Assembly: GCA_963971225.1 (NCBI GenBank)
Contig: OZ020269.1
Location: forward strand, 103,464,067-103,528,066
Direction of reading: 5' to 3'
Length of the DNA stretch: 64,000 nucleotides
Origin: Melieria omissa
Lineage: Eukaryota > Arthropoda > Insecta > Diptera > Ulidiidae
Positions 1-64,000 of the stretch are shown piece after piece; within the stretch, counting starts at the first letter, position 1, and each line of letters opens with the position of its first letter. Both the position numbers and the translations under genes were made by a program. Below the pieces are notes generated by a model. The model searched no databases. It was given only the letters and a program-made list of their open reading frames with translations, and was not told where the DNA came from.

Positions 1-14
1 CGATATTTATGTTT

Positions 15-109
15 CACTCGGTGTGAAGTAGAAAGTCTGTATCACTCGGTGTGAAGTAGAAGTTCTGCTTCATTCGGTGTGAAGTAGAAGTTCTATTTCA
101 CTCGGTGTG
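15..109. repeat. 28-bp tandem repeat, about 3.4 units
   Basis: Three full units at 15-42, 43-70 and 71-98 and a partial one at 99-109. Each starts CACTCGGTGTGAAGTAGAAG or a close variant and ends in a pyrimidine-rich stretch. The array may continue left of the window. No coding sense is apparent. Confidence 0.85.
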
Positions 110-706
110 CTCGCTGTGACTTAGCGTTACTTAACCTCATTATAGCTTTCTGTTTTGAAGTTTTGCTTCACAACAGAACACAAGCACTGTCGCTGCTGTA
201 GCGAAAAGGTTTTCGAATGATGCAGTGCTTGCTTTGTTGCAGAATGGAACTATTGAACATTTGAATTCTCTGTCAACGCGACAATGAAGTATAGTACTTG
301 ACAGTACTGTGCAGTAATGAAGTGTGTCCAATACAACGCTTTGTGCAGCTCTTTATTACATACAAAAAAATACCAAACATATGTAGACATAACTCACAGT
401 GGTTTGAAGCAGAAAACCCAGTGAGGAGTATTTCAAAATATGGGCACAAATTCTGTAGGGCGCCCTGGTTCTAAGCAAGATTTACTTAATGCAAAAATAT
501 AATTTTATAATTTTTAATATTTCTTAATCTTTGTTTCTAGTCAATTGAAGTTTTGAAAAATCATTGAAATTATGTAAAATTCTTAAAAAAGTATTTAAAA
601 GAAGCTTTTACAGCAGTTGTATTAAGTATGTAAAACAATACTGAATTTTCAGAGCTTTGAAATTCTTGGAAGCCCTAAATATTCTCTATTGAGTTCAAAA
701 ATAAAA
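110..706. other. AT-rich DNA without a recognised gene
   Basis: No credible open frame, splice-bounded exon or element end was recognised. The sequence becomes increasingly A/T-rich toward the LTR at 711. Confidence 0.5.
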
Positions 707-710
707 ATAT

Positions 711-1142
711 TGTTACGAAAATTACTTCACAGGTTCGTTTGGATTGGTTTTGAAAATAAAACAACTTCAGTTATCCAGCGCAACGTAGTCAAAACTAACA
801 ATCGCTTTATTTACAAATTTGCACTTGTTCTACTTTACACTTCTACTATTGCATGTTTCCCCATTGCTTGCTTAACACAGACTCGACCCCTTGTGCTGCC
901 ACTGCTGCTTTTATACCACTTTTCTTATCGCGCCGAAGTTTCTTGCAACTTCTAATTGGAAAGCGCTCGACCATTCTCGCACAGCCCATTTCGAGAACCA
1001 TCCTTGCCATATCGGACTATACCAAGCGAATTTATAACAGTTTTGCTGTACTTCACAGTGCATGCCTAAAAGTATGCTTGGAAAACATTCGTGCGGAGAA
1101 GGCATTCCCGTACAGGGCGGCACAGAATTTCTCATCGTATCA
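711..1142 (-). mobile_element. Solo LTR, gypsy-type (copy A)
   Basis: A 432-bp unit bounded by TG...CA and flanked by the 4-bp direct repeat ATAT (707-710 and 1143-1146). It is clearly homologous to the LTR at 50427-50816 in opposite orientation, and that comparison fixes both ends. Read on the minus strand it contains TATAAAAG (plus positions 908-915) and a downstream AATAAA, the order expected of an LTR promoter and poly(A) signal. No internal retrotransposon sequence or second LTR adjoins it, so it is a solo LTR left by LTR-LTR recombination. A 4-bp ATAT target duplication fits Ty3/gypsy elements of the 17.6/297 kind; the exact family is not determined. Confidence 0.85.
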
Positions 1143-1146
1143 ATAT

Positions 1147-2514
1147 GTTAAACCTTTAGAATTTTGAAAAAATTGACATTATTTAAATTGTTAAAAATTC
1201 TATGTTATGGGAAAGAATGTCGAAATATAAAGTTGCGAAATTGCCTAAAGCTTCTTTTTTATGTAAAAAATGTAAAATTTTCAAATTACTAAATTATGTA
1301 AAAAATGTAAAATTTTCAAATTACTAAATTTCTTTGAAACTTTGGTTTTATATAAATTAATACAGATAAAATAGAAAAACTACAGAGATAAATTTTAAGG
1401 CTTTACAACTAAATATTTAAAATTTTACAAATTTTGTATTCTGTGAAGAAATGAAAAAAGCTTTAAAATTCTTTATATCCATAAAAATTATATTTAATGT
1501 AAGAATATGAAAAGTTTTAAGTTTGCAAATTCTTCAAAGCTTTAAAAATGTATTATGCACTGTTTTGATATTATTTAATGTTTCAAAAATTAAGTTTTAT
1601 GTAAATTGAAAAATCTGTTTCACATTACTTTTAAGAATATTTTTAAATTTTCTTCTACTATTTTTAAACTTTGGTAAACTTCCTACAGAGCGCCAAGGTG
1701 CCCTCAGAGCCTGCGCTGTTTTTGCGCTCAACACTGTTGCAAATAAACAACAACAACAACAACTGTAATACACCGCGTTACTCCGCATCAGCCACTAAGA
1801 TATCGAACACGGATGAGACCAAATGGAAAACACTCCTGTGCTCACCTGCGTCGCAAAGGTGACTACATTACATGGGCTGACAAGCGATGGGTTAAGAGAT
1901 AAGCTCAACCGACACAAGAAGCGACTGAACGAACGAACGAGAGATAAATTTCGCAAGGGGCCACCATAACGTCCTTGAAACAATCGTGCGGTTTTAACTG
2001 GTAATTAAATTTATTTAAGCCAAAGATAGATGAATGACTTGGAACAACGGCAACAATGCCGACAACAACAATGTTGCCGCTTCGAAACCACAACACACGT
2101 CTCACTACAACAGAGTAGCAACGCAATTCACACAATGTGCCAGAAGCCGAGCGCAAAGGATGGTTTTTAGTGGGGTTTTAAAACGAGTTTTCAAGCATTA
2201 AGTGTAAAATTGTTGGAATTTGTGTTATTAAAAATTAATTCATATTAATTGAATATAATTAATTAGTTGGTAATTTAAAATTTCTAAATAAATAATTGTA
2301 TTACTTAGTCAGCAAGAAAAGCCAAATGTTTTAAACCATAAACGTTATTCTATTTGTAATTTAATTTTAATTATTAAACAAAATTTTTAACAAAAATTAA
2401 TTTATTCGATTAATCAGTAATCTATAATTTTTTAATATAATCTTTTAACTAAAACTTTTTGTAGATGAACGACTTTTATTTATTTGATTAATAAATTCTT
2501 AATTCGAAAGCAAT
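1147..2514. other. AT-rich noncoding DNA with a CAA microsatellite
   Basis: Only a short (CAA)n run near 1746-1766 and scattered degenerate poly-T/poly-A are visible. A less AT-rich stretch at 1680-2160 has short open frames on both strands with no domain resemblance. Confidence 0.5.
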
Positions 2515-3600
2515 ATTTTAATTTATTGATTTTTCGCCTCAAAATGTTTGTCAAAATTTAATGGAAATTGATTTGATTAGATAAGCAAATAATATTTTAA
2601 TATTTTAATTTCATTAATTATTTTTAGTTAAATTAATTGTTAATTAAAATTCGTAATCGGAAATTCAACTGAATTTTTCAATCAACTAATTAAATAATTC
2701 GTTTTTAATCAAATTATTTGTTAATGAAAACTTTGTAATTGAAAGTTTAACTGTATTAATTAATTTAATTGATTTTTCGCCTCTAAATTTTTATCAAACA
2801 ATTTATTTTAAAATCAATTGATAAAACTACCAATAGCCCGTAACTGAAAGTTTAACTGAATTAATTAATTTAATTGATTTTTCGCCTCTAAATTTTTATC
2901 AAACAATTATGCAAATTCATTTGATTAGATTTGAATTTCAATTGATAAATCTACCAATAGCCCGTAGATTATTTTTAATTACTTCGTTAATTATTTTTAG
3001 TTCAATTAGTTGTTAATTAAAACTCGTAATCGGAAATTCAACTGAACTAAACCGATTTTTTATTCAACTAATTAAATAATTATTTTTTAATCAAAATATT
3101 TGTTACAAAATATTCTAATATTTTAATTTGAATTGATAAAACTACCAATAGCCCGCAGATTTTTTTTAATTAATACATTAATTATGTTTAGTTAAATTAA
3201 TTATTAATTAAAATTCGTAATCGGAAATTTAACTGAACTTGTCAATCAACTAATTAAATAATTCGTTTGTAATCAAATTATTTGTTAATGAGAAATTTGT
3301 AATTGAAAGTTTAAATGAAATTATTAATTTAATTGATTTTTCGCCTCTAAATTTTTATCAAACAATTATGCAAATTCATTCGATTAGATTTGAATTTCAA
3401 TTGATAAATCTACCAATAGCCCGTAGATTATTTTTAATTACTTCGTTAATTATTTTTAGTTCAATTAGTTGTTAATTAAAACTCGTAATCGGAAATTCAA
3501 CTGAACTAAACCGATTTTTTATTCAACTAATTAAATAATTATTTTTTAATCAAAATATTTGTTACTGCGAACTTTGTAATTTAAAATTGAACTGAATTAT
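2515..3600. repeat. AT-rich degenerate repeat region with a 243-bp near-exact duplication
   Basis: The phrase TGATTTTTCGCCTC recurs at about 2528, 2770, 2876 and 3335, and ACCAATAGCCCG at about 2829, 2951, 3144 and 3412, so the region is an old, irregular repeat field. Within it, 2864-3106 and 3323-3565 are each 243 bp long and differ at one base by eye, at an offset of 459 bp. The surrounding copies are much more diverged. Confidence 0.75.
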
Positions 3601-6600
3601 TAAATGCAATTAATTAAATAGTAATTTAAAATCAATTAAAATTTGTTTTTAGTCAAATTATTTGTTAGTGAGAACTTTGGAATTGAAAATTAAACTGAAT
3701 TATTATTAAATGTAATTGATTAAATAGTTTTTTATATAATTTGTTTTTAATCAAATTATTTGTTGATGAGTACTTTGTAATTGAAAATGAATTATTAAAT
3801 GCAATTAAATAAATAGTAATTTAAAAACCTGTTATTTGAAGTTCTGATTAAGAAATGCATTCAAATTAAAAAATTAAAAATTTAGTTCAGGTTTATTTAA
3901 TTAAAGTTTAGTGTTTAAATTCAAACTTAACAGCAAATATTTGGAATTAATTACACGAAATCAATAATTGTACTTTTTGAATTAAAATGTCCTGAAAATA
4001 TTCGTATCAACTATTGGAATCAAAGAGGTGATTACTTAAATTAGTTATTTCAATTAGTCGGTTATGTTATGACATTTGATCAAAAATAAGACAAAATGTA
4101 TTCAAAATGCTTCTAAATCTAAATCAGTCATTGAATAATTGAACATTTTTGATTAAAAACTTTGGTTCAGAGCTTTTATCTTCATTCTTTATTTGAATTT
4201 ATCTATAAGTTTTAATTAATTATTTATTTCAATTACTCAGTAATATTGCGTCATTTAATTAAAAGAAAATTCAATTAAATTCCAACTTTATAATTTTAGT
4301 TAATTTATCTGTAGTTTTAAACTATCAATTCAATTATTTTATATAAATTAATTGAAATTATTGTATAAAATCAAACAGCTATTTCTTAGTCAACCCAATA
4401 CTGAAAGTCCATATGTAGCTAAAAGTTTAATCATAATTCAATTCAATTACTTAACTATTAAATCAATTCGGTTTTTAAATGCATTTGATTAGACAACATT
4501 GCAACACTTTTATCGCAATTAACAATCACATTTATTTTGTGTTAATTGCTCGGTTGTCTGTTTGCATTGCAATGAATAATCCAACCAATCACAACAACAA
4601 CTAACCAGCGCAACAACTTTACATGTGTACACAGCACTCAGAGACACACTTCGTCATAATCGCGCGTTGCCCACTCGACTGGTTTGGCTGCACACGTGGC
4701 GCGCACAGAGTGTCTCAACTGTTCAGAAAAGTGTGGCTGCCTAATGCGTTTTGTTGTTGTTGTTGTTTCTTCTTGTCGTTGCTGATGTTATTTCTTGTTG
4801 TTGTTGTTGTTGAATGCAACCGACCTGTATGACTGCTTTCCAAGTGCACTCTGATGCCATTTTCACCGGCATACTTTTAGGCTCATACAATTTATGAAAA
4901 TTGAAAGTGAAATTGTGAAAGCCAATAGGGAATGTGTGGTGAATTATGTTGTGTAGTGCGGTGAGTTTTGTGTGATGTAATGCGTTAAAAAATTGAATGC
5001 AGAAAGGGAGGCATTTAGTTGCAGTGTTGGGTTGTCAACTAAGCGCTGAAAGTTGAATCTCAGCGCTGTGAAAATTGAATTGAAATTTAAATTTCAATTG
5101 AAATTTTGAATTTATGACAATTTTATGACTTTTATTCTTTTAAGTTTTATACTCTAAGCCGCTAAAAAGTTATAAGTGGAACTGTACTCATTCGTCAATA
5201 CATACTCATTCGTTGCCTGTGTTCGACTTTCAGAGGCTTCAGAGGCATCAGAGACTTGTTAAGGTTAGAAATCTTAATCGATTTTGTATAATTTACACAG
5301 ACTTACAGGAGGTACTTGGCGCTTCCCTCCACTTCACTTTTTTTTACTTTTGATATCATATCCAATTAGCTGTATTAGTCCTTCAAAAAAGTCTTGTTCA
5401 AACAGCCAGTTCAACCTAATCTGAAACAATTGTTTCTACTACACTTTTGTTTACTACTTTTTTGCTACTGTTTGTTGTGTTTTTCAAGAAATGAATTTTA
5501 TTTTATTTTATCTTAGAAAGGTAACTTCCTTGCTATCACTCTTAGTTCTTTCACAACCTTATTCACTTCTGTTACTTATGCATTACAACTTTTCACTACT
5601 ATTTTCACCTTCACTTCCATTTGTTGCTTCTCTTTGTACTTCGGCAACTAATGTTTATCTGAGCTACTATCACATCCGATTCCTTTTGATTCCCTCCAAA
5701 GGATTTATAGCGCCCAGCTTCTAACCGCAAATGTGATTACCATACACTGCGCTTATCACATAACAATACACAAACAAACAACACGATCAAAGCCGTTTCC
5801 TGCGGTGGAAATTTCAAACCTTTTGTATAATTGAGAACAACAACAACAAAGCGTTAAAGCAACGCTGCGCACAGCCAGCGGATATGCCAAACGCTGCGAT
5901 TAAAGGGTTCAATTTCGTTTTTATGAAACCAAAAATCACATCAGCAAATAAAAAAAAGCAACACAACAACAACAACAACAATAACCATAGGTACGAGTAT
6001 AATAACCATAATAATGCGTTGACAATGCGGCCAAAAAGCATTGTGCCAACCAAATTGTCAACCAAAAACAGCAAAGGATATTAGATGACACACACGAATA
6101 AGCAAATAAACAAACAAAACACACACACACACACATGTCTAATGCATGTACACATAGAAGTATTAAATGGAGAGTTGAAACCTCCCCCCACAGCATTTGG
6201 AGGAGCTGCATACAGATTTCAATGCTCGGCGGTTGATATTTGAAATTTGAATAAAGCCAGCAGCCGACGTTGTTTGTCGTTGTTTTTTCATAAGTATACC
6301 TTTCTTTATTTCTATGTTTGTGTTTTTCGCTGCTGTTTTGTGTTTACTCTATAAAAGGCACCAAATCGTAAAGTGGCATTAAATGAGTTTCACGGCGTGA
6401 CGCATTTCGAGTGCAAGGTGTAATTATGCATTTCCTCTGCTCGCTGCTTTTCCTCTCTCTCTCTCTTCTTTTTGAGAGGTTTTTTTTGGTGCATTTTCTG
6501 GCCACCAGCTGTTGACAATTGGCGCTTATTTACTTTGAAATTGAAGCCGAAACAAGCAAACGCCCAGCGATTTTATGAGCGTAAAATTTCGACCATAAAG

Positions 6601-7061
6601 TAAAGAAGTTTTTGGGTGCGCAACCATGAACGGAAATGCAATATTGACAATTATCGGGTGCAGCATGGGCAGCTGCTGGGCGCCGTCATTCAAGTGATTT
6701 GTGCTTGAAAGTGGAGACCAGCGCATCGGCCACTCGAGTGCAGATGAATAAAGTTGTGCGAACAAATTTGGCGCTTTGCGAATTTGTGCAAACACTGGCA
6801 AATGGTCTGAGATTGGAAAATGAAAAGTAGTCATAAATTTGAATTTATATAATTTCAATTATTGAAATGTTTCTACTTAATTTTTAATTCCTCATTTTTA
6901 TTTATTTATTTTTTTTATTTTGTTTAATCAAAACTTTTTTATATTTTTTGTTATTTTTAAATAATTTATTCAAATAATAATTTCCAAAAAATTAAATAAT
7001 CATATTTTATTGTTTGCATGAAACATTTTTTATGCAAATAATTCAATTCATTTGTTATTGA
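3601..7061. other. Noncoding DNA with microsatellites
   Basis: AT-rich to about 4500, then more balanced sequence. Simple repeats: TTG runs near 4746-4764 and 4797-4812, AAC near 5966-5984, CA near 6119-6137 and a CT run near 6450-6466. Short open frames exist on both strands, but none has a family resemblance, conserved splice context or codon bias I can defend. Confidence 0.5.
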
Positions 7062-8878
7062 TTAACCCTAATCCTGTATTTTGGGCAAATTTTGCCCAAA
7101 CGCGTCTTTAGCTCAGCGTATCTGGCGTGTATTTAGTGATATCGGTATGAAATTCCTTGACAATTTTTTTTTTACATATATTTAGCAGCGTTGTGAAAAT
7201 GTATGTTCTTGCTCCACCAGGGGCTCCTCCATATCAAAAGTAACAAATCTTGTATTTTGGGCAAATTTTGCCCAATACAATTTTCCATTATTTCTGCAAG
7301 CAGCATTTAGACTGTGTGTTTTGTTTTTTGTTGGCCGTGGAATCCCTTATCTGCATACACTTTTTTGTATTGATTTGTGACAATAACGGCTGCATTATAT
7401 ACGTGATTTTTTGGAATTTGGGGAATTTCCAACTTATGTACTCCTGTTTTATCTAAAATCATTAGAAAGAGGAAGATATTCGACATTCGTCAGTGAACTT
7501 TCGTTTTTGTGCGTAGTTGCCTATATTGCAGTCGCGGGTTGTGAAGTAGGAAAGTCAAAATAAATAATATTTTTACAGCAAATTTACTCAGGAAAAGAAA
7601 AAAACCATGTCCCAAAGGGTATGTAAAAAATGTGCCTATACTTTTCCGTGCCAACTCGACGCCAAATAGAAAAGCTGCTGAGCGAATCAAACAGTGAGGC
7701 TGAAGGGCGTAAACTGTACCAGCAACTCGATAGCTGTCTTGAACATTTCAAATTTCTTCAAATGAAGGATCAGTAACATAAATTGCCATATCCGAAGGAG
7801 AAAGTATTTGCTCCGATGCAGAAAAATTTTCTGTTACTGCGCAAGAAGAAGTCCACCCTTTGGTTTTCTTACTAAGGACAAAAAAAAATTTGGTATGACA
7901 AATGTGGCAGCTCATTGGTTGGTAGAAAAACGGTTGAAAACGTTATTACTACTACTCCAGGATCAACTCAATATGCCATTGCATTGTTTATGACAAAGGA
8001 CATGCAAACTATTATTATCAGCATGACAAATATTGAAGGTAGCTTTTATCGTATTTTCGAAAACTTTGCGCATTACATATTTATACATTATTACATAGGT
8101 ATCAAAGTGTTTAGAGAAGCTTGGAAGGAAATTAACCATGCATCCTTGGAGGCTTATTTTTGATTGCTGTTATGGGGCTGTCCGAAAAAATAAGTTGTTT
8201 CTAACCCCACATATTTTGGATATGAGAAAAAAACCTGCCTTTTACTCAGAGTTTCAAAGAAATATCGGTGCGTATATCCAATAAGCACATTACACCAAGA
8301 CACAAAAATACAGGATATCCAGTCAAAGAAACCAGAAATAATAGAGTATTATAACCATACAAAGGCAGGGGTGGATACACTCGATCAACTGGTTGCCACA
8401 TACTATATACTTGCAAGCGGAAGACTAATAGGTGGCCTGTAGCTCTATGTCTCTGCATGCAATACTTTTGTGATTTGGACAACAGTAAGCCCCGAGTGGA
8501 ACAAATCAAAACATTTCCGTCGCAGACTTTTTTGGAAGAACTATTAAAAGAAGAAAAGCAGGAGCGTAAGACACAGCCATATGGCATTGCCGCCTGGAAG
8601 CTACATCACCCGCAAGAAGAGAAAAATACAAAAAGTGGCCGTTGTCACTTCTTTGAAATTAAGTACTAAATAGTACTAACTAAAGTACTAACTAAACAGT
8701 ACTAAATATAATGCAAAATGTAAGAATTTTAACTTATTTGTGTGCAAAAATCATTCTTGTGTAGGAATTATATGCAATACTTGCAACAAAAAGTAATAAA
8801 ACTAGTAAAATTATATTGGGCAAAATTTGCCCAAAATACAAGATTCGTTACTTTTTTTTTATACAGGATGAGGGTTAA
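7062..8878 (+). mobile_element. piggyBac-like element 1, with TTAA target duplication
   Basis: The TTAA at 7062-7065 is followed by CCCTAATCCTGTAT, and the inverse TIR (CCCTCATCCTGTAT on the minus strand) ends at 8874 before TTAA at 8875-8878. Inside each end lies a second matching block reading AAAGTAAC(A/G)AATCTTG followed by the near-palindrome GGGCAAATTTTGCCC (7254-7275 left, about 8817-8838 right). On the right the blocks adjoin with a short poly-A spacer. On the left about 160 bp separates them and includes an extra palindrome near 7078-7098. TTAA targets and CCC-starting TIRs are diagnostic of piggyBac. The interior holds a decayed transposase (separate entry). Confidence 0.88.
7650..8600 (+). 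pseudogene. piggyBac-family transposase remnant
   Basis: Fragments in different plus-strand frames resemble a piggyBac DDE transposase (Transposase IS4-like domain). The clearest is YYNHTKAGVDTLDQ within 8325-8390, matching the family's conserved late-core motif K-P-x-I-I-x-x-Y-N-x-T-K-x-G-V-D-x-x-D-Q. An earlier block near 7660-7745 and one near 7885-8160 look like N-terminal and central parts. Frame changes and stops separate the pieces, for example a stop soon after the conserved motif, so no active protein can be made. The position between matched TIRs confirms the assignment. Confidence 0.75.
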
Positions 8879-9204
8879 ATATTTTTAAATTTGTTTATAT
8901 ATTGTTGTTTATATTTTTTAAATAAATCAAAATCATACAATTCAAAATTATCATTTTGAATTTCTTGTTATTAAAAATTAATATTTTTACTGTTTTTGGT
9001 ATTAATTAAAAATTCACAAAATTTAATTCAAATTTAAATAATACAAAATTGCATTTAATCATTTTCAATTGTCTTTTATTGAATATTTTTTCAAATTGTT
9101 TATATTTTAAAGTATTCCAAAATTCAAATCATTCAATTCTAATAGCTTAAATTCAAAATACTTGTTTAAAAAATTTATGCTTAAAGCTATTTCATTTTAA
9201 AATA
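8879..9204. other. AT-rich spacer
   Basis: A/T-rich sequence between the piggyBac-like element and the tail of the next retrotransposon. Nothing recognisable. Confidence 0.5.
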
Positions 9205-11300
9205 ATTTATTTATTTATTTATAGAAAGTCTTTGAACAATTCTTACAGACTAACTAACAAAATGGAACTTAAGCTTAAACTTAAACAGGAAAGTGAGAAT
9301 AAACAAAAGAAAGGAACAAGGCTTAGGTACACATAAATCAAACATTGAAGAGGTCGACAGCGAGATTTATCTCGGCTAAGGGTCGAGGAATAGAAGCGTT
9401 ACTACCATAACGCGTCCTAGAGAACTCAACAGAAAAAGGGGAAATATGTCTGAGGGAGCGAGATGGCACATTGAAAGCTACTTTCGACAAGAGAAAGGGG
9501 CAATCAATATTTCCATTGAATATATCAAAAATGAAAGCCATCGAAATGACAGCCCACCTGGTTTCAAGTGATTTTAAACCAAGCAGAATACAACTAGACC
9601 TGTAAGGAGGCTGGGGCTCAGAAAAACCAATAAATCGAAGGGCAAACTTTAGGAATCTTCGTTGGATACGCTCTAAGTGATTATAATGCGACACGTGATA
9701 AGGTCTCCAGATGAAAGCAGCATATTCTAGTCTGGACCTAACAACAGTAGTATACAAGAGCTTGAGCGTATAGGGACTGGGAAAGGACGAAGAATTGCGG
9801 CGGACAAACCCTAACATAGAGTAGGCACGCGAGACAATGCAATTAACATGGGAAGTGAAGCTGAACTTTGAATCAAAGACAAAGCCCAGATTCACCTTTT
9901 CTAACACTGTGCCATTAATTTCAAATGAAGTTTTTACCGTATTAGTGGATTTCGAAAAAGTTGAATGAAAGCATTTGCTGACGTTTAAGCATAAACGATT
10001 TTTTTGCACCACGCGATGACATTATTGAGGTCGGACTGGATTTCGATGGTTTAAAGAATCAGGCGAAGTATGGACAACAGAAAAAATCTTCAAGTCATCG
10101 GCATAGAGCAAGAAGTTGGAGAAGGAAAAGCAAGCACTGTTGTCGTTTATGAAACTTTGTCGAAAGATTTAGAGAAATCGGTGTAGATTGTTTCCACTTG
10201 AGAATTATTCTGAAATGCAGAGAAACAGTAATTACTAAGGACCGCAAGATTAGTAACAGTTGAGCGGGACGAGACAAAACCATGCTGGTTAGGTGAGATT
10301 AAACTCTTTACAGCAAAGTACAGTTTCTTCTTAATTATGCCTTCAAAAAGTTTCGAAACCGTGGAGAGCTTAGAGATTGGGCGATAATTAGAGACGTCGT
10401 TTTTGTTCCCGCTTTTAAAAATAGGAGTAATTGCCGCTAATTTCCAATCATCAATGAAAACACCAGAGGAAAGCGACACATTGAACATTAATTGTAGAGG
10501 GTAAACTAGCGAGGGACAGTTCTTTAGGAGAATGGGTGAAAGACCATCGGCATCGGTTTGTGTTGACGAATCAGATTTAAAGGAAAAGTTGCTACTGGAC
10601 GCAGAATCCGAAACGAAGTTAGAAAAGAAAAAGCCGCAAAGAGATCTGCAGCCTCCGGAGCAGAACTCGCGGACTTACCTCTGAAGAAAACAGTCGAGGG
10701 AATAGATGAGCTGTTATTTTTAGAATTAATGAATCGGCCTTAGGGTTGGAGTTGATGTTGGCTTCAAAGTTGGAAATATAATTGCGATACAAAAATGTAT
10801 TGAGGCAATTAAAATCCTTCTGGGCACTAAAAAACTTAAGATAGTAATAATTACTAGAACTTTGTCTGTATTTCTTGTAATATTTACTTTTAAAATTTTT
10901 AAGGTGTTTAAGCCTTTTCGTATGCCAAGGAATTTTATACTTCCTCTTTTTGATAATCGGAATATTATCAACACAAAACATATAAACTTTAGATTTGAAA
11001 GCAGAGAAACATTCAGAGACATCTAAGTTCGTAAAAAGAATATTCCAGTCAACATCAAGGAACACATTATTCATAGTGGGAAAGTCAGCATGGATGAAGT
11101 TGAAAGAGGGCCTAGAACTACCTGATGACAGGGGGAAAACATAGAATTCACATTCTAGAATAATAGGAACGTGATGCTTGTCAGAGGACGAGAGAGGGGA
11201 AAAACATTCAAGCAATCTAAAATTAACATTAACACTAAGGAAAATTAGATCTAAGATTCTACCCAGTTTGTTAGAAAGGACATTTATTTGATGAAGGTCG
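9205..11300 (-). mobile_element. Non-LTR retrotransposon, jockey/CR1 type, degenerate
   Basis: Minus-strand element with its 3' end at left, marked by a TTTA-repeat tail (plus strand, about 9207-9223). Coding pieces run right to left. 10619-11215 corresponds to the end of the endonuclease and linker. 10147-10488 is the start of the reverse transcriptase, with YRPIS- and DFSKSFDKV-like motifs. Near 10090-10125 is FLLYADDLKIF, the catalytic YADD box. 9338-10012 is the thumb and C-terminus. Between the DFSKSFDKV block and a FIND-like block just before YADD, about 60-80 codons including the usual GVPQGS box are missing and the frame changes. The 5' boundary near 11300 is uncertain and no target duplication was found. 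Confidence 0.8.
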
Positions 11301-13549
11301 ATGATGAAGGTTGATATTGTGATATATTTCTTCTAATTTATTAGTAATTTTTATTATTTTTTAGTGAAATTTTTTAGAAAGTAGTACTCAATAACTGGTT
11401 TAGTTTATTTATTAGAAACTAGTTTTTAGTTCGATGAGTAGAAGAGAAAAAATTGGAAATATACATATCATTTAATTGATACTTATCATAGTTTTGATTG
11501 TGTTATTTCCTAATTAATTTTTAATTACTAAAATAAAATAAATAATTAATAAATACAATTGTTGTATTAGAAATTTGCTAATTTTTTTCAGTTTCTTAAA
11601 AAAAATTTAATAAATTATTTATTTTATTGACACAAATTTTTTGAGTTGGAGATATTTACCGTAAAATTTGTATATTTTTATGTTTTTAGTATTTATAAAA
11701 GTTCTTTCCTTATATTGTATTTTCATAATTCATTGTTTTTATTATTATGTATTATTATTATCTATTATTATTAAAAAAAAAAACCGAAATTCAATTTTTT
11801 CTCTTGTGTAAACTTTGTTGTCGCACGGTGTTATTATTTTTTTTATTTTTTGTTATTATTTTTGTTTTATTTTTACTTAAATTTTTAATAATAGTTTTTC
11901 GAATTCTTGTTCTTAAATTTTATTTAATTAGTATTATCGACTATTTGTCGAAATAAATAATAATTTTTAAATTTTAATAGTTTAATTGTAGATCTTTAAA
12001 TTTATTTTTTATTATTATTAATTTGTATTTATAATAATTATTTTTTTAATTCAACAACTTAACACTTTAAAATTTTAACTAAAATGTATTTCAAAAATTA
12101 AATAAAATATCATATTTTTGTGCTCAAATCTTAAATATGAAAAGTAAACTATTATATTTCTTAAATCACAAGATCCACATAACGTTATTGAATTTCTAGA
12201 TTTCTCTCATTTTACATTACATTTCATATTACTTTGGCGTAATTTTTGTTTCCTATAAATGGCTATAAAATAAGAATGTTTATTATTTCAACCAGTTTTC
12301 GATTTGTAATTTGCTTTAAATGTCGCCGCAATATCGCTTACCAATATTCCTTTGAACCTCTAATAGGGTTAAGTCGCATTAGGTTTGAGTTTTTGCAAGC
12401 GATGCCTGCCAACACAACCACACACAATTCTGCATTTTTTCACACACACACACACATACGCACAGGTTCTGCCATCCATATTCAATAAACCTGAAAATTT
12501 ACGGTTTCAGCTATCAAAGTAAAACGAAACGCACAAAAAAAGGATGCTGCAATGTTTCTCAATAAAAAGAAAACAAAACGCAGCCAGCAGCAACAACTAC
12601 TCCAATAGAAGCGATTAGCATTTTATAGACCCTTAACCACTGAGCCCAGCTGCAAAGGGCACATTCCCATACACACGACCCCACGTGCACAAGTCGCACA
12701 AACATAATAAAAAGGGGAAAGCAGCAGCAAAATCTTTAAACACACAAACGAAAAAAAATGTCATTTGATGTCGTTGCGCTTGTTTGTGTTGTCTTTAGAT
12801 TTCTATGCATGATTTGTTGTTTTTTGGTGCGCTCTCTGCCATTCTTATTTTCCGCATGTTGCAAGCATCCCATAACCTATAACATTCAAATGTACATATG
12901 TTCTCTAAGGTTTGTATGTTTGTGTGTAACCTTCCTTTGGTTATCATAAGAAAAAAACATCAAAGTTTGCAACCCTCTTGAAATGTTTTTGTTCGCTGGC
13001 ATTACTTGGACATATGTTTGCGTACGTGTTTTGCTGCTCGCTGAATGTCGGCAAGAACCAAGAAAAAAAAACACAAAAAAGCATATGTCCGTTTGTGCGA
13101 AGAAGACGGTAATTTATTCTACTTCGTCGCATTTCTAGTGCAAATATTGAATAAGCAGCATTTGGCAGCGTGTCTTCTTTGGCCAACTTGATTAAATTTT
13201 GCTAAACTCTTATTGAATTACAAGAAAATAGAAGGACAGTTTTTTTGAGCATTTCACGTGTGAATGATTTGGTGTGATGTATCTACAATTGTGACGATTG
13301 TTTTCAAGTAGTTTGCACGCGAGCAAATATTTGGGATATTAGTTTAATAAGGATGGGTTCGGAGATTGTAAGGAATAAAACTGCAAAGTGGTCAGCGGCC
13401 TCGAAACATGGATCAACTATAGGAAATTGAAAATATGCAGGGATTTGAAGGATATCTAGAATAGAACAGAGAAAGCAAATCGATGATTGTCAAAGGTCCA
13501 AACATGAATAATTGCATATAAAAAAATAAAATAAAACACAAAAAACAAA
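11301..13549. other. AT-rich noncoding DNA
   Basis: Extremely A/T-rich to about 12240, then moderately AT-rich with a CA run at about 12440-12460. No exon, TIR or retrotransposon domain recognised. Confidence 0.5.
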
Positions 13550-15165
13550 ATTAAATAACATAAAATAAAATAAAATAAAATAAAATAAAATAAAATAAAA
13601 TAAAATAAAATAAAATAAAATAAAATAAAATAAAAAAATTTAATTAAATTAAAAGAAAATAAATATAATAAAATAAAATAAAATAAAATAAAATAAAATA
13701 AAATAAAATGAAATAAAATAAAATAAAATAAAATAAAATAAAATAAAATAAAATAAAATAAAATAAAATAAAATAAAATAAAATAAAATAAAATAAAATA
13801 AAATAAAATAAAATAAAAAAAAATGAAATAAAATAAATAACATAAAACAAAATAAAATGAAATAAAATATAGAGTCCGACCGATACCAAATTTTTTGGCC
13901 GATGCCGATGCCGATTAATCGGCATCGGCCAATTATCAGCCGATGCCGATTAATCGGTCAAAAGGCCGAAAATCGGCCGATGCCGATGCCGATGCCGATT
14001 CCATAGAAAAAAAAACACGAATGAATTCAATCAAAAACACAGCTTATTTTATAAAACAAAAAAAGGAACTATTACATATATAATACATTTCATCACATTT
14101 ATCACAAATTAACAAACGAAAACGAGAAAATAAACAACTAAAAACTAAATAAAATTACAAGAAAATTCAGAATTCAAAATTAATATCTCATGAAAATTGC
14201 TCATTCTATTTGGCACAAGCAATTAACAAAAGACCCAATAGCCAATATAGCTGAACAAGGTGTTGATGTAGCAAAAATAGATTAAAAATATCTGAAAAAT
14301 ATTGTCCCCTTAAGTATTTGTCATAAAATCCAAACAAATCTAAGGAGAAACCCCCTAATCAGGCAACACTGGTTTGTAACGTATAATAAAAATGTAATAA
14401 ATATACAAAGCGAGATATGAAAAAGGAAGACAGTGCGATTCAGCTGCAAATAAAATCGTATTAAAAAATCGAAAATCGTAAAATCGACCAAAAAACCGAT
14501 GTGGCATCGGCCAAAAAAAGCCGATGTGGCATCGGCCAAAAAAGGCCGAAGCCGATGCCGATGCCGATTCTTTTTTTTTTTGGCCGATGCCGATACTAGC
14601 CGATGCCGATACCAATTTTATTGGCCGATACTAGCCGATGCCGATGCCGATGCCGATTAATCGGTCGGACTCTAATAAAATAAAATAAAAAATAAAAAAT
14701 AAAACAAAATAAAATAAAATAAAATAAAAAAATTTAATTAAATTAAAAGAAAATAAATATAATAAAATAAAATAAAATAAAATCAAAAAATTAAATTAAA
14801 TTAAAAGAAAATAAATATAAAAAAATAAAATAAAATAAAATAAAATAAAATAAAATAAAATAAAATAAAATAAAACAAAATAAAATAAAATAAAATAAAA
14901 TAAAATAAAATAAAATAAAATAAAATAAAATAAAATAAAATAAAATAAAATAAAATGAAATAACATAAAACAAAATAAAATGAAATAAAATAAAATAAAA
15001 AATAAAACAAAATAAAATAAAATAAAATAAAAAAATTTAATTAAATTAAAAGAAAATAAATATAATAAAATAAAATAAAATAAAATAAAATAAAATAAAA
15101 TTAAATAAAATAAAATAAAATAAAATAAAATAAAATAAAATAAAATAAATAATAAATAATAAATA
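13550..15165. repeat. (AAAAT)n pentanucleotide array, interrupted
   Basis: Plus-strand TAAAA repeats run from about 13550 to 15165, split by the hAT-like element at 13870-14674. A non-repeat linker containing AATTTAATTAAATTAAAAGA recurs at about 13635, 14730, 14790 and 15036, so blocks of array plus linker were themselves duplicated. Rare single-base variants (C or G in place of T or A) recur in several blocks. The minus strand (TTTTA)n has no stop in any frame, which creates long spurious open frames. Confidence 0.95.
13870..14674. mobile_element. hAT-like non-autonomous element with GCCGAT subterminal repeats
   Basis: 805 bp with inverted termini TAGAGTCCGACCGAT at both ends, flanked by the 8-mer ATAAAATA (13862-13869 and 14675-14682). 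Both ends are packed with GCCGAT/ATCGGC hexamers, including back-to-back inverted runs. An 8-bp duplication and dense subterminal hexamers fit hAT elements, where such repeats act as transposase binding sites. The duplication is weak evidence because the host is an AAAAT array. The AT-rich centre (about 14010-14460) has no recognisable transposase, so this looks like a non-autonomous derivative. Confidence 0.7.
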
Positions 15166-16802
15166 CATTGTTAAAGTTCCAACACTAGACCAATAAAATT
15201 TCCACCCAACACTGAATCAATTCACAGTATCCCTTTCTGGTCCTTTCTTGTCATTGCCAGGACTCCACTCGGAGTTTTGGTTTCACTTAATTTTTTATAT
15301 CTTCTTAAATCTCCTAACACTTATCAGACATGCACATCTATAATGTCCCAGGATCAACTATTACTCTGCCCTTCATGCAGCTTTTCCACTCGACATCGAC
15401 ACCAGTCGACCTCATTCAACTTAACAAACTACAGTAAGCGAGAAAAAAAACGCATTCATGAATATTTTGCAACTTTCAACCACAATCTCGCCGACGTCAT
15501 TCAATATTGCATGGATTGACGCATGGAAAGGCAATTTCGTACATTTCAACACGCTTTTCCTTAATGCATTGTTGTGCTTTCTGCAGCTAAAACTCAACAG
15601 CTTTTCGCCTCCTTCGCCTTGACTATGGTTACTGTTGGACGCTGGGCGCCCAACGACTGACGGCTGCTGTGTTGCTGCTATTCTACTCTTTCGCCACAAT
15701 ACGCTTCGGTCTTTTGTCTAAAATTGCATTCCATTTTTGTTTTTTGCTCCAAATCTGTTTCGCTTTCTCACCATGTTTGTTGTTGGCATTGTTAGCGCTT
15801 AGCTTTTCCTTTTCGTACGTTGCTTTGACAAAAAAAATTTAATGCTACTACTGCAGTTTGTCCTTTCAAGTGTACCGCTCTGTGTGTGTCTGTTGTTGTG
15901 TGTGTGTGGGTGGATGTCTGTCTAGCTTGACTTTGCCGTTACTCCTTTGCTCCGCGTGTGTGAAATTGCATACGCGTATTTATGTCTGAATGCCTGCTCG
16001 CATCGGAGGAATTAAATTCCCAGCTCGACATTCAGCTGCAATGCATTACCCACACGGCGCTCGCATGGGGCTGGCTGGGCGTGTAGGGAAACACACACAC
16101 ACACACCGACACACAGACAAAAGGTTTGTGCATGTGCTTGAATGAGCAACGCTTTTCCAATTTTCCAATTTGGGTTACTTGGTTTTGAGCTTCAATGACA
16201 CAGATTTCGCTTACATAAACCATTGAGCAATGATATCGTTTGGCGTTTAGTGCAGCACACGACTTAAAGTCATTGGCGCCGATATGGCATTAGGTGCGAG
16301 TTGAAATGATTTGAAGGAATTTATTGTTTCACTGGGAACAGGTTAGGGTAGGTTAAGTGAGGAGTGGCGGCTTAAAGAATAAAAAGAATAGGAATATACC
16401 TTAAAACTACACAAACTCCGGTTAGAAGAGGGAAACGATTGGGACTTCCTTATGAAACGTGACTTCCTTATGCCGTTTATATTAATGGTTGACAAATCAA
16501 ACAGGCCCAACCACAAAATAGGACCCAAGATGGATGGAGTCTCATGCCGGCCAGAGCCCTTCTTCATTCAAAAAGCCAAACCTGCGGCAGTTCTCATTGA
16601 AAGAAAAGCCCAGTTCCCGACCTCCGACGACGCACAGTGCTTCGACTCCATACAAAATTACGGCAAAAATACAAGGAGTACGTGAAATTCGCTGAAAATT
16701 TGCATTTTAAGTCATTTTGGGCTGCTGACTTAAAAATTTGTGTTTGTTTCTAAAAAAACAAAACAAAACTCAAATTGAAATTTTTCAAAACAAAATCTTT
16801 AT
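15166..16802. other. Noncoding DNA, no recognised gene
   Basis: Contains a GT-rich run near 15880-15912 and a CA run at 16091-16107. Near 16340 is a short AGGTTAGGGTAGGTT stretch like the SINE tails elsewhere in the window, but without the SINE body. No credible coding exon. Confidence 0.45.
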
Positions 16803-17190
16803 TAATCAATTATGTATTCGCCATCATGTTCGGCGATCCACTCCCAATTCATAAAAATCACGCGTTTTTTCGTTAAAAAAGAGGACAAGGTGGTTTTTAA
16901 CGTCATCCACGGTTTTAAATCTTTTTCCTTTCAAATAGTTCTCCACTGATTGGAATAAGTGGTAATCAGAAGGCGCAAAGTCTGGTGAATATGGAGGATG
17001 CGACATGATTTCCCAGTTCATCTGCTTCAGTTTGGACAGAGTCGGTTTTGCAACATGTGGTATGGCGTTGTCGTGGTGGAAGAGGACTCCTTTGCGATTG
17101 GAAAAAATCGCACGTTTTTCTTCAATTGCTTTCTTTAATTGGGCCAATTGCTGACAGCTGATTCAGCTGAATTGCTGAACGCGAAAACGT
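16803..17190 (-). pseudogene. mariner transposase C-terminal fragment
   Basis: The minus-strand frame at 16824-17147 contains FHHDNAIPHVA (second catalytic Asp), then PPYSPDFAPSDYHLF (third catalytic Asp) and the downstream NYLKGKRF region. These are hallmarks of the mariner DD34D transposase, closest to irritans-type elements. The N-terminal HTH region and first catalytic Asp are absent; upstream codons on this strand run into stops. I could not define TIRs, so the piece is truncated at both ends. It lies about 300 bp upstream of the OBP-like gene 1 TATA box. Confidence 0.85.
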
Positions 17191-17487
17191 TTCGATAGAT
17201 TCCCTAGAAACCGTATGGAAATACATTTTTTCAATTGCGTTTTTCTCCGGTCGTTAGTTTTCGACATAAGCTACTCTGTTTTATCGCCACAGATTTATAA
17301 ACCGACAAGTATTGTTTTTCATAAAAATGCACCTTCATATATCTTGAAATACTTTGTACATAATTAGTGCCCCACCCAAAATGACATTCCGCCACTGGCT
17401 TTGTAGTCGTCCCTGTTGCCTGGTGTCGGTAATTTAAATTTGAGTGTAACGAATTTTCGTTGATAGGCGGAAAGCGAAGAAAAAACG

Positions 17488-17496
17488 TATAAAAGG
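17488..17496 (+). promoter_or_regulatory. TATA box of OBP-like gene 1
   Basis: TATAAAAGG lies 98 bp upstream of the start codon. The same box, with strongly similar sequence on both sides including TCAAGTATTGAACACTTTCA just downstream, precedes OBP-like gene 2. Such conservation between paralogs supports a real core promoter. Transcription should start roughly 25-30 bp downstream, near 17515-17520 (inferred). Confidence 0.75.
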
Positions 17497-17585
17497 CCAG
17501 TGTTGCTTCAAGTATTGAACACTTTCATCGAAAGTTGCCGCCACCGACGACACTCACCTCACTACATCGCAATTCTTGCAACGCC

Positions 17586-18255
17586 ATGAAAGCAATTTTA
17601 GTTTTTGGGTTTCTGTCGCTATTTGGCGCTTCACTCGCCACGCGCAATCCGGACGATGAGGTAAGTAGTTCTGTTTTAACAAATTTATCGTAATCATGTC
17701 TCCAGAATGTTATCCCAAACTATATTTTATTAGCACATAACCGCGACACTCACCTTCAATGGTATTTTGTCTTGTGACACATTGAAATTTCGTTTAGCTA
17801 TTTTATTTTTCAATGTCACACACCTTTATACTTGAAATCTTTCCTCAGCATTCGATATTGGTAGTACTGAATTTGTATACTAAAATTTGCTCATTTTTCT
17901 TGATGCTCGATGCTGCCGAGGAAACATTTGTTCATAGGAAATGCTGATGTATTGTCTTTGTATTTGTTTTTTTCAGCTTGCAGAATGCTTTGTAAAGTTT
18001 CCGGAAAGCGAACAAAGATTCACCGAAGACGGTCCTAATGATATTGCAAAGCAGCATTTTTTGTGTATTTTTAAGGTGACTGGGTTATACGCCGACGGCA
18101 AGTTCGACGTGAACGGGCTGCTTGAGGAAGTAAAGAGCGTTATGACTCCCGAATTGCTTGTTGACTTACGGAACATAATAAACAGCACCAAGGGCAGGGA
18201 CGATGGCGAGACGGCGGTTTTAATCGTGAAAGAGTGGAGGGAGTTGCATCCATGA
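17586..18255 (+). CDS. OBP-like (PBP/GOBP family) secreted protein 1, two exons
   Basis: Exon 1 is 17586-17660, a GTAAGT donor follows, the intron is 17661-17976 ending TTTTTTTCAG, and exon 2 is 17977-18255 (TGA). The product is 117 residues. Residues 1-18 (MKAILVFGFLSLFGASLA) form a signal peptide. Exon 2 carries the OBP core: a Cys in the AEC segment, a second Cys in FLCIFK, then GLYADGKFDVNGLLEEV, the typical helix 3 region. OBPs are small helical carriers of hydrophobic ligands in sensillar lymph or other secretions. Only two Cys remain, at the usual C1 and C3; C2, C4, C5 and C6 positions hold other residues (Gly in DDGETA replaces C5). Ligand and tissue are unknown. The start is fixed by the signal peptide and the conserved promoter. 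Confidence 0.82.
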
Positions 18256-18280
18256 AGAGGATATCACTATAATAATAATA

Positions 18281-18457
18281 CACCTAATTCTGTTTTTACA
18301 CGGTTTTGATTTAACACGGTTAGAAAATTAAAAAAAATTTCAATTTTTCGTGCTAAATGTAATAAAATCGTGTAAAAAAATTAAAAATTTATTTATTTTC
18401 AAACCGTGTTAAATCAAAACCGTGTAAAAACAGACCGTGTAAAAACAGAATTAGGTG
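18281..18457. mobile_element. 177-bp MITE with TA target duplication (Tc1/mariner type)
   Basis: Near-palindromic element starting CACCTAATTCTGTTTTTACA and ending in the inverse, flanked by TA (18279-18280 and 18458-18459). The arms continue through an ACACGG...GATTTAACACGG inverted stretch; the right arm has an extra 15-bp copy of CCGTGTAAAAACAGA. It lies 25 bp after the stop codon of OBP-like gene 1. The 3' flanks of the two other OBP-like copies read straight through AATAATAATAACATAT with no insert, giving the empty site and confirming the TA duplication. Confidence 0.88.
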
Positions 18458-18459
18458 TA

Positions 18460-18930
18460 ACATATTTCAATATGCAACATATGTAAGGGAAAGGGCTGGG
18501 TTGAGAACCATAACTCAAGCGATTTCGGTAAAAAAAAATTAACATTAGTAGTTTCGAAAAAATTAAAAAAAAAATTTTTTTCCAAAGGCGAGAAAAGACG
18601 CAGCATTTTTTTTGCGGACTTAAGAGAAGAAAGTCCATCTAAACAAAGTCATAAACAGGAATTACACCAGTTCACGCCATTCGATTTAAATTGCCTTTCT
18701 TAATGTGGTTATTTTAAATTTTCGTTGGTTAAAAAACATTAATATTTGAAAATTCGTACAAAAAAAAAATTATTTATGCTAAACAAAGAAAATCGATCAG
18801 CCGTCTCGCTGCAATTAATGTAGTTTTAATATTAAAAGAAATTAGTAGCCTATCTACAACAACACATTTTCTACAATTTTTTTTATACAAGCACCTAAAT
18901 TTCATTTTTCCCCTTGATAAATTTTTGTAT
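18460..18930. other. 3' flank of OBP-like gene 1
   Basis: The first 50 bp or so match the 3' flank of the OBP pseudogene near 50360-50426 (minus). The rest is AT-rich without features. Confidence 0.45.
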
Positions 18931-19563
18931 CCGACTTTGACAAGCTACATATATCTCCTAATCTCGACAATTTTTCGACAAAGTATTTTGGATTCAGCAC
19001 GGGACCAGAAAAAAGCTTCATATATAGAAACTTCATTATATAGAAATTATAATTTTTTTCATATTTTATTTAAAATAATGAGGTATTTTAGTTTGGCTTA
19101 CACCCTTCCACTTTTCTTCCTCAACAAAGCCTTTTAATACATTTAGAGACTTTAAAACATTATTCGGTACGTTGCTCTTCATCTCCACAAAGGTTCGAAG
19201 TATATCAAAACAAACAGTTGCTGTCAAAATGTTTAGTGATGTGACTTTCTTCTTATGCTGTAGTAATTTTAAACTTTTGGGATTCCCCTAAATATGTTTT
19301 CCTTGTTGCGGTATTCAGTGTTGTTAATATGCGTGACAAAAAAACATGGAAAAATTCATTATATGGAGACAAAAAACGAATGAAAGCGGAGTTTTCAGCT
19401 AAAAAATTGATTCATTGTAGAAAAGTATTCACTATATGGAAAATCATTATAAGGAACTAAGGAAAATGCACTTAGAATAGAACAATAAAGCTGTGTCTTT
19501 GAAATTAATTCATTATACGGAGAACTTCATTATACAGAAGTTCACTATAGGGAAGTTCGACTG
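18931..19563. mobile_element. pogo/Tigger-like non-autonomous element (ends repeat-rich)
   Basis: The right end reads, on the minus strand, CAGTCGAACTTCCCTATAGT from 19563, next to TA. Inside it are diverged repeats of the type TTCATTATA(T/C)GGAG at about 19340, 19420, 19505 and 19525, and inverted counterparts near 19018-19045. CAG-starting ends with internal TTCxxTATA repeats are characteristic of pogo-type elements. The left end is not resolved; no transposase was recognised. Confidence 0.45.
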
Positions 19564-20109
19564 TAATTACCTTTAACATGATACTACTTTTGTCAAAATC
19601 CGCGATTATTTTTTTCTTATTTTTGACCACTCTCGAAGCACTATGCGACGGTTCCTTGCTACAAAATTGCCTAGAAACCAGGGATCGTAAAAATTATTAG
19701 CTAAATATAAAAATCAAAATATAAAATTTTTTTCGATTTTTACTTTGCGCGGTTTCTTTTATCAGAAAATAAAAGTTATTTGTTGTTTTATTTTTTTGAG
19801 GGAAAAACTAAACATTATGCAGTGAGTTTTATTTTTCATTTATGTACAGAATGAGAATTTATTTTTCAGTTTTATTTTTTCTTCACAAAATAAAAATTAC
19901 GGAGTGAATTTTTGGTTTTGATTTCACAATACGCCTCATTTGGTAAATTGAATTTTTCCAATTGTATTCTGAAAATTATTTTCTGAGTAATACTTTTCGC
20001 TTATGAAATACAAGTTCTCAACGCATAATTTTTATTTTTTTCCCACAACAAATAAAACTCAAGAAATAATTTTTATTTTCTGATACAAAAAATCAAAAAA
20101 TTATTGTTA
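19564..20109. other. AT-rich spacer
   Basis: Repeated stretches resembling TTTTATTTTCTGATA in both orientations (about 19690-20100) suggest an old foldback sequence, but no clear boundaries or coding sense are visible. Confidence 0.4.
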
Positions 20110-20113
20110 TTAG

Positions 20114-21545
20114 CCCTCTAGCAGTCCACATTTTTTTTCGATAAAAAAATTATAGACGGGCTAGTTTTGGATCAGAAAATTCGAAAATGAAGTAATTTTT
20201 TCTAATTGATTTAGCTTCCAGATGAGAAAAAAGGTACCCCCCTGTAGGCGGACCTGCCGGCTTAGGAGTGAAAAAAATTAAATACAATATCGTTGATTTC
20301 AATTTGGTTTATTATGAGACGACGAGTTAAGAAGTGTAAAGAGAAAAGTCATTTATTATTATCAACATTATTTTCATTTTTGGTAATAAAAGCATAACTC
20401 TAGTTTACATTTCGTGCAAATTACTTGGGTTTCCGATTTGCATCCAGGATTTTTGCACCCTTACGATCCAAAATATCGGGTAAATGGTTATATCCGTCAA
20501 AGCGTACAACCGAAGGGGGTATGTAAGTCCTCTCTGTTGGCGGTGACCAGGCATTTGAAATATTTTTGGACGGCTTACCTGATGGTTTACGTTGTCCTTG
20601 CAGTTTCTAACAAAGGACAGACGCTACTTCCCTGCAATAATGAGGAATTTCGAACATGGGCGCCCCATAAATACGTCAATGCAGTACAAAACCACTGTCA
20701 GGTGCCTTCTTCTTGGGATGGCAGTGGCGATCGAGGCCTTTTTGTTATCAAATATAGAATTTTTGAAGTTTGTTCATCAGCCTGTGGTTTTTCAGGCACA
20801 GTTGGTTGTAATGGCTGATGAGTGACTGATGGTGAAGTAGCTACTGAAGATATATTACTTAGGTTACTGATATTCAAACCTTTGTCTACCATATTTCAGA
20901 GCAAATTAACAGATGGAATGCTGTCTACCGCAATACATTGATAAATTTAATATTCAATATTTAGGCCCATCATCCCTAAAATCTCCATTTGTCTCTTCAT
21001 CAGACTCGAGGTCAGAATGAATACCTTCCATGAATCCCACAATTTCTCCATCAGATAAATTTGACAGTTTATTACTTCCTCATCGCGACATATCTAAACA
21101 AGTGAAAGGCCAATATAAGCAACAAAGATCGTAAAGTGATACGTAGCCAGTCAGGTCCGCCTGTAGGCGGGCAATGAATAAAAGGCTTTTTTGTACCCTT
21201 TCACTTTTATAACACTTTCGTTAAAAACGCTTTTGGATTAAGAACACTTTTATCTACTTACCAGTAATTTTCTGAGCTTTATCAAAAATCTTTAAATATT
21301 TTTAATTAATTTTTGAAAATCACAACATTTCACAAATTAGTTTTACATCTGTTCGGCACCAATTTTACGCTTTAAATGATCATGGTGCCGAAAATATGGC
21401 CACAACGATAAAAAAATATTCCCTGTGCATGCATTGGACAGTTTCTGAAAGCCTTCTTGGCGATTTCAAACAAAAATGGGTTTGCTTGGAATTTTAAAGC
21501 TAAAAGATTACACCTCGCCTACAGGCGGACTAGCCTGCTAGAGAG
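20114..21545 (-). mobile_element. piggyBac-like element 2, flanked by TTAG
   Basis: Inverted ends CCCTCTAGCAG (20114) and CTCTCTAGCAG (minus strand, from 21545), 10 of 11 matching. Both are flanked by the same plus-strand tetramer TTAG (20110-20113, 21546-21549) instead of the canonical TTAA. A second inverted motif, GTCCGCCTGTAGGCG or its partner, lies near 20242-20254, 21149-21163 and 21515-21530. A transposase C-terminus of piggyBac type sits inside, supporting the class. Confidence 0.7.
20370..20890 (-). pseudogene. piggyBac-family transposase C-terminal remnant
   Basis: On the minus strand a frame ending near 20440 contains VRFDGYNHLP, the usual segment before the C-terminal zinc-binding region. 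In the next frame follows a Cys-rich stretch with spacing C-x4-C, C-x2-C and a further C, ending near 20390, which matches the piggyBac C-terminal cysteine domain. A one-step frame change separates the two parts, so the gene is broken. The long plus-strand open frame over the same bases is antisense and not real. Confidence 0.65.
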
Positions 21546-21549
21546 TTAG

Positions 21550-24500
21550 GCAAGCGGAAAATAAAAATCGATACATTTTGGTTTATTGCTTTTTTTGATA
21601 ACTGCTTACAAAAACTTTCACTTTATTGCACTACCTGATATATCTGCATTGCTTCCTTCATCTTGATTTTTTTTATTAAAAATATTGCGATAATAACTAT
21701 TTATGGTCCCTGCTAGAAACTGTTTAGTCCTCCTTTGGTTTAGCTTAGACTCAGTTTCTCTGCAGAACCCACAAGAGCGTTCCAAGACCCATAGTCTAAT
21801 CGCCAAATGAAGATTGATTGTTTAATGCTTAATTTGAAGAAAGTCTGCGGTACACCAAGTGGTTCAATTACGTCCACAATTACGCACATATTTAGAACCA
21901 TTTCAGCTTTTAAATTGCCGGTGATGTCTCAGGAAGCCATTGTAATTGAACCTCTTTTCGGATATGTTTGTAGAGCTGCGTGGCACCTTGGGGACAGCTT
22001 TGAAAAGATTAAGGTATACTACAAGGTACAAGGTACTTAATGGTCGCCAGACTATCTAAATAAATTCAAATGCTAGAAAGTTCCGTAAGGAATCCGCTTA
22101 ATCGTTCAGCTGATAGTTGTTGCATTGACGTTGTTTCCGCATGAAAGACGTAGCATAGTGACAGGACAAGAGATAGAAAACACCGCAGCCGACCATGTTT
22201 TTCGGTATCAAGAAGTCAATGAAGATATCTAATGCACAACACGTGGCAAATTCTTCCACCAGGGCAGTGTCCATGCATTGTAAATACACATTTTAAACAT
22301 TAGAACTACTAATCAAAGATTTTGTGCTGCTTAAAGGTATCGTTCAGTTCATCTCCTTTGTTTTAGCGGGTCCTTAACTTGATCGTTCCACCGGAGAAAC
22401 GTTCCCTCGCTTCGTCTTGGAAATCCAACTACCGCCTCTAACATCTTTTTCTGCCAAAGCTTCATCTTCCATACCAACAAATCGACGACTTTGCTTCTAA
22501 CCCCAAAGAAATTTCTTCCTCAAAACATCGGTTTATAGAATCCTTAACTTTACTGCACAACTTTAGAATCCTGTAATGAATTTATGGAGCCACTTTACCT
22601 TCATGCGGCATTCATATCCATTCAGGAGTATTGACTCCTTATGAAAATAAAGTCATTATTGCTCGATAAAACGAAATGTCAAAAGTCGATTGTTTTTTTT
22701 TTTGCAACTCGCTGCAACTGCAATAAATTCAAGTGTGGCAACAATAAAAGTAAACTGAAAACTTAATTAAAATGCTTAAATTAAACTTCCGTTTCACGGT
22801 GTCAAAGTGTGAACAAGGCAATAATTTTTTTGTACGCGCTGATTTTATTAACTGAACAAAAACACTTCTCAATTGCCGGGAATACGCTGCAAGCGGAAAG
22901 GATGCAACAGCAACAGCAGGGAAAGCAACAACAGCGACAGCTTGGCGAACGCGAATGCGCAGCAGCTGCCGTCGATTGTAAAACACAAATGATTCAAACG
23001 CAAAAACACACACATGTAGTCTTACTTACTCATACACTCACATAGACGTATTCGGGCAGCGGATGAGCGCCCTTAATGAAATTACACACCAACGCGCCTG
23101 AGAAGTGCGTTTGTGTGAGTGTGTATTGGTGAGCATATCCTTGACATACTCACACACACACATGAACGCATAAACGTTCACCATAAGCGGAGGTGTCAAT
23201 TTAAAGCCAATTTAATTTGTGTGTGTGCTCGTAAAAACAATTTTAAAATTTTTTCAAAAAAAAAGAAGACATTCGAAAACAAAACTGGAGCACACTGCAG
23301 TGCTGCAAGTGGCTTCGGCGCATTTGCCGCGACACTGCAGTAAAATTGCAATTTTTATGTTAATGTTGTCGTTGTCATTTTCTGTTGTCGGTCTGTAACT
23401 GTTACGGCATGCTTTGTTATTGTCGTTGTTGTTTGTGTTGTGGCAGCAATAGGCTGCGCTGTCAACTGCAACAACACCAACAACAACAAACGATCCTCGT
23501 AGGGGAGAAGGAAATTGCACAGCGTTGGCATTAATTTCCTCGGCCGTATATTGCAGCTTTATTGTTGCTTGTTGCAACATTGCCGCAGTGATAAGAATAA
23601 AATGTGACAACAATAACAGCTAAGTGTTCCACTGGCGCACTGACTGGCTGGCGCAGCATGACAATTGCCTACAAACAAAATATAAATTCGCAAAAAATAA
23701 AAAAAATAAATAGAAAACCGAACAAAAAAAGTGTCAGGAGCCAAGGCGGCGCACGCAAATGCCAAATGACCCAATTCGAAAGCGAAAAGCCAATTTGCGC
23801 TGCAAGTGTGTGCGTTCGTGTGAATGTGTCAATGCGTTGGTATGTATGTGTGGGTGTTTTGTGCGGCCACACAGCGTGCCACAGTGTACGCAATACGCAG
23901 ACACACACACACACACACAAACGCACATGACTGCCTGCATGCGCATCGCTGCTGTTGCTGCAACACTATCCGGTCGGCTGCTTGCAGCAAACGACAAAAT
24001 GCTGCCAACAATGTTGTCCTGCAATGCTGTTAATCGAATTGCGCAATGCTGCTCGGTTTGTGCTTGGTGTTTTGTTGTTGTTGTCGCTGTTGTTGCCACT
24101 TTGTATTTTAAGTTGTCGTCGTTTCGGCGTGACGCTTATACATGTTTACTGTTGGTGGTTGTCGTTGTTTTTGTTGTTGTTGTTGTTGTTGTTGTGCTTG
24201 CGTCATTTATTTGTTGTCATTGCAAGCCATAGCAGTGACAGTGAACGTTCAGTTTAAGCGCATCACACGAGTTTGGCTTATTATAGCTGAAGCGTTGAAC
24301 GCAGCCAAGGACCAGCTAACTTGCAATCGAATGCACAAACCACTTAAGCCAGGACAGCTTCCAAATATTCGTTTGAAACACTTGACACACAAACACTCTA
24401 AGCGTTGGTAAAACACTCTAAAAGTTCACACAGGGAAGGATTTCCCGTTTCAGAAGGGAAATCCAGTGAACTCTTTTGGGACGAAGTTTAATTTTGAGAG

Positions 24501-24654
24501 AGAAATACTCTTGGTAGAAATTTTTCCATACTATGAAAATTGGGGCTTCAAAATTATGTTCCATACTCAGAAATTCTGGAATCATCCTTTCATCCGCAGA
24601 CATATTACAAATACAAATTTTGACTTAAAATTTGTATTTTGTTTGACTGGATTA
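21550..24654. other. Noncoding DNA with dinucleotide and CAA/TTG repeats
   Basis: GT/CA tracts near 23105-23160 and 23899-23918, CAA-rich stretches near 22905-22935 and 23470-23490, and a TTG run at about 24169-24195. Composition rises in G+C toward 22800-24300. Open frames on both strands are low-complexity translations of these repeats. This could be intron or flank of a host gene, but no exon can be proposed with support. Confidence 0.45.
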
Positions 24655-25160
24655 TAAAAAATAAAATAAAATAAAATAAAATAAAATAAAATAAAATAAA
24701 ATAAAATAAAATAAAATAAAATAAAATAAAATAAAATAAAATAAAATAAAATAAAATAAAATAAAATAAAATAAAATAAAATAAAATAAAATAAAATAAA
24801 ATAAAATAAAATAAAATAAAATATGATAAAATAAAATAAAATAAAATAAAATAAAATAAAATAAAATAAAATAAAATAAAATAAAATAAAATAAAATAAA
24901 ATAAAATAAAATAAAATAAAATAAAATAAAATAAAATAAAATAAAATAAAATAAAATAAAATAAAAATCAATAAAATCAAATAAAATAAAATAAAATAAA
25001 ATAAAATAAAATAAAATAAAATAAAATAAAATAAAATAAAATAAAATAAAATAAAATAAAATAAAATAAAATAAAATAAAATAAAATAAAATAAAATAAG
25101 ATAATATAAAATAAAATAAAATGAAATAAAAAATAAAATAAAATAAAATAAAATAAAATA
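24655..25160. repeat. (AAAAT)n pentanucleotide array 2
   Basis: About 505 bp of almost perfect plus-strand AAAAT repeat, with a few variants near 24822, 24965-24980 and 25098-25130. Same unit and strand as the array at 13550-15165. Open frames encoding FILFY-type repeats on the minus strand are artefacts of the repeat. Confidence 0.95.
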
Positions 25161-25165
25161 CGAGT

Positions 25166-26945
25166 CTTAAAAATTTATTAAATTCGAAGAAGACTAAACT
25201 CCGCTCTCTTCTTATTCGGCTGCAACCGTTGGTTCCACTGCAAGTTCGCGCCTTGATGCAGTCAACACCAATGCATTTTTTGTCTTCTTCTTTACTCCGC
25301 CCAGGTGCACGACCCAATGTAGCGTGTTGCGCGCACCGTCTTGTGCTACATTTCTGATAGGCTTTCGACAGTGATAGCTGGCTAAATGATACCCCATCAA
25401 CATGTCAATTGACCGACAACAACATGCAATACGCAGACACATGAGCCAGAACCCACCAAAATTGCAATTGAAGTTAATTTCGGCAAATTGCATGCCACAA
25501 TGTGTTAAAGGCAATGAGCCCAAAAATTCTAAAGAAAACACTAAAAAAACATTGCTCTGTGTATGTGTGTGTGTAGTGAAGAATTAAGAAGCACCAGAAG
25601 TAAAGTCAGCCAACGTTGGCGAAAGAAAAGTTTAAAACACTTGGCGCATGAAAAAAACAAAAATGTAAAATTACACCTTAGAAAGCACTTTAGCTCTTGT
25701 CTCTCTACCAGCTCGCAGCGGCGGCATACCAACGCGCCGCACGGCTGCCTGTGTTGCAGCGAGTGCGATGCGGCTGCTTGGCGCTGTGGTGTGGTGTGTG
25801 GTAGAACACCACTTAAGTGCCCCCTTGCAGTGCGCAGCTCCGCCCCAAAAATTGCGCAGCGCCGTCTCGCCGTAATCTGTGGCTGCCGCAGCCGCCGCTG
25901 CTGCAACTTGCAACACGGCGGCCCTTTGCTGCGTGAGTGCGCGCCCAGCGAGCGAGTGAGACGCGAATGAGCGATTACTCACGCGAAGGTAATTTGGAAA
26001 TTGCTTATTAGCGCAACGCGCAGCGCCAACACCAACACCAACACCACCAGCAGCAGCCGCCCCGGCAGCCGCGGTTGCAGTTGGGGCCGCGGCGCATACC
26101 GCCACTTATATCACCTCCTCGTTAGCTGGCGCATCCAGTCAGCCAGCCAGTCCGACAATACGACACGATTGCGCCTGCTTGTGACTTGTGGCAGTGATCA
26201 ATCGAATTGCGCGGCCGGCCCGTCTGGCCGGTCGGTCCGCTTCCTTTCAGGCTGCTGCGCGCGCTGCACAAATCGTGGCTTCGAACTTGAGGCGGCGCGC
26301 TCGTTCGTGGCATTCTTAGCGCCCTGCAGCGCTGATGGCACTGTCCGATGTTGCAACCATGCAACCAGCCATGCAGTATTCGCTCGCTGCCGGTTTGCGC
26401 GTTGCCTGGCAATTTTCTGACGTATATCTTTGTGCAAAATTTGTGGTGTTTTTGTTGTTGTTGCTGCTGCTCCTTTTCTTGTTGCATTGAGCCGCAGCAA
26501 CAGTTGCAGTTAATTTGCCAGTTTGCCAACACTGCAGCCAACACTTTTTCCGAATGAGGTAACAATCGGTTATTTTGAGCTCTTCGTCGAACTACGGTGC
26601 GACTGTGTGTTGCAGTCTATGTGTGCGTGTGTGTGTGTGAGTGTGCAAATTGCAGGATATTAGCGTTGCTTGACAGTTTGCAACAGTTTTTGAAATGTCA
26701 ATCGCTGTGTGATGGATAAGCAGACGTTTTATATTTGATAGAAAGAAAATAAATGAAACATATATGATTTTATATATAATTGTTTGTCCAGATTGTTTAG
26801 TGGAATTAACCTCATTCTGCACATACAAAAAGTGATCAAGTATAGAAAGTCTACACTTAGAAAATCCATTGTTGAGATTGACTTGACTAAACCCTCAAAG
26901 AAATGTCACCCATCCAGTAATGGCCTAATATGAGTCCTGGTCTAA
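25166..26945. other. G+C-rich island and microsatellites, no proven gene
   Basis: From about 25690 to 26420 the sequence is much richer in G+C than the window average, with many GCA/GCC triplets and CCAACA repeats at 26027-26047. A TTG/CTG run lies at 26450-26475 and a GT run at 26622-26645. Open frames on both strands are alanine-rich or otherwise low-complexity. A promoter or 5' untranslated region of a host gene is possible, but I see no decisive splice or coding signal. Confidence 0.4.
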
Positions 26946-28556
26946 GTGTTTGGGATTGCCATCAAATTTATTAAGCTTATTCTTCCTTATGTCCTTGGTC
27001 CCCTAACGCACATAATAAATCCCTGCTTCACAATTTCGTGTTTTCCGGAAATTTGGAAGGTGGCTACAATTGTTTCTGTGGCGAAGAAATCTGCTGCTTC
27101 ACATCCGGCTGACTTCCGACCTATCAGCATATTGTCCTCACTCTCCAAAGTCTTCGAATCCCTCATGGCTGAGCAGATCTCTAGTCACATTGACATGTTT
27201 GCACTAATGTCACGCCATCAGTCAGGTTTCCGTCCACAGCTATTATCAAAGACCTGGACGACATAAGAATACCATACGAGCTTGGCAAGGTTACCTTACT
27301 ATGTTTGTTAGATTTTGTTTGTTAGATAAATCATTCAATATTGTGTCAAAAGCTCACATGTTACTTTCGGTTTCCGGATAGTGCGGTAAGACTTTTGGAA
27401 AGTTATTTACATGGTCGATCTTAGAGGGTTAGGGTTGGGCATAACTTTTCCTCTTATAATTTTGTGAATACTGGGGTCCCTCAAGGCTCAGTACTTCGTC
27501 CACTCCTTTTTGCTATGTTTATAAATGACATTTTCAGTGTGTGTAGCCATGTGTCTATGCATGCATATGCGGATGACATCGAACTCTATCTGTCTAGGCC
27601 TGTAGGTCTTTTTGAGGACTTCTGTGTGAGGGTAGATGGGCCTGCGAGAACCAACTCAAGATTGTTCCACTAAAGTCGTATGTTCTTCCGATTTCCAAGC
27701 CACCGCTCCCCCTTTGTGATGTTCCTCCAATTTCTCTCAACGGTTCTCAGCTGCAGTTCGTGGACCGGATCACTAACCTTGGATTTAGGATCAATTCCTC
27801 GTTGTCTTGTGAGGACCACATAAACTCGGTCGTAAGCAAAATATACTTGACGTTACGAAATCTTAGAATGATTGTTTCATTCGTACCATGTGAGACAAAA
27901 CGAAAACTGGTTCTACAGCTAGTTTTACCCATAATTACATATTCGGAAGTTGTCTACACCAAACTTGATTCTAAGTGGAAACATAAACTGCTTATTGACT
28001 ACAACAATGCTGCACGTTATGTCTATGGTTTAAAGAAAGGGGACCACGTTTCTTCTTATAGTAGACAGTTCTTTGGCCTTGACCTCAAAAGCTACTTAGA
28101 AGCACAAAACTGTATGTTTTTACATAGATTTATACATACGAAGCGTCCCGGCTACCTTTTTGAAAAGCTTCTGTTTTGCAAGTCAAGTCGAAATTACAAT
28201 CTCCTAATTCCTAACCATAATTTCAAAAACTCCAGTAGGCTATTTTTCATTAGCGCCATTAGGTCGTGGAACTCGCTTCCTAGTGCTTTCAAATGTATTT
28301 CGAGTAGTGGTAACTTTAAGCATCTACTCTTCAAATATTTCTCATAACATTTCAAACTTTTCTCTCAATCTTAAAGACAGATAGCGTCTCTACTTTCACT
28401 TACACCTAATTAAGAGTTTTCTTTGTAAATTATTAAAACATTGTAATAATATAGTTTTTAATGTGTAATGCTCTAATTGGCATGCAAAAGATTGTATCTT
28501 ATATGCCTGTATAATCTGTTAAATAAATAAAATAAAAATAAAATAAATAAATAAAT
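26946..28556 (+). mobile_element. Non-LTR retrotransposon remnant, jockey/CR1 type
   Basis: Plus-strand reverse transcriptase in three pieces: 26946-27266 (DFRPISILSSLSKVFE block), 27464-27673 (NTGVPQGSVL, FINDI and the catalytic AYADDIELYL), and 27760-28347 (thumb and C-terminus). Frameshifts and stops separate them, for example near 27267-27460 and 27674. The endonuclease half is missing, so the copy is 5'-truncated. After the stop, AATAAA and an A-rich AAATAAAT tail end near 28556. Its motifs resemble the element at 9205-11300 only at clade level. Confidence 0.85.
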
Positions 28557-28779
28557 TGCTCCAAACGAAATTCTTTTCCGTATTTTTGTCCACGCTCAAA
28601 GCACTGTGCGACGACTCCAAAATGGGTGAAGTTACAGAAGCAGGACTCCACATAGACGTACTACAGACCCAAAAGTCATTCAGACTGCCAAACCTCTGTA
28701 GCTTTCTTCAAGCGGAGATCTTCTTCAGCAAACAAACAAAGAAACAGACATTAATTTATATAAATATATAAGTAGATAT
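28557..28779. other. Short spacer
   Basis: A small plus-strand open frame (28556-28771) shows no family resemblance. Confidence 0.35.
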
Positions 28780-28980
28780 AATTATTAAACTCGTTAAACC
28801 AGTTGGAGCTAATAACGAAGCTTAGTAGACGGCGTATGGTCTTATCAGCTAGATCTTCTAGACTTCCGAAGAAGAAGTTGCCTAAGTAGGTCAGCCTTCT
28901 TCTGGATAAAGTAGGATAGTTACATAGTAAGTGAGGAATAGACTGAGGAGGGAGAGACTATCAGTCAACTTTTTTATCAC
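28780..28980 (-). pseudogene. I/R1-type non-LTR 3' ORF end (fragment)
   Basis: The minus-strand translation contains the block SIPHLLCNYPTLSRRRL followed by a hydrophobic YLGNFFFGSLEDL run. It resembles the C-terminal region after RNase H in I/R1-like retrotransposons (E-T-x-x-H-x-L-C-x-C-P-x-L). Short and truncated on both sides. It lies head to head with the plus-strand fragment interrupted by the SINE. Confidence 0.5.
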
Positions 28981-28997
28981 TGTCAGAATCTCTCTAG

Positions 28998-29459
28998 GTT
29001 AGGTTAGGTTGCGGTGGCTGCCTCTATAAGAGACACACTTGGAGGCCTGAAAGGCCCATTGTGATACCACATATTTCACCCGTTTTTGAACTGTGTATGC
29101 AACACTGTTTTTTGCCAACATATGTTACAGCACACATTTCAAGCGGATGGGGAAAGGGGGGGGAGGGGACCTACAGTTTAACGCCGAATCCGAACGGCGA
29201 TTGGCAATTTTTTTCGTTCACACTTGGAGGTTTTTGCCATTGCCTGCCAAGAGCGCACTTGTGTGATTCTTGTAATTCTCATTCCCTTCATGTGGATAGC
29301 GATAGAAGTAGATGAGTTGTGATTCTTGTAATTCTCATTCCCTTCATGTGAATAGCCATAGAAGTAGAAGAGTTGTTCACCAGCCCGAGCCAGGAATCGA
29401 ACCTGGAGCCTTTGGTATGAGGAGCCAGCGTGCTACCCGCTTGACTATCGAGGCCGACC
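28998..29459 (-). mobile_element. tRNA-derived SINE, copy 1 (13-bp target duplication)
   Basis: 462 bp flanked by the perfect 13-bp duplication AGAATCTCTCTAG (28985-28997 and 29460-29472). On the minus strand the head (29455-29381) is tRNA-like: an A-box-like TAGTCAAGCGGGTAGC, CAT at the anticodon position, and a B-box GGTTCGATTCC. It resembles elongator tRNA-Met. The body contains a G-rich segment near 29148-29167, and the other end finishes in AACCTAACCTA repeats. Compared with the other two copies, this one has a tandem duplication of about 56 bp at 29261-29372. Confidence 0.9.
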
Positions 29460-29580
29460 AGAATCTCTCTAGACGAAGATGGAAATTGCAAGGCTCTCCC
29501 TTCATCGACAATTTGGATAAACTCAGTTCAGTCAACATCAGAGACTTCCTGTGATTTATCTAAAAAACGAATTGACTTGT
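29460..29580 (+). pseudogene. Non-LTR 3' ORF end interrupted by SINE copy 1
   Basis: Plus-strand codons read RRRWKLQG and then a FIDNLDKLSSVNIRDFL stretch to a stop, matching the extreme C-terminus of I/R1-type retrotransposon ORF2. Codons immediately left of the SINE (about 28944-28997) continue the same frame with an HCQNLS segment, so the SINE landed inside this old ORF. Confidence 0.55.
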
Positions 29581-31927
29581 GTAGACTCTCCTACTTTCAG
29601 TAAGACAGATCACTTTCTCCTTGTGGTATCACAACTGGCCCGTTTTAAGGCCTAATTATGTCTTTCGGAAGGTCCCATGCAGGATTTTTAACATAACTTA
29701 ACCACATTTACGATCTTAAGTTTTTCATTCTACTAAACAATTTAAGTAACCTAATTCCTCATCAACTTCAAAAGTTCTGCATCAACTATCTACAAAATTC
29801 CTAAAAAGTATGAACTTTTTTTCTACCACAATTCACTAATAAATTATACACTATTAATTTTGCATTCATTAAAAATGAAAAGAATAAAAAAAGTAGCCAA
29901 AGCGCTTTTCAACATCGCCGCGTACGCCAACAAAAAACACACAAAACCAAAATGCAAATTTTCAATTTATGAATTTTTCTACAACTTAACTAAACTTTAA
30001 ATTAGACAAGCGGCATAAATGCATAATTGTTGTTGTTGTTGTTGATTGTTCTTATTCGCTTTGCTAGTTGACGCACCGAAGCGCAGCAAATGCGGCGCAT
30101 AAATTTCATGCGGTAAAAATGCCACAAAGGCGCAACGCGCAGAAATTATCAGCATTCAAGCATCGCTTTCGCTTATTTAGTGCGGCAACTGCAGTCGTTG
30201 ATAGTGTGGACTAAATTTTGAAACCTACCAAAAAGACCAACTACAACCACAACAACAACAATGAGTGGAAAATGAAATTTTGTAATACGGTGTGTTGGTG
30301 TGTTGAAAGGAAGCGAGCGTTTTCGTGTGTGCCGCAGCAATTTATTATTAAAAATAATTAAGACATTTTATAAATTTTAGATTAAATGTACAACAACAAC
30401 AATAAGCAGAACGTGAACAAGACAAAAAATAAATAAATAATGCCGTCAACACAACTACAACTAAATTAACAAAGCCAAGTGTTGATTGTTAACTTGCGGC
30501 CCGAGCGCGCATAATTTTAAACTTGCCGCACCTGCGGCAACGAAGGTCGCCGCCAACCAGAGCGTATTTGCCGCATGTAGAGGCAGCAACGGCAACATTT
30601 GTTATAAAGCAACGAATTTTGAGAAAAAATTCATATCGCCTACACAAAATTAATGACCCATGCAGTGGGTACAACGTAGTCTTTAGTCTAACACTATCTT
30701 TGTCTTTGTTAAAGGCACATTTCATGTTCAAAAATTATCTCAAATTTTCATCTACATAACTGTTGAACTTAACAATTTATGGGCGCACAATAACAACAAC
30801 AAAAACAATAATAATTGCAACAACATTAGTGCATGAACACATCAAATTGCATTTGAAGCGCATTAAAAATGGATTAGCGTATTGAACTCCAAACACCGAA
30901 AATATGAACAACTCAAAGAATTGCAAAATAAAAAGCCAAGGTCAATGGGGTCGTGACAGTGTAGTTGGTAATAAGCGAAAGAAAATTGTCTTAGTGTGAT
31001 CGAAGACGGAGTCGACGTTCGTGTTGTGTGCCGCCATGCAGTCGAGCAGTTATTTTGACACTAAGCACCAACAGAAAAGTCGGTTTTTTTCTTTGGTTTT
31101 TTTGGTTTTCGTTGAAAGACATTGTTGAGCTGAGGTGCTTTGGCTTTTGGCGAAAAAGATTACATTTATACGCTTTTCATTACTAAAATAAAAAAAATAA
31201 AAGACAAAGGCGAAGTGTACGACAAAACGGAAACTGCATTGAGCCGACTTTAAAGGAGTTAAGTACTTTTGGCAATTTGTATTGGCCAAATGTGAATGTG
31301 TAATGTGCATTACGAAATTTTACACTTTGGAACTGTTGGGAAGACTCTTGCTAACAGGTCAGGGCAGGTCTTGCTAAAGTTCTACTACGTCCAGTGAAAC
31401 TATAAAAGACGTTGAACCTATCAGTGCCATCTATCTATTCCAGGTAGAATGAGAATGATTTGCGACACAGATCAATGAAGGTGACCATGTTAACTTATAT
31501 GGGTTCTGCAATCACACTGACCACGTCTGTACCCATTATTAATAAGAAAATCTATGCATTTTTACTGCAGAAGTAAAAATGTAGGGAGTTCAAATGGAAA
31601 CAGTTTTTGTATCGAGTTCAGCTTCTTAGTAGTCGATTTCAGAGAATAAAAGTTAGCACTGATCTTGAAATTTTCTTCTTCAAATAATTTTTTCCATACA
31701 TCGGTACACACAAACTTTTAGCCCTATGAATAACCATGCCATCTATCCTGTTTTTCGCGGGATACTCCTTTTTTTCAGCTTGTAAAAACCAATCCCACAA
31801 ACATTTTCGAAATCCTTTCTTTCTATATAAATCCTTCTTTTCTCATACAAAATTCCCAACGTATACTGTTGAAAAACAAATGACAAGGAGATGGTTATTA
31901 AAGCAGCTGAAGATATTTGAGTAGGCA
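29581..31927. other. Noncoding DNA with TTG/CAA repeats
   Basis: TTG run at 30028-30045, CAA runs near 30250-30265, 30390-30402 and 30790-30815. No convincing exon, TIR or retrotransposon domain. Confidence 0.45.
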
Positions 31928-32488
31928 ATGTTGATGAGGACTCCAACATGGGAGGATGTTGAAGTGGTGATGTTAAAATTGGATGGGCTTAACTTGTACG
32001 ACGCAAAACAAACAGCAGCGAAATTGCACGCACAATATGGATACATTGAAAATTACTGCAACGATGATAAAATTAAACAGTGGAGAAATGACAATGGTTG
32101 CATTACGGATCGATGGACAAAAATATTCAGTCGTTTGTATGCTGAAAACTGCGACTACACCGAGATAGCCAGTTTGATTGAGTATATTTTGTGTTTGCCA
32201 GGGACGAGTGCTTCAGTTGAGAGAGTGTTTTCTGTCGTTAATAAATCTTGGACGGAAGAAAAGTCCCGACTAAAACTCGACACTCTGGAAGCGTTGCTCA
32301 TGGTGAAATGCAACTTGACATATTCATGTGTAGAGTTCTACTACTTTTTGAAAACGAAATCTGATTTACTCCGCCAAATTGCTAAAAACCATATTTGATG
32401 CCAATGCGTGTGCGATTGACTTTGAAGACGCTGATGACAACGACGACAATGATGAAGTTGTAGCAATGCTAGTTGATATGGATAAATA
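31928..32488 (+). pseudogene. hAT transposase C-terminal fragment
   Basis: The open frame 31928-32398 (156 aa) contains LPGTSASVERVFSVVNKSWT, the conserved start of the hAT C-terminal dimerisation domain, followed by a long helix rich in Leu/Lys (RLKLDTLEALLMVKCNL). After about 32390 the frame shifts by one, and an acidic tail (FEDADDNDDNDEVV) runs to a stop near 32488, as in related transposases. The BED finger and catalytic core are missing. A short direct repeat GGCACCTTACAAAGA at about 32505-32535 follows. No TIR pair was found. Confidence 0.82.
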
Positions 32489-33739
32489 AAATATGTAGGG
32501 GTGGCACCTTACAAAGACTGGCACCTTACAAAGAATTCCCCTATTGTTTTTTAGAAAATTTTTAAATTTTGTATTTCCTTTTTTATGCTTTTTTCCAATT
32601 CGAAATCCCGCGAAATTGTCAAACCTAGTGGATTTATCCTTCTTTTCAGCCAAAAAGAGATGGCATAGTTAGTTTAATGACTATTCTTAAAAATTTATTA
32701 ATCAAGGAAGCCGAAAGATTCTTAGCTTAGACCACAGACTCCCAAGATGGCTGACTGCAGTTAAACGAATTATGCGAACTTTAGCGAGTAAATTTTGTTT
32801 GAAATTTAAACCACTGAAACAAAAAAGGTCAAAGGGTATGACCCCAGGATTTTAAGTCCCATTACAAAGTAACAAACAAACAATTCTATGAAATACTAAT
32901 AATGGTTTACTAGGAGGTGGAATATAATATATACTCAGAATTAGTTATCTTCACCTAATAATTTTCTACTAAACAATTTTATGAAAGGTTAAACATTTTT
33001 TGCTCGGAAGTCAAACATAAGTTGACTCAACCTTTTTTATATTCAACTAAATAATTTTATCAAAACGATTCTATGGAACGGTTACTGTCATTTGACGTAA
33101 AAATTATTCCCTTCTGACATTTAAGAGAAAAGATACATATGATGTTTTTAAAGCTTCAGTAAGGGGCACTAAGCTGCACTAAAAAAATCGAACATCGCGG
33201 GAAAAATCCTTTGGCACTTTTTCATCTACTGAGGTCCTCTATCGAAGGAGACATGTTTGACCTTGTCCCTTTCCTAGTGTTGCACTCTGTAATCTTTTGG
33301 CATTTATATTTGAATATGATTCGGGCATATAGCGTCCGTACAAAGTGTAATCCAGTGGCCCCAACTTCTTCGTAGTAAATCGGTCTTTGTTAGGGCAATA
33401 AAATGTTGAATGTTGTTGGCTTCCAAGTGTTCAATTATTTCAGTTTTGTGGGCGTCGACATGCAACTTTACATATCCAACATAGCTATCACTAACCTAAC
33501 CTTAAAAACATCCTTTGCTAGAAAAAGTGTACTTTTGGCTTTGAAACAAGTCTTCAAGTATATCTTTAAATATGTCTTTGTGTCTTAAGTTACACTTTTC
33601 ATTACATAGATAAAGTTTACTTTTGGCTCACAAATAAGTTTTCAAAGTCTTAGATCCTTAGTATGTCGACAAATATGTATGGCGGACTTCTAGATGGTTT
33701 TTAAAGAGAAACTCAATAATCCTGTGGTCCATTTCACCG
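32489..33739. other. Noncoding DNA
   Basis: AT-rich sequence with no recognised feature apart from the short 3' repeat of the hAT fragment. Confidence 0.45.
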
Positions 33740-35130
33740 CATTATAATTATTGATGGATGGGATAATGCACTGCGACCTGTAGGTCTATTGTGCCCCCTT
33801 CTTGGACTTCAAAGACTGTCAGTGAGTCCATTATCCCAGAGAAATTTTAGTATACTTCCTACACCTCTGGATAGCCAGTTGTACCTGGTATAAGATGGCG
33901 CTCCAGGTGTTTCTTTTTTTATGCATGAGTACAGGGCATTCTCCTAGTGTATGTATTACAGTCTCGTTTTCCTGATAGCTAGATGATACTTCAATCTACA
34001 ATGCCCTGTTAGCATTCCCGTGATAATTCTTACATTTTTCTTTGATAGGATCATGCATTCCTATCGAATCTTTTCCCTTTTGTAGAACCCAATAACCATA
34101 TTGAAATGCTCTAGATCTGGTTGATTTTCCCAGTGTTTATTCCTTTTGGTTATCTCGTCCTTTCTCGTTAGATAGAAGAAACTCCTTTTTCCACACACAA
34201 GTGTTCAAGGCCACAAAAGTGTTCAAGGCCAACAAAGGGTGTGATAGCTCCCCTCCTTGCCAGTTCGTCAGCCCGTTCGTTTCCTTCAATGCCAGCTTTG
34301 CCCGGAACCCAAAGTATCCAGACCTGGTTGTAACGGCCAAGTTCGTTCAAGCTTCTTAAGGCACTTCAGAACCATGTTCGACGACACCCGGTAGGATCTT
34401 AGAGCCTTGATTGTCGCTTGGCTGTCGGAGAGGATAACAATCTTTTGGTTCTGGTATCTCCATGCAGATTGAAATAAACACACATTTCAATGGCATATAT
34501 TTCCGCCTGGAAGATAGTGGTTTGTTTTCCCGTAGGTTCCGAGTATCTTATCTTCGGCCCGTATACGCCTCTCTCGGTGCCCTCCTCCGTTAACCCTTTC
34601 GAAAATTTTAAAAATCATTTACTTGAGCCAAAATTAAAAAAAGGGTTCTAAATTGAAAGAAAATGTCAAATTAAAAAGTTATCTTAAGTTTTCTGCTTCT
34701 TCTTCCTTTACTATGTCAAGATATACCATTAAAAACAACGTGTATAAAGGTTCTTCTTTAAACTTTAATATTCAGATTATTAATTTCGTATTTTTCCTAA
34801 AACTTCAAACTATTCTAAAGACCAACAAAAAAATGTATTCTTGAAACCACAGAGGGCTCAGACGTCCACAAAGTAGCAATGTGCCATATGGCAACAAAAT
34901 AGCGAAAGGGTTAAGGAGCCATCTATGTACCAGTATATCATTTGCTGTTCTATCAGATACGTTTCCGATATACCTACCCAGTTCCTTTCGTTACTAAGTT
35001 CAGTTTTAAATCTTTTGACATAAGTAAACATAAGTGAGATTGTGTCGCTCGGTATTGCAATGTCGGAATACTGATTCGTAAGAGTATCAATCCTCTTATG
35101 GTTCCGACTCATACTTCGACACGTTATCAA
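33740..35130 (-). mobile_element. I/R1-like non-LTR retrotransposon, RNase H and 3' region
   Basis: Minus-strand remnant. 34911-35130 encodes the start of an RNase HI domain with WYIDGSL (first catalytic Asp). 34286-34593 continues with a TEEGT-type loop, an IFQAEIYAIE segment (catalytic Glu) and ILSDSQATIKALRS (second Asp). 34168-34350 gives VPGKAGIEGNERADELAR, the last RNase H motif (GNExAD). Farther left (33900-34000) an ETVIHTLGECPVL segment is the post-RNase H Cys/His region. The domain is split by a MITE at 34594-34910 and has several frame breaks. Related RNase H pieces lie at 46500, 51620 and 61530. Confidence 0.8.
34594..34910. mobile_element. 317-bp piggyBac-type MITE with TTAA target duplication
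   Basis: Ends CCCTTTCG and inverse CGAAAGGG, flanked by TTAA at 34590-34593 and 34911-34914. It interrupts the RNase H frame exactly after the DGSL codons. With the insert and one TTAA set aside, the frame on both sides is continuous with the homologous stretch at about 46800-46830, so the insertion site and duplication are certain. No coding capacity. Confidence 0.88.
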
Positions 35131-37299
35131 AAGTTGGTTTTAGGCGATAAAAATTTTGTGCATTCTGGGTTGGAAATGTATGTAAATCTTTGAAAATGGT
35201 TACTCCAAAAATTGTATAAGTATAATTTTTGGTACTACTAGAATCGATAGTAAAATGTCACGAAGCAAAAGTTTTTTCAAAATTTTCTCGAGAAAAAAAG
35301 TCTCATGTCGAGAATTTTGTAGTTCTTCTAGTAATGCGCTACCGAAAGGAACATTCTAACCTAGCACTCCTAGTCCCAGTAACTACTCTTCGTATCATAG
35401 CTGGGCCTGTAGCGTACAAAAACCTCCGCAGAATGCTGCAAAGCAGCCAAAAGCCCAAAGCAAAACAAAAAACGAGCGAAGAAACCAAATCAAATGTACC
35501 AATTTTTCGAACTACATACATACAAACATACACAAAAGTATGTATGAAAAAAAAGGTGTACACCTCACTCTTCAACTTTCCGCAATTTCTTTATTTTTGC
35601 TTTCCTTTTTTTTTAGTTTTTACCCAGCACGTCCTGCGCGAGTGGCGTTGTCGTGAGGCATTGGCGGCGGCTGCAGCGCATTCATTACGCTGCCTGAAAA
35701 TAACGAATTACTATCAAGGGTAATCATTATCCAAAGTAGTCATTCACTTATGTGTACGTTGGCGCGCAGGCGCAGCAGCAAATTGCAATCAGCCAAGGCA
35801 GCTGCACCAACAACAACAACAACAATAACAACAACGAGCGACAAGCGACGCGCCGCACATCGTTTGTGCGGTGTAAAATGTTTGGCGCACAACCGGCAAT
35901 TACCATCGCCAAGTTTGATAGCCGGCCGACCGCTCGCCAGCATCGACTTTAGTCGCCTCCGACCGACGGCGCATACTGTGAATTCCGTTCTCGCCGCTCA
36001 CAGCCATGTGCGATCCGGCCTGGTCTGGCCATGGCCATGGCCCTGGCCAACGTTGCTTGGATTTGCATTGAATTCTTGGCTGTGAAATTCACCGGATTCA
36101 CTTCCATCTACCGGTGGCGTAATTTTCAACTGCTTTTGCCTTCGATTTTTGAAATATCCGCACATTCGGCGGCGACGTCTTCTTCAGCGCGTTTGTGCTT
36201 GTAGTGGTTTGGCGGCCAACGAATTGATCGAGCGGCGGAATTGATTAAGCGGCGCGTTCCCTCGGCGTAATAGAAGACATAAAAATGTCGTTATGAAGTC
36301 AGCTTGAAATCGAAACAGCCGGAAAATTGCATTTATGGCCAATAATAAGTAAAGTTATTTACATAGTTAATGCCGATTTTTCAATATGAAATTTCACATT
36401 TATGAAAAACCAGCCCAAGATGCGCGCTGCGGTCAAAAGAGTGTTGGAGAAAATTAGCGGAAAATGAACACTGGTCGTGTATTGATGAGGAAGCAGTGTA
36501 AAAGTAAATGTTTGAAATAATCGATGATATTATGGAGTAGACAGGACTCAGCAGATTGTAAGGCACTCAGTAGATTGTAAGCATTCAGTTTGGGAAAGTG
36601 TGGCTTTCTTAAATTTTTCTAAGATCATTGACGATTGCTTTACATTTGGTTTGAAAGGATTACATTTGGATGTAGAGATTCGATTGAAGAAATTACCTTC
36701 GTTTTCATTTGTTTATGAATTCAAGTTCCAAAAACGATCTCAACATAGGCGAACTGAAACCCATTAACCTTATATTTTCTAATAATAAATGTAAATAAAT
36801 ATTACTGTAGATCTCTTACTAAATTGTCAATAAATTTAGTAAGCCACTAGCAAAATGTGCGCATAATATCTGGCAAACTGAAAGGTATTGATCGAGAAAC
36901 ACCAAAACTGCAAAGTTTAATAAATATGTGGCAACAATTATTCAAGTCGAGTGGAGATGATAACTCAAGTTATCAATGAAATTTTCAAAAATACGATTTA
37001 CTGAAATGACTCATGCAACGTCAATTAAATAAAAAACTATTCGGAAGTCCTTGGATAGGTTTGCATTTAATTTTATGTATTAAAATTTGAGTGAGAATAT
37101 ATTTGGAAATATGTTCGAGGGAATAAATGAAAGGAAGGAGGTGTCTATGAGTCTCATGAGTATGGTTTCATTATTATGTTGCTGAAGTCCAACTATCAAG
37201 AATAGGGTACCAGTTCAATAGATATCTCTCTATTTCTATCGATATCTTTTCTAAGATCAATTTATCCTATAAAATATGAAAACACTTAGTAAACTTAAC
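35131..37299. other. Mixed noncoding DNA with a G+C-rich block
   Basis: 35620-36110 is G+C-rich and includes a CAA run (35806-35835) and a CCATGGCCATGGCC palindromic stretch near 36027-36042. A TTTTTTTTAG/CCCAG acceptor-like site near 35614-35627 and a GTAATCATT donor-like site near 35720 bracket about 95 bp of open frame; an exon is possible but unproven. The remainder is AT-rich. Confidence 0.35.
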
Positions 37300-37650
37300 T
37301 TCGTCCACATGCGGAAAGGCTAAGCATCCCCTTCAATACCCACTCTAGGAGCTGTGGGAATTTAGAGGAGAAAGAAACACCTAATCACTTTCTCTGTCAC
37401 TGCCCAGCTTTGCCAAGGGCAAGAATTAAGACTCTAAGGAACCACTTCCTTACTTCTTTGACCGATTGCTCGACAGTAAGTCTGGAAAACTTTCTCGGAC
37501 ACCTAAATTCTACCGGGTGGATTTAGTCATACGACCAACCAAGCTTAGTTTTCGATGAGCATGTGGTATCAAAACGGCGTCTATGCGCTAATTGTGATTG
37601 CAGGGGGACAACTGTGAGTCAGCCACTTCAACCAACCAACCACCAACCTT
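37300..37650 (+). pseudogene. I/R1-type non-LTR ORF end with Cys/His motif
   Basis: The plus-strand translation gives RSCGNLEEKETPNHFLCHCP, matching the C-x-x-C...H-x-x-x-C-x-C-P pattern after RNase H in I/R1-like elements. A LGHLNSTGWI-type end and a stop near 37530 follow. The 3' UTR contains a short CCAAC/CAACC repeat tail (37630-37660). The rest of the element is missing. Confidence 0.6.
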
Positions 37651-37789
37651 AACTTCGAGCAAATAACGTAACGATAGATGGAAATCATCATAATTTTTGA
37701 AATTTATTTCATTTTGCTGGAGTTTCGCGTACAAACTTTGAGCCCAATTCCATTTTAAACCATATTTTTTACTAGAAAATTGTTTATTC

Positions 37790-39130
37790 GGGGGTTTGAA
37801 CCCCTTACCTTACCTTACCCTTACCTCTTCCACCCTGTGTGCGCCTCTGCAAGACGAATACTATGCAGTTTTTGATTCATGCAGGTACTTCGCAACAAGT
37901 AGAGTGAACGGTCGTTCAATCTGTCCTCCCGTTCAGAGTCATATGGCATTAAAAAAGGTTACCAGACAGTCAAGCCTTCTTACAAGGACGACATCATTGC
38001 CGGTGGTTAAGGTTGATTGTTGGACCTTCTCCACATAAGGATCCACCTTACTTCACTTTGAGGTCAAGGAGGACATTCTATGAATAACGACTCTGTAGCA
38101 GGGGTGTGATCACTTACTGGATCTTCCCCATTTTAATTGCAGTCAGCGGTCGAAGAGGTCATTCCCAAAACGACAAATACACAGCAAGCCTACTTACTTA
38201 ATGGACCTTACTCAACTTTATCAAGTAGGCAAAGAGTTCATTCCAAGAACAACGACTTTGTATCAGACTCCTGCTTATTTGTCGGACCTTTGCCAGAGTT
38301 GGAGAAGTGCAGTTACCAAATAAACTTAACTTTATCAAGAATTAAAAGAGGTAATTCCAAGAACAGCGACTCTGCAGCAGGGGTTCGCTTACTTATTGAA
38401 CCTACCCATGAGTTGGAGAAGTGCATCAACTAGATTTATTTAACTACACTAAGAGCTCGAAGAAATTCATAGCAGGTATACTCACTGAGTGTGCCTTCCT
38501 CTGTATTAGAGGAATGCAGTTTTCGGATCAACTCAAGAACAATGGCTCCACAGCAGGGTCTACCTAACTTCATCTAAAGGTCAAAGAGGACATTATTTTT
38601 TTATTCTATTGGATCATTTACTGGACCTTCCCCTATATTGGAAAAGTAAAATAATCAGATATACGCAACTGCACTAAGAGATCGAAGAGAATACAGGGAG
38701 TTACATACTTACTTGTTGAGGCTTCTACAACATTATAAAACCGCATTTATTGGATCTAATTAGCTTAATTAAGAAGTTGAAGTAGCCTTTGCACGTTCCT
38801 CCAAGAACTACCACTTTGTAGAATGCAGTCACACTCATATTCGGTCTTCCTTGCGTTACGGAAATGCTGTTAATCTATGCTGTTGATCTGTTGTTACTTT
38901 ACTTACATTACTTAAAGAAGGGATCAAGGTGCTATTGTACAGTCCTCCAGAAACGGAGACTTCATAGCAAGGTACAAGTTTTTATTGATCATTCCGTGTT
39001 TGAGAAACACACTTTCAGCTTCAGCAAGATAATATCTAGTATATACTTTAGCATCTGGTGAACCACAGAAGGGGTTTAAGCAGCTATTGTACGGTCTCCT
39101 AAGAACAATGTACTCAAACCAATTTCCAGG
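37790..39130. repeat. Degenerate minisatellite, about 110-175 bp spacing
   Basis: A diverged unit recurs: a GAACAACGACTCTGTAGCAG-like core, then CTTACTTACTGGACCTTCCCC, then TTGGAGAAGTGCAGT, then a TCAAAGAGGTCATTC-like end. Cores lie near 37860, 38082, 38247, 38361, 38470, 38537, 38810 and 38950. No open frame persists across units, and there are no TIRs at the edges. Confidence 0.65.
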
Positions 39131-41041
39131 TTTTTATTTACCCCTACCCTCCCTTTTTTAGACGGTTCTTAATAAAAATTACACCAAAAAAGCACATTTT
39201 GGCTTACAAATCTCTTTATACGGTCGCAAAGAGTTGACGACCTTTCATTGAGTTTTTTCTTTTGTCGCACGTTGTACGCTCTCGCTTTTTTCTAAACGAC
39301 AACCACATTGAATATGGTTGTCGTAATGCATTTCTGCACTCATTAGTCTGCTGAGCTGTTAAACTCCAAGCCGAAATAACAACATGCAAATTTTTCACTG
39401 CACACAGCCACAAGCAAAGCATAAACGGCGCTCACCTGCATCAACAACGCGGCACTTAGCCGAATCGGACAAGCGCAAAGCCGGCAAATGAACGACGCTG
39501 TTTTGAGCTGCTGTGAACAGTGTAAGCCAGGACTTGACCGACCAGCCAGCGCCAACTGGAATTTATTGGCCGCATTGTGCGAAACCGAATGTGGCTTAGT
39601 GGCTGCGAGCGGCTGCCAAATGGCGCTAGCCGTCCGAAAAGACACCGTCGCGCATGTGGCCAAAAGGGTTTTTTCGCGCATGCATTACTGCCAGCCACAT
39701 GTGCGAGAAGAGCGTGTGAAGGTACAATCACCCGGCGAGCTTGTTAAGTGATTAATCAGTGCCAAAAATAATTTGCGCATGCGTTCATTACACCGCTGAG
39801 CCGGCGCGTTGCGTCGTGTGAGAACAGATTCGTTTTGATTTTATACGTGACGGCAACATTTGCGCGCCTCGCCGATTACGCGCTGTGCGCATGAGATGGA
39901 GGACTCCATGCACCGAAAGTGAAGTGCTTAAATGAAATGTTTGATGGAATTTTATATGGAGCACATTTTAACACTTTCTATACAATTGGGAGAAACAAAA
40001 TTGTATAAGCCTGATGAAACATTTGACCACAGATGTGTAAAATCGGGTACACGTTAAGTCCTTTTTTCTTTCTTTCATTTTTACGGGATAGGCAGCACTC
40101 ACTCGATAGTGAAGCACTGTTCGCCTTTACCTGGCAGTGTTGGAATCATCCTTTTATTTCAGATCGTTGGCTATTGTTTTGCATATAGTTTGAGCAAACT
40201 ATTTTAAAGATAATCTCTGCAACAACTTCTTAAAGATTTTTAGTACCGAAGAAGCGCTCTAAAGTATTAAGAGCCCTGGTCACTAATACTCTTTCCTTAT
40301 GTAAATAGGTACTAGAGACAATACTAAAGAAATGAAGTCATGAGGTGTTAAGGTTGTTATTGAACAACAAATGTAGAATACAATAGAAGTAGAAGGGACT
40401 GGGAGCTTATGAGCTGAAGACATAAAGATCTGTCGCTATGGATCTAAATAAGTTGAAGGCTGATGGCAGATGGTTTACATAAGAAGGAGTCAGAACAAGG
40501 CTTTTGTGGATTGGAGCCAAGACTTAGAATAAGCAGTTCAAGGATCGAGGGTCTAGTAATTGACCAGATGGTCTCAATGTCCCGTGATAGGTGGAACGGG
40601 ATGACCAACTGTAGGCAGTCTAGGAGAGTCTTAAAAATTGTAATTGTCAGCGAAGTCAAATGATTTTTTGGTAATGAATGGTCCGGTAGGTTGGCTGACT
40701 GCATTAATGGCCGGGGACCGTAACTTCAGAAGACATTTGTCACGTTTGAACCTTGAAGAGGCAGTTACCTGTAGACTATGGTTCGAAGACGACGCGAGTG
40801 TTCGATTCTAGTTGGTGGAAGGTTGTAAAAAAAATACTAGGAATTTCTCTTTCTCTCTCTTTCTCTGTTTTCTGGGTTGGTACATCTGTCATCTGGTACT
40901 TAAATATTTGTTCGAGTGCCATCTGTCGGTATATTGTGTGTGATAGCTTTGAACCCAGGTCAGTGTTTCCTATGCTCTGCGATTGCGACATTTCAACATT
41001 CCGAAGTCGGTTCTAGCTGAGCAAAGTTTACAAAAACGCAT
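39131..41041. other. Noncoding DNA with a balanced-composition block
   Basis: 39350-39900 is less AT-rich and has open frames on both strands over the same bases, with no family resemblance. 40040-41040 is unremarkable apart from a CT run at about 40846-40868. Confidence 0.4.
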
Positions 41042-41045
41042 TTAA

Positions 41046-41566
41046 CCCTTTCACCTCCCGAATTTCGCCTCTATTATTTTTTGGTATTTAAATCATGAAA
41101 CATTTCCTTAAAATATGTGCACAAGACATTTAAAGCCGCCACGCCTTTTTGTTGAAGTTCTAGAGCTAGTTCACTTTTGAACAATTTTAACTTGGAACGG
41201 GGCAAATAAATTTTGCATCAATATTTTTTAATTACAAAAAAATTATTTAATATTTATAGAAAAATACAAAATTATCACTTTTTGATTTTATTTAAAAATT
41301 ATTAAAGAAACAGGGTTTTGATCAAACGCGCCCAATTCGTAGACTTCAGTTACAACACAAACTTTCCCTGATATCGCTGCAAATTATTGGAAATTATTTT
41401 GTGGATTAAAGTAAAATGTTTGTAATTTGCTTTAAATTCACTTCTAAAAATATTAATTTGTTGGTACCTACTTAAATTAAACCCATAAATTAAACGTGGC
41501 TTTGGCGAAAGGTTGACAAATACTTGTAGGTGAATTTACTCTCAGACAACTTTGGGGTCGAAATGG
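41046..41566. mobile_element. Candidate piggyBac-type MITE
   Basis: TTAA at 41042-41045 followed by CCCTTTCACCTCC, and on the far side GGGGTCGAAATGG before TTAA at 41567-41570, giving an imperfect inverted pair. The end resembles CCCTTTCG of the MITE at 34594. 521 bp, AT-rich, no coding frame. TTAA is common in this sequence, so chance is not excluded. Confidence 0.4.
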
Positions 41567-41610
41567 TTAAGCGTTTGTTGGAAAATGTTCGTTGCTAGAA
41601 ACCAGAATAG

Positions 41611-42503
41611 TGTTGCCAGATACCTGAAATGACTTTCTCCTAAATCTTGAAAAAAGCTGAAAATTCTCCTTAAAAATTAAGAAAAAATTTAAATCCAAAA
41701 AGAATGTAGTTTCTGAAAATTTGGGAAAAAATTCAAATAAAAATTCCTAATACTGATTAAAGAAACCACTATCTAATATATTACACTTCAATTGAAACAC
41801 AATGTACAAAAATTTATTTTAATTCTTGTCCTAAACTAAGAAATTAAGCTTCTTGTACCCCTTAACAAAACTAAAAAATTAAATCGATATGAAATTCGCA
41901 TTTGTAAACTTCATTCTTTGTATAAATTATACACTTTGAAGTATAGAAAAAAATTAAATCGATTTAAATACTTTAGCTTTCAATATTCAAGACTTTAGTG
42001 CCACTAATGATGTCAAATGGATCACCATCAATGTCTCCTAAGGTTAAGTTAGGTTAGGTTGCGGTGGCTGCCTCTATAAGAGACACACTCGGATTCCTGA
42101 AAGGCCCATTGTGATACCACATATTTCACCCGTTTTTTGAACTGTGTATACAACACTGTTTTGCCAACATATGTTATAGCACACATTTCAAGCGGATGGG
42201 GAAAGGGGGGGAGGGGACCTACAGTTTAACGCCGAATTCGAACGGCGATTGGCAGTTTTTCGTTCACACTTGTGCGATTCTTGTAATTCTCATTCCCTTC
42301 ATGTGGATAGCGATAGAAGTAGACGAGTGTTTCACCAGCCCGAGCCAGGAATCGAACCTGGAGCCTTTGGTATGAGAAGCCAGCGCGCTACCCGCTGGAC
42401 TATCGAGGCCGGCAAATGTCTCCTAAACTTTCTCCTAAATCTTACCCTAAAAGGCCAGGAATATCCTAACTCTAGGAAATCTCCTGATCTGGCAACAATG
42501 GGC
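41611..42503. mobile_element. Candidate DNA transposon with GTTGCCAGAT ends, hosting SINE copy 2
   Basis: TGTTGCCAGAT near 41611-41621 and its inverse ATCTGGCAACA near 42490-42500 bracket AT-rich sequence in which CTTTCTCCTAAATCTT recurs inside both ends. Setting aside SINE copy 2 leaves about 505 bp. Such ends occur in several insect DNA transposon groups; the class and target duplication are not determined. Confidence 0.45.
42042..42414 (-). mobile_element. tRNA-derived SINE, copy 2 (12-bp target duplication)
   Basis: 373 bp flanked by the perfect repeat AATGTCTCCTAA (42030-42041 and 42415-42426). The tRNA-like head is at 42410-42336 on the minus strand, with the same B-box GGTTCGATTCC, and an AACCTAACCTAACTTAACC tail lies at the left end. 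This copy lacks the internal 56-bp duplication of copy 1 and probably reflects the basic SINE structure. Confidence 0.92.
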
Positions 42504-42589
42504 CAAAATTGTGGAGATAAAACTCATTATTACTTTGCCAAGACCGGTTTATATATTTCGTATTGTATGCACTATTTGACAGAAAACAA

Positions 42590-42755
42590 GGTTCGTACCA
42601 TTCCGATAACTCCGTATTCGACGACATGGCTGCTTGTAACTCTCAACTCCCACGATTCAAGTCACCACTTCGCGGAAAGCATTTTGAGACGATTGAGGCA
42701 ATAAAGGAGAATTTGCAGAGGGAGCTGAAAGCGATACCAACATCAGTGACTTAGT
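42590..42755 (+). pseudogene. mariner transposase C-terminal fragment
   Basis: Plus-strand codons read RFKSPLRGKHFETIEAIKEN and then LQRELKAIP, matching the C-terminal region of mariner transposases (K-x-x-L-R-G-x-x-F, E-L-K-A-I-P). A stop follows, and the catalytic part is absent. Confidence 0.72.
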
Positions 42756-44634
42756 GACTAAGAGCTAAGTTTATGTGTACAGCAGACGTCCGAGTTGCTA
42801 GCGACGAACTGAAGGTAAAAGGGATCCACTATTTGATCCCATAATGGGAGTTTCGTCTATGCTTATGAGAGAACTAGATTAGAGAATGAGAAAAATAGGT
42901 TTGGGAATGATTAGGCTTTAAACATTTTACCATTTTGTTGTATTTCAGCAGCATGCAACTTTAAAGACACCTGATCCCTCCAATGTTCCAGGAATCATCT
43001 GGTTTTCTAAAAAAAAAATTAATGAAAAACTTCAATTTAAAATAGAAAAGAGAAAAATAAATAAATCAAAATAATAAAAATAATAAATAATAAAATTAGA
43101 GGAGTTTTTGATTTCATTGAATTTTTTCCAAGAAAAGAGTAAGAGGAATATTGGATTTGTATTTAAAACTTCAATTCATATTTGGCAATTTGCAAAAGAA
43201 CAATAATAAAGAAAGACTTTTAAAACATGGTTCGTTAGAAAAATTGCAAAAATTAGTTTGGAATGTTGTTGTTATGGTCACATAAGAAGTTCTTCACTAG
43301 TATTGCAGAGGTTTGCCGTGAGCATCGACTTCGGGCCTAGTCATCATATCACACGTTAGTAGATTTCGTCTAGTAGAATTCTGTCAAACGATGATTTTGA
43401 AGTTTAAGGATTCTCACTAAAAAGCTAAAGTAAGAATGAAAGGTTTAATTTGGCACAAGTATTTTCTATCCACCGGTTTTTTCCTACAACTTGAAAGACT
43501 TAACTAACCTCTTTCTCTGACTCTGAAACATCGCTTTAGATTAAGTCTGGCATACAATTTTTGTTAGTCAGCGCATTTGACAAATTCGGCCAGCACATCA
43601 GAACTTATCAGCCACAGTTTGCAGCAAAACGAAGTCTGACTAGCAAAAAAAAAACAACTGAATTGCATGCGAGAAAGCGAATTCACTTTTCGATGTTGCT
43701 GTTGTTGTTGTTGTTGCTTTGCTGACTGCCACATTTCATGGCCAAAATGCCAATTTGGTTGGCAATGCACTGCGTACGGATTCATTGGTTATGCGCAATT
43801 GTCTCATGATGTCTGCGGCGGATAATCTTGTTATCGCAGGACGAGATTTAATTGAACAGCAATTGTTTGTGTTTGTGTGTGGGTATTTTCGTTTTTATTG
43901 TTTGGCCACAATGCTGAGAGTTCTTATGCGTTGGAACAACTTGAAAATAATTGGAATATCAAGTTTTCGCATTTGAATAGCGTCAAAGTATGCCAGAAGA
44001 CTGCTGGCGTACGTTTGCTTGCTGTGACTGTGACTGACTCAATGACTCAAGTTGTATGTGAATGTAGTGGTGAAATTTTTTACCAGTTTTTGTGGTTGGA
44101 AAATACTTTCGGACGGCTGCTTTTAATTGTCTGCTTTACAGACGATTACATTTCCATAAAATCTACAATGGGCGCCTTCTTTCGATTTTCATTTGTTCTC
44201 ATGCAATGAAAAGGCAATGAAAAGATTCAATTCTCTAAGCAAAATTTCAAATTCTTGCATCATGATGCAAACGTGGAGTTTCAAAACTAAATGTTCTTGT
44301 AATTAAATGAAATTCAATACTTTTTCTGTTGACATTTTTGTTTTGTTGTTGAACCGTTTGCTGCGCTGCTGGTTTGAGCTGACATTTTACCATTTCAAAT
44401 ATGTCAACCACCGTTGTGTCAACCTTCCGAATACGCCTCACATCTAGTTGCCTGACAATTGATTGGAATTCTAAACATTTTTGCGACACAATTTTTGGAA
44501 CACATTTTTCTAGGGGCGAAGGTAAAAGCAAAAAAGAAAGAAACGGAACAGATTCGCGCACAATGCAACTGTTGAACGATTACAAGGCAAAATTTGATAG
44601 TTTGATAAGGGATCGAAGGCTTCAATTCGAAAAA
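42756..44634. other. Noncoding DNA
   Basis: A CAA/TTG run lies at 43690-43715. Plus-strand open frames at 43719-43976 and 43877-44209 overlap each other and show no domain. Nothing else is supported. Confidence 0.4.
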
Positions 44635-45035
44635 AGGTAGCAAAAGATCTCTCCTACTATTTTGATGGCATGTGAAGAAAAAGATCCATTTGATTATTTT
44701 TATAGTGTGCAAATGAAAGGATCTCTTTGAGTGTTTTTTAAACGTGCAGAGACAACGATCCCTCTGAGTGCTTTGATAGCATGCAAAGTCAAATATGCCT
44801 TGAAGTGGTTTGAAAACATTCCAAAGAAAGTGTCTCTTTCTGTGTTTTGATACTATACGATATACGATATATTTCTCTTTCTGTTTGTTTTGAAACTATG
44901 TAAAGAAAAGAATCTGTTTAGGATAAAAGGATCTCTCCAAAAGTTTTCATACCAAACAAGGCAAAGGATCTCTCAGAGTCTTTAGGTATCACAAAGCATA
45001 TCTCTGAATACTTTTGTATTAAATATGCGTAACCA
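44635..45035. repeat. Degenerate minisatellite, about 37-bp period
   Basis: About eleven diverged units with a GAAAGGATCTCTTTGAGTG core followed by TTTTGATAGCATGCAAA-like sequence. Cores lie at about 44644, 44681, 44715, 44755, 44825, 44917, 44936, 44963 and 44993. Units are well below identity, so the array is old or still drifting. Confidence 0.75.
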
Positions 45036-45453
45036 GTAGCGTACTCCTGACTTCATTGTGGAAGGAGGCGCTTCCGAACACAACTTTTCAGCCCTTTGAA
45101 ATTGTATTTGCTGACCAAATTAAAAAAAACCCCAACCTCCTCCTTCTCCTCCGTAGTAATGAGTCTCTGATAGTTTAATTTTTTAATTTTTTTTTACATT
45201 TCAAAGTTTCAAATGAAACATTCGATTCCATACTAAATCGATTTCTTAAATATTATTAAAAGATAAATTCTATACAACATCGATATACAACAAAAAGGAA
45301 AAAGGACCTTGGATTCGCTATTCAAATCGAAACTAAATGACTACTTTCATACTTAAAGACAGATCTCCGCTATCCGTTTAGGTACCAAAGGTGGATCTTT
45401 AATTCAGAAAGTCAAAGTGAAAATTTTTTTAAAGACACTATTGTTCAGTGAAA
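45036..45453. other. Spacer between minisatellite and RTE-like insertion
   Basis: AT-rich, no feature recognised. Confidence 0.4.
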
Positions 45454-45467
45454 CCCACTTAAGTACT

Positions 45468-46479
45468 TACTTACTTAGCTGGCGCAACAACCGTTTATCG
45501 GTCTTGACCGAAACCAAAAGAGCGCGCCAGCCGGTTCTGTCCTGTGCTTGCTGGAGCCAGTTGGAGATTCCAAGCGCCGACAGGTTCTGCGACACTTGGT
45601 CTTTCCAACGTAGATGAGGACGTGCTCTTCCGCGGCGTCCACCTGAAGGCATATGGAAAACATGGCCAAGCCAGCGCAACCGCTGTACTGTTATGCGCTT
45701 GACTATGTCCATGTCCCTGTATAGCTCGTACAGCTCGTTGTTCCATCGTATACGGTACTCATCACCCACGCGGAGCAGACCGAAGACTTTGCGGAGCATC
45801 TTTCTCTCGAACGCTTTCAAGGCACGTTCATCGATGGTCGACAACGTCCAGGACTCCATCCACCATATAAGAGGACGGGGATAATAAATGCCTTGTAGAG
45901 CGTAAGTTTTGTTCGTCGTGAGAGGGCTCTACTTCTCATCTGCCTACTGAGCCCAAAGTAGCACCTGTTGGCAAGAGTTATTCTCCGCTAGATCTCCAGG
46001 CTGACGTCATTGTTGGTATTGATGCTGATGCTGTTGATACCAAGATAGACAAAGTCGTTTACCACTTCAAAATGACTGCTGCCAACAGTGACGTGTTGTC
46101 CAAGACGCGAAGACTCTTTGTGTGTTGACAGGAGGTACTTTGTTTTGCCCTCATTCACCGCAAGACCAACTTTGCTCGCTTCTTTCTCTAGACTGGAGTA
46201 CGCCGAACATACGGCACGGCTGTTGAGGCCAACGATGTCGATATCGTTGGCATATACCAATAGCATGACACTTTTGTGGAAAATAGTGCCAGCGTGGTTC
46301 AGCTCCGCGGCGCGTATGATTTTCTCCAGCAGGAGGTTGAAAAAGTCGCACGAAAGTCGCCCTGTCTGAACCCTCGCTTGGTATCAAACGGCTCGGAGAG
46401 GTCCTTCCCGATTCTGACGGAGCTAGTAGTGGTGTTCAACGTCATTTTACACAGCCGTATCAGTTTGGCCGTATCGGTA
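45468..46479 (-). mobile_element. 5'-truncated non-LTR retrotransposon, RTE-like, 14-bp target duplication
   Basis: 1012 bp flanked by CCCACTTAAGTACT (45454-45467 and 46480-46493). The minus strand encodes reverse transcriptase pieces. 46299-46484 has FRQGD after a KRGFR segment. 45988-46266 has YANDIDIVG, where the catalytic YADD box carries Asn for Asp. 45467-45859 is the C-terminus (RIRWNNELYEL, RLRWLGHV, RWKDQ). The last codons run into a (TAAG)3 tail next to the duplication. Short tandem-repeat tails and this C-terminus suggest the RTE clade. Frame breaks near 45860 and 46270 and the altered YADD make it inactive. Confidence 0.85.
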
Positions 46480-46493
46480 CCCACTTAAGTACT

Positions 46494-47040
46494 GTATATT
46501 TATTATTATTGCCGGGGAAAGTGCACTGTCCGTTAGTCCAGTATCCAAAAGGAATTAGTATATTTCTAAGCCGGCCAAGTTCGTTCAGCTTTTCAAGGCA
46601 TTCCGGCACCAGTTTCGAGGATACTTGGTAGGACCTTAATGCCCTGACAGGATAGCAATATTCCGGTTCCGGTACTTCCTCACCAGATTGAAGTGAACAC
46701 ACCTTTCAATGGCGCGTATTTCCGTCTGGAAAATGGTGAGTTGCTTTTCTGTATGTTCCGAATATCTAATCCCCGGTGCATACACACCGATTCCGGTACC
46801 TTCCTCCGCTAGGGAGCCATCTGTGTACCAGGAAATCATGTACTGATCTATCAGATACGTCTCTGATATACCTAACCAGCTTATTTTATAACTAAATTCT
46901 GTTCTAAATCTTTTGGTGAAACAGAGCTTCGGAGTAATTGTATCTCCCGGTATTGCAGTCTCGGAATACTGGTTCCTAAGAATATAAATCTTCTTACGAC
47001 TCAGGAAACCCTCGGCCCCGATATTTACGTCAGTCATCCG
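46494..47040 (-). pseudogene. I/R1-like retrotransposon RNase H fragment
   Basis: The minus-strand frame 46636-47037 shows WYTDGSLAEEGTGIGVYAPG (first Asp) and IFQTEIRAIERC (Glu). The second Asp block is damaged (ILSGH and a stop), and another frame gives LEKLNELGR farther on. Sequence before the RNase H (MTDVNIGAEGFLSRKK) is also shared with the pieces at 51956 and 61865. The RTE-like element is inserted at its left edge. Confidence 0.75.
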
Positions 47041-47672
47041 TAGGATAGCCCTCTTCGCCTGGGTTTGTATATGTAAGTGAAGAGGTTCAAGAAGAACCCC
47101 GGTTTAAGTTCAAGAAGAACCCCGTCTAACTAACCAACATTTGTTGATTCTGTGTGGTTATGTATGCTTAGTACTTTAGGTACTCAACCCGCTTTAGTAC
47201 CTCAAAAAAATTTAACTCATACATATGTGAAGTTTTTAAGAGAGTTTTAGTGAATTTAGTGATTATGTCGATTTTCCGCCGATTTCAAACATTCTCTGGT
47301 TGGGAAATTCTCGAAACAGAGCACTTAATCGGATCCCATTTTGGTTCTCTATAGGGAAAGGGTCTATTTTCCAGAGCTCTGCCGTAGTCATGAACACCCC
47401 ACCTGATGACTATATCCTTCCTCAACTCAAATGGGTCCTTGTGCTTAGTGATTCAAAGTTGATCCGCCTGTCTGCTGGGTTGGATGGATGGATGGATGTG
47501 AGGGGGAGCCAAGGAAATAAGCTTAGGGAGGTCATTACCTAAAACACTCGGACTTTATAGCCCATTGTACTTAAGGCTCAGGAAAAATGCTGATAGAGGA
47601 GATGGGAATGGAAAATATGTTGGGTTGATTAAAATTACAATTCAAAAGAGCTCATTTAAGACATAGTTGATC
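47041..47672. other. Spacer
   Basis: Contains a short GGAT run (47482-47496) and otherwise nothing recognised. Confidence 0.4.
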
Positions 47673-47686
47673 CATAGGGATATCAT

Positions 47687-48037
47687 GGTTAGATTAGGTT
47701 GCAGTGGCTGCCTCTGTATGAGTCACACTGAGGCTTCTTAACGGGCCCGTTGTGATACCACAAATTCCACCCGTGTGAAATGCGTATTCAGCACTGTTTT
47801 TTCCAACAAGTCATACAACACACATTTCAAAAGGATGGGGAAAGGGAGGAGAGGGGACCTACAGTGGAACGCCGAATCCGTACGGAAATTTACAGTTTTT
47901 TCGTTCACACTTGGAGGTTTTGCCATTGTTTGCCAAAAGCGCACCTGTGGGATTCTTGTAGATGAGCGTTTCTCGAACCTGGGGCGCTCGGTATGAGAAG
48001 TCAGCGCGCTACCCGCTGGGCTGTCGAGGCCAGCTAT
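47687..48037 (-). mobile_element. tRNA-derived SINE, copy 3 (14-bp target duplication)
   Basis: 351 bp flanked by CATAGGGATATCAT (47673-47686 and 48038-48051). It has the same body and AACCTAATCTAACC-like left end as the other copies. The tRNA-like head (48031-47966) is more diverged and has lost part of the B-box 3' side, so this is probably the oldest or most damaged copy, although its target duplication is exact. Confidence 0.9.
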
Positions 48038-48051
48038 CATAGGGATATCAT

Positions 48052-49620
48052 AGTATGGATAGACCTTAAGAAACCACACATACATTGTTTATTCATTGTA
48101 GCACAACATGGATAAGACTTAGAAAGCCGTAAATTCTTGTGTATTAGAGGGGAAATTAATTTAATTTCATCATAAACTGAATCAAGTAACTTACCTCTTC
48201 AGCCATAAGAGACCCAAGAATGCTGAGTTTCACAAAATTAGACTCTAAAAAATTGTATCTTATCGCAGTTTTCTCGGCGCTATAATCCAAAAAATATATA
48301 TTTTCCTTACCATCAGAAGAACTCATTTCCAGACATCTCACAACAGTATCCAACTCCATTAATTTCACATTGTATTCGTTTAAATACACATTTTAAAGCT
48401 GATTTTATATTTCTTATTTTTTTTACCGCATAATTCCACTTCTGTCCACACTTAGCTAAGCGCAAAGCACACTTTCTTAGACACTTGAGTGCAAAGAAAA
48501 TAGTTTTCTAGCCCGAACATACTCGTACACGCACAGCTACATGCTTCAGCAACGCTTCCGCACTTTGTGGCTGAACTTATGTCAACTCAAGCTGCACTAG
48601 AGGGGAGAGAGAAAGAGAGAGACAGTGAGATACAGAGGCTGTAAGTGTGGACATTTTTTGTATTTAACTATTTTACCATTGCGCCGTCAACGACTACAAC
48701 TGCTGCCAGTATCAGCGACAGCGACAAACCGCCAACAACCCACCCACTTTTCACGGTACTTGTAAAAATTTAAGTATGCTTGAAGCATACTTTAGGGCGT
48801 AAACGCGTCGCTGCCAGTGGGTGTGCATGGCAATAGAAAAGTGTGCGTGTGCAAAATGTTTGTGTGAATTTTTGAGCATATGAGTGAGAGTGTGTGTGAG
48901 TACGTGTTGGTGTTGTTAGTGTAATGTAGGCGTGAGTGCATGCATAAAAATAACAAATAATGCCAATTTGCATTTAAAATTGGCAACATGACGACAAAAC
49001 AGCACAGCCTGCCACATCTATAGTTGGCTATTTTTCTGTATTTGTATTTAGTTAGTACGTGTGTGTATTATATAAATAAAGATATTTGCATAATTTTAAG
49101 AGTTGGCAAATTTTGCTAAGAATGCATGGCATGTGCAGATATTGTCAACAACTTTTCAATATTGCATTATTTGCGATAGTATTTTCTGCTGATTAGCAGA
49201 GAATAAACTGCGCTGAAATTCTTTGCTTGGGTAATGTGGTTTCTTTCATGACTCATTGAGGTAACTAATTCAGTTTGAATTAAAGAAATTAGAGGATCAA
49301 TACCGACACTGATGGCCACAAAGATGTGGAAAACATGGGCTTCGAAAAAACTTAACTCGGATATGCCAACTGTATTGGATCACCAGTTTTAAGAATGTTA
49401 ATTGTACTTTAAAATTTCTAGCTGATAGCCAGAAACGCAGTACTACTGCGAGACTGATTTTATAGCCACGCTTGTGGTAACATTGCAACCTTGAAATTCC
49501 CTTCCCGTTCCTCGGCATCCTTTTCCTCTCCATTGATATATTTACCCTCACTTTAGCTTGTTTAGTTCGCCTGCTGTGTCGTGTTGAGTAGACGTGTGTT
49601 GGTGGTGCTCGTCACGAAAA
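48052..49620. other. Noncoding DNA
   Basis: GT/GAGT-rich stretch at about 48843-48925 and a GAGA run near 48603-48630. One 77-codon minus-strand open frame (48156-48389) is listed separately. No other feature supported. Confidence 0.4.
48156..48389 (-). other. Unassigned 77-codon open frame
   Basis: The predicted peptide has ordinary amino-acid composition, unlike the repeat-derived frames around it, with a hydrophobic C-terminal stretch (VKLSILGSLMAEEVSYLIQF). I do not recognise a family. No clear promoter or splice context was seen; it may be a chance frame or an exon of something longer. Confidence 0.2.
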
Positions 49621-50240
49621 TGGAGAAACCAAATCAAGTGCAACGCGTCGCGATAATCGCTGTTGGTTTTTCCAATACGACCTGGAAACCAAACGCCAAA
49701 ACTCACAATGGTTGTCTCCGCACGCCTCCCGCCCAAAAAAAGTTCGCATGAGCCAGTCGAAGGTGGAAACGATGATTATTGCCTTTTTTGATAGCCGTGA
49801 AATCGTCCACAAAGAATTTGTTCCATCGGGGAAAACCGTAAATCAAGTCTACTATCGCCAAGTACTCGAAAGATTGCGAAAACGAGTCAACAGAATGCGC
49901 CTAGACATCGCTCGTAACTGGATCCTTCATCACGACAACGCGCCGTACCACACCGCCCGCAGCGTGTCCCAGTATTTGGCTTCTAAAGGGATCGCCGTGT
50001 TGCAATAGGCGGTTTATTCGCCCGATATGTCACCCTGTGACCTTTTTGTTCCCTAGAACAAAATCGATGTTCAAAGGAACCCATTTTGAGTCGATTACGG
50101 ACATCCAGGCGGCCGTAACGAGAGTACTCGCGGACATCCCAGCCGCAGCGTTCCAGAAATGTTACGAAGCATGGAAAACGCACTGAAATCGTTGTATAGC
50201 TACCCAAGGGCAGCTTTGAAGGGGATGGCAGAGTTGTGGA
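49621..50240 (+). pseudogene. mariner transposase catalytic domain, broken
   Basis: Plus-strand codons from about 49652 read FFQYDLETK and then SRPKKVR. The frame 49712-50008 has IIAFFDSREIVHKEF (first Asp), NWILHHDNAPYHTARS (second Asp) and then a stop after VLQ. Past it come YSPDMSPCD (third Asp) and another stop. The all-Asp DD34D arrangement identifies mariner. The N-terminal HTH region is missing and at least two stops and a frame change inactivate it. Remaining C-terminal sequence runs to about 50190. Confidence 0.85.
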
Positions 50241-50426
50241 ATAATTTTTAAATATAGGTACGGTTTTTATGGAATCAGTCTCATTACTTAATTTACATTA
50301 CATTCCTCGTACACATCGGTGTAACCACAAAAGCAGACAGAGTCATATTAAAAGACAATCTTGATAGTTGAAAGTAATGGTTCTTAATCCAGCCCTTTCT
50401 CTTACATATGTTGCATATTGAAATAT

Positions 50427-50816
50427 TGAAACGATGAGGCACTCTGTGCTGTGTATGAATGTTTTCCCAAGCATACTTTTAGGCGTGCACTTTGAAGTAC
50501 GGCCGGCATACTATAATGTCGATATGGCAGGGATGGTTCGCGGCGACAATAGGTTGTGCCAGAATGATCGAGATAGAAACTGGAATATGCAAGAAACTTC
50601 GGCGCGATAAGAAAACTGGTATAAAAGTAGCAGTGTGCAGCGCAAGAGTCGAGTCTGTGTTGAGCAAACAAATTGGTGTAGATACAAGCGAAGTGTGAAT
50701 CTGTAAATAAAGCGATTGTTGGTTTCTGACTGCGTTTGCGCTAGATAATTTAAGTTGTTTTATTTTCAAACACAATCAAAACGAACCTTGGAAAACAAAC
50801 TTGGATTTTCGTAACA
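50427..50816 (+). mobile_element. Solo LTR, gypsy-type (copy B)
   Basis: 390 bp with TG...CA termini, flanked by ATAT (50423-50426 and 50817-50820). TATAAAAG is at 50620-50627 and AATAAA at 50706-50711. It is homologous to the LTR at 711-1142, which has the same target. It sits in the 3' flank of the OBP pseudogene; the equivalent flank of gene 1 (18460-18480) reads AACATATTTCAATATGCAAC without an insert, which is the empty site. Confidence 0.9.
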
Positions 50817-50855
50817 ATATGTTATTATTATTATAGTGATATCCTGATATCCTGA

Positions 50856-51448
50856 TCAATGACGCAACTTATTCCACTCGTCCACAATTAAAACCGCCGT
50901 CTCGCCATCGTCCGTGCACTTGGATTTGTTTACTATTTCCTGTAATTTAACAATCGCTTCGGGAGTCATCTTGCTCTTTACTTCCTCAACCAGCCCGTTT
51001 ACGCTGAACTTGCCGTCGGCGTATAACCCAGTCGCCTTACAATAACACAAATCAGCCTGCAAATAGGCCTTATCATTAGGACCATCTTACTGATGCTTTA
51101 CAAGGCATTCTGCAAACTGAAAATACAAATACAAAGACAAATACAAATACATCATACCGTAAATAACCGCGACCCAGCATTTCCTATGAACAAATGTTTC
51201 CTCGGCAGTATCGAGCATCAATAAAAATACTCAAATTATAGTAGATATCAAAATCAGTACTACCATTGTCAAACGCTGAGGGAAGGTTTCAAGTAGTTGT
51301 GTGACATTGAAAAAAAAACTTAAACGAAATTTCGATGTGTCCCAAGACAAAATACTGTCGAAGGTGAGTGTCGCGGTTATGTGCTAATAAAATATAGTTT
51401 GTGATGACATTCTGGGGACATTATTACGATAAATTCAACTGCTTTCAT
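50856..51448 (-). pseudogene. OBP-like pseudogene (copy 2)
   Basis: Exon 2 (51116 down to 50856) aligns with OBP-like genes 1 and 2: AEC, then GLYADGKFSVNGLVEEVKS and DDGETAVLIVDEW to a normal stop. It carries an in-frame TAA eight codons after the splice acceptor and is six codons shorter than the intact exons. The exon 1 remnant begins at ATG 51448; after about four codons (MKAV) the sequence jumps directly into intron sequence, so most of the signal peptide and the splice donor are deleted. Upstream, similarity ends about 20 bp before the ATG, so the TATA promoter is gone. The intron remains close to that of gene 2. Confidence 0.9.
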
Positions 51449-51619
51449 GGCGTTGCAAGAGTTGCGATGTATGTTACAACAAAAAGTGTAGTTAAGACAT
51501 GTAGGAATAATGTGAACAGAGAACCAATTTTTGAGGTTAAAATTCAGCATAACATAGTTTTGACTTGCCTGTACGCAAACTTTTTCTGACGATTGTACTA
51601 TATAGTTGCGTGCTTACCC

Positions 51620-52160
51620 GCCGTCTCAGAGTATCTTATACTCGCCCTATACACACCAATGCCAGTGCCTATTTTTCATTAGAAACCCATCTGTGTACCA
51701 GGTTATCATGTATTGGACTGTACAAACGCCAGATTCGGACTCTTGGGGCCAGGTTCTTCGATCCACTTTTGCAAATAGCACAGATTACTGATCTACACAA
51801 ATTTCTCTCACCTGTTTGTTTCCAAAAATTACCGTCAAGAACTACAGAAACCGAACAGATAGGGTAGGGCTTAAGATTTCTAAAATTAAGTTAATCATAA
51901 TGAACCCAACACGATCGCCGAGTGGAATCATCAGATCTGACTCTGATATGCCCACCTAGCGTCTTTTGTTCTTAAATTTAGTCTTGAATCTCTTTGCACA
52001 ACTGAACTGCGGTGTGATTGTGTCTCTCGGTATTACAATTTCACGATACTCTTTCGTAGGAATGTCATTCTTTCTGTTTCTCAGAAACGCCTCGGCCCCG
52101 ATATTATTATCAGTCATCCTCAGGATAGACGACTTCACCTGGGATTGTAAATAGAACTAG
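51620..52160 (-). pseudogene. Eroded I/R1-like RNase H region (within duplication A)
   Basis: Minus-strand traces of the element family at 46500. The frame 51956-52138 encodes RMTDNNIGAEAFLRNRKN, equivalent to the stretch before RNase H there, and farther left a YSE/GIGVY-like loop is detectable. Catalytic motifs are no longer continuous. Confidence 0.55.
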
Positions 52161-52924
52161 GCAAGTGAAGAGGTGTTGATTTGAGAAGAACATCCATGGA
52201 TGTTGTTGGAAACGTTCTCGTGGCTCCCGTTAAACATAAATACGCTAGTCTCATGAGCTCACGAAACTCCCTGAGCTTACATAATTAAGTGTTATTAAGT
52301 AAGCCAGACTTATTGCGTAGATTTACTTAGGATGGAAGAGAGTCTATTATGGCATCACTATCAACAGTAATTGTGAGCACACGTGTGCATGTGGGTGAAG
52401 AAATCATATTCTTATATATATACAACCAAATCAATTTTAGTACCGATATAGATTGATCCTAAAAACCTAGTTTACAACATATCTAAATACAGCAGGTCGC
52501 TATTCAATCAATAACGATGACAGGTAGAAATCTATCCCAGCATTGTTCGTTTAAGCTTCGGTGGAAAAATCGTTTCGACAAAGATTTGGAATGACAACGA
52601 TTGATGCGACTCATTAGATATATATGTCATGTTTATAAAGTGTGACAAAAGGCCGTGACTAATTACGTCACAGGAAACTGTGTTTGTTTGTTAATAAATG
52701 TAATGTGTAGAACGAATTTTCGTAATTTACAAATAATAGCACAAGTATTTGTAATCGTGTCGTAATATTGCCGTAAAAATTAGTCATGTTTATCCCAAAC
52801 AGACTTGTAAAAATTCGATGATCTATATTTGTATATAAAAACAATTGTGACGTTGCGTTTTTGAGCCAAAATGAGGTAGAAATCCCAGCAACGATTGAGA
52901 TGAAATAAGCAAAAAAAGATTTCT

Positions 52925-53440
52925 ATGTGGAGGAATGGTACATAGGCTATATGCGATTGGCCACGCCCCCTTATTACGCCCACTATGGTCACAAAACTCA
53001 TCTACGTTATGCTTTCGTGAGGCAATGTGGGTATCAAACGATTCAGCATGGCACTGCGGCAAACATAGGCTATAATATAATCGGCCACGCCCACTTTCTG
53101 CGCCCACTTAAGTAAGAAAGCAAAGCTACTCGACATGTTTGTGAATAAATATTGATATCAAATAACTGTGTTTCATAGGGGTAGACATAGACTATATAAG
53201 ATTGACCACGCCCACACGATACGCCTTCTCGCCACGCCCATTATAATAACAAATAAGCTATGTTAAATTTGTCACAGCAATATGGGTATCAAACGATTCA
53301 GCGTGTCATTGCGGCAAACAGAGGCTATAATATAATTGGCAAAGCCCATTTTCCGCGCCCACTAAACTAAAACAAAAACAAAGCTACGGTACATGTCTGT
53401 ATATTAATATTGATATCAAATAACTCTGTTTCATAGGGAT
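52925..53440. repeat. About 250-bp tandem repeat with CACGCCCA boxes (copy A)
   Basis: Two tandem units (about 52928-53180 and 53181-53440). Each has GGCCACGCCC or ACCACGCCCAC boxes, a GGGTATCAAACGATTCAGC segment, and TTGATATCAAATAACT(G/C)TG before a TTTCATAGGGGTA(G/A)ACAT junction. The same pair recurs in duplication B. Confidence 0.75.
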
Positions 53441-53638
53441 AAACATGGGCTATATAAGATTGATTGTTGATTTAGATGTGTCCTTCGACAGGGAGAGTGC
53501 AGTGGGTATTGGACGAGGGACATGGCACCCCCCATACAACCAAAATGTGGAATAGCTTCGTAACACTAACTTGGAAAGCTTTGACGTTTCGTATACCATC
53601 GCCTCATAGATGTGTCATTCTACTACTACTCTCTACTA

Positions 53639-54445
53639 AGAGGTGAACCAGGAAAAATTTAGAATTTTTACGCATCCATCATTCGAAAATGCCAAGGAGG
53701 CTGGTATTTGGGAGTGAAAGTATCTATAAATATTGCAGTTTCTTGCTATATTACTCAATTGCATCTTGGATCTATTTAAGCGCTGCCGCAAATTAATACA
53801 TTTACTTGACTGATAAGACGAAGTCTTGACTAAGCATTGCAAGGGAAAGCAAAGCGAGCGTAATGACGCTTTATAATGCAAGCAATTTGCACCTGTGGTC
53901 TACGGAGCAAGGCGTTCATTACGACAGGAGCAATCAACTCTAGAATTTATATAAAAGAATGTATGCAAAAACGCCTTCTACCATTTATTGAATAGCACAA
54001 AGGAACACTTTTGTTTTTGCCAGACCAAGCGACAAGCCACTACTCCAGGTCAACTATGGAATGGTATGAAGGAAATTATGTCACGATGGTCCCAAAAGAG
54101 GCAAATCGTCCCAACTGCCTGGAACTTCGGCCTATTGAAAGATATTGGGCTGTAATGAAGCAAACTTTAAGAAAAACAAAGAAAGTTTGCAAAAATTATG
54201 TACAGTTCCGAAATCGATGGAAGCAAACCTATGCAATAGTCACAGAAAGTACTGTCCAGTCTCTAACTAAGACCATTAAGAAAAATATAAAAAAATGTTG
54301 CAACCACTAATTATATTTCATGAAATGTTTTTGTGAATCCGAGTTTAAGAAATGTATAATAAACTGCAGTTTATTTTAGGAAAATCAGACTATTACTTTT
54401 TTTAATGTGTCCTTAAAAATTATAAATTTTTTCTGGTTCACCTCT
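53639..54445 (+). mobile_element. Tc1/mariner-type element, 807 bp, TA target
   Basis: Inverted ends AGAGGTGAACCAG (53639) and CTGGTTCACCTCT (to 54445), extended by a matching GAAAAAATTTA-type stretch, flanked by TA at 53637-53638 and 54446-54447. Inside is a transposase remnant. At 807 bp it is shorter than usual for an autonomous Tc1 element, so it is internally deleted. Confidence 0.82.
53890..54310 (+). pseudogene. Tc1-like DDE transposase C-terminal remnant
   Basis: Plus-strand frame with LFLPDQATSHYS (second catalytic Asp region), VPKEANRPNC and then ELRPIERYWAVMK (catalytic Glu region), typical of the IS630/Tc1/mariner superfamily. The open part is 54011-54310. Upstream codons in the same frame (INSRIYIKE) are cut off by one in-frame TAG near 53994. 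The first Asp and DNA-binding domain are missing. Confidence 0.75.
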
Positions 54446-54713
54446 TACTAGCAAAATTTTATGGGCGTTACGCAGGGGGCGCGGCATATTTTTTGTGACT
54501 GAAATTTGAAACAGAAGTCGCATATCAATGAAACTGGATCGCACCCATCGACTGATGGAATCGATTGAGCATTAGAGTTTTGTATGAAAACACTTCATTT
54601 ATTGGGTTCATTGACTTTACATGTGCGTGCAAGACTGCGGGGCCGTGCTAGTATATAACAAGTACATATGTTGAATATGTAATATGTTATTATTATTAGT
54701 ACTGATATCCTGA

Positions 54714-55357
54714 TCATGTTTTGGGCAGAAACTGTCCTGCAATTAAAGCCGCCGTCTCGCCATCGTCCCTGCCCTTGGTTCTGGCTATTATACTCTGTAA
54801 TCTAAGAATATCTCCGGGAGTCAGCTCGCTTTTTACTTCCTCAACCAGCCCGTTCACGCTGAACTTGCCGTCGACGTATAACCCAATCGCCTTAGAAATA
54901 CACAAACAACCCTGCTTTGTAATATCAGTAGGGCCACCATCTTCGTCGCTCCCGAATTCTCTTATCGGAAACTTTGCATCGCATTCTTCAATCTGAAAAT
55001 ACAAATACAAATACAAAGACATCGTACCGAAGAAACTTAATCTCAGCATCAATAAAAATGAGCAAATTATAGTAGATATCAAAATCAATACTACCATTGT
55101 CAAACGCTGAGGGAAGGTTTTAAGTAGTTGTTTGACATTGAACAAATTAGCTAAACGAAATTTCGATGTGTCACAAGACAAAATACCATCAAAGGTGTAT
55201 AGGTGTATAAATAGTTTAGGATGACATTCAGGAGACATGATTACGATAAATTCGTTAAAACGGATCTACTTACTTTTTTCTGCACATCGCTTTTTTCTCC
55301 ATCCGCGAGTGAAGCGCTAAGTAGCGACAGAAACACAAAGACTAAAACTGCTTTCAT
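54714..55357 (-). CDS. OBP-like (PBP/GOBP family) secreted protein 2, two exons
   Basis: On the minus strand, exon 1 is 55357-55274 (28 codons), donor GTAAGT, intron 55273-54993 ending TTTTCAG, and exon 2 is 54992-54714 (92 codons plus TGA). The product is 120 residues. The signal peptide is MKAVLVFVFLSLLSASLA, then an acidic/basic linker (DGEKSDVQKK). Exon 2 holds EEC, GCLC, GLYVDGKFSVNGLVEEVKS and DDGETAALIAG. Three cysteines remain; the C5 position in DDGETA is Gly, as in copy 1. The C-terminus (QFLPKT) differs from the KEWRELHP of copy 1. Promoter and intron are closely similar to copy 1. The open frame running past 54992 toward 55238 is intron read-through, not an N-terminus. Confidence 0.82.
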
Positions 55358-55442
55358 GGCGCTGTAAGAGTTGCGATGTAAGTGAGTGACGTCGGTGGCG
55401 GCAAATTTCGATGAAAGTGTTCAATACTTGAAACACCACGGG

Positions 55443-55451
55443 CCTTTTATA
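55443..55451 (-). promoter_or_regulatory. TATA box of OBP-like gene 2
   Basis: TATAAAAGG on the minus strand, 86 bp upstream of the ATG, inside a block (about 55358-55570) that matches the gene 1 promoter, including a GAATTTTCGTTGATAGGCGG stretch just upstream. Conserved position and context support function. The OBP pseudogene lacks this block. Confidence 0.75.
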
Positions 55452-56704
55452 CGTTCTTTCGCTTTCCGCCTATCAACGAAAATTCGTTACACTCGAAGTG
55501 AGATTACTGACACCAGGCAACAGCCATGACTACAAAGCCAGTGGCGCACGCAGAATGTCATTTTGGGTGCGGCTCCGCACACCACTTTCAAGCGCAATGC
55601 CATTTGACACCATAATTTTTGCCAAAGACATACACTAGTCAGAATAAGTTTGCGTACAAGGAATACGTAGTTTTTTCATATGAAAAATAAATCACATTTT
55701 TCAAAAACAAAATATTTTTCATTTCTTCCGTATACTTAGTGCTTTTATTCCATAAACTTGACCCAACTGAAAAAGAAGGCCCAAAAACAAACTATGGTAT
55801 GACTTCACCTCAGAAAAAGTTTGCGTACAAGACAGGGTTATGTGGTTAAAATTCAATTGAAACTAAGTTTTGTCCAAAAATTAATAATTTTGTGAATATG
55901 CCTTTCTCACTTGAACTCCCTGCAGAAGTTTCGGTGTACATTTTACTAACTTCGGTGTTTTTTCAGCGATTATTTTGTTATATCCTTGAATTGTTACATT
56001 GGTTTACTATATCTTTGAAGGTGGAGTGTGTTGGGCTCAGGGTTCAAGTTAACCCCTTATGTACTCAATTAGATGCACGTTTGATGACTAGGGAGGAACT
56101 TTTTCAGCTTTGTTGATCCAGTTAATAGCAAACATAGCTTCGCTTCGTATGCATTGCGTCCTAAGGTTGAAAATAAATGTTGGAATCTGATCCAAAAATT
56201 TGAATTCTTGGCTTACATAAGCTTTTAGAATATGTAAATAATTCCCTGGAAGCATTTCTGTGTAAAAAAAAACAGGCTACTCACTCCTTTTCCTAACTTG
56301 CAGCCCCATACCCTATCCCCACATATGCTATGCTACACTGTTAATTTCAGATTTTTGTTATCAACAGGATCCTCTTCAAATAAGTTGACCATTATCAGAT
56401 AATAATGAATCGTCCCACTTTCTATGGATGACAACATATCGTCCCAGAAATTCGCCTTTCTAGACTCTTTGATGGACCGTTTCACGAAAGTAATTCTGTG
56501 CTCCTTGTTAGTATGCTAAGTAAATGCTTCTCATATGCTGTTATGTATATTAGATACATATGTTTTTTCAGGACTTTTCTTATAAAGTCACTGCTACTGG
56601 GTTTTATAAATATGTTTTGTAGAAGGCTTATTTTTTGTAACTTTCAGCTTACTTGCTTTAGTTAATAGAAGTGTGTAATACAAAGGATTGGAAAAAACAA
56701 TATA

Positions 56705-56905
56705 TGAGGTAACTGGTGTCTTGCCGACTCCGCTCGGCACGTCCGTCTGGTTTTCTGTCACTTATTCGTCTCCCCGTGTCTTTCGCGCGTTTTTCACTTG
56801 CTACTTTGGCTTTTGGCGGCAACGTCAGACATCGCTCGAGTGTTGCCAATGCACACTGAACAGTGCCACTGCTCGGGTGATGCCACCGTACCATTAAATA
56901 CTACA
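56705..56905 (-). repeat. 3' LTR of the gypsy element
   Basis: About 201 bp matching 61075-61295, with a gap near 56832 relative to the right copy and one substituted stretch near 56758. It ends in CTCA on the minus strand. The sequence just inside (minus strand) is not purine-rich, so a polypurine tract is not evident. Confidence 0.75.
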
Positions 56906-57051
56906 GTCGGCCGTTCTGACACTTTGATCGGCCCGATCAATCGATATACATAAGTGAGCTTACATACTACATAAGTGAGCTTACATGCTACTACATACAA
57001 TACAATCAAAAGGAACTTAATTTACAATGGTTGAACAGCTGGTCATTAAAA

Positions 57052-58959
57052 CTAGGGTGCTGAAGGCTGAAGATGTAAATTAGTTTCAATGAGGTGTTGC
57101 GGAAGCGACTCAATTACTTCGTTACTTGGAGGCTCAACCCACTTGCGAATATGGTTGGCTTCAAGGATGCCTTGATAGGGGAGTTGGGTAATGGGGCAAT
57201 CATCGATGTCGCCTACGACATAGCGGTCATGAGGCAGCTTCTTGATTACCACATATGGACCCTTAAACTTCGGAATAAACTTCTTGTTGGTGCCAATGGT
57301 CGTATCATTATTTCGAATAACGACAAAGTCTCCCACGTCCCTGGGCGGTCGACTATGCTCATGGAAGCGCTTTAAGTTGTAATCTTGACTCTCCCGAATG
57401 GCAACAGCGGCCTGATCTCGCACAACCTCTAGATCTCTTCCAAAGGAGGTCACATCTTTCTCATCCAAGAATTCGGTAAGCCGATCCACTTCACACCCCC
57501 TCTGCAAAACGCCAAAGAGAAGTTTGCTAGGGGCCGTTTTAATTGACCGGTGAACCGTATTGTTCAGTGCGTACTCAACATGCGCTAGCTGGCGCACCCA
57601 ATCGGAATGAGCCAGCGGCTCGCTCAATTTGGCCAGAATCGCTTTAAGCGTCCGATTCACTCTCTCAACTTGACCATTTGCCTGCGGGGACGCAACCGCA
57701 ACCTTTACGTGCTCGATATTTTTATCCGAAAGGTAAGATGTAAATTCGAGAGACGTAAAACATGTTCCCTGGTCACTCACTATTCGCGAAGGGCGACTAT
57801 AATACTCAAAATACTTATTGAACGAAATGCATACTTCACGCGTACTTGTCGATACGACCGGATACAATTTTACATATTTAGTAAAGGCATCGACGACCAG
57901 CAGAATATGCTTTCGTTTGGACTGAAGTGACGGCAGGGGACCGAAGTGGTCAATATGGATCGTGTGGAATGGAACGGGCTGCTTCGGGAATTTATATAAA
58001 TTGTGCTCGTTAGTACGAGTCGGGGCGGAATACAGAATGCACTTAATGCAATTGCGGATACATCTTTCAACTTTCGGTTGCATGTCAGGGAACCAGTAAT
58101 GTAATTTAAGCTGGTCCATAGACTTCGTAACACCGAGATGGCCAATCTTTTCATGAGTATGCCGCACCACATTCTCCTCAAGCTCACCGGGCACATAGAG
58201 GAATAGATCCCCCTTTCGGTCCTGTCGGTAAACAATTTCGTCATGCATAGCATACGATTTTGACTCACCTTCACTCAAACTAACCTTCAATTTAGAGATA
58301 ACTGGGTCGCTAAGATAACTTTGTACGGCGCTCACTTGGAAATCAATATCTTCGGAACCAATGACAGGAACAATATGGCACCGGCTAAGAGCATCCACAT
58401 GACCCATACGGGCGCCAGGTCGATGGGAAACGGAATAATTATAATTTTCAAATTCAAGGGCCCAGCGAGCGATTCGCGGATTCATTTCTCGTTTATTTAA
58501 TGTTAGAGTTAGTGAGTTACAATCAGTAACAATTTTAAATGGAATGCCTTCCAAATAAGTGCGGAATCGGCGGAGGGCGTAGACAATAGCAAGAGTTTCC
58601 AACTCGAAACTGTGATAATTGGCTTCTTGAGGCGTTGTACTCTTCGAGTAGTACGACACTGGATGCAATTTCCCATCATCGCCTTTCTGAAGCAAAACGG
58701 CACCAAAGCCTTTTGCGCTTGCATCGCAATGCAGCTCGATTTCACGCTTCGGGTCGTAAATCGTAAGAACTGGGGCGGAGGTAAGAGCGGTACGCAACAT
58801 TTCATAGGCCTCTCGGCACTCATCATTGAAATGAAACGGGACCTCCTTCTTCGTAAGATTATTCAGAGGACGGGCAATGACCGAGAATGACGGGACAAAC
58901 CGCCGAAAATATGAGCATAATCCCAAATATGAATGTAGCTCCTTAGAGTTTTTTGGCAC
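57052..58959 (-). pseudogene. gypsy pol, second part: RNase H and integrase
   Basis: 635-codon open frame. It begins in the RT connection region (LHSYLGLCSYFRRFV). RNase H catalytic residues are visible at D79 (ELHCDASAKGFG), about E121 (FELETLAIVYAL), D146 (IVTDCNSL) and D189 (HVDALSR). Integrase follows: an HHCC zinc domain (His 269/274, Cys 304/307) and a DD35E core with D337 (HIDHFG), D396 (IVSDQGT) and E432 (GQVERVNR), then a GPYVVIKKL C-terminal domain. No chromodomain. All catalytic residues are intact, but the frame is cut off from the RT by one stop at 59041-59043. It encodes reverse-transcription and integration enzymes of the retroelement, not a host function. Confidence 0.9.
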
Positions 58960-59040
58960 TGGGTAATTTTGTATAGCGTGTATATGGTCCCCACTGGGAG
59001 TAATACCAGACGCTGAGACATTGTATCCCAGATATTCAAT

Positions 59041-60741
59041 CTATTCGTAAGCAAACTTGCACTTTGACAATCGCAACTCTAGTCCATTACGAGCAAGATA
59101 GCGCAGGACGTCGATTATCAACTCCATATGCTCGGCAATGTCCCTTGGGGCGATCACAATATCGTCAAAATAGACTACAATAAGTCCGGTATCGGTAAAA
59201 GGCTTAAGGATTCGCGATATGAACTGCTGAAACACTGAGGGTGCATTTCTCAGCCCGAATGGCATTCGGATGTACTCGTATTGACCACTCGGGGTTAAGA
59301 AAGAAGTGTATCGCGTCGAGTCATCCGCCATTTTCACGTGGTGAAAACCATTCTTGAGATCAAGCAACGTAAATATTTTCTTATTGCCGAGATATTCAAG
59401 GCAATCGTCAATTAACGGAATAGGAAAATTGTCTCGTATTGTCAATTTATTGAGCGCTCTATAATCGACACACATGCGCGTTTCCCCATTTTTCTTCTTA
59501 ACTAACACAATAGGCGAAGCATAGGGTGAATCGCTGACTCTGATTACTTCGCGTCGCAGAAGGTCACTTATGATCGCACTCACTTCATCCTTCTCGCGGT
59601 AAGAGAGTCGCCGAGGCGAGCAAAAGAACGGCGTATCGGTGGTGAGGCGTATCGTCATATCATAATTCGGGACAGTCACCGAACTTTGATCAAACTTCAA
59701 ATATTCGGAGGTAATCCCGTGGCGTAAGCAGTCACGGAACGGTGCAGCAAGCTGCGGATCAATGTCAATTTCGTCGGAAGATACAAGAACCCAAGGATTC
59801 AGAGAATTTTGGAACTCATCAAGCGCCTCAATGGCACCAGGCCGCGACAATGTTCGACGCGGAGTGGCAAAGAAATTTGAAACAATTCCCTTCCGATTAA
59901 TGAGAATTCGCCTGGATGAGCCCCCACTTTCACTTACACTATTCAATTGAGCCACTTCGGAAGTCAGAGGTGAATTACAAACGCACACGTCTTTTGGTTC
60001 ATTTAATATGGCATTGCCAGAAACGTTAAATACAGAACTATGTTCAGGAATAGGAATGATTGGGCAAGAATACAGTAGGATTTTAAATGACTGGAGTGCA
60101 TCCCTGCCAAGCAGCATCGGGAACGGAAGAGCGTCGTCTGACAGAACCAACACAGGAATTATCCGCACACGATTCTGCAGTAGCACAGCAACACCCAGCT
60201 CACCGTGAGTGACTATATTAGCCTTGCTCAATCCGCAAAAGTTCGATGGCCTCGGTTGTCCAATCTTGACAAACTCCGGAACCAAGGATATTGTAATAAA
60301 GCTAACGGGGCTACCCGTATCAAGAAGAGAATTACAACCAATTACACCTGTGCATTTGGAATCACTCGACTTAAACACAACACTCACCATCTGAAGTGCG
60401 CTCATGGTCTGAGCTGTCCCCTCGTCCTCACCGTCGTCATCTTCTCGGGCGATAGGTCGGGCACTGTGGACGCCCCCGAACGCGGCTCGTTGTTTCTTCG
60501 GGGCTGACGGGCAGTCAGCTTGTTGGTGGCCAAGGTTGCCACATCGGAAGCACGAACCAGGACGCTCTTTTGGACACTCAGAGGAAAAATGCCAATAGCC
60601 GGAACAATTAAAGCAGCGTGGTCCACTAGCTGCGGCGGAAGTCGGAAGTTTGTTGTGGGTGGCGCTCGTCGGAGGTGTGACAGCTGGAATCGGAAGGCGC
60701 ACTTCGGAGCGGCGCAATTTCAGCTTGTCGTAGCGAACCAT
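59041..60741 (-). pseudogene. gypsy zinc knuckles, protease and reverse transcriptase
   Basis: 566-codon open frame in the same frame as the downstream RNase H-integrase frame, ended by a single TAG at 59043-59041. Two CCHC knuckles (C-x2-C-x4-H-x4-C) lie at residues 43-56 and 64-77. The aspartic protease motif LLDTGS is at about 139-144. RT follows with LDLKNGFHH (about 460), MPFGLRNAPSVFQ and the catalytic VVYFDDIVIAP (YFDD 524-527). The initial ATG overlaps the stop of the upstream gag frame; since the knuckles belong to gag, the gag frame is probably broken there by a frameshift. Confidence 0.9.
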
Positions 60742-61070
60742 CAGCTCTTCAGCTGCTGGATCTCGGTTGCGCCATACAAGATCGAAATATCGGAGGTACG
60801 ATCTTGTAGGCCGGCAATTATCGCTTCAATGACTTCGTTGGCTTCGATGTCTGCATGTGAGGCAATCTCCACCATAATAAGGACGTACCGGAAGCTCGTC
60901 TCGTTTTTCTTCTTAAAACGCTGACGCAGCTGGTCGTAGACTTCTTGGCGGCTCGTACGGCGATCGAACTCAGCCACTAGCATAGGACGCAACTCCGCCC
61001 AATTGGTGACATTATTTGTGCGGAGGAACACACCTGAATTTCCCTTCAACTTGCGGCGCGCACAAAACAA
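60741..61070 (-). pseudogene. gypsy gag fragment
   Basis: 109-codon frame with capsid-like features (NVTNWAELRPMLVAEFDRR, EVYDQLRQRFKKK, EVIEAIIAGLQDR), typical of the C-terminal half of gypsy Gag (retrotrans_gag region). The N-terminal half is absent and the 5' LTR begins within a few bases of the first codon. It ends in TGA overlapping the next ATG, with the frame changing relative to the zinc knuckles. Confidence 0.75.
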
Positions 61071-61074
61071 TATA

Positions 61075-61295
61075 TGAGGTAACTGGTGTCTTGCCGACTC
61101 CGCTCGGCACGTCCGTCTCGTTCGCTGTCACTTATTCGTCTCCCCGTGTCTTTCGCGCGTTTTTCACTTGCTACTTTGGCTTTTGGCGGCAACGTCAGCC
61201 ATCATGCCGCGAGTAGTGCCATCGCTCGAGTGTTGCCAATGCACACTGAACAGTGCCACTGCTCGGGTGATGCCACCGTACCATTAAATACTACA
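61075..61295 (-). repeat. 5' LTR of the gypsy element
   Basis: About 221 bp, nearly identical to the left LTR except for about 20 extra bases near 61202-61222. The outer flank (GTTTGTACATT) does not match the other outer flank. Confidence 0.75.
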
Positions 61296-61389
61296 GTTTG
61301 TACATTTCTGTACATTGCAAAGCCACGGGACAGAGCTAGTTGTCAATAAATACGAACACATGGAAAGTTATTATTTGAGTGCATCTAAA

Positions 61390-63510
61390 CTACAACAAAA
61401 AGTGTAGTTAAGGCATGTATGAATAATGTGAACAGAGAACCAATTTTTGAGATTAAAATTCAGCATAACATAGTTTTGACTTACCCGTACGCAAACTTTT
61501 TCTGACGAGTGTATAGTTGCGTGCTTACCCGCCGGCTCAGAGTATCTGATACTCGGCCTATATGCACCAATGCCAGTGCCTATTTTTCATTAGAAACCCA
61601 TCTGTGTACCAGGTTATAATGTATTGGACTGTACAAACGCCAGATTCGGACTCTTGCGGCCAGGTTCTTCAATCGACTCTTGCAAATAGCAGAGATTACT
61701 GATCTACACAAATTTCTCTCACCTGTTTGTTTCCAAAAATTACCGTCAAGAACTACACAAACCGAACAGATAGGGTAGGGCTCAAGATTTCTAAAATTAA
61801 GTTAATCATAATGAACCCAACACGATCGCCGAGTGGAATCATCAGATCTGACTGATATGCCCACCTAGCGTCTTTTGTTCTTAAATTTAGTCTTGAATCT
61901 CTTTGTACAACTGAACTGCGGTGTGATTGTGTCTCTCGGTATTACAATTTCACGATACTCTTTCGTAGGAATGTCATTCTTTCTGTTTCTCAGAAACGCC
62001 TCGGCCCCGATATTATTATCAGTCATCCTCAGGATAGACGACTTCACCTGGGATTGTAAATAGAACTAGGCAAGTGAAGAGGTGTTGATTTGAGAAGAAC
62101 ATCCATGGATGTTGTTGGAAACGTTCTCGTGGCTCCCGTTAAACATAAATACGCTAGTCTCATGAGCTCACGAAACTCCCTGAGCTTACATAATTAAGTG
62201 TTATTAAGTAAGCCAGACTTATTGCGTAGATTTACTTAGGATGGAAGAGAGTCTATTATGGCATCACTATCAACAGTAATTGTGAGCACACGTGTGTATG
62301 TGGGTGAAGAAATCATATTCTTTTATATATACAACCAAATCAATTTTAGTACCGATATAGATTGATCCTAAAAACCTAGTTTACAACATATCTAAATACA
62401 GCAGGTCGCTATTCAATCAATAAGTATGACAGGTAGAAATCTATCCCAGCATTGTTCGTTTAAGCTTCGGTGGAAAAATCGTTTCGACAAAGATTTGGAA
62501 TGACAACGATTGATGCGACTCATTAGATATATATGTCATGTTTGTAAAGTGTGACAAAAGGCCGTGACTAATTACGTCACAGGAAACTGTGTTTGTTTGT
62601 TAATAAATGTAATGTGTAGAACGAATTTTCGTAATTTACAAATAATAGCACAAGTATTTGTAATCGTGTCGTAATATTGCCGTAAAAATTAGTCATGTTT
62701 ATCCCAAACAGACTTGTAAAAATTCGATCATCTATATTTGTATATAGAAACAATTGTGACGTTGCTTTTTTGAGCCAAAATGAGGTAAAAACCCCAGAAC
62801 CGATTGAGATGAAATAAGAAAAAAAATTGTTCTATGTGGAGGAATGGTACATAGGCTATATGAGATTGGCCACGCCCCTTATTACGCCCACTATGGTCAC
62901 AAAACTCATCTATGGTATACTTTCGTAAGGCAATATGGGTATCAAACGACTCAGCGTGTCATTGCGGCAAACATAGGCTATGATATAATCGGCCACGCCC
63001 ACTTTCTGCGCCCACTTAAGTAAGAAAGCAAAGCTACTCGACATGTTTGTGAATAAATATTGATATCAAATAACTGTGTTTCATAGGGGTAGACATAGAC
63101 TATATAAGATTGACCACGCCCACACGATACGCCTTCTCGCCACGCCCATTATAATAACAAATTAGCTATGTTAAATTTGTCACAGCAATATGGGTATCAA
63201 ACGATTCAGCGTGGGTATAATATAATCGGCCACGCTCACTTTCCGCGCCCATTAAACTAAAAAAAACAAAGCTACGCCACATGTCTGTAAATTAATATTG
63301 ATATCAAATAACTCTGTTTCATAGGGGTAAACATGGGCTATATAAGATTGATTGTTGATTTAGATGTGTCCTTCGACAGGGAGAGTGCGGTGGGTATTGG
63401 ACGAGGGACATGGCACCCCCCATACAACCAAAATGTAGAATAGCTTCGTAACAATAACTTGGAAAGCTTTGACGTTTCGTATACCATCGCCTCATAGATG
63501 TGTTATTCTA
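61390..63510. repeat. 2.1-kb direct duplication, copy B
   Basis: Counterpart of 51475-53624 in the same order: Tc1-like right end (to 61511), RNase H-related traces (61530-62070), unassigned middle, and CACGCCCA tandem segment (62850-63340) with a deletion near 63210 relative to copy A. It ends at TA where a mariner-like element is inserted. Copy A continues past this point without that insert, so the duplication could extend beyond it. Confidence 0.88.
61530..62070 (-). pseudogene. Eroded I/R1-like RNase H region (within duplication B)
   Basis: Near-identical to 51620-52160. The frame 61865-62047 differs from 51956-52138 by one residue (CTKRF for CAKRF). Confidence 0.55.
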
Positions 63511-64000
63511 CAGGGTTTTCCAACAAGAGGTGTTATTTTGGTATGGATGTTTATTTCATAATAAAGTGGAAGGTATGCCGTTAATAAGGAAAAACAACAT
63601 CAGCCAAATGGCCACCACGACCACGCTTGCAGGACCATATCCTTTTCATGAAATTTTCCATAACCAAATCGCAAAGTGGCTGCCCTATGTCTTCGATAGC
63701 CTCACGAATTCTATCTTTGAGGTCTTGAATCGACGCTGGGCTGTTGGCGTACACCTTATCTTTCACGTGGCCCCAAAGGAAGAAGTCGCAAGGTGTTAAA
63801 TCACAAGATCTCGGTGGCCAATTGTGATCACCTCTTCCACAGATAACACCCAGAGGACCCAATCAGCAAAGACACGACGTTGTTGATGATCGGTCGGCTT
63901 GAGTTCTTGTGTTAACTGAACTTTATAAGCCTTAAGATACAAGTCTTTATGCAAAATACGGTGTAATGACGTTTTTGAAATGCCCAATTCCAAAGAACGA
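63511..64000 (-). mobile_element. Tc1/mariner-type element, internally deleted, runs off the window
   Basis: It begins CAGGGTTTTCCAACAAGAGG right after TA (63509-63510). The minus-strand frame 63796-63993 gives an N-terminal part (ISKTSLHRILHKDL, RRVFADW). The frame 63581-63862 gives the C-terminal part (NWPPRSCDLTPCDFFLWG with the last catalytic Asp, then DKVYA and LKDRIREAIEDI). The middle, including the first catalytic Asp region, is missing and the frame changes, so this is a deletion derivative. The far TIR lies outside the window. Confidence 0.8.

Follow-up and report, generated by a model that had tools for sequence, protein, structure and literature searches.

The window analysed here, a 64,000-nucleotide stretch of the genome of the ulidiid fly Melieria omissa, contains three related copies of a small two-exon gene: gene 1 on the forward strand, and gene 2 and a pseudogene (whole extent 51448-50856) on the reverse strand (Table 1). 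Gene 1 encodes a protein of 117 aa and gene 2 one of 120 aa. In exon 1 of the copies a hydrophobic N-terminus ends, judged by eye, in ASLA. The TATA box is identical in gene 1 and gene 2 and sits at a matching distance, and 19 of 207 aligned sites differ between their 5′ flanks. For the pseudogene, the match to the promoter query is limited to 38 bases around the start codon. The exon-2 coordinates that the first-pass annotation had assigned to gene 1 and gene 2 are correct.

Table 1. Features of the three gene copies in the window.
Feature	Positions	Strand	Description
Gene 1 5′ flank	17370..17585	+	TATA box TATAAAAGG at 17488 and 5′ leader, conserved across copies
Gene 1 exon 1	17586..17660	+	Putative signal peptide, judged by eye, and start of the mature protein; ends in phase 0
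Gene 1 intron	17661..17976	+	GT...AG, 316 nt
Gene 1 exon 2	17977..18255	+	Most of the mature OBP-like domain; fast-evolving; 279 nt including stop
Gene 2 5′ flank	55358..55570	-	TATA box TATAAAAGG at 55451
Gene 2 exon 1	55274..55357	-	Putative signal peptide, judged by eye, and start of the mature protein
Gene 2 intron	54993..55273	-	281 nt; recent lineage common to the c2, c3 and c4 introns outside the window
Gene 2 exon 2	54714..54992	-	Nearest to copy c6 outside the window; 279 nt including stop
Pseudogene exon 1 remnant	51437..51448	-	12 nt only; promoter, remainder of exon 1 and beginning of intron absent
Pseudogene intron remnant	51117..51436	-	Aligns to the gene 2 intron
Pseudogene exon 2	50856..51116	-	In-frame TAA at codon 10; 7-codon deletion; 1 internal stop

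A near-perfect, TA-flanked, MITE-like inverted repeat (18279-18459) lies in the 3′ region of gene 1, where it splits sequence common to gene 1 and gene 2 and carries an AATAAA at 18361. Its 24-base end is present twice in the window, both times within this repeat. A motif of 20-30 bases recurs at 51570-51597, 55631-55663, 55810-55829 and 61487-61514, with occurrences upstream of both gene 2 and the pseudogene as well as at another site, and is perhaps a transposable-element end near duplication breakpoints. On the reverse strand at 57052-60825, two long, adjacent and mutually in-frame open reading frames with a single stop between them have by eye the look of a Gypsy-type polyprotein. Five further open reading frames, at 9338-11332 (-), 27616-28347 (+), 31925-32398 (+), 45467-47103 (-) and 49592-50008 (+), appear to be transposon-like fragments, resembling (by eye only) pieces of non-LTR reverse transcriptase and of hAT-type and mariner-type transposases. 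A single tRNA-Glu-like match at 42336-42410 (-), with a borderline Rfam score of 30.8 against 29, is possibly part of a repeat. Long low-complexity repeats occupy 13456-15170 and 24582-25404, whose open frames translate into repetitive stretches of F, I, L and Y.

A family of at least eleven copies

Further copies were sought in the assembly that contains the window (164 contigs, 490 Mb), and the family size given here is a lower bound. Exon 2 was found in 10 places, and a DNA query consisting of the promoter and exon 1 of gene 2 recovered 10 promoter-bearing copies and the pseudogene remnant. The family comprises at least 11 copies, all on one contig (C3), nine with an open exon 2 and two with a broken one (the pseudogene and c11). 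Gene 1, gene 2, the pseudogene, c2, c3, c4 and c6 lie within about 150 kb of one another; c8 and c10 are found farther away near 104.37 Mb, and c9 and c11 near 95.57 Mb. Copy c10 is missing about 15 exon-2 codons and has a longer tail, and c11 has a promoter, signal peptide and intron together with a broken exon-2 frame. Splice sites and open exon-2 frames are kept in 9 of the 11 copies and the promoter in 10, all except the pseudogene.

The two parts of the gene differ sharply in their variability. The putative signal peptides are nearly identical across all 10 promoter-bearing copies (pS 0.062 and pN 0.049 over 45 pairs), whereas the mature parts are strongly variable, with pS 0.214 and pN 0.296 in exon 2 over the 36 pairs of the nine open copies.

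Protein searches for homologues outside this genome brought up 6 candidates, none at E 0.01, and a further 1896, none at E 10, while a scan of viral contigs gave 109 pattern matches, 0 of which were confirmed as homologues. The collections searched outside the genome apparently hold few or no insects, and the absence of homologues from them is therefore uninformative about the rarity of the family. This particular family was not found described in the open-licence literature that was searched.

A predicted OBP fold with two conserved cysteines

With Pfam family PF01395, gene 1 scores 16.9 bits, below the cut-off of 22. Exon 2 of 6 of the 9 copies matches the same family at E 0.0058-0.15, in every case below the cut-off, and it is the top match in three of those six. 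A profile built from 9 copies finds honeybee OBP5 (ASP5) as its best match in the PDB (E 3.6e-5), followed by blowfly OBP56a (E 0.14) and lacewing Chrysopa OBP4 (E 0.19), with unrelated rows at E 1 or worse. The ASP5 match weakens when fewer sequences are used, to E 0.0052 with a 3-sequence profile and 0.57 with gene 1 alone. AlphaFold2, run with 9 rows, returns a model with pLDDT 91 and pTM 0.83, and the first 39 rows of a Foldseek search are all OBP, PBP, THP12 or D7 structures, with no E < 0.001; by these two methods the predicted fold is the alpha-helical OBP fold. Because of the profile match and the predicted fold, the proteins can be regarded with good confidence as OBP-like.

Only two columns hold a cysteine in all 10 aligned copies, and profile alignments place them at C1 and C3. 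The minus-C class is defined as having fewer than six canonical cysteines (PMC3428353). The Melieria proteins fall within it, outside the six-cysteine class of classic OBPs, and judged by cysteine count in the aligned sequences are an extreme minus-C form. The 15 selected columns have polar and hydrophobic fractions of 0.49 and 0.48, and the 37 invariant columns 0.43 and 0.38, which is no clear difference in polar or hydrophobic enrichment between these two sets.

Replacement excess among the window copies

The first-pass annotation had counted 38 identical codons, 2 silent differences and 24 replacements over 64 ungapped exon-2 codons of gene 1 and gene 2. This count was reproduced exactly, and all 91 alignable exon-2 codons give 48 identical, 3 silent and 40 replacement codons. 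For gene 1 and the pseudogene, 19 replacements and 2 silent differences had been reported over 60 codons; a recount of the last 61 gives 39 identical, 2 silent and 20 replacement codons. Such raw counts exaggerate the ratio, because silent steps are hidden inside multi-hit codons. By NG86, dN and dS are 0.342 and 0.156 for gene 1 and gene 2 (Fisher p 0.027), 0.264 and 0.096 for gene 1 and the pseudogene (p 0.034), and 0.347 and 0.142 for gene 2 and the pseudogene (p 0.021), a dN:dS ratio of 2-3, more closely about 2.2-2.7, in the three window pairs.

The intron, described by the first-pass annotation as conserved, is so only in relative terms. A stretch that is about 90% alike does exist between the pseudogene and gene 2 (51214-51366 and 55045-55197, 153 nt), but it is the best stretch, and the whole intron is more diverged, with indels and 34 differences over 261 aligned sites (JC 0.143). 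The corresponding JC distances are 0.132 for gene 1 and the pseudogene and 0.177 for gene 1 and gene 2, the latter depending on the alignment (43 of 273 or 51 of 272 sites). Intron divergence of 0.13-0.18 is thus about equal to dS (0.10-0.16), not lower. In the window pairs silent sites and intron diverge alike, and replacements accumulate about twice as fast.

Codon models of the three sequences give the same direction of effect. Maximum likelihood estimates omega at 3.82 (p 1e-4), or at 3.35 (p 0.011) when multinucleotide mutations are allowed. A joint model that takes the intron as neutral reference and applies the same multinucleotide rate to intron and codons yields omega 2.35 (p 1e-5), falling to 1.92 (p 0.002) without the hardest-to-align codons and to 1.59 (p 0.05-0.06) for 56 core codons. 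When the joint model is mismatched, with multinucleotide mutations in the codons and not in the intron, p is 0.052, 0.11 and 0.49 for the three codon sets. Neutral simulations produced 0 of 150 replicates per setting as extreme as the observed data, with or without the intron. The replacement excess proposed for a secreted OBP-like protein therefore stands: dN/dS exceeds 1 by several methods, also in copies outside the window, and the ratio below 1 that had been named beforehand as grounds for giving up the idea was not obtained.

Positive selection across the family

All comparisons are between paralogues of one genome. The pairwise and maximum-likelihood tests use the exon-2 alignment up to column 88, the exon-2 tree in the likelihood tests was estimated from the same data, and c11, with its broken frame, was left out of all codon tests. 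Exon-2 dN exceeds dS in 38 of 45 pairs. The seven pairs with omega below 1 are c2-c3 (0.38, from 4 replacement and 3 silent steps), gene 2-c6 (0.87) and five pairs involving c9, for which omega is 0.81-0.93 and dS near 0.5.

Comparisons of M1a with M2a favour a class of positively selected codons in several subsets of the family. For five intact near copies (c3, c8, c9, c10 and the pseudogene being left out), p is 9e-10, or 2e-6 in the multinucleotide-aware version; for 7 copies including the pseudogene, the values are 2e-10 and 1e-5. Trimming of the variable ends and a loop gives 4e-10 and 3e-8 for the 5 copies (70 codons), and 5e-13 and 6e-9 for 9 copies (64 codons, c10 left out). For the gene 2/c6/c4 triple, M2a is significant without multinucleotide mutations (p 8e-5) and falls to 0.068 with them. 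The multinucleotide-aware M0 test gives p 0.17 for this triple and is marginal for the 7-copy set (p 0.065). The fast class takes in about 30-40% of exon-2 codons, and a class with omega near 0 another 15-27% in the 5- and 7-copy sets; the presence of this zero-omega class indicates that the proteins are still constrained and not decaying.

The cleanest pair is gene 2-c4, the exon 2 of c4 lying about 0.5 kb beyond the window. Their introns differ at 8 of 273 sites (3%), their 5′ flanks by 0.105, and in exon 2 all 21 changed codons are replacements (dS 0.029, dN 0.143). Under neutral simulation the probability of 0 silent changes among 21 is 0.003-0.010. A Fisher test of N against S alone gives p 0.053, and an event-level test 0.010. 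Nine of the 21 changed codons are multi-hit, where the simulated settings averaged 1.7-5.0. In sum, exon-2 replacements outrun silent changes in about one third of the codons, others stay invariant, and positive selection has acted among the paralogues. An arms race may be its cause.

Exchange between copies

Intron and exon 2 have different histories. In the intron tree c2, c3, gene 2 and c4 form one group (bootstrap 100), whereas the exon-2 tree joins gene 2 with c6 (94) and then with c4 (96). In AU tests the intron data reject the exon-2 tree (p 2e-6) and the exon-2 data reject the intron tree (p 1e-5; 5e-4 and 0.015 for each half alone), while neither half of exon 2 rejects the tree of the other (p 0.16-0.18). 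The difference between the two genealogies means that copies have exchanged sequence, which makes the intron unsafe as a general clock. The first-pass annotation had argued for selection from coding sequence that evolves faster than the intron; as stated, this argument is not borne out. Some of the contrasts on which it would rest, such as c2-gene 2 (intron 0.055, dS 0.213, dN 0.369), arise because of exchange between copies.

The simplest reading of the incongruence is ectopic exchange bounded close to the junction of intron and exon 2, by which the intron has moved independently of exon 2. Exchange leaves dN > dS inside exon 2 unexplained. It is detectable only with the wider family and not with the three window copies, among which MaxChi-type tests are negative (p 0.19-0.82). 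Gene conversion mosaics among these three were considered on the strength of uncorrected runs tests (p 0.0024 and 0.0026) and rejected, as the signal is gone once same-pattern changes within 2-3 bases are merged (p 0.93-0.98). In c8 and c10 the C-terminal halves of exon 2 are almost the same and the first halves strongly different, which hints at further exchange inside exon 2.

Relation to known systems

Labile, positively selected OBP clusters are already known from Drosophila. The seminal OBPs Obp51a and Obp22a form labile clusters with pseudogenes, Obp51a ranging from 0 to 12 copies; both are expressed in the reproductive tract and show significant sites tests for positive selection, with the selected sites of Obp22a lying outside the ligand pocket, according to the sections of that study cited here (PMC10834028). 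The Melieria family resembles them in small OBPs, labile tandem clusters, pseudogenes and positive selection. It differs from what those sections describe in that the promoter and the putative signal peptide are near-identical between paralogues that have otherwise diverged strongly, that exchange has affected intron and exon 2, and that only two canonical cysteines are left (PMC10834028). The Melieria family is likened by these features to Obp51a and Obp22a, whose expression is documented.

The minus-C OBPs of the medfly, including MSSP (OBP99c-like), are likewise secreted, cysteine-poor and tandemly expanded in the accounts consulted (PMC3469604, PMC3267753, PMC12539182). The two groups are set side by side by description, and the OBP99c-like proteins are longer, at 142-144 aa against 117 and 120 aa for the window genes. 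Nasonia also has a large OBP family in which positive selection is tied to loss of canonical cysteines. Losses there usually occur by disulphide pairs, and the largest among those listed is of three cysteines (C4/C5/C6) (PMC3428353), whereas in Melieria four of six (C2, C4, C5 and C6) have apparently been lost and the C1-C3 pair is left. In Anastrepha, positive selection is likewise reported on OBP56h, OBP57c and OBP50a, in OBP56h after duplication; the selected OBPs of that report are classic or plus-C, none belonging to the minus-C subfamily there (PMC5054612). The OBPs of 12 Drosophila genomes present the reverse of the Melieria family, with purifying selection, a negative gene-conversion analysis and fast-evolving signal peptides in the part of the survey drawn on here (PMC2258175).

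Competing explanations

The near-uniform 5′ module, the rapid exon 2 and the incongruent trees could in principle be products of gene conversion or exchange alone, with exon 2 seeming fast since introns and promoters have been homogenised and no selection is at work. The AU results are what this account would predict, as are the introns of c2-c4 and c2-gene 2 (0.04-0.06, against an exon-2 dS of about 0.2) and a 5′ module that is nearly uniform even at silent sites. Exchange, however, moves silent and replacement differences together and cannot by itself lift dN over dS. Neither exon-2 half rejects the other's tree, the clumping of changes in the window copies vanishes on merging (runs p rising from 0.003 to above 0.9), and in gene 2-c4 the intron and dS agree at 0.03 with dN at 0.14. 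As sole cause, exchange is largely refuted by dN > dS inside exon 2, and we consider it unlikely. About as improbable, or slightly more so, is a mutational artefact, with the apparent signal of positive selection coming from multinucleotide mutations or from misalignment of variable stretches. Changes do cluster: 19 of the 43 changed codons between gene 1 and gene 2 are multi-hit, the introns of gene 2 and the pseudogene differ at 12 adjacent pairs of sites against 4.3 expected, and allowing multinucleotide mutations improves the fit and weakens the M0 tests. Yet the multinucleotide-aware M2a remains significant in 4 of 5 data sets (the triple, at 0.068, is the exception), trimming the hard-to-align parts of the 5-copy set lifts omega from 2.3 to 3.1, and the joint model still gives p 1e-5 when intron and codons share one multinucleotide rate.

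That the copies are simply decaying duplicates under relaxed constraint is very improbable, even though two of the 11 are broken (the pseudogene and c11) and c10 combines its deficit of about 15 codons with a longer tail. Relaxation allows omega up to 1 and not 2-4, the frames, splice sites and promoters listed above are mostly retained, and all 10 aligned copies share two invariant cysteines; this explanation is largely refuted by the combination of omega above 1 and a zero-omega codon class. Harder to set aside, while still doubtful, is a chemosensory cluster of the antenna or mouthparts, selected for new odour ligands and unconnected with reproduction. In its favour, the best profile matches of the family are OBPs, including blowfly OBP56a from the oral disk, and tephritid OBP56h and OBP57c are reported to be under positive selection (PMC5054612). 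Against it, the selected codons lack polar or hydrophobic enrichment relative to invariant ones, and the putative signal peptide varies far less than the mature part, the opposite of OBPs generally as that survey presents them (PMC2258175).

Interpretation and significance

Taken together, the window is best read, with a probability of about 0.7, as holding some members of a recently arisen and still growing family of small secreted OBP-fold proteins that has been diversified by selection. The conserved 5′ module, made up of a TATA promoter and a signal-peptide exon, would ensure that all copies are secreted and probably expressed in the same way. From duplication, from ectopic exchange and from positive selection acting on exon 2 would then arise differing carrier or decoy proteins, whose partners, whether ligands or proteins touching the surface, may change faster than the scaffold.

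In conotoxin-type precursor families the signal peptide and the gene frame are conserved, and the mature region is hypervariable. The Melieria genes may, tentatively, represent an OBP family evolving in the same manner, with a uniform promoter and signal cassette, interchangeable and hypervariable mature exons on an OBP scaffold of two cysteines, and intron-borne swapping of cassettes between copies. The likeness is one of evolutionary pattern only, as the fold is unrelated. By analogy with Drosophila Obp51a and Obp22a, male reproductive secretion may be the most likely setting, a suggestion we hold with somewhat less than even confidence, the remaining probability going to chemosensory or other secretion.

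OBPs are usually seen as conserved carriers that evolve by birth and death under purifying selection, with positive selection in a minority. Here the 5′ module is uniform, the mature exon hypervariable and exchange between copies demonstrable, so that duplication, conversion and selection can be separated within one gene, in a form that can be tested. The family also carries a lesson of method: introns of paralogues are no neutral clock unless it has first been tested that they share a genealogy with the exon. If the proteins are seminal or otherwise transferred, they would lend themselves readily to the question of whether ligands or protein partners at the surface drive the diversification of OBPs.
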